The notes below the pieces were generated by a model. The model was not told where the DNA came from and ran no database searches. It saw nothing but the letters and a program-made list of their open reading frames with translations. Positions 1 to 36,563 of a DNA stretch of 36,563 nucleotides are shown here, piece by piece (position 1 is the first letter of the stretch; every line of letters begins with the position of its first letter). Origin of the DNA: Candidatus Kerfeldbacteria bacterium. Its GTDB lineage: Bacteria; Patescibacteriota; Patescibacteriia; UBA9570. Location: assembly GCA_016182495.1 (NCBI GenBank), contig JACPGK010000004.1, forward strand, positions 1 through 36,563, given 5' to 3'. The position numbers and the translations under genes are program-made.

Positions 1-1
1 T

Positions 2-583
2 CAAATAAAAGAAGAAATCAAAAAAGTTTCTTTGTCTTCCGCTTGGGCAAATGCTTCAATCAATTATTTTGAAAATGAGAAAATGAAAATTGCCCAAGCG
101 GAAAGCTCTTTCGCCCAAAAAGCGAGAAATGAGCTTGTAGAGATAGAAACAAAACTTGATCGTTTGCTCGACTTACAACTGGACGGCAATTTATCGCAAA
201 CGGAATATACCGCCAAAAAGTACAAGCTCATTCTCGCTAAAAAAGATTTGGAAGAAAAAATCACCGCTTTTGGGCGAAAGAGCAATAATCGGTTCGAACT
301 TGCCATTGCCTTTCTAAAAGACGCCAACCAAGCCGAAAAATACGCTCAACAAGAAAATCCCGAAAGGATTCGGGATTTTCTCAAAAAGATTGGTTCGAAC
401 TTCCGCATTGCCGACCGCACGCTGGCGTGCGATTTCAAAAATGCCTTCAAAATTGCGGAAAAATACCATGCCGAGGCGCTTTGCGCCGAGGCTGTTTCTT
501 ACGATTTCACAAAAAGTGAAAATTGGCGGAGAGGGAGGGATTCGAACCCTCGATACGAGGTTTACCCTCGTATAGCGGTTTAG
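2..583 (+). CDS. Serine recombinase, C-terminal part (cut by window start)
   Basis: The frame is open to the left edge, so the catalytic resolvase domain and zinc ribbon lie outside the window; a TTG at 32 is only an internal codon. What remains is the charged coiled-coil and C-terminal segment typical of large serine recombinases in CPR genomes: a long helical stretch rich in Lys and Glu, then a block containing NPERIRDFLKKIGSNFRI followed by LACDFKNAF. These enzymes cut and rejoin DNA to integrate or excise mobile elements. The last ~20 codons (NWRRGRDSNPR and on) are antisense to the tRNA-Ser gene, and the stop codon TAG (581-583) lies in its anticodon region. The C-terminus is therefore supplied by the tRNA, which suggests the element is inserted at the tRNA 3' end. 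The family call rests on recalled sequence patterns, not a search. Confidence 0.8.
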   Translation, partial: QIKEEIKKVSLSSAWANASINYFENEKMKIAQAESSFAQKARNELVEIETKLDRLLDLQLDGNLSQTEYTAKKYKLILAKKDLEEKITAFGRKSNNRFELAIAFLKDANQAEKYAQQENPERIRDFLKKIGSNFRIADRTLACDFKNAFKIAEKYHAEALCAEAVSYDFTKSENWRRGRDSNPRYEVYPRIAV

Positions 584-618
584 CAAACCACCGCTTTCAA
601 CCACTCAGCCACCTCTCC
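524..618 (-). tRNA. tRNA-Ser (GCT anticodon)
   Basis: Read on the minus strand, the 7-bp acceptor stem GGAGAGG/CCTCTCC closes with discriminator G and an encoded CCA. The T-arm is GAGGG-TTCGAAT-CCCTC. A long class II variable arm pairs ACGAGG with CCTCGT. The anticodon loop TTGCTAA gives anticodon GCT (plus strand 582-584), decoding AGC/AGU serine codons. The length of 95 nt is normal for tRNA-Ser. The recombinase gene overlaps its 3' half antisense. Confidence 0.95.
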
Positions 619-647
619 TGAAGGATGCTTTGGTGAAAAGCGTGATT

Positions 648-676
648 AGTATAATATGGTTTACGCTGACTGGCAA
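648..676 (-). promoter_or_regulatory. Promoter for tRNA-Ser
   Basis: On the minus strand a -35 element TTGCCA (676-671) is followed after 17 bp by a -10 element TATACT (653-648). The predicted start is about 25 nt upstream of the tRNA 5' end. It overlaps the divergent promoter of the gene at 695, so the two transcription units probably compete for RNA polymerase. Prediction from consensus match only. Confidence 0.6.
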
Positions 677-688
677 ATCTTGTATACT
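659..688 (+). promoter_or_regulatory. Promoter for the 695 membrane protein gene
   Basis: TTTACG (659-664), an 18-bp spacer and TATACT (683-688) form a reasonable sigma70 promoter. The -10 ends only 6 nt before the ATG at 695, so transcription would begin at or next to the start codon and the mRNA would be leaderless. This decides the start at 695 over a possible upstream start at 656, which would lie in front of the -10. Confidence 0.55.
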
Positions 689-694
689 ACTGGT

Positions 695-1189
695 ATGGCA
701 GTTGGCGAAAATACCCGTTATGGCAAAATTCTGGCTGAATGGCAGGTGCCAGAATATATTAAATACGACCGGTCGACGACCTGGTATATTGTCATGGGTG
801 GAATTGGAGTAATTCTGTTAATCCACGCCCTTGTCACCCTTAACCTTTTGTTTGCGGTGATTATTCTATTGGTCGCGGCCATTGTCTACCTGCACGATCA
901 CCGTCAGCCCGACCTGATTGATTTTCTGATTCTTGATAGCGGCATCGTGCTGGGAGAACGATACTACCCCTATAAACTGCTGACAAATTTTTGGATCGTA
1001 TATGAACCCCCCACCATCAAAGTGCTCTACTTTGGATTAAGCCGAGCTTTGCGGCGCGAGTTACCGATTCATTTAGAAGATCAAAACCCGGTGATAATTC
1101 GTCGAATTTTGTTAAATTATCTGGAAGAAGATTTAGATAAAGAAGACGAAGCCACAGAAGAATCGTTAGCGAGATTATTTCGTTTATAA
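695..1189 (+). CDS. Small membrane protein with two helices, unknown function
   Basis: The product has 164 residues. A short polar N-terminus (AEWQVPEYIKYDRS) leads into a hydrophobic hairpin (about residues 32-70) containing TWYIVMGGIGVILLIHALVT and LLFAVIILLVAAIVYL. A roughly 90-residue cytoplasmic part follows (ILDSGIVLGERYYPYKLLTNFWIVYEPPTIKVLYF), predicted mostly beta, then an acidic helical tail. This layout resembles small CPR membrane proteins with a PH-like domain, but I cannot name a family. The start at 695 was chosen because a good -10 box sits 6 nt upstream. It is monocistronic, between the tRNA-Ser and tRNA-Arg genes. Confidence 0.75.
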   Translation: MAVGENTRYGKILAEWQVPEYIKYDRSTTWYIVMGGIGVILLIHALVTLNLLFAVIILLVAAIVYLHDHRQPDLIDFLILDSGIVLGERYYPYKLLTNFWIVYEPPTIKVLYFGLSRALRRELPIHLEDQNPVIIRRILLNYLEEDLDKEDEATEESLARLFRL

Positions 1190-1193
1190 ACGC

Positions 1194-1222
1194 TTGCCTA
1201 ATTTAAACAGGTGCGTTACTAT
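1194..1222 (+). promoter_or_regulatory. Possible promoter for the tRNA-Arg pair
   Basis: TTGCCT (1194-1199), 17 bp and TACTAT (1217-1222) each match the sigma70 consensus at four of six positions. The predicted start lies about 20 nt before the first tRNA. The -35 resembles that of the tRNA-Ser promoter (TTGCCA). Confidence 0.4.
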
Positions 1223-1251
1223 ACGGCGAGTCATCAACCGACTATCAACCA

Positions 1252-1326
1252 GTCCCCTTAGCTCAACGGATAGAGCGTAGCCCTGCGGAGGCTGAGATTG
1301 AGGTTCAATTCCTCAAGGGGACACCA
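1252..1326 (+). tRNA. tRNA-Arg (GCG anticodon)
   Basis: The acceptor stem GTCCCCT pairs with AGGGGAC, followed by discriminator A and an encoded CCA. The D-loop has GGA, giving the A20 arginine identity base. The anticodon stem TAGCC/GGCTG holds the loop CTGCGGA, giving anticodon GCG, and the T-arm is TGAGG-TTCAATT-CCTCA. Most bacteria read CGU/CGC with an ACG tRNA modified to inosine, so a genomically encoded G34 is uncommon. It is followed 4 nt later by a second tRNA-Arg, probably on the same transcript. Confidence 0.92.
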
Positions 1327-1330
1327 TCAC

Positions 1331-1405
1331 GCCTTCATAGCTCAATGGATAGAGCGCAAGCCTCCGGAGCTTGAAATAGAGGTTCGATTCCTCTTGAGGG
1401 CACCA
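1331..1405 (+). tRNA. tRNA-Arg (CCG anticodon)
   Basis: The acceptor stem GCCTTCA/TGAGGGC contains one G-T pair and is followed by discriminator A and an encoded CCA. The anticodon stem CAAGC/GCTTG carries the loop CTCCGGA, giving anticodon CCG, which reads CGG. The D-loop again has A20. The T-arm is AGAGG-TTCGATT-CCTCT. The D-arm is nearly identical to that of its upstream neighbour. Confidence 0.94.
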
Positions 1406-1420
1406 AAATCTCCAGAACTT

Positions 1421-1429
1421 TGCTATACT
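1421..1429 (+). promoter_or_regulatory. Extended -10 promoter for the 1440 operon
   Basis: TG-C-TATACT is an extended -10 element without a convincing -35. It ends 10 nt before the ATG at 1440, so the leader would be only a few nucleotides. No Shine-Dalgarno sequence is present. Confidence 0.5.
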
Positions 1430-1439
1430 GTACCCACCT

Positions 1440-1826
1440 ATGGCAGATGATAAGCGCTATCAAGCTGATCTGACTCATGATAAACAACAGGCTAAACAAC
1501 AATCCGCTGAAACCGCGGCTAGTTTGTCTATTCCCCGTTGGTTAAAAACCTTAACGGCTCCTCAAACCAGTGCCTTAATTCATACCTTAGAACAACTGCT
1601 CGATCATCTACCAACCGTGTTGCAATCTCATGATGCTACTATCCGATTAAATTACTATAAAAAAATTGCCGCCGAGCTGACAAAAATATATTACGTGCGG
1701 ATGCGTATTATCGAACTGTCCGATACTATGCCCGAACGCGATAAACCGCAGCAACTAGATGCCATGCAACAAGAATTAAAAAACCGTTTGCTGGAAGTAG
1801 CCGGCATGATCGATGCATATGCCTAA
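1440..1826 (+). CDS. Unknown 128-residue helical protein
   Basis: I do not recognise this protein. It is polar and predicted almost wholly helical, with no signal peptide or membrane segment. A Gln/Lys-rich N-terminus is followed by an amphipathic core (IPRWLKTLTAPQTSALIHTL, then LNYYKKIAAELTKIYYVRMR). It is the first gene of a three-gene plus-strand operon whose members overlap by 14 nt each, ending in recG. Tight overlap with the next gene suggests translational coupling and perhaps a shared complex. Confidence 0.7.
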   Translation: MADDKRYQADLTHDKQQAKQQSAETAASLSIPRWLKTLTAPQTSALIHTLEQLLDHLPTVLQSHDATIRLNYYKKIAAELTKIYYVRMRIIELSDTMPERDKPQQLDAMQQELKNRLLEVAGMIDAYA

Positions 1827-3168
1827 TGCTGCTACCCCAGCCACTACTGTAGTGCAACAATTAGTAGCCAACCCGGCTATAGTGAGTGGCATTGTGCAGC
1901 ACGCCTTGAGCACACTGCCATTTCCAGTGTCGCCAAATATACGACAACGCTTAACCATGGAATTTAAGCTAACTCCGGAAGATGCCCAGGTGATTAATCA
2001 ACTGGCGTTGGTAAAATTAGTGGCGGCTCGTCATTTAGCCCAAGCCTTGCATCGATTACACAGCGGCATCGAACGCGACACTAATCAAAATATGCAACAG
2101 GCTTCGTTAGCGGCCACGGCTGAATTGGCTCCGAGCTTAACAGCTGGTTCTGTCGAAAAACCAGCTCCCGCCCTCGATGATACTACCACTGATATTATGG
2201 CTGGTTTAAGTGAGGGAGGTGGCGAGGAGCCAGGTGAGAAACCGGCTGAAAAACCAGCTACCCGTCAGCCAGTTGCCTCGACTGATTCAGCTAGCGCCCC
2301 AGCGGCACCAAGTACTCCACCAGCCACTGATACCAGTGGAGTAAGTTCGCGTCCGCCGCCCCAGCGCCCCCCTGGCATGTTTAATCAGTTTGGCGGCACG
2401 CCACAACAACGCGGTCAAACTTTACAGCACTATGGGCAAGAAACCCAAGCCGAGCAACTCGGCGAAGGTGAACAAGCGCCACCGACACCTGATCAAGCCG
2501 AACAAGATCAACAAGCCGACGAAGATCAAGACCAAGCCGCTACTTTAGCCATGCAAAAACAGCAAGACCGGCGCCGAAACATCCAGCGTTGGAAATGGGG
2601 TGCGCAAGCCATTCAGGAAGCCGCTCAAGACGCCACCGAAGGTATGGGTGGAGATCCTGAACTAGATAATAATTTAGCGGCTTTAACCAAGGCTAGCCGT
2701 AATCCGGCATCAAATTCACGCACGCAAAAAGCCATGGCCGGAGCCGGCACCAGTATTGGCAATAGCATCAACGCCAAAATGAAGAGTGGTAATTTTAATG
2801 GTTTTTTAGCAGCCGCCCTGCTAGCAGTGACCAAAGATGCCATTGATTTTATGGAACCAAGTGGGGTGTTACCGTTGTTCATAGATTTGTTCGTGACTGG
2901 TGCTTTAGGGGCTATTTTGGCGAATCAAGGTAGTTGGTTTTTAAAAATGCTCAAACGTCGTTACCGCGGCAAAGCCTTGTTAAGTATTTTGATTGAATTG
3001 GTGCCGTTAATTGAGTTAGCTCCAACCTATACTATGCTGGTGATGATGGCAAAAATAGATGCTGATAAAGAGGTGAAAAAATTAAAAAACGCCCAAGGAA
3101 TTATTGCGCTTAATGTAGCGGCGATGCAAAAAGGTCATCAACCCAACCAAGACAATGACCAAGGTTGA
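1813..3168 (+). CDS. Unknown protein with disordered Pro/Gln region and C-terminal membrane hairpin
   Basis: The 451-residue product has three parts. The first ~100 residues are helical. Residues ~105-250 are low-complexity and rich in Ala, Pro, Glu and Gln (repeats of EKPA, then TPDQAEQDQQADEDQDQ), so probably disordered. The C-terminal ~170 residues carry two or three hydrophobic segments (FLAAALLAVTKDAIDFM, VLPLFIDLFVTGALGAILA, LLSILIELVPLIELAPTYTML) with a basic loop between (KMLKRRYRGK). The C-terminal layout recalls membrane proteins common near CPR secretion loci, but no family can be named. Start at 1813 or at the ATG at 1819; both overlap the end of the previous gene. Confidence 0.7.
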   Translation: MHMPNAATPATTVVQQLVANPAIVSGIVQHALSTLPFPVSPNIRQRLTMEFKLTPEDAQVINQLALVKLVAARHLAQALHRLHSGIERDTNQNMQQASLAATAELAPSLTAGSVEKPAPALDDTTTDIMAGLSEGGGEEPGEKPAEKPATRQPVASTDSASAPAAPSTPPATDTSGVSSRPPPQRPPGMFNQFGGTPQQRGQTLQHYGQETQAEQLGEGEQAPPTPDQAEQDQQADEDQDQAATLAMQKQQDRRRNIQRWKWGAQAIQEAAQDATEGMGGDPELDNNLAALTKASRNPASNSRTQKAMAGAGTSIGNSINAKMKSGNFNGFLAAALLAVTKDAIDFMEPSGVLPLFIDLFVTGALGAILANQGSWFLKMLKRRYRGKALLSILIELVPLIELAPTYTMLVMMAKIDADKEVKKLKNAQGIIALNVAAMQKGHQPNQDNDQG

Positions 3169-5197
3169 AACGCTCCGTGGTATTAATCATGGTATCAGTC
3201 AACGGTTAGGCAACTTACATATTCAAACGATCTCCCAGTTACTCTATCATTGGCCCAGCCGGTACGAAGATTTTTCTACTGTCCAAACAATTGCGTCTTG
3301 TACCGTTGGTGAAACGGTCACCATTGCTGGTCAAATTACGAAAATTCATAATCGCACCAGTTGGAAACGACGCCGTCTCACTATCACCGAAGCTGTCATT
3401 AGTGATGACACTGGAAAAATTAAAGCCACTTGGTTTAATCAACCATATCTAGCGCAAAACTTGCACAGCGGAGATGCGGTGTATCTTTCGGGTAAAATCA
3501 CAGAAAATAAATACGGTCGACACTTTGCCAGCCCCGTCTATGAAAAATATAAAGCTGATCCTACGCATACAGCTCGCATTGTACCACGCTATGCTACTAC
3601 CGCTGGGGTGAGTCAGCGCCAATTGCGCTATTTTATTAAACAAGCTCTTGAGCTTCACAAAACACCTGATTGGTTACCCAATAATGTTATTGCTGAACAG
3701 GAGTTGCTTCCATTAGCCGAAGCCATTCAAAAAATTCATTTTCCGAATAGTTGGGATGATGTTACTGTAGCCAAACATCGTTTAAGTTTTGATGAGCTGT
3801 TGTTAGCGCAACTATTTGTGCGTTCTACTACAGCGGCGCTGCGCCAAGAACGGGCGTATGCCATACCAACTGCCGCCAACCAATTAAAACAATTTGTTCA
3901 GCAATTACCCTGGCCATTAACCAATGCCCAACGTCTGGCCGCCTGGGATATTATGCGTGATCTCACAGCCACTAGGCCAATGAATCGATTATTAGAAGGC
4001 GATGTTGGCGCCGGCAAAACAGTGATTGCTATGTTAGCCATGTATAATACGGTCTTGGCTGGTTACCAAGCGGTGCTAATGGCCCCAACCGAACTGTTAG
4101 CTGAACAACATTACAACACCATGGCTGGTTTATTAGCACATACCACTGTGAACATTGGGTTAATGACTGGCCATAAAAAAATAACCGCTAACCAAACTGC
4201 CCTAGCCGCCGATATTTTGATTGGCACGCATGCTCTGATTCAAAAAAATGTTGTGTTTCATAAACTGGGTTTGGCCATTATTGATGAACAACACCGCTTT
4301 GGGGTAGCCCAGCGCCGCCAACTGAAAGATCAAGCTAAACCCACGGGCTATACGCCACATTTACTATCAATGACTGCTACGCCAATTCCCCGATCGTTAG
4401 CTTTAACATTATATGGCGATTTAGAGTTATCAATTGTAGATGAATTTCCGAAAGGGCGGAAACCGATTATCACTCGGCTAGTCACTACTACTTCGCAAAG
4501 AAATCAGCTGTATCAATTTATCAGTGAACGCATCAGTGTCGGTGAACAAATCTATATTGTCACTCCTACCATTGGACTGACCGACGACGCTGTAGAAGAT
4601 GAACAAGCCGACGACGCTGCAGTAACATCGGTCACAAATGAATATAAAAAAATTGTTCAACTGTTTCCGCAAGCTCGGGTAGGACAATTACACGGACAAA
4701 TGAACAGTGCTGACAAACAATCTATCATGACGGCCTTTCGTGATGGTGAGATTGATATTATGATCGCCACCACGGTAATTGAAGTAGGTGTAGATGTACC
4801 CAATGCCACTGTGATGGTAATTGAATCGGCTGATAGTTTTGGTTTAGCACAATTACATCAACTACGCGGTCGAGTGGGCCGATCTACTTTAGCCTCGTAC
4901 TGCTATGTGTGTTGCGCCGATACAACGACAGCGGCGTTAGCGCGCGTACAATTTTTTACTTCAACCAATGATGGCTTTACCTTAGCCGACTATGATTTAC
5001 AACGGCGTGGCCCTGGAGCGGTGTATGGCGAACATCAATCCGGTTTTCTTAATCAATTCAAATTAGCTACGCTAGCTGATCATCAACTACTTCAACAGGT
5101 TAAGCAAGTAGCTGATGACCTATTTAAAAATCTAAAAAAATATCCAACCGTCCAAGTTCGTCTCACGCAATTTACCAATCAAATTCATTTAGAATAG
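3155..5197 (+). CDS. recG: ATP-dependent DNA helicase RecG
   Basis: RecG remodels stalled replication forks and branch-migrates Holliday junctions. The 680-residue length is normal. An N-terminal wedge/OB-fold region (about 50-140) precedes the helicase core. Motif I is GDVGAGKT (282-289) and motif II is DEQH (377-380), the RecG signature variant. Motif III is SMTATPIPRS. The C-terminal lobe has VIEVGVDVPNA and the QLRGRVGRS motif, followed by the LQRRGPGAVYGEHQSG block. The ATG at 3155 overlaps the previous gene by 14 nt. Its 3' end overlaps the convergent minus-strand ORF by 13 nt, and no terminator is visible between them. Confidence 0.97.
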   Translation: MTKVETLRGINHGISQRLGNLHIQTISQLLYHWPSRYEDFSTVQTIASCTVGETVTIAGQITKIHNRTSWKRRRLTITEAVISDDTGKIKATWFNQPYLAQNLHSGDAVYLSGKITENKYGRHFASPVYEKYKADPTHTARIVPRYATTAGVSQRQLRYFIKQALELHKTPDWLPNNVIAEQELLPLAEAIQKIHFPNSWDDVTVAKHRLSFDELLLAQLFVRSTTAALRQERAYAIPTAANQLKQFVQQLPWPLTNAQRLAAWDIMRDLTATRPMNRLLEGDVGAGKTVIAMLAMYNTVLAGYQAVLMAPTELLAEQHYNTMAGLLAHTTVNIGLMTGHKKITANQTALAADILIGTHALIQKNVVFHKLGLAIIDEQHRFGVAQRRQLKDQAKPTGYTPHLLSMTATPIPRSLALTLYGDLELSIVDEFPKGRKPIITRLVTTTSQRNQLYQFISERISVGEQIYIVTPTIGLTDDAVEDEQADDAAVTSVTNEYKKIVQLFPQARVGQLHGQMNSADKQSIMTAFRDGEIDIMIATTVIEVGVDVPNATVMVIESADSFGLAQLHQLRGRVGRSTLASYCYVCCADTTTAALARVQFFTSTNDGFTLADYDLQRRGPGAVYGEHQSGFLNQFKLATLADHQLLQQVKQVADDLFKNLKKYPTVQVRLTQFTNQIHLE

Positions 5198-5955
5198 TAG
5201 TAGCCACGACTGGAAAAAAATAAGGCGGCGGTAACATCAAACTGCTCGGGTACGCTAAATTGCAAGCTGATCTCTTGGCCCGGAATCAGAGTGATAGGGT
5301 GGTGATCAATGCTTAATAAACAAGCTGTTACATCACCAAACTGGGAATGTTGAGCAGCAACTAGTGGTAGCAATACTTTAGATTGATCAACGGATTGAGT
5401 GGTCACCACGCTAGCCCAATCGATATCGTGCCTACCAGTCCAAACCAGTTTAATAGCAATGTGATCGGCTGGTAAATCAAGGTTGATTAAATTCAACAGT
5501 TCGCTGTTGGCCCAGTTTTCACGCGGATGTAATCGCTGTAGCGGCTGCCATAGCCCGGTGGTAAGTTGCACAAACACTTGAATAGATTTTGACGTGACTG
5601 GAGCAGTAACTGGAGTGCGATGATCGGGTGATTGCATCAATGGTTCAGCACTGTAATCGCGACCTTGAGCAAATAATAGTAATGATACATCGTCATTAGA
5701 TTCGGGGCGATCAAATTCTAAAATTATTTCATCACCCGGACGGCCACTAAAATACTGTTCATCTTGATTAGCAAGCATGGCCGTACAATGAGTACCAGTA
5801 CCAGTGGAACACTGTTGGACTGTTCCTATCGGTTCATACGCAACAATAGCATTAGTATCGGTAATGGCTAACGGCCGAGTGTTAGTTTGCGACACTGCCC
5901 ACAATTGCACTTGATCAAGTACGCTTTTTTCTTGTTCCCACTCTTTGATAGTCAA
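5185..5955 (-). pseudogene. Headless beta-sandwich ORF, probably an N-terminally truncated secreted protein
   Basis: The first possible start is a TTG at 5955, with no Shine-Dalgarno and no ATG or GTG upstream. The protein-like frame nevertheless continues upstream to a stop at 5998-6000 (reading YVYYSVIHTYQLTIKEWE). The segment EQEKSVLDQVQLWAVS resembles an internal strand pattern of large secreted proteins ("YLDQVRLLAVDH"-type) rather than an N-terminus. Two similar beta units follow: one ends EIILEFDRP...VSLLLFAQGRDY, the other ends EISLQFSVP...VTAALFFSSRGYY. There is no signal peptide or anchor. It is either a remnant of a longer gene or a gene with an unusual start. Confidence refers to the broken or truncated reading. 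Confidence 0.5.
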
Positions 5956-6070
5956 CTGATAGGTGTGGATAACACTGTAGTAGACATAGAAGAGTGATCA
6001 AGTATGGCGGCTTAAATATATGCTATTTACCCTGTATTTTATCACTGCTCTGTGATTAACTAAATATCAC

Positions 6071-7105
6071 TTAGTCTACTCTTCCTCTGTCATTATACAC
6101 ACAGCTAGGCTTAGTAGTATACACGTTAACTGATCGCGGATCGGGCGTACTATCAACGAATGAGGTGAAATCGCAATCTGAACCAGTACTGGCCGTATAC
6201 CACGTTAAACCTGAACTAGGATCACAAGCCGGTACGTTACCATTACATCGAGCGGCTTTGTATAATATCAAGTTATCACTAGGTCGTGTAGTATAACAAT
6301 AGGCATTATTAGCGATAGTGCTACCAGCAGTGCCGACTACTTGACAATTGGTAGCAGCTAAACCACACTGTTTGCTTTTTAAATCGAAGTGCCACCACTC
6401 AACCGAAATAGGGCTAAACTTTCCGGTAGCAGTCATCACCTGTTGTAACTCGAACTGATTATTGGCCAAGGCTTCATCGCCACCACCATTGTTATAACTT
6501 TGACTCAACTTACCTTTACTGGTTGGGGCAATCAGCGGGTCGCCGCCACCATAATCATACCACAAGTCAACGGCCACTCCCTTTTGATGGTTACTGCAGC
6601 ACGGTTTAGCCGCCTTGTTGCAGCTGTGACAGCCTGATGGAAAACCCTCTTTTTTTCGAGTAGTGCCAGCAGAATCAATATACCCTTCATCAACGCATTT
6701 TTGGTAACATTCATACAGGGGGGCTTGCTGTTCGGGGCTACGATAGGCCGAACCAACCTGAATGGTACAACTGGCACAAATATTAGCCACCATATTTTGA
6801 GCTACTTCTACCAAGCCAGCGGCTACGTTCGGGCAAGCTTGGGCACCATTACCACTTAAGCCCTGCACCGTTGGAATGGGTATTACTTCTACAGTATATG
6901 GACACTGGTACTGCACTGGTATTTTAAATACATCAACACCGATATTCACGGTAGCCGGGTTAATCAATAACAAAATGGTGTACGATAACAAGGCAATAAT
7001 CAAGCCGGCGAGCGCCGAAGTGATAATTTCTTTAGCGCTGGTAATTTTTTGTTCATTGCCGGCGGCCGTTACCCACTGCATACCGCCAAACATAATTAAC
7101 ACCAC
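6071..7105 (-). CDS. VirB2-like pilin segment fused to M15 (VanY-type) peptidase; frame-broken from its N-terminus
   Basis: Residues 1-50 hold half of one transmembrane helix, the conserved loop MFGGMQWVTAAGNE, and a full second helix (SALAGLIIALLSYTILLLINP), the pattern of CPR T4SS pilins. From about residue 85 the protein is a D,D-carboxypeptidase-like M15 domain: GSAYRSPEQQ, then SNHQKGVAVD (zinc ligands H173 and D180), then EWWHFD (catalytic E236, ligand H239). A cysteine-rich insertion (about 133-170) and a cysteine-rich tail flank it. Topology would put the peptidase outside, where it could trim peptidoglycan crosslinks. The GTG start at 7105 is forced: the natural N-terminus is the overlapping ORF 7096-7308 in another frame. 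Confidence 0.8.
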   Translation of the reverse strand: MVLIMFGGMQWVTAAGNEQKITSAKEIITSALAGLIIALLSYTILLLINPATVNIGVDVFKIPVQYQCPYTVEVIPIPTVQGLSGNGAQACPNVAAGLVEVAQNMVANICASCTIQVGSAYRSPEQQAPLYECYQKCVDEGYIDSAGTTRKKEGFPSGCHSCNKAAKPCCSNHQKGVAVDLWYDYGGGDPLIAPTSKGKLSQSYNNGGGDEALANNQFELQQVMTATGKFSPISVEWWHFDLKSKQCGLAATNCQVVGTAGSTIANNAYCYTTRPSDNLILYKAARCNGNVPACDPSSGLTWYTASTGSDCDFTSFVDSTPDPRSVNVYTTKPSCVYNDRGRVD

Positions 7106-7109
7106 GGCA
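6969..7109. repeat. 141-bp perfect direct repeat, copy 1
   Basis: This segment is identical over 141 bp, with no mismatch, to 10103-10243. It encodes the pilin loop and second helix (VVLIMFGG to the start of the NP motif). Its gene-proximal edge (7109) coincides exactly with the frame break of the pilin-M15 gene. The flanking bases differ between the copies. Confidence 0.95.
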
Positions 7110-7308
7110 CCGAAGCTTTACCGCCAATTGGTTGTTCTAAACTATAGCCACCTTCTGGTTTGGAAACATACTCTTCAGCCACGGCTTCACCAGCTCCACC
7201 CGGACCACAAATATCCTCTTCAGTGGTGGCTGAACCAACCGCTGGCACAATAAAAACAACCAGGCCAACCAGTACACTATTAATTAAACGTGGCCAAAAC
7301 TTCATCAA
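7096..7308 (-). CDS. Signal-peptide N-terminus of the pilin-M15 protein (separated by frame break)
   Basis: The 70-residue ORF starts MMKFWPRLINSVLVGLVVFIV and has a plausible cleavage site after VGSA. It continues to the pilin-type segment YSLEQPIGG, then stops in SVPWC followed by TAA. At that point the pilin sequence resumes in the -1 frame. Compared with the usual pilin layout, about 25-35 residues covering the first membrane helix are missing at the junction. The ATG at 7306-7308 overlaps the end of the DsbA-like gene by 29 nt. It should be read as the 5' part of the gene ending at 6071. Confidence 0.7.
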   Translation of the reverse strand: MMKFWPRLINSVLVGLVVFIVPAVGSATTEEDICGPGGAGEAVAEEYVSKPEGGYSLEQPIGGKASVPWC

Positions 7309-8035
7309 TCTTGGCTATTAATTGTTCAACTGACATTGCTTCAGTATATAATCGATCATTCACAAATACCGTGTGGCCATTAATAACACCGACAGTAGTA
7401 CCATAGTAATAATTTTGATCAACCACTGCTTGATACTGGCGACTATTGAGACACTCTTTCATGGTTAACTGATCAGCTCCCAAGCCGGTAGCTAACGTCT
7501 CCCAAGCGGATTGATCGTTACCAGTTGCGGTTGGCAGGGCTTGAATGAATTCCCAAAATAACCCTTGATCGGCCAAACAATGCGCTAGCTGTTGTTTGGT
7601 ACTAGTAGCGCCATTTGGTTGTGTAAAATCTTTCCACACTAGGCTCACTCGATCACCATAGCGAGTTCGCAAGGCTTCTATCTGATCGATATAGTTGGCG
7701 GCGGCTGGATCAGATACATCAGCAAAAAAAATCACAAACACATCAGCGCTCGGTGCTCCCAGCATTGGGTCGGCACTGGATACAAATACTCTGGTTTTAC
7801 GTTCAGCTTCAGCTTGATCAGCTGGTACGGTAGTAATCAGTGGATCATCAAATGGTACGGATTGTTGCAACAAGGCCGCTCCAGAATACACACTGCCAGA
7901 AAATGCTCCTGGAAAAAAACTTTCTAATAACACTGTTGATTTTAAAAACAGTATGGTGGTAAACAAAAAAATAAAGCCCAAAATAGCCACACCAGTGAGC
8001 GCGTAATACTGCATTTTGGAAACTGTTTTGGTCAT
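7280..8035 (-). CDS. Membrane-anchored DsbA/thioredoxin-fold protein lacking the catalytic CxxC
   Basis: A single N-terminal membrane anchor (about residues 11-32) is followed by a DsbA-like domain. The strand normally ending in FxDFxCPYC reads VIFFADVSDPAAANY, so the CPYC motif is replaced by DPAA (109-112). The cis-proline loop, normally GTPTFFING, reads GTTVGVING, so the cis-proline is also lost. The helical insert keeps family features (LAHCLADQGLFWEFIQAL, MKECLNSRQYQAVVDQN). It cannot act as a standard disulfide oxidase and may have become a chaperone or scaffold for the cysteine-rich proteins of this operon (inference). Only C153 and C195 remain. Confidence 0.8.
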   Translation of the reverse strand: MTKTVSKMQYYALTGVAILGFIFLFTTILFLKSTVLLESFFPGAFSGSVYSGAALLQQSVPFDDPLITTVPADQAEAERKTRVFVSSADPMLGAPSADVFVIFFADVSDPAAANYIDQIEALRTRYGDRVSLVWKDFTQPNGATSTKQQLAHCLADQGLFWEFIQALPTATGNDQSAWETLATGLGADQLTMKECLNSRQYQAVVDQNYYYGTTVGVINGHTVFVNDRLYTEAMSVEQLIAKIDEVLATFN

Positions 8036-8037
8036 AA

Positions 8038-9315
8038 TTATAACACGATCCGACGTAACCGACCGGTATTAGCTTCTCGATAGTATAACACATCTTCGTT
8101 ATCAGTCACTAGCAAATCAGTCGGCCCATTCAAATTAGTACCAGCAATGGGATCAGCTGGCGTAGCTAATTTTACAGCGATCCCTTGATGAATATCAATT
8201 TTATAAATATCGTGCGGCACATTATTCAATAAGCTTGGGGCAATGCCTCCGCCAGCGGGTGGATTCACCGGCACAGCGCAATACACCGTACTGCCAACCT
8301 TGTTAAAGGTACATTTATCAACGGAGGTGTTGAGATTCAATGATTTATTATTATCACCAATGGTATCACCATAGGCATCGACAATATGAAGTGTTGAATT
8401 ATAATTATTTTCGGCCGTGTAGGTACTGTACAGCATTTGCCGACCATTGTTTGACCATTGATAATTAAAGCCACGCCCTTCAACAATAAAATCTTTAAAA
8501 TTTTCACCTTTTAAACCAATCGGGATAACTTTTTTAGTGTCGGCATCAATAAATTCACTATAGGCACCAATGGCTTGGCCCGATGGTGACCACTCGGCCA
8601 GTACGCGATCACCGTTTTCGCCTAACGGTTCAATACCTAAAGCGCCACTGCCATCGATATTGGCAGTACCTAACCAACGATCTTGCGGGTTATCGGCCAT
8701 GAACTTAAAGCTAATTTGATCATCCGTTGGGGAAAAATCAAACTCTTGCATATCTTCATGCAAGGTATACTGCTGATCACGTTCAAAATCGTACAAAATA
8801 TTGAAACCATCTTGCAGTTCAAGCACCGCTTTGTTGGCATCGTGTGACCAGGTGGCTTGCTCAACTCCTTTAAACACCGCCTCACCTAATTGTACAACAT
8901 TACCATTGGCATCTATCCGGTAAAACCGCCCGGTAGCCGCATCATAATATTGCACGGTATCACCGTCACCACTCAATACCACATTTTGGGCATCATTATT
9001 ATAAATCACTTGAGCTAAGGTATTGCCACCGTTAGCGGTTTCTGTGAAGGTTGGTAAACCAGCCACATTGTCATTGATCACGCCACGATTGGCATTATTA
9101 ATAATCTCCGGCAATTGATTGACGTTAATCAATTGCCCATTAATGTTGACGGTTGGTTCGGGAAGCAATGGTTTAAAAAATAGCCAAAAAATAATAACGC
9201 CTAAAATAGCGGCCATTAATAAAATACCAGTCGCCAACACAATTCGGCGTTGGGTTTCGGTTAAATCTTCTACCCAAGTGGTGATATTCACAATGACATC
9301 GCGGAGATAATTCAT
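8038..9315 (-). CDS. Membrane-anchored beta-propeller (TolB/PD40-like) protein
   Basis: A cytoplasmic N-terminus of ~25 residues and one membrane helix (VLATGILLMAAILGVIIFWLFF, about 26-47) precede a ~370-residue extracellular domain. That domain is made of repeated strands with the TolB/WD40-like pattern: QATWSHDANKAVLEL, EFDFSPTDDQISFKFM, LAEWSPSGQAIGAYS and YQWSNNGRQMLYSTY. Such propellers are common in CPR T4SS-like loci and probably bind partner proteins or glycans. A TATACT box 5 nt upstream of the ATG suggests an internal leaderless promoter. Confidence 0.75.
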   Translation of the reverse strand: MNYLRDVIVNITTWVEDLTETQRRIVLATGILLMAAILGVIIFWLFFKPLLPEPTVNINGQLINVNQLPEIINNANRGVINDNVAGLPTFTETANGGNTLAQVIYNNDAQNVVLSGDGDTVQYYDAATGRFYRIDANGNVVQLGEAVFKGVEQATWSHDANKAVLELQDGFNILYDFERDQQYTLHEDMQEFDFSPTDDQISFKFMADNPQDRWLGTANIDGSGALGIEPLGENGDRVLAEWSPSGQAIGAYSEFIDADTKKVIPIGLKGENFKDFIVEGRGFNYQWSNNGRQMLYSTYTAENNYNSTLHIVDAYGDTIGDNNKSLNLNTSVDKCTFNKVGSTVYCAVPVNPPAGGGIAPSLLNNVPHDIYKIDIHQGIAVKLATPADPIAGTNLNGPTDLLVTDNEDVLYYREANTGRLRRIVL

Positions 9316-9320
9316 AGGCT

Positions 9321-9326
9321 AGTATA
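9321..9326 (-). promoter_or_regulatory. Possible internal leaderless promoter (-10)
   Basis: TATACT ends 5 nt before the ATG of the beta-propeller gene (9315). The -35 region is weak. It matches the spacing seen at the other suspected leaderless starts in this window. Confidence 0.35.
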
Positions 9327-9327
9327 T

Positions 9328-10239
9328 TTATGGTGCGTAACAAAAAGTATTTATTTTCTGAGAAAAAATACTAAAAATATTATAAGATGCAATATAAGAA
9401 GAAGAAATGGCGTCTCTTGTAGCCAACTGACAATTAAAACCACTACCTTCATAGGCGATGGGGTCAGTGGATCCAGCCGGTTGCCCCAGTTTACAATTCC
9501 AGGCTGCCTCAACACCAGTATTCAATCTCCAATCACTGCCGGCTATTTTTTCTTCACAAAGATCTCCCATTGTTTTATATATAGCAGCCTCCGCTGCCGC
9601 ATACGTAGTACCCCATGTACCATAATCATAATTAGCCGGAATTGACGGTACTTGAGGTAATAGTTTCATACTGTAGTAAGAACATACGCAATCACGCGTG
9701 GCTGTTTCTTTGGTATCAGAACTGCCGATCATAAATTTTTTGTATTTTGCTTCAGTCATGCAATCTTGCACCCATCGACCGCAATCATCAAGCTGGCAGG
9801 ATAACGCGCTGGCTGGTGTAAGTGGATCAGGGTAACAACCACCATCACCGCTTTCGCAGCGATCACCACGGCAATATTCTCCATCAAAAAATCCTAAATG
9901 ACCACAGGCGATATCTGGGCAAGGGATATCTTTTTTATCTTCACCGATACAGATATTATCTTTAAAATTGGCCGCGCTGGTTTTGCCATCATCGAATTTA
10001 TTATTGGAACATTTCGGTAAGTTATAAATACTATCATCGTTCTGCTGAATATCAATTTTAGAAACATCCAAGGTAATATTCACTAGAGTCGGATTAACAA
10101 ACAACAAAATGGTGTACGATAACAAGGCAATAATCAAGCCGGCGAGCGCCGAAGTGATAATTTCTTTAGCGCTGGTAATTTTTTGTTCATTGCCGGCGGC
10201 CGTTACCCACTGCATACCGCCAAACATAATTAACACCAC
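9328..10239 (-). CDS. VirB2-like pilin segment with cysteine-rich extracellular domain; frame-broken
   Basis: The first ~45 residues are identical to those of the pilin-M15 protein (MVLIMFGGMQWVTAAGNE and the second helix). After NPTLVNITLD the protein diverges completely into a ~250-residue tail with about seventeen cysteines (for example CPDIACGH, YCRGDRCESGDGGCYP, DCVCSYY), no peptidase motifs, and C-terminal FCYAP. It appears to be a paralogous pilin carrying a different, disulfide-rich head domain. The GTG start at 10239 is artificial: the real N-terminus with signal peptide lies in another frame at 10230-10406. Confidence 0.75.
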   Translation of the reverse strand: MVLIMFGGMQWVTAAGNEQKITSAKEIITSALAGLIIALLSYTILLFVNPTLVNITLDVSKIDIQQNDDSIYNLPKCSNNKFDDGKTSAANFKDNICIGEDKKDIPCPDIACGHLGFFDGEYCRGDRCESGDGGCYPDPLTPASALSCQLDDCGRWVQDCMTEAKYKKFMIGSSDTKETATRDCVCSYYSMKLLPQVPSIPANYDYGTWGTTYAAAEAAIYKTMGDLCEEKIAGSDWRLNTGVEAAWNCKLGQPAGSTDPIAYEGSGFNCQLATRDAISSSYIASYNIFSIFSQKINTFCYAP

Positions 10240-10243
10240 GGCA
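10103..10243. repeat. 141-bp perfect direct repeat, copy 2
   Basis: Identical to 6969-7109 over its full length. Its upstream edge (10243) coincides with the frame break in the second pilin-like gene. Confidence 0.95.
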
Positions 10244-10406
10244 GGGCGGCATTTTGAATTTTACTCACACCACCAATGGGTTGCTCTAATTGATAGGCAA
10301 TTTGTTCAACGTAACCAGAATTTTGAGCTTGGGCCGATGGAACTAGTACAAAAATAAAAAAAGCCAGAAAAAGAAGGCATGTTCTGCTGAATGATCGCCA
10401 GTTCAT
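10230..10406 (-). CDS. Signal-peptide N-terminus of the second pilin-like protein (separated by frame break)
   Basis: A 58-residue ORF starting at the ATG 10404-10406: MNWRSFSRT, then a hydrophobic core (CLLFLAFFIFVLV) with a likely cleavage after PSAQA. It continues YQLEQPIGG, parallel to YSLEQPIGG in the other copy, and ends LPWC-TAA. As in copy 1, the pilin sequence resumes in the -1 frame at this point and the first membrane helix is missing. No Shine-Dalgarno sequence is visible. Confidence 0.7.
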   Translation of the reverse strand: MNWRSFSRTCLLFLAFFIFVLVPSAQAQNSGYVEQIAYQLEQPIGGVSKIQNAALPWC

Positions 10407-10445
10407 GATGGCATGATAACAAAATTAAACGAAAAATTCAAGGTG

Positions 10446-11039
10446 CTACAACCACTTCACCATATCTACCTTCCAAGCCTCGGCCACTTTTTTTAACTGC
10501 AAGCGAGCAGTTTGATTAAAATAGGTCGAGGGAGCAAGCCCTTTAGTTTCGGTACGGCGCGTAGATACTTCAACCGTGGCACCAGTGGCTCCAGCGCTAT
10601 AATCGGTAATAGTAGCGGTCACCGCTTGGGTGGTAATACTGTAAAATTCCTTATTGGTATCAGCCTTATTTTCAAGCTTGGCGCTGGTTTGCTGCAACGC
10701 TTCAGTCATAAATGATCGCAGTGCTTGCAAATTTTCGTGATTACTATCGGAAGAAAAAGACCCATAGCGCTCAATAAAACTATTAGCAATACTGATAATA
10801 CTGCTGCGATCATCTGGCGCTACCGCCGAATCGGCCACCGGGTTAGTGGTAGTGGCATTAGTGGCTGTTTCACCGGCAGTTGTGGTGGTGGTAACGGTAG
10901 TGCTGACTTGATTGGTTGGATTGGTATCAGTAGTATCGGTTGATGACTGCTGACGTAGTAACACTACTGATACAATAATACTAGCGATCAATAACACTCC
11001 GGCGACACTGGCTAATAGCATTAAATTTCTTGTATTCAT
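10446..11039 (-). CDS. Membrane-anchored NTF2-like protein (VirB8-like position)
   Basis: The 197-residue product has one N-terminal membrane helix (about 7-28), a Thr-rich linker (about 33-70) and a C-terminal domain of ~120 residues. The domain starts ISIANSFIERYGSFSSDSNHENL and ends in strands RLQLKKVAEAWKVDMVKWL. The helix-then-curved-sheet pattern resembles NTF2-like/VirB8-type folds, and similar proteins sit beside virB4 in other CPR T4SS loci. In conjugation systems VirB8 is a periplasmic assembly factor; an analogous role here is inferred. It lies 8 nt downstream of virB4. Confidence 0.7.
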   Translation of the reverse strand: MNTRNLMLLASVAGVLLIASIIVSVVLLRQQSSTDTTDTNPTNQVSTTVTTTTTAGETATNATTTNPVADSAVAPDDRSSIISIANSFIERYGSFSSDSNHENLQALRSFMTEALQQTSAKLENKADTNKEFYSITTQAVTATITDYSAGATGATVEVSTRRTETKGLAPSTYFNQTARLQLKKVAEAWKVDMVKWL

Positions 11040-11047
11040 GGTATGAA

Positions 11048-12949
11048 TTATTTCATCTCTTCGGCAAACTCTTTCTTGGATTCCTCAATTTCTAACAACT
11101 GTTTAGGATCGGATGTAACAATTTGATCTTCTGTGTACGATGCTACCACTTTAATGGCGGCGTGTCGAGCACCGGCAAAAAAAATACCTTCACCAACATT
11201 GCCTTCTAGCAATAAATATTTCTCGCCATCGGTTAATAAAAATGTTTTTTGGATGTTATCAATGGCCGCCGGCGATTGTTTGAGTAAAATCTGCAAAGAA
11301 GAATTGGTCACAATGGCCCGGCCATAGGGTGATAACAAAAAGTCATTGACATCTTGGGTAATCGTAGTAACGCCTAAATAGTATTTACGACAACGCTTGA
11401 CTAGAGCAAAAATAAACTTGGCGGAATCTTCATTTTGCATTAACCACCAGGCTTCATCAATCACCAAAATACGTTTTTTTAATTGCGACCGTACTACGTT
11501 CCAAATGTAATTGACAATCATGTACACCCCAATGGGGCGTAATTCATCTTCTAAATCACGCACCGAAAACACCACTAACTGATTATTCAAATCGATATTA
11601 GTTAGGCTGGAAAATAATCCGGCAAAGGTGCCTTCGGTATATTTTTTTAAACGTAACACTAAATCTTTACTGCCTTCAAAGCCTTCTAAAATATCTTGAA
11701 AATCTTTCATCACCGGCGGTTCAATGGTGGATAAATCGGCCTCGGCGGTAATATCTTTTTTGGCGTAGGTTTCAATTAAGGCGCGATCAATAATAGAATC
11801 TTCCGCCGGGGTAATATTACCCAACATGATACGTAATAACCCTTTAATGGTAATCACCGCCGATCGAATGATATCAGCCGGACGATCGGCCCCACCCACG
11901 GCGCGCGGTAAATCGAACGGATTAATTTTGACTTCGGAGTTTAACGATATATTTAAAAATGTTCCGCCAACCGAATCGGATAAATATTTATATTCATTTT
12001 CCGGATCAATAATAATCACATCCGTACCCATCATTAAACTGCGCAACACTTCTAATTTAATAGTATAGCTTTTTCCGGCACCCGAAGTAGCGAACACTAC
12101 CGAATTGGCATTTTGCAATTTGAAACGATCGAATAGTATTAAACTGTTATTATGACGATTAATACCGTACAAAATACCGTTATCACTGGTGAGTTCAGCC
12201 GAAATAAACGGAAACGACGAAGCACAAGGGGACGAATTCATGTTGAAATAAATTTGCAACTCATCGTTGGCTAATGGCAGGGTAGAACTAAAACCTTGTT
12301 CCGCTTGGTAAAATACCCGTTTTGCCACCACTAATTTAGAACCAAACTCGGAATCTAACTTTTCCATTAAATCCTCTAACTGTTTTTCGGTATCGGCGTA
12401 CACACTCACGTACAAGGCGTATTGAAAAAATTTCTCGGTGCCTTGCGTTAAGCTATCGCGTAAACCTTCAATATCCTTCAAAGCGGTTTCTTTGATGGGG
12501 TCGCGCGGGGCGCCTTTTTCGGCATCAGAAATTAATTCGGCCTCAAGCGAACCAACTTTCTTCTTGAGCTGTTTTAAAATAATATCCGATCGCACTGGAT
12601 AAAAATACATGGCGATATCAAGCGATAAATTCATCATCACCAACGGCGCGAACCAACCAACCGCAATGTAGCGCGGATAGGTTACCACAAACATCGTTGA
12701 AACAAACCGACCACCTAAATCAATATGACGCGGCCGCACTCGTAAAGCCGCCGGCGCGATTAAATCGAGTACCGAGCGCACCCCTAATTCGTAGGCTTTG
12801 GCCGCTTCGAGCAATTCACGGGCCTGGTACTGCTCGGATTGTTTTTGTTGCTTAGCCAAGGTTAACTGTTCCTTGGTTCTGGGTTTCAAGGCGGCGGTCA
12901 CTGGTATGGTTTTGCCATCACGCTGGGCAGCGCGTTTAAAATCAATCAT
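11048..12949 (-). CDS. virB4: VirB4/TraC-type T4SS ATPase, C-terminal piece
   Basis: The 633-residue product contains the ATPase core. Walker A is TSGAGKS (288-294), preceded by the VirB4-like VVFA strand. Then come TDVIIIDPENEYKYL and the Walker B RILVIDEAWWLMQN, then GVTTITQDVNDFL and SSLQILLKQSP. The N-terminal ~120 residues include RPRHIDLGGRFVSTMFVVTYPRYIAVGWF, the usual start of the VirB4 central region in CPR. VirB4 energises pilus assembly and substrate transfer at the inner face of the membrane. It overlaps the N-terminal piece by four bases (ATGA), so the two are probably translationally coupled and act as one enzyme. Confidence 0.93.
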   Translation of the reverse strand: MIDFKRAAQRDGKTIPVTAALKPRTKEQLTLAKQQKQSEQYQARELLEAAKAYELGVRSVLDLIAPAALRVRPRHIDLGGRFVSTMFVVTYPRYIAVGWFAPLVMMNLSLDIAMYFYPVRSDIILKQLKKKVGSLEAELISDAEKGAPRDPIKETALKDIEGLRDSLTQGTEKFFQYALYVSVYADTEKQLEDLMEKLDSEFGSKLVVAKRVFYQAEQGFSSTLPLANDELQIYFNMNSSPCASSFPFISAELTSDNGILYGINRHNNSLILFDRFKLQNANSVVFATSGAGKSYTIKLEVLRSLMMGTDVIIIDPENEYKYLSDSVGGTFLNISLNSEVKINPFDLPRAVGGADRPADIIRSAVITIKGLLRIMLGNITPAEDSIIDRALIETYAKKDITAEADLSTIEPPVMKDFQDILEGFEGSKDLVLRLKKYTEGTFAGLFSSLTNIDLNNQLVVFSVRDLEDELRPIGVYMIVNYIWNVVRSQLKKRILVIDEAWWLMQNEDSAKFIFALVKRCRKYYLGVTTITQDVNDFLLSPYGRAIVTNSSLQILLKQSPAAIDNIQKTFLLTDGEKYLLLEGNVGEGIFFAGARHAAIKVVASYTEDQIVTSDPKQLLEIEESKKEFAEEMK

Positions 12950-13638
12950 GATGGTAAGGTACTACTATCAACCCGTAACTTAGCTAAATCTGGCAACTGT
13001 TTATTACTGCCACGAGTGGGATTATACATTTGATAGTACAGTTCAATTAAACTTTGGGTGTCGAGCTGTGATACCTTTAAGCCAATCGAGCTTAATCCTC
13101 CCGCGGCAATACTCATCCGACGATCTAACTCTTTTTTATATTTCGCAAACTTGGCATCAGCTAAGCGAATAATGCGGCTTGGAAACACCACTTCTTGGAT
13201 GCGGGTGAAAAAATTTTTACGCTTTTTTGAAAAGGGCGAGTACGGTACCACTACATAAAACTTTTTTTCCATAATTTCGGCTAAGGTGACCAACTCTTCA
13301 ATATATTGACGATATTCTTGCGTTTGCACTTTGAGCAGTTCGTTAGGTTGATTTTTGGCAAGCGTATTCAAATCTTCTAAATATGGCCTGATATCCAGCT
13401 TACGGGATTGAATGACAATTTGTAATTCAAAATCAATCGAGTTTAAAAATCCCACGTAACCTTGAATAATAGCGTGCTGTTCATCTTCACTTTTCAAGGC
13501 AAAATTAATCGAGGATACATCTAACACTGCGCGCAAGGTACCATCTTTTAAAATAACGGTATCCTGCTTCACCTCCGCAATATACACACTATGCTGGGTA
13601 GATGGTTTTTTAGATTTAGCTGGGGCTGTTTTTGGCAT
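12946..13638 (-). CDS. VirB4/TraC N-terminal domain protein (split VirB4)
   Basis: The 230-residue product starts with a Lys/Pro-rich tail and then shows the TraC/VirB4 N-terminal pattern: VYIAEVKQDTVILKDGTLRAVLDV, NFALKSEDEQHAIIQGYVGFLNS, FELQIVIQSRKLDI, and KKFYVVVPYSPF. It has no ATP-binding motif. In CPR genomes this domain is usually encoded separately, just upstream of the ATPase piece, as here. It would contact the membrane complex (PrgI/VirB3-like, VirB6-like). It starts 1 nt after the prgI stop. Confidence 0.85.
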   Translation of the reverse strand: MPKTAPAKSKKPSTQHSVYIAEVKQDTVILKDGTLRAVLDVSSINFALKSEDEQHAIIQGYVGFLNSIDFELQIVIQSRKLDIRPYLEDLNTLAKNQPNELLKVQTQEYRQYIEELVTLAEIMEKKFYVVVPYSPFSKKRKNFFTRIQEVVFPSRIIRLADAKFAKYKKELDRRMSIAAGGLSSIGLKVSQLDTQSLIELYYQMYNPTRGSNKQLPDLAKLRVDSSTLPS

Positions 13639-13639
13639 G

Positions 13640-14086
13640 TTATGTTTGATCGGCCTGTGCGGGGCTGTATTTACCGGCGGTATCCATAATTAAAGATAAT
13701 TCAGCCAGCTGCGACTGCGATACTTCTGGTTTGGGTGTAAACTGATCGTTATCTTTATGATCTTTCTTGCGATCTTTACGCGACAGTTTGGTGATTACTT
13801 GATGCACCGGATCGCGCCGCCAAATACTTAAGTGCGGCCGCTTTAAGGTTTGAATTAAACTCAAGGCAAACAAATGAAACGGCTGACTATTTACTTTGGC
13901 AAAGGCAAAGGTGCCGCCTAAAGTTAACGTGAATACTCCCAAAACAGCAAAAATAACAAAACTAAAAATTTCATAGAGCAAAAAAATCAACCCAGCGGTC
14001 ACCAATAAAATTAAAAATTGCCGCACCGAAATTGGACCAATCACTTTTGATTCAACTTCAATAAATTGCGGGACAACAAATTGCAT
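13640..14086 (-). CDS. PrgI-family protein (VirB3-like T4SS membrane component)
   Basis: The N-terminus MQFVVPQFIEVESKVIGPIS is the PrgI signature, followed by RQFLILLVTAGLIFLLYEIF and a second helix, FVIFAVLGVFTLTLGGTFAFA. Then comes the conserved short motif PFHLFALSLIQTLKRPHLSIW. The tail (about 95-148) is polar and charged, probably cytoplasmic. PrgI proteins occupy the VirB3 position and bind VirB4, whose gene follows immediately. Confidence 0.88.
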   Translation of the reverse strand: MQFVVPQFIEVESKVIGPISVRQFLILLVTAGLIFLLYEIFSFVIFAVLGVFTLTLGGTFAFAKVNSQPFHLFALSLIQTLKRPHLSIWRRDPVHQVITKLSRKDRKKDHKDNDQFTPKPEVSQSQLAELSLIMDTAGKYSPAQADQT

Positions 14087-14092
14087 GGTGCT

Positions 14093-15832
14093 TTAAAAAC
14101 GTAAAGTTCTATTTAAGTCAGCCATGGCATTAAATTCGGCTAAAGTTAACGTAGGCGCGCCTTGATGTTGTAGCTCGGCGATAACATCGGCCACCGACTG
14201 GCCAGTAGCAATGGAGCGGTTACCAATATCAAGGTACAACAAATTGAGGGGTGATTCTCGAAAGGCCTTAATGCCATCGGCTTGCTGAATGATTGATTCT
14301 TCGCCCAGTAATTCAATTTTATCACGCAGTTTGGTAGCAGCCGCGGCTGGATCAGGCGATAACCGACGAAACTCAATAACGTCCATAGCGCGCAGTTCAT
14401 CAATGGGGCCCATAATCATGGTTTGATGCAGCTTAACATCATCGACTAGAGCTTTTTTAACCATGCGAGAACGGCGCAATTTTGGTAAAAAAGATCGTTT
14501 TGGTATGGCCGGTGGTGTGGCTACATTGGCTGGTAACGTTACTTCAGCGGCTGGTTGTTTGGTGAGCACAGCTGGGATAGCCGGTGGCGTTACTACCGGG
14601 GCAACTGCCGCCTTATGGCGAATCGGTCCACCTTTAATGGCAGCCACGATGGCCTCGATTTGGTTGAGGGGATACTGCAGTTCCACCAGATATTGGCGAA
14701 ACTCCATCACATCCCGTAACCCGCGTAACACCGATATCAACAGATCGGTAAATTTTTTCTCCAATTCTGGGGTAGCAAAAGTAAGCTGTAATTGCTGTTT
14801 TAGATTACTAGCGTGTTGATTGTAATTAACGATTGTGGTTTGTAATGGCACCGATTGCACGGCCAGTTGAGTAACAGTTTGAGCATCTTGATCGGTAAAA
14901 TGGTCAGGGCCGGCGGTATCGGCCAAATCTGGCCCGGGCAAATTGGTTAACGGCCCCTTTGGTACCACCGCCGCCACCGGGCCACGCCCCATTAAGTGCT
15001 GAATATCTTCCTCACTAAAACTGCCGGTTTCGAGTAATAATTGCTTATAATTTTTCACAGATTCATGAAATTCGTTAATTTTCTTTTGATCGTATAATTC
15101 TAACTGTCCATATTTTATCACACCTTGGTCGGTGGCGTCTTCATAGGGTATTGTTTCTTCTACGCCCGATTCTCTCCAGGAAGAAATTTTCAGTTGTTCA
15201 TACACTTTAAATAGTATGGTCAATCGATGCTGTTCAGCGCTTGATAATTTCAGGGCATTATCATTTTTACGAAAAAAATTATTTTGGCGTAATACTGAAA
15301 ACTTCGGCCCCATGTACTCAATGTATTCGGCTAACCAATGACGCGTGGTTGGGCGAGTTTCACGTAAACCGCGAAAAAATTTAGCGCTGGTAATCACTTC
15401 ATCGTTATTCGATAACGCCTCAACCAATTGTTTTTTAAAGGCATCTCGTTCTTCAAAAATACGAATGTCGACTAATTTTTCACGCAGCCGTTCGGTAATA
15501 ATAAATTCAAACACTGTGAGATCACCTTCGTTATCCAGATCATAATGTTCCTGCAACGTCATCAGCTCGGTGAGGTGCTGTTGAAATAAATCCAACACCA
15601 TCGGATTTTCCAGCACCGGTAAAGCCACCCAGCGGCTTTCAATTAAACGCCGATCAATTTCTTTGGCCTGTTCGGGAAAATCAACCCGAAATGATGGCTG
15701 GTTGGCAAACCAGGCTTGAAACCACCGATCAGTATCAAGAATGTTAGCTCGGTCGGCAAATACAATATTATTCTGCAAAAACTGCAAACTATCTTGATAA
15801 ACTTCAGGCTTGGTTAAATCGATATTCACCAT
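14093..15832 (-). CDS. Unknown 579-residue cytoplasmic helical protein of the T4SS locus
   Basis: No recognised family. There is no signal peptide or membrane segment. An N-terminal helical region of ~290 residues is rich in acidic and aromatic residues. A Pro/Ala linker (about 395-445, AVAPVVTPPAIPAV type) follows, then a basic patch (PKLRRSRMVKK) and a C-terminal ~110-residue helical domain. Sitting between virB6-like and prgI genes with 6-nt gaps on each side, it is probably a cytoplasmic partner of the membrane complex. That is inference from position only. Confidence 0.75.
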   Translation of the reverse strand: MVNIDLTKPEVYQDSLQFLQNNIVFADRANILDTDRWFQAWFANQPSFRVDFPEQAKEIDRRLIESRWVALPVLENPMVLDLFQQHLTELMTLQEHYDLDNEGDLTVFEFIITERLREKLVDIRIFEERDAFKKQLVEALSNNDEVITSAKFFRGLRETRPTTRHWLAEYIEYMGPKFSVLRQNNFFRKNDNALKLSSAEQHRLTILFKVYEQLKISSWRESGVEETIPYEDATDQGVIKYGQLELYDQKKINEFHESVKNYKQLLLETGSFSEEDIQHLMGRGPVAAVVPKGPLTNLPGPDLADTAGPDHFTDQDAQTVTQLAVQSVPLQTTIVNYNQHASNLKQQLQLTFATPELEKKFTDLLISVLRGLRDVMEFRQYLVELQYPLNQIEAIVAAIKGGPIRHKAAVAPVVTPPAIPAVLTKQPAAEVTLPANVATPPAIPKRSFLPKLRRSRMVKKALVDDVKLHQTMIMGPIDELRAMDVIEFRRLSPDPAAAATKLRDKIELLGEESIIQQADGIKAFRESPLNLLYLDIGNRSIATGQSVADVIAELQHQGAPTLTLAEFNAMADLNRTLRF

Positions 15833-15838
15833 ACTGGT

Positions 15839-18697
15839 TTAACTGATCGGGCCAACCCCTTGTTTAATAGAATCTTGTAAGATACCTTTGGTCCGTTTAA
15901 TACTGGCATTTCCCCAAGCATCCATAGCCGAAACTGCCTGCTGTAAGACTGCAGAATTACCACTATGAATTGTTTGCACTAACTCTCTCAAAAAATCTCG
16001 AATTTCTGGCTGACGATGAAACCAACCTTCACCTTGTTGAGCATTCAAATAGCCTTTATTGGCTGAATCTCCCAATTTTGGCATACCTTCGGCTAACACT
16101 CGAGCAATTGGATAAAATATTTTTTGCATATATTCTCCAGTTTTTCCATCTTTATAATATTCAAATGCTCCCAAGTGAGTATTTTTGGCTAAGGCTTGCG
16201 GACCGCGTTTAGCCGATTCGGTATACACCCGCTCGTAGCGTTCGTCATCATTGCGCCATTGGTATTTACCATTTTTAAAACCAACCGCCTCGGCAAAAAT
16301 CCAGTGGCCAGCATCACGAGCTGAATTTGATATATCATTCATGGCCGACATTACTGCTTCTTCGGAAATTTTAGTTTGAATTTGAATACGCTTGGCTAAA
16401 TCGCGCATCCCTTTAACGCTCACTTCTAAACCTTCGGCTTTTAATATTTCATTTAAATGGCCCACTTTAGTGGCTTGCGCTAAACCAGCCAAGGCATGAG
16501 TGCCATTTTTTTCGTGCATTTTCTCTTGAAAAAAGGCTACTAATTTATCTTCGTTGGTTTCACCATGGAATTCTTTTTGAGCTTCGGCTAATAAGGCTTG
16601 CTGTTTGGCTAACCCTTCAAAATCCATCACTGGCGCCCATGCTTTGGCTCGTTTTTGGGCAGTTTCTAGAGCCTTTTTAGCTTTATCGGCAATCGCTTGA
16701 TCAACTTTCAACTGTTCTTCAATCACACTCTTCAATACCGCTGGGCTGGTAATGTTGCGACCATTGTAATTATCATTTTTACTGCCCCATTGCGTACGGT
16801 CTTTTTTTAAATCAGCCGCTCGTTTATCTAAAGCTTGGCGCATAGTGCCGCCTAAGCTGACATCCAGGTTAATTCTACCGGTTTTTTGAACTAACGCTTG
16901 ATCAATCAGCTTAATTTCACTATCAATGCGATCACCATCACCATGGCGGCCATCGGCATAAGCTTGATCTCGTTCTTTTTCTTTTTGATTTTTAACTTGT
17001 TCTAATAACGTCCTATCACTACTGCCTTCGGTCATATCCCAACCGGCGGTTTCGTGATGCGTTTCGGCATCCTCAATTTGATCCGTCAGTTGTTGAACGC
17101 GTTTACGTTTCTCTTCAACGGTGGTGAAATTCTCTTCCAAAGTAGTACGCTTGGTTTTAACCGTTTCTTGGGCAGCAGTATGAGCCGCTTCTTTTTCGGT
17201 TAAATCACCTTCAGCAATACCTTGGCCGAATCGACCCACTAATAACCGACCTAATTGACTTTTACGCCAATCACCGCCCGCCCCATACATTAATCCTTGA
17301 ACGCCAAGCAACGGCATGTACTGCTCGTACTGAAAATCAGCTGCTCCTAACCAGCCTTTCACAAAATTACCTTGCTGGGCGGCTTTACCGGCTTTAATAC
17401 GCCCTTGCATGACGCGCCGATTTTGAATTTCTTTACGTTGATGTTGCAACAGTTCAAACTGACGCGGAATGTTTAAATCCAAACCCCATTTTTCGTACAT
17501 GCGATCATTAACGACACCGGCGGCTGGTTTTAAGCCATAGCGTAATGGCGCTTTAGCGATAAACTTACCAAATGAAGATGCCTGACTAGTAATGGAGCCC
17601 AGTTCAGAAGAATTATCCTGGGCCATTTTCAAACCAGCCATTAACATCATGGCCGAAATAATAAAACCGGTAATAGTGTTCACGTTCAAAGCGCCGGATT
17701 TAGATAGTTGTGAAATTTGCACATCAGCTGGAATAATAGAATCAATGTTTGGGTTAGCGGTTTTGCCTAGCTCACCGCCGGTTTTGGCAGCGATAAACAT
17801 GGCTAACCACAAATAAAACATCACCAGTGGGCCAACCATCACGTACCGACCAAACATTTCCCACCATTGCCGGTAGTATTTCTCGGTAGCTGGCAATACC
17901 GAACAGGCAAAAGCTAACGGCGATAGTACCGTTAAAAACCAAATAAATACCAACCGACCAACTAACACCACCACGTACACTAACTCCACCACCACCAACA
18001 CCGCTAACATTAAGCCGGCTGCCGCAATAGCCAGTAACCGATTCGATTCCAATGTAGTACCGCTACTTTCTACATTCACACCCGAAGCTGATTCAGTGCT
18101 TTGAACATCTTTCAGAGCATCATCGGTACTCAACAGTTTACTCAATTGAAAGGCGGTCACAATACCCTGGGTGGCGGCCGGGGCAATGGCGGCAACAAAG
18201 GTGAGCATGATCACTTGCGCAGCATCAACAATTACTCCACAAATGGCCCGCGAGTAGTTAATTAAAATTGCCGCCAACAACATTTTTGGTAACAATTTTT
18301 TCCACGAATAGGCCTCAATTTTAAATAACGTGCCAAAGGCAATCAACAATAAAATGGCAATAAAAAACATGTTGGAGATATCACGCACCAAACTCCAACT
18401 TTCGATAATAATTGGCTTGTCGGTAAATCCAGAAAAACTGGAAGTGTACACTAACAACTTGGCACCCACCGTAGCAAAAAAACCCATGATGTAAATCAAG
18501 AAAAAATACATGATGCCGGAAATAATAAACAACAAATCATCCAGCCCAAAGCCAAGCCAGGCCATGGTTGGTCCGCTTGGGGTAATTAAGCCAAGTGTTA
18601 CGGCACACCCCACCGCTGTCATGCCGGCATACGATAACGACCGACGCGTCAATAGTGTTAGGATGGATTTAATGACAAATTGAAGAAAAAATGACAT
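15839..18697 (-). CDS. VirB6/TrbL-like polytopic T4SS channel protein with large cytoplasmic tail
   Basis: The 952-residue product has eight or nine membrane segments in the first ~370 residues. They include LLFIISGIMYFFLIYIMGFF, LLPKMLLAAILINYSRAICG and LVYVVVLVGRLVFIWFLTVL followed by SPLAFACSVLP, the last being the TrbL/VirB6 core pattern. The remaining ~580 residues are hydrophilic, charged and coiled-coil-prone (ENFTTVEEKRKRVQQLTDQI), an arrangement usual for CPR VirB6-like proteins. VirB6 forms the inner-membrane channel and contacts the pilin and VirB4. It lies 5 nt downstream of the giant gene. Confidence 0.85.
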   Translation of the reverse strand: MSFFLQFVIKSILTLLTRRSLSYAGMTAVGCAVTLGLITPSGPTMAWLGFGLDDLLFIISGIMYFFLIYIMGFFATVGAKLLVYTSSFSGFTDKPIIIESWSLVRDISNMFFIAILLLIAFGTLFKIEAYSWKKLLPKMLLAAILINYSRAICGVIVDAAQVIMLTFVAAIAPAATQGIVTAFQLSKLLSTDDALKDVQSTESASGVNVESSGTTLESNRLLAIAAAGLMLAVLVVVELVYVVVLVGRLVFIWFLTVLSPLAFACSVLPATEKYYRQWWEMFGRYVMVGPLVMFYLWLAMFIAAKTGGELGKTANPNIDSIIPADVQISQLSKSGALNVNTITGFIISAMMLMAGLKMAQDNSSELGSITSQASSFGKFIAKAPLRYGLKPAAGVVNDRMYEKWGLDLNIPRQFELLQHQRKEIQNRRVMQGRIKAGKAAQQGNFVKGWLGAADFQYEQYMPLLGVQGLMYGAGGDWRKSQLGRLLVGRFGQGIAEGDLTEKEAAHTAAQETVKTKRTTLEENFTTVEEKRKRVQQLTDQIEDAETHHETAGWDMTEGSSDRTLLEQVKNQKEKERDQAYADGRHGDGDRIDSEIKLIDQALVQKTGRINLDVSLGGTMRQALDKRAADLKKDRTQWGSKNDNYNGRNITSPAVLKSVIEEQLKVDQAIADKAKKALETAQKRAKAWAPVMDFEGLAKQQALLAEAQKEFHGETNEDKLVAFFQEKMHEKNGTHALAGLAQATKVGHLNEILKAEGLEVSVKGMRDLAKRIQIQTKISEEAVMSAMNDISNSARDAGHWIFAEAVGFKNGKYQWRNDDERYERVYTESAKRGPQALAKNTHLGAFEYYKDGKTGEYMQKIFYPIARVLAEGMPKLGDSANKGYLNAQQGEGWFHRQPEIRDFLRELVQTIHSGNSAVLQQAVSAMDAWGNASIKRTKGILQDSIKQGVGPIS

Positions 18698-18702
18698 ACA
18701 GT

Positions 18703-21700
18703 TTAATCAGTGCTAACCAGGATATTAAATGACGGTGTATCGTAGGTGCCGCAATCGTTACCAATATTAGTGGTGCTATCGCCACTAAAGCGATGATCGC
18801 CGGCTCCTTGAGCGCCGGAACAAAAATTCCAGTGATCCAGCAAGGTAATCTGCGGTTGAAACTCACAATCGGTATCCACATTACCATCAATATCGGTATC
18901 CACATTACCATCAATATCATAGCCGGCGTATTCTGGGCCACAGTTGTAGGCATGGGTAAAAATATGGGTGGTGGGAGCAGCTTCCCAGGTAAAGCGGTTA
19001 GTGTTGCCATCGCCCCAATCAATGTAAATGAAATCCAGAGCGGTTTGTTCAGCATTCACCGTTGACGTGAATTGAAATTCAAGGGTACGGCCGGCTTCAA
19101 CATCGTAACTGCCATCAGCAAAATCACTGGCAGCGGTATGGCCATCCACGGCAATCACACCACTGGCAATGGCTGGTAAAATACCACAGTATTCATCGGC
19201 TTCATCACTGGGCCGATCAGTCAAAATGTTACCATCGGCATCGGTACAAATTGACATATCAGCAAAAATGTTACCATCGCCATCATCCCAATAATCGGGT
19301 ACACCGTTATTGGTATACACTGTTCCAGTCAGGCTGGTAAAATCCAGTTTGTAGAAATCGCCAGCAATATCAGCAAACACATGTTTTAAGCGTTCACGAG
19401 CATTATCTACTACTCCGGTAATTTGATCATCTAAGGTATCGTACGTGCTGGCCAATGTTACCAGGCCATCGGCTAATCCTTCCGCGCTAACTTCGGCATC
19501 GCCAATGCCCATGCACACGCCGTTATCACCGCAATCACCATCATCATCACATTCATTACCATTACTACCGCTTTCACTGAAACTATTCACACAAAAGCGT
19601 TGATCACATTTACCAATGCAGCTTAATGGCCGCCCGGAGTGTGGCGCCGAACTGCTGGCAACGATTGGCTGGTAGTTGAAAGTCCCATCAATATAGAGAT
19701 TAATAAAGTTTTCAGGGTCAACAGATAAATACGGATCCCACACCAATGGAGTATCATCTTGGGTAGTGATTGAACCGTACGGTGAATTATCCGAGCCAAA
19801 TTGAATGGGGTTATCACTTTGACTATTGATGGCATACCCATCACTGCCATTAGCCGCCCGGCTGGCCCAAGCTACATTATCACCATTGGGAGTGACATCT
19901 TGAGAAATCACCGCGCAGCTTTCGCGCACTTGCAAATCAAGAAACATGTGTTGGGAGTAAGTCAATTCCACACCTCGATCGGTATCCGGCGTGCCATCGG
20001 CTCCAACATACAATAAATAATATACCGCTTGAATATAGCCCTGCTCATTCACATCCAGCCACAAGCTAAACAAATTATTTCCACCATCCGCATCTGCCCC
20101 GCGTTTGGCTTGGATATCTTGTAACGAATCCCACCCTGCCCAGCTGCCTAAATCATCTTCATCAAATACATAGGTAGCGTAATCTTCGCTGGTGATTTGA
20201 TTTTCTACGATATTGTTTAACACACTACCAGGTACATGGTTCCAAGGATTGCGTGAACCATTGTTATCGGTGGTGGTCCAGCTAGCCACTTGATTGCCAT
20301 CACTCGAATCAATCCCCATCACCTGTTTAACGGTTTGTTCAACACAGGGTGAGGCAAACATATCGGGTTTACTTTCGGCGGTAACTAATTGATTAAAGCG
20401 GTATAAATATTTATCTTCATCATCGGTATCGGCCTGTTCACAATGATACAGTAATTCACTTTCTTCAGGGCCGTTATCAAGATCAAAATTACTCCAGGCC
20501 CAGTTATACACAATATCCATGTTATCGTAACTACCGGCTTGATCTTCATAGTAAGTGGGTAAAAATTCACTGTCGTACAAACCCCAATTACGGCAACCAA
20601 AGCCTGGTACTTCAACGTCAAAGCCAGCGCAATCATTCCATGGTTCATAATCACCGGTAGCATCGTTACGACTAATTGAACCTTCGAAAAAATCAGTTAG
20701 CACCCAATTACCGTAGGCGCTGCAATCATAACTACCGCAATTAGTGGGATCATCCGGATAAGCCGGCGTGCGATCATACGGCGATACTGAAGCATTCTCA
20801 AGATCAGCTCCATAACCCAGCTGGCCCCAATATTTATATTCATCTGTGACTCCTCCGGTTTCACCGGCGGAACCGGTATTGTAAATAATCGATTCAATTT
20901 CGCTGATATGAATGTTGCGTAAAATTTCATTGGCCGGGATACGGGCAATCATGGCATGATCATAATCACGTTCGGTATTGACATCAAATACATCTGGCAC
21001 TTGCCAGCGTAAGGCACGCACGCGGTAGCCGTTATCAATTTCATTATAATCGCCAACATTATCTTCATCCAAACCAGTTTCAGGATGATCCTTTTCGGCG
21101 CTGAACGCGGCTACAGTGACAGCTGCTTCAGTATCAAAGTTATCAGTATTGGCAATACCATCATTATGCGTGGGGAAAGTGTAATTAGCCCCTTGGATAC
21201 ATTCACCGCTATCGCACTGATCGTTATTGGTACAAATTTTACCAGTGCCAAAGGTGATTGGATCGTTCGTATCCCAAGTGGCTTCATCACAAAAGCCAGG
21301 TTCTTGTAAACCTTTCGATACCAAACAATGGTACACGTTCGATCGACCACCGCTACCGTTATAGCCCGATGGCACTCGCTCGACAATAGATTCTTCACCA
21401 GCCAAAATATCTTGTGGCCACCAACTGATACACCGTTGATTATTAGTGGGATCTTGTTCTAAACAATAGCCTTTCCAACCTTTAAATACGCCGCCAGTAG
21501 CCTGGGTATAATCACATTGCAAGGCATCGCTTTCGGGGTAGGCTCGGCACGACCGAGTAATAGGATCAAGTTCTTTGCTCACTTCTAACACCGGCATTAA
21601 CGATACATTATCAATTTGAATGTGTGAGTTATCAGAGGCTAAAAATTCCAAATCAGTCGTTACGTCGACAATTTCGCTGTACGCCGCCTCGTTATCTTCT

Positions 21701-24700
21701 TGTAATTGCGTAGTGGTGATGGGGCCAAAGGTGTAGGTGCGCATGATTGAATCCATCTGGAAAATTTCCACATCGCTTAAAATACTGCCATACAACCGAT
21801 CAACAATGGTAGTATCGCCGGCCCAATCTGAACTGGTGGCATACGGAGCAGTGTTATCATCGGGGTCGGTATAATCATACACATCGCCACCACTGGCATC
21901 GGCCAGGCTGGCATAGTTGGCACTACACGGGCTACCAGTAGCAGCATCGTCGGCATTATCATTGGCACAAGCCTCGCGACCGTTAGAAATAACATACACC
22001 GGCACCGAGGCCAGTTGAGCAGAGCTGGTAGCTTGAGCTGAACCGATATCGTTGCCAATTTCATCACCGGTATCGGTAACAATAATAATAAACCGTTGGG
22101 CATCGTTACGGTAGCTTAATGATTCACCGGTGGGCAAGGTATTGTTGGCTATGTTGACTACGGCATTAAATGGATCAACTAAGGCGGAAGTAGCTACCAT
22201 GGCATCAACGGCTTCAAAGAAAGTACCGCTAGTACAATTATTGCTGGCATCACGGGCATCACACACATCAGCGGTAAAATCTAAATCCAAATCATTAGCA
22301 TCATCATCCGCTGCCCCATCACCATCTAAATCAAACCGGTCCATATCCACTAGCGCAAAGCGAGCATCCACGCCCGAGGCATCAAGCAAATCGGCTAAAT
22401 CAACTATGGCCTGTTGCACAGCATTAATTTCTCCAGACATTGAACTAGAGGTATCAATGGCGAACACAATATCAGCTGCCCCGTAACCGCTCACAAAACA
22501 ATCTTTTCGTTCAACACTGATATCCGTATCATCCGGATCAACCATACCATTATGATTTAAACAAATTGTTAAAGTAGATGGTGATACCGCATCTAATCCA
22601 GCATAATTACCATCGTACCGGCCCTCGAACGACAAAGCGTAGCTGCCGCCAGGAATAATATTATTACCATTATTACTTAAATCATATTCTACACCGCTGG
22701 TGAAGGAAGTATTGGGTTCATTTTGCGGTTCTACTTCCAATACATTATTAACGTCAATTTGTGGACAATCATCGGTACAATCTGGTACGCGTGGATCATA
22801 CTGACTCACCTGAACAGTAGCTGTGCCAACAGTTTGCCAACCGCGAGCGGTGTAACTGACATCGTTGAGTGGTGGGCCACCAAATGGCCAATCAAAAAAT
22901 GCAGGCGTGTTTGGACAATAGTAGGTGGGGTTGGGTTGATCGTCATCAGTGCTAAAAGCCGTGGCCACATCGTCACCGGCGATAATGGTAACCGGATCAT
23001 TGGTAATGTCGGTATCTTGCAACCGGCTTTCAATTCGGCTGGTAAAACAGTTACCCGCTTCGGGGCTAGCCGTAACAATATCAACTTGCGTGGCATTGGT
23101 AATACACGGCTGGGTAGTATCGGCATCGCTACCGGCGCAATACAGGGTTTCAAAATCGTTATGTTCAATCAAATCTTGCCCGCTGCTAGCGCCGCTCTCG
23201 CCAATTTCATACATCCAACCATACGGATAATAGCCGTTCACAGCAAATGGATCAGCACAGGTATAGGTTTCCGGATTACAATCATCATTGGTGCTGCAAC
23301 TGATACCGCTGCCAACACACAGCCCACCGGTACAGGTATCGGTACAATCACTATCGGCATCACATAATTGTCCAGCATACGGCCCAGCCTGACACGACCG
23401 GGTGCCTGGCCAAGTAACGCCAGCTTTGGCATAGCCAGTTAGATTAGTCATATCTAACAAGGCATCGGTATCACCTTTGGCTGAAGTGTATTGAATATCT
23501 AACGATGGACTCAATTGATCGTAGGCTGGTTTGGGTACCCAGGAGGAACAGTTACCATTGGCATCGAGTTCATTACAAATATTAATATTATAACACTGGC
23601 TGGATTGATTACCTTGATCATCAATCACCGTAGCAGCGGTTTCGCAAGCTAACCATTCACTGCACACCCGATCACGGTTCACTTTTAACACGGTATTAGT
23701 ATCACAGGCATCGGCCTGGTTACGGCAGGTATCAGAATTTGGAGTTAACAAACAGGTGGTGCAATCTTGAGCATCTTGAGCATAACTTTGGGTATCGTAA
23801 GTAATATCACGGAAAGCCACACAACCACCATCGGATAAAATATCATTCAAATCAACATCTTGCGTATCACACGAATTGGTACTATCAATTGATTCTTTCT
23901 CCGATGTGCCATCAACCGTATAATCGAGGTAATAATACTTATCATTCTGTTTTAAGCTGACGGCATCGAAATACATGGTGGTAGCAGAATGATTCGCCAC
24001 AAAGGCTCGGGCATACACCGCGTTGCCAGGCCATTCAATGGTTGAACCTAAACCAATATTACCCTGCCAGCGATACCATTTACTCATGCCATCGGTATCC
24101 ACTTCGAAAGCGGTATCAGAAATAGTAGCGTGATTGGCGACAATATAGGTGACGCTATCATCGACAGTGATACCATCCGCCACGTGATCTACATCAGCCG
24201 TATCATTAGTAAAAAATTGTAAACCGATACTAAACTCAATTGGTGTATCGGTGGTGCTATCTTCATCATCAAAGCCAATTTGTGGCATTTTCACCATGGC
24301 CTGCAAAGTGTAAAGCTGGTCTCGTTCAAATTCATGGAACTTGATTGGGCTGACAGCACAGTTGGTTAAGGCCAGAGCCTTGGCACCATCAGCGGCTGCT
24401 ACAGCGGTAGTTTCAATCGCTTTGATAATATCGTTGGCACAACTGCTATCAAAGTCAGTGGTACCATCCAAATCTAAATCGACCGTACTATAATTAACGT
24501 CATCAGCAATGCCATCGCCATCGTTATCAACATTGATGCCCGAACCATTTTGTGGTACTGCCCAATAATCCGGAAAACCATCAGGCGTAGCATCCGAGGC
24601 ATAGTACACGTTATCGAGGTCGCGAGCATCATCTTCAAAGCTCCAATTGTTAATCACTTCGGCAATATTAGGACTATACGGATCAACGTATTCTGAACAA

Positions 24701-27700
24701 CCCGATTGCTCACCGGGACACTGCCCTACCCAGCCAAAATCTGGAGTGGTTAAAGTAACTCCATCATCAACATACTGCAGATAATTATGAATGCCGCCAT
24801 TGTACACATCGACATCATCAGCGGGGTTGGATAAACAGCGTGGGGCAGGATCACTACTATCCCAATCGGTTGGATAACAATCGGCATCAGAATTACATAA
24901 TTTATCCACTTTGCTGCTAGCGACAGTAAAATCATCATTCAAGTGCACACTATTACTACTACACACGCCGCCCAAAGGCTGTGATGGATCGGCATACTCA
25001 TACTGCACCGGGCAATCGGGCGAGGCAGCGGCACTATCTTTTTTAAACCAACCTTGCACCGTGTTACCAGCTTCGTTGGTGTATTCTTTTAATTCACAAA
25101 TTTTATCGCCGGGGTCTTTAAAGTACACTGTGCCATCGTATTCCGAATCATATTGGCGACACTGCAGTTGCGGTTGTTCACATAAAATTGAAACGTAATC
25201 ATCGGGTCGATCCAACAGATAAGTTGATTGGTATTCTAAAATTTCTCCAGTCCGTTCATCAACATCGGGTAAGCCAACTTCGCTACAGCCATACACTGTT
25301 TGAGAACATTGATTATCGTCATCGTACACCAAAGTAACCGGCTGATCGTATGGCACAATCACATCATCTTCGTTGTACTCATTATTCAGGTTATAGCCTT
25401 CGGTAAACGGATTAGTGGAATTGGCGGTATCAATCATTGCTTCACAGCCGACAGCGGCGGTATCACATAACCGCTGGAACGATTTTAAATAGTGGGTGAC
25501 AGCAGACCGATCACTGTACTCACGACAACCTTCAAAACCAAGACAAGTGTTGGCCGTATCCTGAATTAAATATTGGCTATTCGATTGCGTCAGCCTAATG
25601 GTATCAATAAAGGCTTCGGCAGCGGCACTGCCACCGGTATATTGCAGAGTAAACGTTTCATCACCTGCGGCAACGCTTTCAGCTGTATCCACAATCACCG
25701 GTCCAACTTGATAGTACTGCCAACCACCTTCACCATTGGGATCAAGAGTGACTGACACTGGCGTACTACTGGCTCCGCTGGTAGTAAAGTAGTAGTCATT
25801 CGCTAGGCCATCAAGGTTAAAGGTGGCGCTGCCGGAATTCCAGCTGGCCGCTGCTCCGGTACAATCGGCAATGGTAGTATAGGTTGCATCAGAACAACTG
25901 CCACCATCCACTTTGGCCCAAAAGGTAAGAATATACGAACTACCAGCATTTAATAATCCAACTGTTTCGGTATCAACCGTGGTAAATAGATTATATGAGA
26001 TAGCCGCATTAGTGGCATTGGCTGCATCAGCGTCGTGCAGTTGCAAGGAATAATCGCCCTGGCTTAAGGCTTCGTTACTGGTAGAGGTAGCTCCGGCCCA
26101 AGCTTCGTACGAGTTGCTGGCAAAAGTTTCATTAATCACCTCTTCAGTTGCTCCGGCATCGGTACCACGATATTCACGACATCCCACTTCGGCAGCGGCA
26201 CAACTATTACTGTCATTCGGTATGGCATAGTATACGCGGGTATCTTGCGAATTACGCAGTGGAATACAGGCATCGGATACTACAATCACTTCAGATTCAT
26301 AGCGATAGTAAATGTTGCCACTATCATCCAAAAATTGACGACAATCGGCGTTGACACCATATTCTTCATCATCAGTACTGACATCACTGTTATTGGCAAT
26401 GCCATCGTTATCTAAATCACCGCTGGGTCCACAATCATGAACGGTGGTGCCACTTTCGCCATCTTGGCAATCGGCATTAAACTCTTCACTCTGTAAATCA
26501 AGCTGGGTGCAGGGAGCGCCAACATAAGGAACATCATTAGCCACTTTGAACAAATAATCATTAATCCGTACGCCACCGCTATCATCACTGCCTTCGAATG
26601 TATGGAAGGTGGCAATGGCAGTATCGTTGGTTTTAACGCACTGCTTCAAATCGGTGTAATATTCTAAACCTTCACCACCTTGGGCTGCGGCATCAAGGTT
26701 GGTGTATTCTTCACAACCCACCGCCGAAATACCGCACTGATCAGCCGATGATGGCACAATGGATAATTGTAATTGACAGGTGGCTCCTGAAACGCAATCA
26801 GTATCGGCAAAACAATGAGTGACACTATCATTACTGCAATACCCACCGTAGCGCTGCATCACTCCTGGTCGTTCTGTAACATTATCCAACCAAGGCTCAT
26901 CCGTGGTGATAGGAGTGGTGTTATCTAATCCTATCTCTTGGTAAAAACCGCACCCTACAAAATAATCATCAGGCTGATCAAGGACTGGGTTACCATTACA
27001 TTGGTTACAGGACGGGTTGCTATAATCGTAATCACCGTTAGCGTCGACACAAGCGGCTGACCCGGCATTGGTAATTAAACCGGGGATACCTTCTTCTTCA
27101 TCCCGGCCAGCTTCAACATACAATTCGCAACCAACATCTGCGGGCTCGCAACGTAAGGTATCACCATTAAGATAGGTAGCGTTATTGCTTAAATAATTTG
27201 GATAACTGTTCGTAAATGAATCGGCTTCAACCAGAGTAGCGGCTTCGATATCAATAGCGCAGTTGGCGTGTTCGTTGATTGATACGGTAATGGCGCTACC
27301 TAAATCAACCGCCAAATCAGACTGGTTCGGGAAGGTGTGAGTAACATAATAATCACGGAAACTATCCGAATAACTGGTAATGGTAGCATCACTGGCATCG
27401 GTAAACGACGTGACCGTTTCGATATCATAGCCATTGGCATCGCCAATACTAAATGATAGGTCGCAGGTAGTGGTGCTGGCATCAAGGGATAAGGCCGAAT
27501 AGGCAAACGTAAAGGTACGATTTGATACATTTTGACCAGTATCTACTGTTATGCTTAAAGCACCATCACCGCTGCCATCCGCCACCAAGTGAGCATAATT
27601 GGTACTGTAATTAGTGGTCACAGTGCTGGTAAATGAGGTATCTGTACCGCTGGTGAATATATCAACCACGGCGTCATCTTGAATCCAACCAATGCACTGA

Positions 27701-30474
27701 CCTTGAGTTTCTTCGGTATCAGCGGTATCGCCATCGCCGTTAATATCTTCGGTACAAGCCGCGCTACTATCGCAACCACTGCCATCGTGTGAACAAAAAG
27801 CGACAAAATCTTGAACGGTATCATCAAGATTATTCTGGCTTTGATCATAGTATTCAAAAAAGGTATTCGGAATCAAATTGGTATCAGATTTCAGCCGAAT
27901 ATATTGTTGACAACCGGCATCGCCACTATCGCAACTTTGGGTATTATCATCAAAATATAATGTATCATTTGATATGGCCGGCTCTTCTGTTACGGTACCA
28001 ATCACGCAAGTATTGCCTCCGGTACTGGTACAGGCGTATAAGCCGGCGGCTATCGCGCAACTATCCTGCAAGGTGCAGCTGCCATTAACACTGCCATCAG
28101 CATCGATATCGCCATCACTGGTATCGATGTCACCATCAACACAATCATTCCCCAAACTATTACTGCAACTAGTTTGACCATCAAGTACCGTACAAGTATC
28201 ACCACAATTCAAATAGCCAGTGGTTACTTCACAGGCTGGTGCATTGGAATAGGTAGAATAATCCTCGGTGCAACTGGCGCCATTATCTAAGGTACAGGTT
28301 AAGCTAGTAGTGCCGCCACCCTGTATATCAACCGTCACCGGACAACTGTTATCACCGCCAGCGGCAGCACACGTATTTGATAGTGTGCAGGTACACTGTT
28401 CGGTGGTGGGATCATAGCTTGGGCTACCCGCTCCACAGGCACTGCTTAATTCACATAACGACTCGGTGCCATTACCATTAGCTACCTCACACTGCCAATA
28501 GTCATATACACTATCAGTGTTACCATCAAAGCCTAAATCAGAACCGGCTGCCACCTGACAAGTACGGTCGAGCGTGCAACCGCATACTTCATTAGCATCG
28601 TAGGTTAAGCCATAATCAGTAGCCGTATCTTCGGTACAGGAAACAAATGTTTCGGTTGGACTGGCACAATCAAAACTACCGCTAGCGTTTTGACTTAAAC
28701 AATACCATTGACAGCCCGGATCGGTAGCACAATCATTATAATTGAGTGAGCTCTTCAAATACGAAACCGTATCGCCAGCTTCATTGCTAAAGGTTTGGCA
28801 AGAACTGTATTCCGACTGACACGATTCTCCAGCGAAACGATAAATCCGTCGCTCATCGGTACAATAGCCGTAGGCGGTGCATACTCCTTCTTGAACTTCC
28901 TCAATACAGCCACGACTATCCGCACAATAATTTAAACGACTAAATTGAACTGCTTGCTGTTCAGCCGCGGTACCAGTTTCAAAAGTATTGATGCTGGAAA
29001 AATCAGGACCCGGCGCCTCGCGTTCACAAAAATTCTGCGGTGCTTTTAATACCCACTGCGGATCAACTAACTTACAAAACGGCGAGTAGGTAGTAGCGTT
29101 GCCATCAGGATCATTCAGTAATAAAGTACAGGCACCGGCACTATCACCACCGCAGGCATTGTAGCAATCAACCAAATTTTGCAAGGTGGGAATATTACTG
29201 GCATACTTGGCATTAATATATTCAGCAGCCAATTGCCAGCCCACCGGGGCAATGCGATATTTTTTTAACAGTAGAATACCTTTGTAGGTAATGGCGGCAT
29301 CATCAATAATAGAGGCGGAATCGCTGTTATTATCAGCGAAACGGTATTGCTTACTATTATCATTCAAATAATTGATAAATTCTTGCACCGACCAATGTTC
29401 AGTGATGGCGATTTGCATGGCTGCCCCAATGGCACAGTTATTTACAGTTGGACCAAAGCCATCATCACCGGTGAGACAACTGCCTAATTCAGCTAAAATA
29501 TCAAATGAACCAGTGGCGGCGAAGGTGGGTTGTTTCAGTTCGGCAAAGGTGGCTTCGGCTGCTCCGCGGCCAGTGGCGGCACCGGAACTGACTCCCGAAA
29601 TAATGCCAGCCAAACCGCTACCTTTTGATAAGTTGGCAATACCATCTTGCAGTCGTTTCATTAATTTACTCACTAGAGTGCTAGCAAAAATATTAATGGC
29701 ATCGGTAAATGGCTTACCCACAGTTCTAAGAGTTTCTTTGGTAGAATCGCTGGCATTCTTAAATCCGCCTTCTATCAATGAGCCGGGTGTGAGAATAGTT
29801 TTAGAAACTAATTCAGTTTTACTATCAAAGTCACCTTTCGAACGTTTAATTTCGGCATCTTTTTCGGCGGCATCAGTCGCTGAAATAGTAACATCTTGCG
29901 CTTCTAAAAATACGCCGGTTTGATTAGCCGACGGATCGAATTGCAATTCAAAAAATTTATTAAAATCGGCATCGGCATAGGCCTCTTTCCAATTACTCCC
30001 TAACTCGGTTAAGGTACAAGCTGGCTTGTAAGGCGTTTTGGCATTACCAGCATCTAACCCAAAGGTTAAGTTCACCTTAAAGGTTTCACCAGGATCACAT
30101 AACCCCGCCACATCTAACCCCGCACCGCTGGCTAACCCTTCAATGGCACCACCGGCAGCGGCATCCCCCAAAGATTCCATATACTCGCCTGGTGGTTTAC
30201 TAAATACTAAAGCATCTTGGCCCTCGCCTCCGGAAGCAATAAACACGGCTGCATCATGGGCAAGTTTACCCAAAAACGCATTGAGAGCATTACGGATCAT
30301 GGCTCCGAGCATATCTAAAATAACCTCTTTAACAGTGCGTTGAGTATTAAGAACAGCGGCATCAACATCAACTACCGGAATAGCAACGGCAGCTGCTGGC
30401 ATTGGTTTTACCAACATAGTCATCATCACTAGCACAAGGCACAGGCTGGTAAAAATACGGCGCAGCAGTATCAT
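18703..30474 (-). CDS. Giant secreted cysteine-rich protein (3923 residues) with VWA and PKD domains
   Basis: The signal peptide is MILLRRIFTSLCLVLVMMTM with cleavage near AAA (about 29). Residues ~30-480 form a conserved-looking head (FGLDAGNAKTPYKPACTLTE). Residues ~480-840 are dense in cysteine, including three CTLxxxCxxAAG-like units. Residues ~845-1925 hold nine C-x5/6-GC-x2-aromatic-type modules spaced by jelly-roll-like stretches (VINNWSFEDD, FIDTIRL). Many DxDGDG-type calcium sites occur throughout. A VWA domain (about 2665-2890) has an intact MIDAS start D2674-T-S2676-S-S2678. A PKD domain (about 3775-3850, IDWGDGN) lies near the C-terminus, with no sortase motif or anchor. It overlaps the upstream gene by ATGA. 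It is probably a surface adhesin or stalk of the T4SS-like machine; this is inferred. Confidence 0.85.
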   Translation of the reverse strand: MILLRRIFTSLCLVLVMMTMLVKPMPAAAVAIPVVDVDAAVLNTQRTVKEVILDMLGAMIRNALNAFLGKLAHDAAVFIASGGEGQDALVFSKPPGEYMESLGDAAAGGAIEGLASGAGLDVAGLCDPGETFKVNLTFGLDAGNAKTPYKPACTLTELGSNWKEAYADADFNKFFELQFDPSANQTGVFLEAQDVTISATDAAEKDAEIKRSKGDFDSKTELVSKTILTPGSLIEGGFKNASDSTKETLRTVGKPFTDAINIFASTLVSKLMKRLQDGIANLSKGSGLAGIISGVSSGAATGRGAAEATFAELKQPTFAATGSFDILAELGSCLTGDDGFGPTVNNCAIGAAMQIAITEHWSVQEFINYLNDNSKQYRFADNNSDSASIIDDAAITYKGILLLKKYRIAPVGWQLAAEYINAKYASNIPTLQNLVDCYNACGGDSAGACTLLLNDPDGNATTYSPFCKLVDPQWVLKAPQNFCEREAPGPDFSSINTFETGTAAEQQAVQFSRLNYCADSRGCIEEVQEGVCTAYGYCTDERRIYRFAGESCQSEYSSCQTFSNEAGDTVSYLKSSLNYNDCATDPGCQWYCLSQNASGSFDCASPTETFVSCTEDTATDYGLTYDANEVCGCTLDRTCQVAAGSDLGFDGNTDSVYDYWQCEVANGNGTESLCELSSACGAGSPSYDPTTEQCTCTLSNTCAAAGGDNSCPVTVDIQGGGTTSLTCTLDNGASCTEDYSTYSNAPACEVTTGYLNCGDTCTVLDGQTSCSNSLGNDCVDGDIDTSDGDIDADGSVNGSCTLQDSCAIAAGLYACTSTGGNTCVIGTVTEEPAISNDTLYFDDNTQSCDSGDAGCQQYIRLKSDTNLIPNTFFEYYDQSQNNLDDTVQDFVAFCSHDGSGCDSSAACTEDINGDGDTADTEETQGQCIGWIQDDAVVDIFTSGTDTSFTSTVTTNYSTNYAHLVADGSGDGALSITVDTGQNVSNRTFTFAYSALSLDASTTTCDLSFSIGDANGYDIETVTSFTDASDATITSYSDSFRDYYVTHTFPNQSDLAVDLGSAITVSINEHANCAIDIEAATLVEADSFTNSYPNYLSNNATYLNGDTLRCEPADVGCELYVEAGRDEEEGIPGLITNAGSAACVDANGDYDYSNPSCNQCNGNPVLDQPDDYFVGCGFYQEIGLDNTTPITTDEPWLDNVTERPGVMQRYGGYCSNDSVTHCFADTDCVSGATCQLQLSIVPSSADQCGISAVGCEEYTNLDAAAQGGEGLEYYTDLKQCVKTNDTAIATFHTFEGSDDSGGVRINDYLFKVANDVPYVGAPCTQLDLQSEEFNADCQDGESGTTVHDCGPSGDLDNDGIANNSDVSTDDEEYGVNADCRQFLDDSGNIYYRYESEVIVVSDACIPLRNSQDTRVYYAIPNDSNSCAAAEVGCREYRGTDAGATEEVINETFASNSYEAWAGATSTSNEALSQGDYSLQLHDADAANATNAAISYNLFTTVDTETVGLLNAGSSYILTFWAKVDGGSCSDATYTTIADCTGAAASWNSGSATFNLDGLANDYYFTTSGASSTPVSVTLDPNGEGGWQYYQVGPVIVDTAESVAAGDETFTLQYTGGSAAAEAFIDTIRLTQSNSQYLIQDTANTCLGFEGCREYSDRSAVTHYLKSFQRLCDTAAVGCEAMIDTANSTNPFTEGYNLNNEYNEDDVIVPYDQPVTLVYDDDNQCSQTVYGCSEVGLPDVDERTGEILEYQSTYLLDRPDDYVSILCEQPQLQCRQYDSEYDGTVYFKDPGDKICELKEYTNEAGNTVQGWFKKDSAAASPDCPVQYEYADPSQPLGGVCSSNSVHLNDDFTVASSKVDKLCNSDADCYPTDWDSSDPAPRCLSNPADDVDVYNGGIHNYLQYVDDGVTLTTPDFGWVGQCPGEQSGCSEYVDPYSPNIAEVINNWSFEDDARDLDNVYYASDATPDGFPDYWAVPQNGSGINVDNDGDGIADDVNYSTVDLDLDGTTDFDSSCANDIIKAIETTAVAAADGAKALALTNCAVSPIKFHEFERDQLYTLQAMVKMPQIGFDDEDSTTDTPIEFSIGLQFFTNDTADVDHVADGITVDDSVTYIVANHATISDTAFEVDTDGMSKWYRWQGNIGLGSTIEWPGNAVYARAFVANHSATTMYFDAVSLKQNDKYYYLDYTVDGTSEKESIDSTNSCDTQDVDLNDILSDGGCVAFRDITYDTQSYAQDAQDCTTCLLTPNSDTCRNQADACDTNTVLKVNRDRVCSEWLACETAATVIDDQGNQSSQCYNINICNELDANGNCSSWVPKPAYDQLSPSLDIQYTSAKGDTDALLDMTNLTGYAKAGVTWPGTRSCQAGPYAGQLCDADSDCTDTCTGGLCVGSGISCSTNDDCNPETYTCADPFAVNGYYPYGWMYEIGESGASSGQDLIEHNDFETLYCAGSDADTTQPCITNATQVDIVTASPEAGNCFTSRIESRLQDTDITNDPVTIIAGDDVATAFSTDDDQPNPTYYCPNTPAFFDWPFGGPPLNDVSYTARGWQTVGTATVQVSQYDPRVPDCTDDCPQIDVNNVLEVEPQNEPNTSFTSGVEYDLSNNGNNIIPGGSYALSFEGRYDGNYAGLDAVSPSTLTICLNHNGMVDPDDTDISVERKDCFVSGYGAADIVFAIDTSSSMSGEINAVQQAIVDLADLLDASGVDARFALVDMDRFDLDGDGAADDDANDLDLDFTADVCDARDASNNCTSGTFFEAVDAMVATSALVDPFNAVVNIANNTLPTGESLSYRNDAQRFIIIVTDTGDEIGNDIGSAQATSSAQLASVPVYVISNGREACANDNADDAATGSPCSANYASLADASGGDVYDYTDPDDNTAPYATSSDWAGDTTIVDRLYGSILSDVEIFQMDSIMRTYTFGPITTTQLQEDNEAAYSEIVDVTTDLEFLASDNSHIQIDNVSLMPVLEVSKELDPITRSCRAYPESDALQCDYTQATGGVFKGWKGYCLEQDPTNNQRCISWWPQDILAGEESIVERVPSGYNGSGGRSNVYHCLVSKGLQEPGFCDEATWDTNDPITFGTGKICTNNDQCDSGECIQGANYTFPTHNDGIANTDNFDTEAAVTVAAFSAEKDHPETGLDEDNVGDYNEIDNGYRVRALRWQVPDVFDVNTERDYDHAMIARIPANEILRNIHISEIESIIYNTGSAGETGGVTDEYKYWGQLGYGADLENASVSPYDRTPAYPDDPTNCGSYDCSAYGNWVLTDFFEGSISRNDATGDYEPWNDCAGFDVEVPGFGCRNWGLYDSEFLPTYYEDQAGSYDNMDIVYNWAWSNFDLDNGPEESELLYHCEQADTDDEDKYLYRFNQLVTAESKPDMFASPCVEQTVKQVMGIDSSDGNQVASWTTTDNNGSRNPWNHVPGSVLNNIVENQITSEDYATYVFDEDDLGSWAGWDSLQDIQAKRGADADGGNNLFSLWLDVNEQGYIQAVYYLLYVGADGTPDTDRGVELTYSQHMFLDLQVRESCAVISQDVTPNGDNVAWASRAANGSDGYAINSQSDNPIQFGSDNSPYGSITTQDDTPLVWDPYLSVDPENFINLYIDGTFNYQPIVASSSAPHSGRPLSCIGKCDQRFCVNSFSESGSNGNECDDDGDCGDNGVCMGIGDAEVSAEGLADGLVTLASTYDTLDDQITGVVDNARERLKHVFADIAGDFYKLDFTSLTGTVYTNNGVPDYWDDGDGNIFADMSICTDADGNILTDRPSDEADEYCGILPAIASGVIAVDGHTAASDFADGSYDVEAGRTLEFQFTSTVNAEQTALDFIYIDWGDGNTNRFTWEAAPTTHIFTHAYNCGPEYAGYDIDGNVDTDIDGNVDTDCEFQPQITLLDHWNFCSGAQGAGDHRFSGDSTTNIGNDCGTYDTPSFNILVSTD
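18868..18915. repeat. 24-bp tandem repeat (two units) in the giant gene
   Basis: Two perfect 24-bp units encode an eight-residue repeat, DIDGNVDT, followed by a partial third. Each unit adds one DxDGNxD calcium-binding-like loop near the PKD domain. A likely site of slippage-driven length variation. Confidence 0.9.
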
Positions 30475-31307
30475 AAATTGCCGGTTTGACCGGTGGTAGT
30501 ATCTAATAAATCAAGCTGACTGCTTAACGTATCCTGATAAATTTGCTGCAAGGTAGCATCGTCAATGCCTTCTAAATCGGCGTCGGATGCTCCGCCCTGT
30601 TTTAACAAATTCCGAATTTCGGTAACATTCAAATTTTGCAGTTGATCAACTGATTGTGGTTGAAATGCTCCCACCCCCGGAGTATTGGTATTCAACAATA
30701 GATCGGCGTATGGATCCGCCGTGGTGTTCGTACTCACAACGGCCGTAGCATTTGATTCGGCCGCTACGCTGGCATAGGTATCAAGTAACTCCTGGTCGGT
30801 CACTTGATCAAGCAAACTTTTTGACACTCCGCTACTAGCCAATTGTGTACGAAGTTCGGCAGCACTTAAATTGGTTGGCAGTGCAGTGGTGTTGGTGTTA
30901 GTGGTGGCGGTAGTGGTACTAGCAGCCCGAGTAGTGGTACAGGTGTTACCTTCGGCACAGATAGGGTCTTTACCTTGGGCTAATTCAACATTATCCGCCA
31001 TACCATCAGCGTCAGAATCTGCTAAATAGGCACTGGTTTTGTGCACATAGAGTTCATCAAAGTCGGTGATGGTATCACTATCAGAATCCTTCAGTTTTAA
31101 ATCGGCTAATTCTTGTAAACGTTGTTGCAATGGGTTACGAACTTCACCAGGAGTGGTATCAAGGCCAAACAAAGTGCTTGGTAAGTCATTCACCCGGCTT
31201 GAAAATGCATACACACCGCCAATCATAACAATAACCCCACACAGCAGGTATGCCCAAAAAAACCCTTTAAATTGGCGCGTGGAAAGTTCATTGGCTTCTA
31301 AATTCAC
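30471..31307 (-). CDS. Membrane-anchored protein with thrombospondin type 3 calcium repeats
   Basis: The 278-residue product begins with a GTG codon; no ATG occurs before residue 28. It has one membrane helix (about 15-35), then two calcium-binding loops (DSDSDTITDFDEL and DSDADGMADNVEL, about 74-110). A Thr-rich linker follows. The C-terminal half has two related ~33-residue units, LSAAELRTQLASSGVSKSLL... (146 on) and LNVTEIRNLLKQGGASDADL... (228 on). It is the first gene of the T4SS-like operon, just downstream of a consensus promoter, and overlaps the giant gene by four bases. It may anchor or calcium-couple the giant protein, which carries similar calcium motifs (inference). Confidence 0.8.
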   Translation of the reverse strand: MNLEANELSTRQFKGFFWAYLLCGVIVMIGGVYAFSSRVNDLPSTLFGLDTTPGEVRNPLQQRLQELADLKLKDSDSDTITDFDELYVHKTSAYLADSDADGMADNVELAQGKDPICAEGNTCTTTRAASTTTATTNTNTTALPTNLSAAELRTQLASSGVSKSLLDQVTDQELLDTYASVAAESNATAVVSTNTTADPYADLLLNTNTPGVGAFQPQSVDQLQNLNVTEIRNLLKQGGASDADLEGIDDATLQQIYQDTLSSQLDLLDTTTGQTGNL

Positions 31308-31313
31308 AATAAA

Positions 31314-31343
31314 ATTATATCATGAATATTGTCAAATTGTCAA
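31314..31343 (-). promoter_or_regulatory. Consensus sigma70 promoter of the T4SS-like operon
   Basis: On the minus strand, TTGACA (31343-31338) and TATAAT (31319-31314) are both perfect matches with an 18-bp spacer, plus an extended TGA before the -10. Six nucleotides separate the -10 from the GTG at 31307, so the transcript should be leaderless. The -10 overlaps the stop codon of rsmA. A second TTGACA lies 8 nt closer to the -10. Strong, apparently unregulated expression is expected. Confidence 0.8.
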
Positions 31344-32118
31344 CTAGCTGCAACCACTGTTTCAGGGATAAATCTTGGGCTCGAGCCTGCTGCGAAATAC
31401 CAAGATGAAAAAATTGCTCAAGCAAGGCCTTTTTTGGAATACGGGCTGATAAATTTGATACTAACAGCTTTCTTTTTTTTGAAAAACCCAACTTAATCAA
31501 CTGAAATAACCTTGTTTCCTGATCAGCCGTCACAAAACATTGTTGCCGGATATCATCCAGTACCACTATCGCACTATGCACAGCTGGGGCTGGTTTAAAA
31601 GCCTGCGGTGGCACTGTACAAACCAACCGTGGCTTGGCCCATAATTGCACCGCTAACCCTAATATACTCATCTCTCCTGGCTGGGCTACCAAACGTTGAG
31701 CTACTTCCCGTTGAATAAGCAGCACCATCCGCCGAGGATAATAGTGGGTGCTTAAAAAACGACGAAAAAACTGACCGGTAATTTGATACGGTAAGTTAGC
31801 AACAATATCATACTGGCCCGGCTGCAGCTGATGAGCTTGAAGATCAAATTGTAAAATATCCTGCTGCACAATGGTCAGGTTGGGATAGTGTTGCTGTAGA
31901 TTATGGAGTGTTGGTAAAAAACGGCGATCAAACTCTACGGCTGTAACTTGTTGAGCACATTGCACTAATTGCGCTGTCAGTACGCCTAAGCCTGGACCAA
32001 CTTCCAACACTACTCCATTGCCATTATCGACCCGGTAGGTATCGACTATGGTGTGCAAGACCGTGTCATCAACTAAAAAATGTTGACCGAGTTGTTTATT
32101 TGGGGTTAATCGGCCCAT
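31315..32118 (-). CDS. rsmA: 16S rRNA dimethyladenosine transferase RsmA (KsgA)
   Basis: RsmA dimethylates two adjacent adenines near the 3' end of 16S rRNA during small-subunit maturation, using S-adenosylmethionine. The 267-residue length is typical. Visible motifs are the N-terminal KQLGQHFLVDD, the SAM-binding EVGPGLG (39-45), the acidic AVEFDRR and the catalytic NLPY (109-112). VPPQAFKPAPAVHSAIV is the family's C-terminal signature. The ATG at 32118 overlaps the end of tsaC by 23 nt, so the genes are cotranscribed. Confidence 0.94.
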   Translation of the reverse strand: MGRLTPNKQLGQHFLVDDTVLHTIVDTYRVDNGNGVVLEVGPGLGVLTAQLVQCAQQVTAVEFDRRFLPTLHNLQQHYPNLTIVQQDILQFDLQAHQLQPGQYDIVANLPYQITGQFFRRFLSTHYYPRRMVLLIQREVAQRLVAQPGEMSILGLAVQLWAKPRLVCTVPPQAFKPAPAVHSAIVVLDDIRQQCFVTADQETRLFQLIKLGFSKKRKLLVSNLSARIPKKALLEQFFHLGISQQARAQDLSLKQWLQLVDNLTIFMI

Positions 32119-32629
32119 GGCGATAGATGATAATTTTTTCGCCGCGACAAGCTACAATCGTAGATGACGGGGTGCGTTTTAATGTTCCAATATTAAGAAT
32201 GGCTTGATCTGGCAATGATTGTAATAATTTTTTTTCGGTTGAGCCAATACTGTATACCGTCGGCCGACCAGTACGATTCAAACTAGTTGCGAGCAGTGGT
32301 TGACCAACCCGGCGGGCTAACGCTCGCGCGATTGATTGTTGTGGTACACGAACAGCATAGCGTGATGATACAACAATTGATAGTGGCCCTGGCCAATATT
32401 TTTTTGCTAGCCGGCGTTGAGGGGTTGTGAGCGTAAAAAATTTTTCGACTTGCGCCAATGATGAAGCAATTACAGTAAATTTTGGATCAGTGCGGCCTTT
32501 TAAGGCCATAATCTGACGAATGGCTCGTTTATTATTATAAATGCAACCAAGCGCATAGGCGGTATCAGTTGGATACACTACCATGCCGCCTTGTTTAAAA
32601 ATCTGTACAGCTGCGCTAAGCGAAATCAT
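32096..32629 (-). CDS. tsaC: Threonylcarbamoyl-AMP synthase, TsaC/Sua5/YrdC family
   Basis: This enzyme makes threonylcarbamoyl-adenylate from threonine, bicarbonate and ATP for the t6A37 modification of ANN-decoding tRNAs. The 177-residue single YrdC domain lacks the C-terminal Sua5 extension, so TsaC-type. Motifs: GGMVVYPTDTAYALGC near the N-terminus, LKGRTDPKF (residues 43-51, the usual K-x-R region), WPGPLSIVV and ATSLNRTGRP. Start ATG at 32627-32629 overlaps the leuS stop (ATGA), so translation is coupled. Confidence 0.88.
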   Translation of the reverse strand: MISLSAAVQIFKQGGMVVYPTDTAYALGCIYNNKRAIRQIMALKGRTDPKFTVIASSLAQVEKFFTLTTPQRRLAKKYWPGPLSIVVSSRYAVRVPQQSIARALARRVGQPLLATSLNRTGRPTVYSIGSTEKKLLQSLPDQAILNIGTLKRTPSSTIVACRGEKIIIYRHGPINPK

Positions 32630-34998
32630 TGTACAATGATATTGTAGATTTTGCCTGGAACGTAAATCACCTTGAGTGCTTTTTTACCGGCTAATAATTT
32701 CTGTATTTTCTCCGATTGATCTACTCGTTCTTTTACTGCTGACTCATCAGCATTCGGCGCCACCGCTAATTGATCGCGCCGTTTACCATTAATATGAATG
32801 GTGATGGTCACATCATCAACTTGTTCAATATGATCACTGCGTTCTGGCCAGGCTTGAAAAATATCTGCGCCAAACTGGCATTGATTACGTAATTCTTCAG
32901 CAATATGCGGCACAAATGGATAGAGCAGTTGTAAATACTGAATGAGTGTTCCAGTGTTCACTAGGCCACCCTGTTCATTAAACCCATTCAAACAAATCAT
33001 TAATTGCGAAATAGCGGTATTAAATTTAAAATTTTTAATATCATCAGTTATTTTATTAATAGTTTGTTTCAAAACAATTTCGATATTTTGATTAGTAGCA
33101 TTTGGTTCAATGCCGTGGGCAAGATTGTTTTGGTAAAACTTCCACACTCGTTCTAAAAAGCGACGCACGCCGCGAATACTGCTGGTGTTCCAAGGTTTAA
33201 CATCTTCAAATGGTCCCATAAACATTTCGTATAAACGCAACGTATCAGCGCCAAATTCGTTCACAATATCATCTGGATTAATCACATTACCGCGTGATTT
33301 ACTCATTTTTTGATGATCTTCACCTAAAATCATGCCCTGATTACGCAAAGCCTTAAATGGCTCACGCCCAACCTGCTTGGGAATATACCCAAAATCTTGC
33401 AAGGCTTTATGAAAAAACCGCGCATACAATAAATGTAATACCGCGTGTTCGGCGCCGCCAACATACATATCCACCGGCAACCACTGGGCTAATTGAGCGT
33501 AAGCGGCAAACTCCTGGGCATTGTGCGGATCGCAGTAACGCAAGTAATACCAAGAAGAACACACAAACGTATCCATGGTATCCACTTCAAAACGCCATCC
33601 TTTGCCATACCATTGTTCTGCTCGCTGTTGATACTCTACAGAACTACCAAGCGGTGAAGTACCTTTGGGGGTATAGTCAACATCAGTTGGTAATACTAAA
33701 GGCAAATGCTCCACCTTCACCGGATGAGGCTGACCTTGTGGATCGTACACAATGGGAATGGGTGCGCCCCAGTAGCGTTGCCGAGAAATTAACCAATCCC
33801 GCATTTTATAATTTACTTTTTTAACTCCACCCACCTTCTCTGTAATTTTCCATTTAGCTATTTCACTATCTAAATTATCAAATTCATTCGACTGCTGTAA
33901 TTTACCCATCTCATTAACAACTACTTGCACAGCTAAATCATAGTGCTGGGCAAAGGCCGCGTCGCGTTCATCATGTGCCGGCACAGCCATAATAGCTCCA
34001 GTGCCATAACTGGACAATACATAATCAGCAATCCAAACTGGAATTAGGTTTTGATTAGCTGGATTGATCGCATACGCACCAGTAAATACACCGGTTTTTT
34101 CTTTTTGTAGACTGGTTCGCTCTAATTCTGTTTTTTTGATAGTGTCTTCTTGATAGTGCCGCACAGCTTGGCTTTTTTCTTTCGTAGTGATTTTTTCAAC
34201 TAATGGATGATCGGGTGCTAACACCATATAGGTTGCGCCAAATAATGTGTCAGGACGAGTTGTATATACCTTGATGCTTAATTCATGATTCTTAATTCTA
34301 AATTCAATGTCTGCCCCTTCGCTACGCCCAATCCAATTACGTTGCATTATTTTAATCGGTTCAGGCCAATCAATTATTTCCAAATCGTTCAGTAATTGTT
34401 CAGCATAGTCAGTAATTTTGAAAAACCACTGCTCTAGATCTTTTTGTACCACTGCATCTTGACTACGTTCACATTTACCATCAATCACTTGCTCATTAGC
34501 AAGCACTGTTTGGCAACTATCGCACCAATTCACCCTGGCCCTTTTTTTATAGGCTAAGCCATGCTGGTACATTTGCAGAAACATCCATTGAGTCCATTTG
34601 TAGTATTCCGGCGATGATGTATCAATGACGCGGTCCCAATCGTAACTTAAGCCCAGCCCTTGAATTTGACGCGTGAAGGTTATGATATTGTTGTGCGTTG
34701 AAGTATCGGGATGCACCCCACTTTTAATAGCATAATTTTCGGCCGGCAAACCAAATGCATCCCACCCCATGGGGTGTAGTACGTTGTGCCCGGTCATACG
34801 TAACCAGCGCGACATAATATCAGTGGCGGTATAGCCTTCGGGGTGCCCAACGTGCAAGCCCTGGGCCGAAGGATACGGAAACATGTCTAAACAATAAAAT
34901 TTCTGTTCAGCAGAATCATCGTCAGCGCGATCTAATTGAGCACTGCGCCAATAGGCTTGCCATTTTGGTTCAATGACATTCGGTTGATACAATTCCAT
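32626..34998 (-). CDS. leuS: Leucyl-tRNA synthetase
   Basis: LeuRS charges tRNA-Leu and edits mischarged products. From the chosen ATG (34998) the protein has 790 residues, slightly short for a bacterial LeuRS. Motifs: HVGH (49-52), the tRNA synthetase zinc-like WCDSCQTVLANEQV, editing-domain TTRPDTLFGATYMVLAPDHP and GTGAIMAVPAHDERD, then KMSKS (564-568) followed by RGNVINPDDIVNEFGADTLR. A C-terminal anticodon and LeuRS-specific domain follows. An upstream start at 35028 is possible. However, a TATACT box lies 7 nt before 34998, and MELYQPNVIEPKWQ is the family's usual beginning. Confidence 0.97.
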   Translation of the reverse strand: MELYQPNVIEPKWQAYWRSAQLDRADDDSAEQKFYCLDMFPYPSAQGLHVGHPEGYTATDIMSRWLRMTGHNVLHPMGWDAFGLPAENYAIKSGVHPDTSTHNNIITFTRQIQGLGLSYDWDRVIDTSSPEYYKWTQWMFLQMYQHGLAYKKRARVNWCDSCQTVLANEQVIDGKCERSQDAVVQKDLEQWFFKITDYAEQLLNDLEIIDWPEPIKIMQRNWIGRSEGADIEFRIKNHELSIKVYTTRPDTLFGATYMVLAPDHPLVEKITTKEKSQAVRHYQEDTIKKTELERTSLQKEKTGVFTGAYAINPANQNLIPVWIADYVLSSYGTGAIMAVPAHDERDAAFAQHYDLAVQVVVNEMGKLQQSNEFDNLDSEIAKWKITEKVGGVKKVNYKMRDWLISRQRYWGAPIPIVYDPQGQPHPVKVEHLPLVLPTDVDYTPKGTSPLGSSVEYQQRAEQWYGKGWRFEVDTMDTFVCSSWYYLRYCDPHNAQEFAAYAQLAQWLPVDMYVGGAEHAVLHLLYARFFHKALQDFGYIPKQVGREPFKALRNQGMILGEDHQKMSKSRGNVINPDDIVNEFGADTLRLYEMFMGPFEDVKPWNTSSIRGVRRFLERVWKFYQNNLAHGIEPNATNQNIEIVLKQTINKITDDIKNFKFNTAISQLMICLNGFNEQGGLVNTGTLIQYLQLLYPFVPHIAEELRNQCQFGADIFQAWPERSDHIEQVDDVTITIHINGKRRDQLAVAPNADESAVKERVDQSEKIQKLLAGKKALKVIYVPGKIYNIIVQ

Positions 34999-35005
34999 GA
35001 CAATT

Positions 35006-35014
35006 AGTATATCA
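35006..35014 (-). promoter_or_regulatory. Extended -10 promoter for leuS
   Basis: On the minus strand, TG-A-TATACT ends 7 nt before the leuS ATG at 34998, with no good -35. It overlaps the 3' end of the M23 gene and implies a leaderless or nearly leaderless leuS-tsaC-rsmA transcript. Confidence 0.5.
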
Positions 35015-36436
35015 CATGATGAAACCAATCGGGTCGTAGGCTACCCCATTGATGATCACTTCGAAATGAATGTGAGGACCGCTGGTACGTCCGGTCATGC
35101 CAACAAAACCAATCACTTGGCCACGACTAACCGATTGACCATTAGTAATATTAAATGAGCTTAAGTGAGCATAGCGCGTCACTAAACCATTAGCACTGCG
35201 TACATCTATTGCATTACCATAGCCATGTCCCCATTGTCCGGTAAAGGTAATATAGGCGGTGCCAGCTTCAGCGGCATAAATTGGTGTGCCAACCGGACAA
35301 GGAATATCACGAGCTCGATTAGCATGCCCCCAATACGTGGTTGGCGTATTGCGACAACCCACCGGCCAATTTAATTTGCCTCCAGTAATAGCTCCATTCG
35401 GTACATTGCGTTGTTGGTATACGTTATAGGTACCGGTTTGTCCATAGTAGGAACTTTGCACTGGGGGAGGTGGCGGTGGCGGAGGAGTGCCATCGACTAC
35501 TACAATTTCTGTACCAACAGCTACTAAACGATCTTCACCGATATCGTTTACCCGAACAGTTTCTTCTAAGTCACCCTTATATTTTTCAACGATTTTTTCT
35601 AGAGTGTCCCCTTCAGCCACGGTATGTGTAATACCAGAAGCTGGCAAAATTTTTAAAGTATCGCCTGGTTTAATATAACTGCTCGACGTTAAATTATTAC
35701 TCCATAATAACGTACTAACGGTCACGCCAAAACGATTGGCAATATCACTAACGGTATCACCCTGACGCACTTTATATTCAGTAATGCCAGCGCGTACTCC
35801 AACACTGGTCTCAATCACCGAGCTGCCTACTAGAGCATCTTGGTTAGCCAGCTGCAATTGATCACCAACGGTCAATAACGGTTGAGCGCTTGGATCAATA
35901 GCTGGAATATTAGCGATAATACTACCATCCGTTGATACATATGAGTGCTTAGTTTTGGTTTTACTGGGCAAGCCTTGTTCGACAATATCGACATTGGCAG
36001 CATCACCTGGTTTAACAATCTTATACAAACCAGACCGTTTGCCAAATTCTGGATCAAAATTTTCTTTGGCTTGTAATAAATTTGTACTGGCAACAAAAAA
36101 AGTAATCGTGACAACAATCACATGAATAAAATATTTATTGCCAAAAATAAACAAAATTTTATTCTGCATAAACGCCGAACGACGCACCTGGGCCATGATG
36201 GTAACATATTGACGATACACCATTACTACCACCGGCCGGAGGATAAATTTTAGTATCACAATAAACGGATTAGCCAGCACCAACCCTAGCCACCAGCTGG
36301 CTTTTAATAGCAATGCAGCCAAACGCAACAACCGCACCAACGCAGTCACCAACAGTTGTTTCAGTCGAATTGACACGCCAAACAGTCTAGCACTCAACAA
36401 TCTAACCGTCAATGCACTAGTCTTACCTGAACCCAT
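35012..36436 (-). CDS. Membrane-anchored LysM/M23 peptidoglycan hydrolase-like protein
   Basis: The 474-residue product has an unusual N-terminus: a basic, hydrophobic region (1-85) rich in Leu and Arg, then a membrane helix or signal anchor (about 101-117). Two LysM domains (about 219-264 and 269-314, starting YKVRQGDTVSDIANRFGV and HTVAEGDTLEKIVEKY) bind glycan strands. A poly-proline hinge follows, then an M23 LytM-type domain with YAHL (H423), GPHIHFE (H454, H456) and D376. The first zinc ligand, normally His four residues before this Asp, is N372; the nearest His is H370. Activity is therefore uncertain. An alternative start at residue 81 or 90 would leave a simple signal-anchor protein. 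It lies upstream of leuS with a 14-nt gap from the chosen leuS start. Confidence 0.85.
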   Translation of the reverse strand: MGSGKTSALTVRLLSARLFGVSIRLKQLLVTALVRLLRLAALLLKASWWLGLVLANPFIVILKFILRPVVVMVYRQYVTIMAQVRRSAFMQNKILFIFGNKYFIHVIVVTITFFVASTNLLQAKENFDPEFGKRSGLYKIVKPGDAANVDIVEQGLPSKTKTKHSYVSTDGSIIANIPAIDPSAQPLLTVGDQLQLANQDALVGSSVIETSVGVRAGITEYKVRQGDTVSDIANRFGVTVSTLLWSNNLTSSSYIKPGDTLKILPASGITHTVAEGDTLEKIVEKYKGDLEETVRVNDIGEDRLVAVGTEIVVVDGTPPPPPPPPVQSSYYGQTGTYNVYQQRNVPNGAITGGKLNWPVGCRNTPTTYWGHANRARDIPCPVGTPIYAAEAGTAYITFTGQWGHGYGNAIDVRSANGLVTRYAHLSSFNITNGQSVSRGQVIGFVGMTGRTSGPHIHFEVIINGVAYDPIGFIM

Positions 36437-36464
36437 AAATTCAGAATCATTAGGAAAATAGCAA

Positions 36465-36525
36465 AAAGAGCATGTACAATGGTAAGTATCTAACGCTTAA
36501 CCATAGAATACTATGCTCTCTTTGG
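36465..36525. repeat. Nested imperfect inverted repeat before the transposase-like start
   Basis: The outer arms are AAAGAGCAT (36465-36473) and ATGCTCTCTTT (from 36513). The inner arms are ATGGTAAG (36479-36486) and CTTAACCAT (36496-36504). The right outer arm includes the start codon of the downstream ORF. It could be an insertion-sequence end or a structure controlling translation of the transposase. Confidence 0.5.
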
Positions 36526-36563
36526 AAAATAATCGTATCACGGAATTGTATGTCTGGGTAGAC
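36513..36563 (+). CDS. Probable transposase, first 17 codons only
   Basis: The frame begins MLSLENNRITELYVWVD and is open to the window edge. The start resembles IS982-type DDE transposases, whose N-termini follow a KITE-I/L-[FY]-x-x-[VI]-D pattern. This is too short to be certain. It is divergent from the M23 gene, with a nested inverted repeat between them. Confidence 0.45.
   Translation, partial: MLSLENNRITELYVWVD

Follow-up and report, generated by a model that had tools for sequence, protein, structure and literature searches.

Within the window, i.e., the whole DNA stretch of 36,563 nucleotides that was analyzed, a gene of a T4SS operon was found to join a pilin-type membrane module to an M15 peptidase. 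The reading that we prefer, with a probability of about 0.6, is that the encoded protein, pilin A, is a membrane-anchored, VirB1-like wall hydrolase dedicated to the T4SS, that the type of hydrolase is swapped between lineages, and that a break in the window copy is a probable assembly error. For the class as a whole, we regard the chances as about even that the VirB1 that seemed to be missing from the T4SS is a pilin, with wall opening built into a pilus-type subunit that has a VirB2-like module and one place in the operon and takes up different wall enzymes. This wider pattern, a VirB1-like function on a VirB2-like module, is of more interest than the single fusion. An earlier note on this DNA had described the fusion, but missed that several unrelated hydrolases are found, as judged from sequence, on the same module and in the same operon place.

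The core of pilin A is an ORF of 344 aa (6071-7105, minus strand), identified from the ORF list and by Pfam, which encodes in one frame the rest of the first transmembrane helix (TM1), a cytoplasmic loop and TM2, followed by the M15 peptidase and a Cys-rich tail. The T4SS_pilin match in this ORF covers profile positions of about 25-68 of 71 and has a score of 21.3 bits, and the M15 matches have scores of 22.3 bits (VanY, cut-off 25) and 22.2 bits (Peptidase_M15, cut-off 27). In this damaged copy all three scores are thus slightly below the Pfam cut-offs. The peptidase domain comprises about residues 90-251 (6353-6838, minus strand), based on the Pfam matches and on a comparison of profile A3, which represents the M15 part, with the PDB. 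A3 matched the M15 enzymes 4mph, 4jid, 4ox3, 4ox5, and 1r44 with E-values down to 3e-12, and D,D-carboxypeptidases, the L,D-carboxypeptidase LdcB, L-Ala-D-Glu endopeptidases, and VanX were matched alike.

The zinc ligands H173 (6587-6589), D180 (6566-6568), and H239 (6389-6391) and the catalytic E236 (6398-6400), all on the minus strand, are present exactly where the earlier note had placed them, within the motifs SxHx(6)D and ExxH. They are invariant in the alignments of 12 fusion proteins and seven VanX-type relatives. Based on residues and profiles, the peptidase of pilin A is assigned to the M15 type. Like the VanY/LdcB-type M15B carboxypeptidases (4mph, 4jid, 4ox3, 4ox5) and VanX (1r44), it has SxHxxGxAxD, ExxH, and a conserved Arg and Gln; unlike them, the fusion peptidase has long Cys-rich insertions and the pilin module. 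Carboxypeptidases trim stem peptides and do not cut crosslinks, and the earlier wording of a carboxypeptidase that performs crosslink cleavage should therefore be dropped. AlphaFold2 models made with shallow alignments had pLDDT values of 38.7 for the whole ORF and 51.3 for the M15 domain, and Foldseek searches with these low-confidence models gave no meaningful fold match. A contig search for relatives of the window peptidase retrieved chiefly VanX-type enzymes from other phyla. Two matches of the M15 domain to viral contigs were discarded, as they were coincidences of tail proteins on WYDYGGGD.

The fusion is intact in relatives. Three genomes of the same family, which belong to other genera (G001-G003), encode single-frame fusions of 449, 478, and 448 aa, which match residues 1-312 or 1-335 of the window protein at 44-50% identity in one comparison and at 39-48% by blastp. 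A signal-peptide-like stretch and two TM helices are present in all three, and the part that follows the pilin module contains 15-19 Cys. The G002 protein is above the Pfam cut-offs, with 32.4 bits for T4SS_pilin, 27.2 bits for VanY, and 28.5 bits for Peptidase_M15. The intact relatives have the sequence features of PF18895 proteins, i.e., the signal peptide, the charged loop flanked by two TM helices, and the PF18895 match, and intact pilin-M15 fusions were also found in the class well beyond this family, in many others. The joining of pilin-type module and peptidase in one frame, which had been claimed from the window sequence, was thus verified in the core ORF and in the three other genera; assignment of the two parts to different genes, or a loss of zinc ligands, which the earlier note had named as grounds for rejection, was not seen in the relatives. 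In signal peptide, two-helix module, and location near virB4 the fusion is like other PF18895 pilins known from Patescibacteria, among them those of the array that is essential in Ca. S. epibionticum, but unlike these it bears an enzymatic tail of 200-300 aa.

The pilin A gene is a member of the virB4/prgI operon, which has the conserved order prgI, virB4 (two ORFs), u197, pilin 1, propeller, DsbA-like, pilin 2, and recG on the opposite strand; in the window, pilin B is in the first and pilin A in the second pilin place. On the minus strand, a PrgI/VirB3-like protein (13640-14086; 25.9 bits, cut-off 27) precedes the VirB4-type ATPase (11048-13638), the ATPase motifs of which were read in two overlapping ORFs (11048-12949 and 12946-13638); this split into two ORFs is kept in the relatives examined. 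The gene u197 (10446-11039, minus strand) encodes a small membrane-anchored protein, conserved between virB4 and pilin 1, for which a VirB8-like role is possible. A conserved membrane-anchored, beta-propeller-like protein (8038-9315, minus strand; weak Pfam match) is followed by a DsbA-like protein with a thioredoxin fold (7280-8035, minus strand; Pfam Thioredoxin_4), which is conserved at this site ahead of pilin 2 and is the likely disulfide partner of the Cys-rich pilin tails. The conserved operon boundary, a recG-like helicase gene (3155-5197, plus strand), and a VirB6-like polytopic membrane protein (15839-18697, minus strand) were both assigned by reading the sequence. The VirB6-like gene adjoins an ORF for a secreted Cys-rich protein of 3923 aa with a VWA-like stretch, DIVFAIDTSSSMSGE (18703-30474, minus strand). 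The class of the window and its relatives is probably ABY1, because recG beside T4SS loci has been reported for this class (PMC12102498). In one locus of the class (L088, G043:C1:7000-23000) the pilin-propeller-DsbA cassette is present in two mirror-image copies, each ending with recG.

The distribution of hydrolases on pilins was analyzed by Pfam scans of 75 pilin ORFs of at least 250 aa, taken from class genomes of which most are the single representative of their family. T4SS_pilin was recognized in 71 of the 75. Strong tail domains were VanY/M15, SLT, SLT_3, Amidase_2, 3D, a C39-like peptidase, and Big_5, all of which except Big_5 are wall-hydrolase types, C39 being less specific. Pilin places and hydrolase counts (including M15, SLT, Amidase_2, and 3D) were assigned by hand, with pilin 2 defined as the pilin between the DsbA-like gene and recG. 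A hydrolase was present in 20 of 35 pilins at the second place versus 0 of 20 at the first (Fisher p = 6e-6), and without the loci that had been retrieved partly via the M15 part the numbers were 14/27 versus 0/16 (p = 3e-4). The other 15 of the 35 second-place pilins are without a hydrolase recognized by Pfam, and some of them resemble Cys peptidases or lysozymes by eye.

The search for the domain pair that had been proposed in the earlier note revealed that the pilin-M15 fusion recurs across the class. When 285 genomes of the class were searched with the M15 profile only, 18 of the best 30 loci were outside the profile build, and in 17 of these 18 the pilin was encoded in the same ORF. Of 20 inspected neighborhoods of M15 loci, 18 adjoin recG and/or the DsbA-like/propeller genes. 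Outside the class, 28 M15 loci were sampled and none encoded a pilin along with M15, whereas pilin-SLT fusions are present there (L196, L199, L205). Judged from these tails, the pilin module was shown to accept interchangeable hydrolase types between lineages, which argues that the function that is kept would be the local opening of the wall and not one chemistry. Five tandem pilins were found in L065 (G017:C1:68000-80282, 5196-11608), the tails of which are an amidase, three 3D domains, and an M15 domain, the latter detected by profile A3. Two further tail families on T4SS-operon pilins (L084/L076/L074 and L092/L093) have Cys and GD...H patterns and are Cys-peptidase-like by eye; searches of the PDB with these tails gave no match.

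In a recent study, PF18895 pilins of Patescibacteria were listed near virB4, and few VirB1 homologues were found in this group (Quinonero-Coronel et al. 2025, PMC12102498). It was concluded that the pilus needs no VirB1, and other enzymes were allowed as possible substitutes. M15 and VanY are absent from the main text of that paper, and its sole passage on a fusion concerns VirB3-VirB4. A description of pilin-borne hydrolases was not found in the text of openly licensed papers; pairs of this kind may be present in the domain listings of databases. T4SS_pilin (PF18895) and SLT_3 (PF18896) are numbered consecutively in Pfam, and the curators may have seen a fusion.

The VirB1 proteins of monoderm T4SSs are membrane-anchored and have enzymatic domains of the CHAP, SLT, muramidase, or LytM type on the outside (PMC12857230). 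Like PrgK (pCF10), TraG (pIP501), and Orf14 (Tn916), pilin 2 is encoded in a T4SS operon and has a membrane anchor and a predicted outside wall-cutting domain, with SLT among the types. Unlike these proteins, which have simple TM anchors, it is anchored by a VirB2-like T4SS_pilin module, its enzyme is often M15, amidase, or 3D, with mostly one hydrolase domain per protein, its tail is Cys-rich, and its gene adjoins a DsbA-like gene. With regard to the operon, it groups with VirB1, as it is conserved with virB4, prgI, and other genes across families. With regard to the domain it does not, as the window protein has M15 only and no SLT, CHAP, or NlpC-type domain; in other families SLT occupies the same pilin place. 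Pilin 2 would therefore resemble VirB1 in its proposed job, while by sequence it is not a VirB1 homologue. The hydrolase-bearing pilins at a fixed operon place suggest that the VirB1 function is present and escaped notice, being fused to a pilin and often not of the SLT type. For the question of how epibionts pass a machine through a wall, they offer a protein that can be assayed and a marker gene.

For the intact protein, the following mode of action is proposed. It would be exported by its signal peptide and span the membrane twice. The hydropathy of the protein, its charged loop and Cys-rich tail, and the DsbA-like gene next to its own suggest that the M15 zinc peptidase is disulfide-rich and placed outside the membrane, and its disulfide folding may be aided by the neighboring DsbA-like protein. 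Through its pilin-type helices it could dock onto the T4SS, beside its sister pilin B, and at the site where the machine passes through the wall it could cut or trim peptidoglycan, i.e., perform the job of VirB1. A role as bulk pilus subunit is unlikely because the tails are 200-300 aa long, and pilin A is more likely a minor or basal subunit or an anchored enzyme. The placement at the tip or the base of the pilus in the earlier note is conjectural, and membrane anchoring would suffice.

A single intact gene that runs in one frame through 6071-7308 was not confirmed. The leader of pilin A, a signal-peptide-like hydrophobic stretch with the part before TM1 (7096-7308, minus strand), is in a frame that differs from that of the core, and its ORF closes at 7096 with PWC and a stop codon. 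The conserved start of TM1, which reads GEYIQLVYRFALGIVGI in the relatives, is missing. The break point is at 7109/7110 (minus strand), where the window gene is about 64 nt short in comparison with the spacing in six genes of relatives. This reference consists of the A and B genes from three relatives (LEQ to VVxIM), and the LEQP-to-VVLIM spacing is 35 nt in pilin A, 50 nt in pilin B, and 99 nt in all six reference genes. Pilin B (9328-10406, minus strand) also lacks the TM1 start and is broken at the same base. Its core, which has the pilin module and a Cys-rich tail without hydrolase domain (9328-10239), and its leader (10244-10406) are again in different frames; its orthologues are L051:5103, L052:10313, and L053:6667. 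Both breaks fall on the left end of a perfect repeat of 141 nt, the copies of which are located in pilin A (6969-7109, minus strand) and pilin B (10103-10243, minus strand). A third copy is not present in the window's genome, and in the relatives exact identity between A and B extends over at most 20 nt. A repeat-driven misassembly is the likely cause of the break in TM1, because both copies resume at one base, which is the left edge of the perfect repeat. A programmed frameshift was ruled out, as the lost piece of the helix would still be absent and the relatives keep one open frame. A chimera of a peptidase with a foreign pilin was also ruled out, as the similarity of A and B extends beyond the exact repeat and the orthologues are joined identically. 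A genuine split is very improbable; both pilins would then lack the TM1 start and either yield leader and core as two products or be pseudogenes. Both copies do read so in the sequence, and GTG starts are present at 7105 and 10239, but two independent deletions would have to share one end point, precisely on the repeat edge, although all six genes of the relatives keep the 99-nt spacing and have only short exact A/B identity. In addition, the product would be without signal peptide and have half a helix, and yet its active site is intact. If the disruption were real, the gene would be dead or re-started in this strain.

Two other readings concern the role of the intact protein. In one, the hydrolase is displayed or delivered by means of the pilin module and opens the wall of a host, which would aid feeding or attachment of the epibiont. 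Most Patescibacteria are epibionts; in the only one examined for it, a Saccharibacterium, the T4SS is essential (PMC11665869). The enzymes are diverse and fast-changing, as would be expected of interaction factors, and the tandem pilins of L065 bear different wall-enzyme tails. The single fixed operon place, usually with one enzyme, is a better fit to a machine part, however, and many epibiont T4SSs could require passage through their own wall only, so that we regard this host-directed role as unlikely. Even less probable is that PF18895 is a mere two-helix anchor for an enzyme of ordinary wall maintenance, without mechanical link to the T4SS. The module also bears Big_5, Cys-rich, and very long tails and thus has no single function, enzymes of the VanY type are common in housekeeping roles, and the phylum also has standalone M15 proteins. 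Against this stand the tight conservation within the virB4/prgI operon across families and the confinement of the M15 fusion to the class, as far as sampled. Within one genome, moreover, the modules of pilins A and B are 80-100% alike at the aa level, versus 57-75% for orthologues between genera, which suggests co-adaptation of interacting partners or gene conversion.

SLT, NlpC/P60, and CHAP domains were not found in the window's genome, which is 96% complete, and this absence supports the T4SS-dedicated, VirB1-like role of pilin A. Other wall enzymes of this genome count against that role. Two proteins could be alternative candidates for the wall work, i.e., a LysM and M23 peptidase protein with N-terminal hydrophobic stretches, encoded beyond the T4SS genes on the same strand (35012-36436, minus strand), and a second M15 protein (C8). 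The same genome (G000) contains further pilins: ten T4SS_pilin genes are located on both strands of C13:21081-25611 (L001, L003-L011), and at C16:33647 (L002) a pilin is part of an ORF of 2801 aa.

What the first reader, a model, noticed from the sequence alone, without database searches (positions are those of the whole stretch)
6969..10243. Twin frame breaks at the edge of a perfect 141-bp repeat in two pilin genes
Both pilin-like genes have a signal-peptide ORF ending PWC-TAA that switches to the -1 frame exactly where the 141-bp identity starts. Both lack the first membrane helix. The same lesion twice, with the same boundary, fits a longer identical repeat whose left part was lost when contigs were joined. 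From memory, 141 equals the largest default k-mer of one common metagenome assembler, which strengthens this. The alternative is a recent gene conversion spreading a real lesion, or a conserved frameshift.
Basis: partly seen in the sequence, partly recalled or inferred. Interest (0 to 1): 0.7.

Follow-up and report, generated by a model that had tools for sequence, protein, structure and literature searches.

The report
Assembly joint breaks two pilin genes
Two neighbouring pilin-like genes of an uncultured Patescibacteria-type bacterium look broken in the same way, almost certainly because the assembly program could not resolve a short stretch they share and a piece of each was dropped, so the breaks probably do not exist in the living cell.

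Summary
Two T4SS_pilin (PF18895-like) genes share an exact 141-bp repeat (6969-7109 and 10103-10243). In each gene the signal-peptide ORF ends in PWC-stop within the repeat's first 14 bases, the remaining coding frame starts there, and the first membrane helix is missing.

The artefact reading is well supported. The genome's contig ends share exactly 141 bases in 26 pairings and never more, so the assembly graph used k = 141. In 739 kb of this genome the window's pair is the only repeat of 135 bp or more lying inside a contig at both copies. A k = 141 graph breaks the window into three contigs, so a join was made. Leaving a short shared repeat node out of that join reproduces the window exactly. 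All 78 comparison homologues, apart from two cut by contig or locus edges, keep the helix in frame; closest relatives carry both genes intact. A conserved frameshift is excluded; a real twin lesion is unlikely.

One detail does not fit neatly: gene 1 stops five codons earlier than gene 2, so a symmetrical loss needs a short in-frame deletion in gene 1, or uneven trimming. I estimate 49 bp lost in gene 2 and 49-64 bp in gene 1. No reads were available.

The parts
6969..7109 (-). copy 1 of the exact 141-bp repeat (second to third helix of pilin gene 1)
   Evidence: exact match to 10103-10243, ends verified
10103..10243 (-). copy 2 of the exact 141-bp repeat (second to third helix of pilin gene 2)
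   Evidence: no further copy in the genome
7109..7110 (-). suspected bad joint in gene 1 (about 49-64 bp missing, encoding the first membrane helix)
   Evidence: frame break at the edge of the identity; relatives have the helix
10243..10244 (-). suspected bad joint in gene 2 (about 49 bp missing)
7096..7308 (-). 5' fragment of gene 1: signal peptide and linker, ends KASVPWC-stop
6071..7108 (-). 3' part of gene 1: helices 2-3 of the T4SS pilin domain followed by a VanY/peptidase M15-like domain
10230..10406 (-). 5' fragment of gene 2: signal peptide and linker, ends IQNAALPWC-stop (58 aa)
   Evidence: read
9328..10242 (-). 3' part of gene 2: helices 2-3 of the T4SS pilin domain and a cysteine-containing C-terminal region

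Best explanation
The twin frame breaks are an assembly artefact. In the real genome the two pilin genes very probably share an identical tract longer than 141 bp (recent gene conversion), which begins in the first-helix codons. In a k = 141 de Bruijn graph this tract is a shared repeat node R with two entries and two exits, and the DNA between the genes forms a loop. The assembler then delivers three long contigs: those that leave R begin with its last 141 bases, and those that enter R end with its first 141 bases. When these were joined, each entering contig was cut back by k, the next contig was appended whole, and R itself was left out. This drops the left part of R (length minus 141) from both genes and leaves exactly 141 identical bases after each joint. 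Shown here: exact 141-bp repeat, k = 141 contig ends, impossibility of the contig as one k = 141 contig, exact reproduction by the model, and intact relatives. Inferred: the true repeat length, and the tool or person that made the join.
For: Contig ends of the window's genome share exactly 141 terminal bases in 26 pairings, none longer. Published rule: MEGAHIT end overlap = largest k, k-list ending in 141 (PMC10914622). In 738,860 bases, the window's 141-bp pair is the only repeat of 135 bp or more with both copies inside contigs; the rest lie within 0-5 bases of contig ends on both sides, except one 139-bp C1/C38 match that is terminal on one side only. Cut at k = 141, the window falls into three pieces of 7109, 3275 and 26461 bp; at k = 142 it is one. 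The join model with R left out reproduces the window letter for letter for every equal lost stretch tried, from 1 to 200 bp of random filler. Of 78 comparison homologues, 76 are open at least 25 codons upstream and the other two are cut by contig or locus edges; only the window's two lack the helix. Relatives G001-G003 have both genes intact in the same arrangement. The rest of both ORFs is undamaged (303 and 344 codons), and the lost length is 1 modulo 3 in both genes.
Against: No reads were available. Two contig pairs in the same genome overlap head to tail by 141 bases and were left unjoined, so a general joining step is not evident. By homology gene 1 stops five codons (15 bp) before gene 2; the simple model requires equal losses (the unequal case fails), so it needs a five-codon linker deletion in gene 1, or uneven trimming. 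All eight close relatives in the alignment have the same linker length. In relatives the two paralogues are not identical (longest exact run 17 bp in G002 and 11 bp in G003), so a recent conversion tract in this species has to be assumed.
Confidence: 0.87

Rival explanations
1. A real double lesion: both genes lost the first helix in the cell, and a recent gene conversion made the neighbouring 141 bp identical.
For: The sequence as deposited reads this way. The gene-1 and gene-2 left boundaries differ by 15 bp in homology, as two separate deletions could give. A further pilin cluster on contig C13 could cover for a loss.
Against: A converted lesion would lie inside the identical tract, not at its edge. 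Two deletions would have to end at the same base, and the tract would have to equal the assembler's k. Even a true repeat of 141 bp or more could not lie inside one k = 141 contig. Both ORFs are otherwise intact.
Confidence: 0.07
2. A conserved programmed frameshift or translational bypass in these pilins.
For: The same PWC-stop reading occurs in two genes.
Against: No homologue shows it; in 57 genomes searched and further contigs, the homologues read through encode the helix in frame. A shift alone would not restore the missing first helix.
Confidence: 0.01
3. An artefact made inside the assembler (local assembly or strain mixture) rather than by a later join of contigs.
For: It would allow unequal losses in the two genes. 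Local assembly errors are described for metagenome assemblies (PMC7111523). Unjoined 141-bp overlaps elsewhere argue against a general joining step.
Against: It does not explain why exactly k identical bases follow each joint, and a k = 141 contig cannot hold the same 141-mer twice.
Confidence: 0.05

Closest known systems
Contig breaks and k-length end overlaps at repeats in MEGAHIT and metaSPAdes assemblies (PMC10914622)
   Same: Contigs of this genome end in overlaps of exactly the largest k, and the internal repeat is exactly that length.
   Different: Here the overlap lies inside one contig, and coding sequence appears to be missing next to it.
Local assembly errors at repeats in metagenome-assembled genomes (PMC7111523)
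   Same: An identical short repeat and incorrect protein-coding sequence at its edge.
   Different: The error is duplicated in two paralogues and shows the k-mer length directly.
VirB2-like T4SS pilins (PF18895) encoded near VirB4 in Patescibacteria (PMC12102498)
   Same: Signal peptide, FGGxxW, AAGNE and AKE motifs, two of the three hydrophobic helices, position next to VirB4/TraG-like ATPase and PrgI-like genes.
   Different: First helix missing as deposited; long C-terminal parts, with a VanY/M15-like domain in gene 1; identity of the two copies over 141 bp, whereas pilin arrays are reported to be at most 54% identical in protein.

Membership tests
Assembly artefact at a k-length repeat | repeat length equals the k of the assembly graph | tested here: met
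   141 bp in the window; contig ends share 141 and never more
Assembly artefact at a k-length repeat | the contig could not come out of that graph as one piece | tested here: met
   three pieces at k = 141, one at k = 142
Assembly artefact at a k-length repeat | equal loss in both copies | tested here: inconclusive
   same codon phase in both, but 15 bp apart in homology
Assembly artefact at a k-length repeat | reads clip or carry extra bases at the joints, depth doubled over the repeat | not testable with these tools
   no reads held
T4SS_pilin (PF18895) | match to the full-length profile above the curated cut-off | tested here: not met
   21.3 and 21.8 bits against a cut-off of 26.6, profile positions 25-68 only; both genes of G002 and of G003 reach 32-40 bits over nearly the whole profile, while G001 gene 1 reaches 21.7 bits over positions 5-70
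T4SS_pilin (PF18895) | encoded next to VirB4/TraG-like and PrgI-like genes | tested here: met
   P-loop_TraG at 11048-12949 (E 5e-29); PrgI-like at 13640-14086, slightly under its cut-off
Conserved programmed frameshift | same frame break in homologues | tested here: not met
   absent in all comparison homologues

The most novel reading that the evidence does not exclude
The sequence is right as written: this lineage has lost the first helix of both VirB4-linked pilins, with signal peptides cut off from the rest, so that the T4SS pilins are inactive here or made as two polypeptides.
Probability: 0.05. Interest if true: 0.4.

Novelty: not a real feature. Interest (0 to 1): 0.15.

Why it matters
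Two T4SS pilin genes in this genome should not be read as pseudogenes or as frameshifted genes. More generally, a repeat inside a contig whose length equals the assembler's k, with a gene broken at one edge, is a simple sign of a bad joint that can be screened for in public metagenome genomes without reads.

Tried and rejected
A conserved frameshift was rejected: no homologue shows it. A gene conversion spreading one lesion was rejected as the main reading, because the lesion sits at the edge of the identity, not inside it. A third repeat copy or a leftover fragment with the missing part was sought in the genome; only the two known copies were found. Other repeats of exactly 141 bp inside contigs, as further cases of the same fault, were sought in 739 kb of this genome and 188 kb of a relative (G001; GenBank title with k141 in the contig name): none. 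A second contig of the same species was sought in viral contigs: none; the genome collection gave only relatives.

Full report
What is there. The window is contig C22 of a 38-contig, 1.3 Mb genome. Genomes of the same family carry the same two genes; the closest named records are Patescibacteria-type metagenome genomes. On the minus strand lies a type IV secretion neighbourhood: a PrgI-like gene, a VirB4/TraG-like ATPase, then two pilin-like genes about 3.1 kb apart. The two share an exact repeat of 141 bp, 6969-7109 and 10103-10243. In each gene the signal-peptide frame enters the repeat and stops at its 12th-14th base (PWC-stop), while the pilin frame continues to the end of the gene. The Pfam T4SS_pilin profile matches only from position 25.

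What should be there. In family relatives G001-G003 both genes are present in the same arrangement and intact, with a first helix between the linker and VVLIMFGG. In a wider set, 80 sequences were compared. Besides the window's two, 76 are open at least 25 codons upstream, and the other two are cut by a contig or locus edge. The helix is therefore general in this set, and a conserved frameshift is excluded. By codon phase and homology, gene 2 lacks about 49 bp, and gene 1 about 64 bp if its linker had the usual length, or 49 bp if its linker is five codons shorter (inference). Both lengths are 1 modulo 3, which gives the observed frame change.

Why the assembly is to blame. I fetched both ends of all 38 contigs. 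Twenty-six pairings share exactly 141 terminal bases, others 140, none more. This is the signature of a graph with k = 141: contigs of MEGAHIT overlap by the largest k, and its k-list ends in 141 (PMC10914622). In 738,860 bases of the genome no exact repeat exceeds 141, and all repeats of 135 bp or more lie within 0-5 bases of contig ends on both sides, with two exceptions: the pair in question, and a 139-bp match between the end of C1 and a place 813 bases inside C38. The next longest repeat within one contig is 72 bp. A relative's 188-kb contig (G001; GenBank title names it k141) has a longest internal repeat of 115 bp, also below k (title and length). Cutting the window at k = 141 gives three pieces (7109, 3275, 26461 bp); at k = 142 it is whole. 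So C22 cannot be one raw contig of that graph, and something joined three pieces at this very 141-mer.

The mechanism. If the true repeat R is longer than 141, the contigs entering it end with its first 141 bases and those leaving it begin with its last 141. Joining by cutting 141 bases from the entering contig and appending the leaving one, with R left out, gives exactly the window, whatever the lost stretch contains; I tested random fillers of 1 to 200 bp. The model explains the identical right boundary, the exact length and the same codon phase at once. R would be about 190 bp if 49 were lost. From memory, MEGAHIT does not report contigs under 200 bp by default, which would explain why R was not at hand; this was not tested.

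What does not fit. Under gapless homology the gene-1 boundary lies five codons before the gene-2 boundary, and the unequal version of the model does not reproduce the window. Either gene 1 carries a real in-frame deletion in its linker, possibly made by the conversion event, or the trimming was uneven. Also, two head-to-tail 141-bp overlaps elsewhere in the genome were not joined, so the joining step is unknown. In relatives the paralogues differ (longest exact runs 17 and 11 bp), so a recent conversion in this species must be assumed; reported pilin arrays are at most 54% identical in protein (PMC12102498).

Verdict. It is not a biological feature. Reads would settle it.

Noticed in passing
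6071-7108 (-): Pilin gene 1 continues into a VanY/peptidase M15-like domain with SNHQKGVAVDLW and VEWWHF motifs (below the Pfam cut-offs); the relative in G002 has the same combination above the cut-offs. A membrane-anchored cell-wall peptidase might take the role of VirB1, which is often missing in these bacteria.
   Followed up: partly
18703-30474 (-): A 3923-aa predicted secreted protein rich in cysteine, aspartate and serine, with a weak von Willebrand A match; perhaps a surface protein of the secretion locus.
   Followed up: no
11048-13638 (-): The VirB4-like protein is encoded as two overlapping ORFs (230 and 633 aa), the first without a Pfam match.
   Followed up: no
L034-L041, G000 contig C13 about 21.0-25.6 kb: A cluster of about ten further small pilin-like ORFs in the same genome; those read through keep the first helix.
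   Followed up: partly
7280-8035 (-): A thioredoxin-fold (DsbA-like) gene lies between the two pilin genes, whose products contain many cysteines.
   Followed up: no

Follow-up and report, generated by a model that had tools for sequence, protein, structure and literature searches.

What does a VWA domain do inside a giant protein encoded among the type IV secretion genes of a patescibacterium? The question is raised by a 36,563-nucleotide stretch of DNA (the window) from a Candidatus Kerfeldbacteria bacterium, a tiny and probably host-dependent organism. The role of the type IV secretion system in Saccharibacteria is called completely unknown in a 2024 review, which also mentions that this group has essential surface proteins predicted to be adhesins (PMC11665869). 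The original prediction, made from the DNA sequence, had placed a VWA domain with an intact metal site at positions 21780-22500, within a secretion-locus giant of CPR type, and had proposed it as the part that recognizes a host or a surface.

The gene order in the window is 278-aa membrane protein, giant, VirB6-like protein, 579-aa protein, PrgI, VirB4 N-terminal part and VirB4 (Table 1). The giant is found beside VirB4, PrgI and VirB6-like genes, in a secretion locus as had been predicted; the VirB6/TrbL-like protein itself gave no convincing family match. Among 20 fetched loci of relatives a homologue of the VirB6-like gene was present in 18; it was missing in L036, whose sequence stops inside the giant, and was not found in L039 despite about 6 kb covered past the giant. 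Homologues of the 278-aa gene and of the 579-aa gene were each present in 14/20 loci, of PrgI in 7/20, and of the VirB4 N-terminal part in 6/20, the fetched stretches often stopping short of the last genes. According to the accessible text of a 2025 survey, patescibacterial VirB4 is related to that of monoderm conjugation systems and shares ancestry with the MPF-FATA class, recG is commonly part of ABY1 type IV secretion loci, and no PrgB-type adhesin was detected in Patescibacteria; the main text of the survey does not contain the word "giant" (PMC12102498). Synteny suggests that the giant may be a part of the type IV machine.

Table 1. Features of the window, with positions counted from its first nucleotide and residues numbered in the giant.
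Feature	Positions	Strand	Basis or remark
recG ORF	3155-5197		name by eye
VirB4 ATPase	11048..12949	(-)	P-loop_TraG, E 5.4e-29
VirB4 N-terminal part	12946..13638	(-)	weak TraC match, E 0.008
PrgI/VirB3-like	13640..14086	(-)	25.9 bits, just under cut-off 27
579-aa protein	14093..15832	(-)	conserved beside VirB6-like gene
VirB6/TrbL-like polytopic protein, 952 aa	15839..18697	(-)	name from TM pattern and position
Giant secreted protein, 3,923 aa	18703..30474	(-)	single ORF
Cys/Trp module, RSCRAYP...GWKGYCLEQDP...CISWWPQD	21391..21555	(-)	widespread in ABY1
Second half of split jelly roll, residues 2899-2972	21559..21780	(-)	profile match
Inserted VWA, profile A3, residues 2662-2908	21751..22491	(-)	Pfam core 21982-22473
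Distal MIDAS Asp, D2801 (VTDTGDE)	22072..22074	(-)	
SALVD, residues 2763-2767, expected loop-2 Thr place	22174..22188	(-)	alignment
MIDAS motif, D2674-T-S-S-S2678	22441..22455	(-)	
First half of split CBM-like jelly roll, residues 2573-2661	22492..22758	(-)	profile match
Conserved N-terminal domain of giant, residues 46-655	28510..30339	(-)	
Signal-peptide-like segment, about residues 1-30	30385..30474	(-)	hydrophobic from residue 1; end by eye
278-aa neighbour, one TM-like segment	30471..31307	(-)	weak thrombospondin-3-like match

The giant is acidic (16% D+E, 4% K+R) and contains 149 cysteines, and its sole TM-like segment is the N-terminal signal. Its conserved N-terminal domain had no hit in Pfam for the window, and the one match among PDB sequences (E 1.9) was insignificant. 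Between residues 850 and 2220 ten copies of a GCxEY-like motif occur at uneven spacing, some of them separated by what by eye resemble jelly rolls; the motif seems to mark a Cys module repeated along the stalk of the giant. The window also contains two T4SS pilin fusions (6071-7105 and 9328-10239, minus strand) that open with about 46 identical residues and then diverge, one with a VanX/VanY-like D,D-peptidase part and the other with a Cys-rich tail. Elsewhere in the same genome, contig C13 has short T4SS_pilin ORFs densely packed on both strands (21081-25611, 10 matches), and contig C16 (33647) has an ORF of 2,801 aa that includes a pilin-like domain.

The VWA domain (residues 2664-2895) was found where it had been predicted, and Pfam and the modeled fold agree on it. 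With Pfam VWA (PF00092, curated cut-off 23.8 bits) the whole giant stayed below the cut-off (20.3 bits, E 7e-4) and a 452-aa piece exceeded it (27.0 bits, E 6.3e-6). When the genome was scanned in six frames, the domain scored 27.2 bits and was the sole match over the cut-off, the second, at 14 bits, lying under it. The same family matched eight of nine VWA carriers, the window included (E up to 1). A profile of the nine carriers matched the window at E 1.5e-71 vs 0.01 for the best of 200 shuffles, a figure biased toward the window since the profile includes it. No match was returned by phmmer when the VWA region was searched against the PDB.

An AlphaFold model of the region, built from nine sequences and of modest confidence (mean pLDDT 62.6; 63-89 in 20 of the 24 ten-residue blocks of model residues 91-330, and 45-59 in the other four), shows strands and helices in alternation, as in a VWA with its alpha/beta Rossmann-like fold. 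The best 50 of 351 Foldseek matches (E up to 0.001) were all integrin entries, by our reading beta chains, with E 1.2e-9 to 3.6e-8. Among the VIA-align matches listed, the predicted model reached Z 16.7-18.0 over 167-196 residues, including chain B of an alpha4beta7 integrin entry (Z 18.0, rmsd 3.1, 193 aligned) and the bacterial VWA 4fx5 (Z 17.8, rmsd 2.6, 178 aligned); integrin beta, 4fx5, alpha I domains and TFIIH subunits tie at Z 17-18. The sequence profile ranks collagen VI, mussel PTMP1 and integrin alpha-L/X ahead of integrin beta. As far as the model goes the VWA fold is firm; the closest subfamily is not, because the tie in Z and the order of the sequence profile disagree with the Foldseek list.

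The VWA is set into another domain. A profile built from ten VWA-less relatives, comprising a jelly roll and the Cys/Trp module that follows it, matched the window twice: profile positions 1-63 on residues 2573-2645 (iE 1.6e-5), and positions 71-193 on residues 2899-3027, Cys/Trp module included (iE 3.1e-38). The VWA fills the gap between the two matches, the last ten residues of its profile span overlapping the second jelly-roll half. Both halves flank the VWA in 8/9 carriers, the window among them, with iE values for the first half from 2.9e-11 to 0.01, weakest in genome G001; in the ninth carrier, L038, the contig begins inside, so that the first half is cut off. The profile matches point to an insertion of the VWA between two strands of the jelly roll, the "split domain" arrangement familiar from adhesin heads.

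A model of the VWA-less jelly roll, made from four sequences and of modest confidence (mean pLDDT 62.9), had CBM16 as its best Foldseek match (E 8.3e-4). VIA gave Z 8.3 to the CBM4 structure 1gu3 (rmsd 3.0, 108 aligned) and, above it, Z 8.7 to a phage baseplate protein, and CBM_4_9 matched one of nine carriers (E 0.045). From the model the companion domain is best called a CBM-like jelly roll, with no closer label. Relatives carry other domains nearby: L040 has a Cys-rich insert at the same spot as the VWA, and in L044 and L048 domains that look PA14-like directly follow the jelly roll (all by eye). This region of the stalk therefore appears to accept domains. In loci of Magasanikbacteria (L069, L070, L072), Kuenenbacteria (L066) and Uhrbacteria (L068) the halves of the Cys/Trp module are themselves separated by long insertions.

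A single-sequence genome scan gave no relative, and a second scan with alignment A2 gave 21 loci, including Kerfeld-, Kuenen-, Magasanik- and Uhrbacteria, "Parcubacteria" and "Microgenomatus" loci and unnamed Patescibacteria, which we take to belong to the class ABY1 on the basis of the locus names and their taxonomy. Residues 2000-3923 of the giant had a match in 100 of 144 genomes, counting the genome of the window. Of 380 class genomes, 260 have the 55-residue Cys/Trp module; a phylum-wide draw of 379 genomes contained 26 with it, and all of these 26 belong to ABY1. Judged from these sequence matches, the giant is an ABY1-class protein carried by most ABY1 genomes, in line with the patescibacterial origin that had been predicted. 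One copy of the module (G090:C8:3786-3926) lies in a 26,141-aa open frame of a 0.9-Mb genome. Another genome has two modules on one contig with the same scores and frame lengths in opposite orientation (G043:C2:651338 and 689047), which would fit an inverted duplication of the locus or an assembly error.

The VWA is far more restricted. Profile A3 matched 26/380 class genomes, nine of them strongly (E 3.4e-61 or better), all in the family or order of the window, and 17 weakly (E 8.9e-11 or worse); within the genomes searched the inserted VWA is confined to the order, a restriction that rests on one profile and 380 genomes and that a diverged VWA could escape. As 251 of the 260 genomes with the Cys/Trp module gave no strong VWA match, the giant seems to work without the domain. 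In the fetched loci of relatives (L032-L051) a VWA was seen in all eight from the order, in L033 via a second ORF and in the seven others by profile. The 12 loci from elsewhere in the class had no VWA beyond two weak partial profile matches away from the jelly roll (L045, iE 0.032; L043, iE 0.076), which were taken as chance. None of the 13 named loci L060-L072 had a VWA match. Three of these, L061 (unreadable upstream in that frame), L062 and L064, are labelled Kerfeldbacteria, so that the NCBI label does not map onto the order. In one genome of the order, G008, neither the Cys/Trp module nor a VWA was found. Since the relatives examined outside the order are without a VWA, recognition by this domain would not be a general feature of the giant. 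In L033 (genome G001) an in-frame TAA, either a sequencing error or the mark of a split gene, divides the giant into ORFs of 2,579 and 1,497 aa.

The 17 genomes with weak matches were considered as carriers of the same head and rejected. Eleven of the weak matches lie in open frames of 2,599-3,620 aa (L093-L103) that resemble the secretion-locus giants in the VWA at most, where the best blastp match (E 1.25e-5) falls, and the remaining six in frames of 325-1,002 aa; when the 12 fetched regions, the eleven and one of the six (L104), were searched again, 10/12 matched the VWA profile (E up to 1e-3). The VWA is mostly near the C-terminus of the 2.6-3.6 kaa ORFs, and 10 of these 11 have a hydrophobic N-terminus that looks pilin-like by eye, L093 being without a start.

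Identity to the window was compared for the VWA and for residues 900-3920 of the giant in five relatives: 54/51% in G003, 49/50% in G002, 37/35% in G006, 32/34% in G007 and 28/33% in G004. The values are about equal, so the VWA is not decaying faster than the giant, and there is no sign of the rapid change that might be expected of a host-facing part. This bears on the main rival to an adhesive function, a serious one, in which the giant would be a protein of envelope or machine building, such as a surface coat or an extracellular collar of the type IV secretion system, and the VWA would make a metal-dependent contact within the giant or with a neighbour protein instead of another cell. Besides the even conservation of the VWA, the steady place of the giant between the 278-aa and VirB6-like genes and its very high cysteine content agree with such a role, and in other systems assembly is among the tasks of VWA domains. 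On the other hand, the VWA occurs in one order only, whereas loci throughout the class have the neighbour genes, and it is set as a projecting split-domain head. We regard the assembly role as somewhat unlikely, bearing in mind that the odds given to the favoured and rival readings are not mutually exclusive.

Recognition might instead reside in the jelly roll together with the class-wide Cys/Trp module, the VWA merely modulating it. The likeness of the jelly roll to sugar-binding modules and the presence of the Cys/Trp module in 260/380 class genomes are in favour of this. However, no jelly roll could be recognised by eye directly ahead of the Cys/Trp module in L066, L068-L070 and L072 (in L068 one is present further upstream), and the inserted VWA may block a sugar cleft. 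A binding part of this kind is doubtful, less probable than the assembly role.

The MIDAS motif D2674-T-S-S-S2678 lies within ADIVFAIDTSSS and is followed by RFIIIVTDTGDE (with D2801) and VPVYVISN, all inside 21780-22500, so that the DxSxS motif and the later strands of the original prediction are in place. Loss of the MIDAS residues from most homologues, which would have refuted the original prediction, was not observed among the VWA carriers: D2674 is invariant (9/9), DxSxS is strictly kept in 7/9, the exceptions being DTSST and DNTTN, and the distal Asp is present in 8/9. The description of the site as intact holds for DxSxS and the distal Asp and fails at loop 2, where by sequence alignment alone the Thr column falls on Leu2765 of the window, with Asp2767 two residues on; the same alignment has S or T at this position in 5/9 carriers. 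In integrin beta I-like domains an acidic residue takes the place of the loop-2 Thr, a part that Asp2767 might play here. The predicted MIDAS would hence have four of the five classical ligands (D, S, S and the distal D). Carrier G005/L038 has DNTTN, and N in place of the distal Asp, and because both elements are lost there the metal site is, to judge from the sequence, dispensable in this carrier. That the VWA is a degenerate, metal-free spacer, the remnant of an old insertion, is very unlikely, as Leu2765 and the loss in G005/L038, which fit this idea, are outweighed by the conservation of D2674, DxSxS and the distal Asp despite 24-51% VWA identity to the window.

Precedents for such a head exist in other bacteria. 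In Bd0875 of Bdellovibrio a MIDAS fold is reported to be inserted in a small beta-rich domain; a D66A variant did not rescue the defect in prey invasion, which in the deletion mutant is partial, with about 10% empty bdelloplasts (PMC11003981). The giant has DxSxS in common with the adhesins Bd0875 and Bd1483, which are secreted by a cell-contacting bacterium, and has the insertion of a MIDAS fold in a beta-rich domain in common with Bd0875, described as a small lipobox lipoprotein with a cap and with residues named up to 378 (PMC11003981). Unlike Bd0875, the giant has 3,923 aa, lies in a secretion locus and is without a lipobox motif: the simple pattern [LVI][ASTVI][GAS]C is absent from its first 45 residues, where the sole Cys, C12, is part of TSLC. 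NCBIfam NF052240 (Bdellovibrio MIDAS adhesin), to which Bd0875 is assumed to belong from the family name, matched 3/9 carriers (best 6.4e-5) and left the window unmatched at E up to 1.

In the adhesin AhLap ligand-binding domains, a VWA among them, are described as budding from split domains, and the ligand of its VWA was not identified (PMC12077191). Like the giant, AhLap and other RTX fibrillar adhesins are of giant size with a VWA budding from a companion split domain; they are type I secreted and have RTX repeats and Ig-like extenders (PMC12077191). The giant differs from them in its Cys-rich modules, its CBM-like companion and a single GGxGxD match. By analogy, the split-domain layout and the precedents of Bd0875 and AhLap make host or surface recognition by the VWA plausible.

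In integrin beta the I-like domain is inserted in the hybrid domain. The headpiece resembles the giant in that a beta sandwich takes up a VWA; the resemblance is confined to layout, with whole-model TM values of 0.31-0.37. Membership in integrin beta was rejected on sequence, PF00362 matching 1/9 carriers (E 0.042) and not the window. The gliding lipoprotein CglD (NF033765) matched 4/9 carriers (best 1.2e-9), the window not being among the listed matches, and its architecture differs from that of the giant. PrgB can be likened to the giant in that both are encoded in type IV secretion loci, a comparison made by description. By description, too, its architecture is different and has no VWA head. 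PrgB is reported as a surface adhesin in a monoderm conjugation locus (PMC10588982).

Within the phylum, Absconditicoccaceae are reported to have surface proteins of very large size whose adhesion-type domains include integrin domains (PMC13059738), and Patescibacterium danicum to have very large surface proteins, among them FhaB giants (PMC11809585). Large adhesins as such are therefore not new in the phylum (PMC13059738). These proteins resemble the present one in being giant, surface-directed and equipped with adhesion-type domains; they are not described in a secretion locus in the accessible text, and the comparison is one by description (PMC13059738, PMC11809585). On the same basis the FhaB giants were rejected as the same protein (PMC11809585). 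No description of the giant was found in the accessible open-licence literature.

The reading we favour, at a probability of about 0.5, makes the VWA an adhesive head that takes hold of a protein on a partner cell or surface, the giant itself being in the service of the type IV secretion machine. Its identification by Pfam and fold, the insertion, the conserved DxSxS and distal Asp, the lack of faster decay, the VirB6-like neighbour, the signal segment as sole TM-like segment, the precedents of Bd0875 and AhLap described above and the failure of the 2025 survey to detect a PrgB-type adhesin (PMC12102498) all argue for an adhesive head. Against it stand the Leu at the loop-2 Thr position, the lost metal residues of G005/L038, the many class genomes with the giant's module and no strong VWA match, the absence of rapid change, and L039 with no VirB6-like neighbour found; binding might also lie with the jelly roll that the class shares. 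In the proposed course of events the ancestor of a single ABY1 order, with several members labelled Kerfeldbacteria, would have gained a VWA with a MIDAS by insertion into a loop of the CBM-like jelly roll of a giant beside type IV secretion genes. As the split companion, the jelly roll would hold the domain clear of the long Cys-rich stalk and its metal face would point outward. D2674, S2676, S2678 and D2801 would hold a divalent cation whose coordination is completed by an acidic residue of a partner or surface protein, and tension applied to the VWA at both ends could adjust its affinity, as happens in integrins. The giant would then make contact on behalf of the secretion machine, in the role of the PrgB-type adhesins of monoderm conjugation. 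Surface exposure, metal binding, the ligand, the mechanics and the physical link to the machine are what we infer in this scheme.

A bolder version, in which the giant is the missing contact adhesin with exchangeable heads at one spot of the stalk (a VWA in one order, a Cys-rich insert or PA14-like-looking domains in others) and the VWA head is independently evolved, integrin-like and force-tuned, is speculative and rather unlikely, ranking between the assembly role and the jelly-roll binding part.

A VWA/MIDAS adhesin head in a split domain is of a known kind, and what appears new is its placement on the giant of an ABY1 type IV locus. The sequence comparisons likewise suggest as new the insertion in the jelly roll, the giant as an ABY1-class protein, its synteny and the limitation of the VWA to one order. 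The VWA of the giant is a good candidate for grabbing partner cells. A class-wide giant with a recognisable predicted metal-site head in one order offers a small expressible protein for attachment tests, with one obvious point change in the head available for them, and it bears on how patescibacteria hold their partners and on the purpose of their type IV secretion genes.
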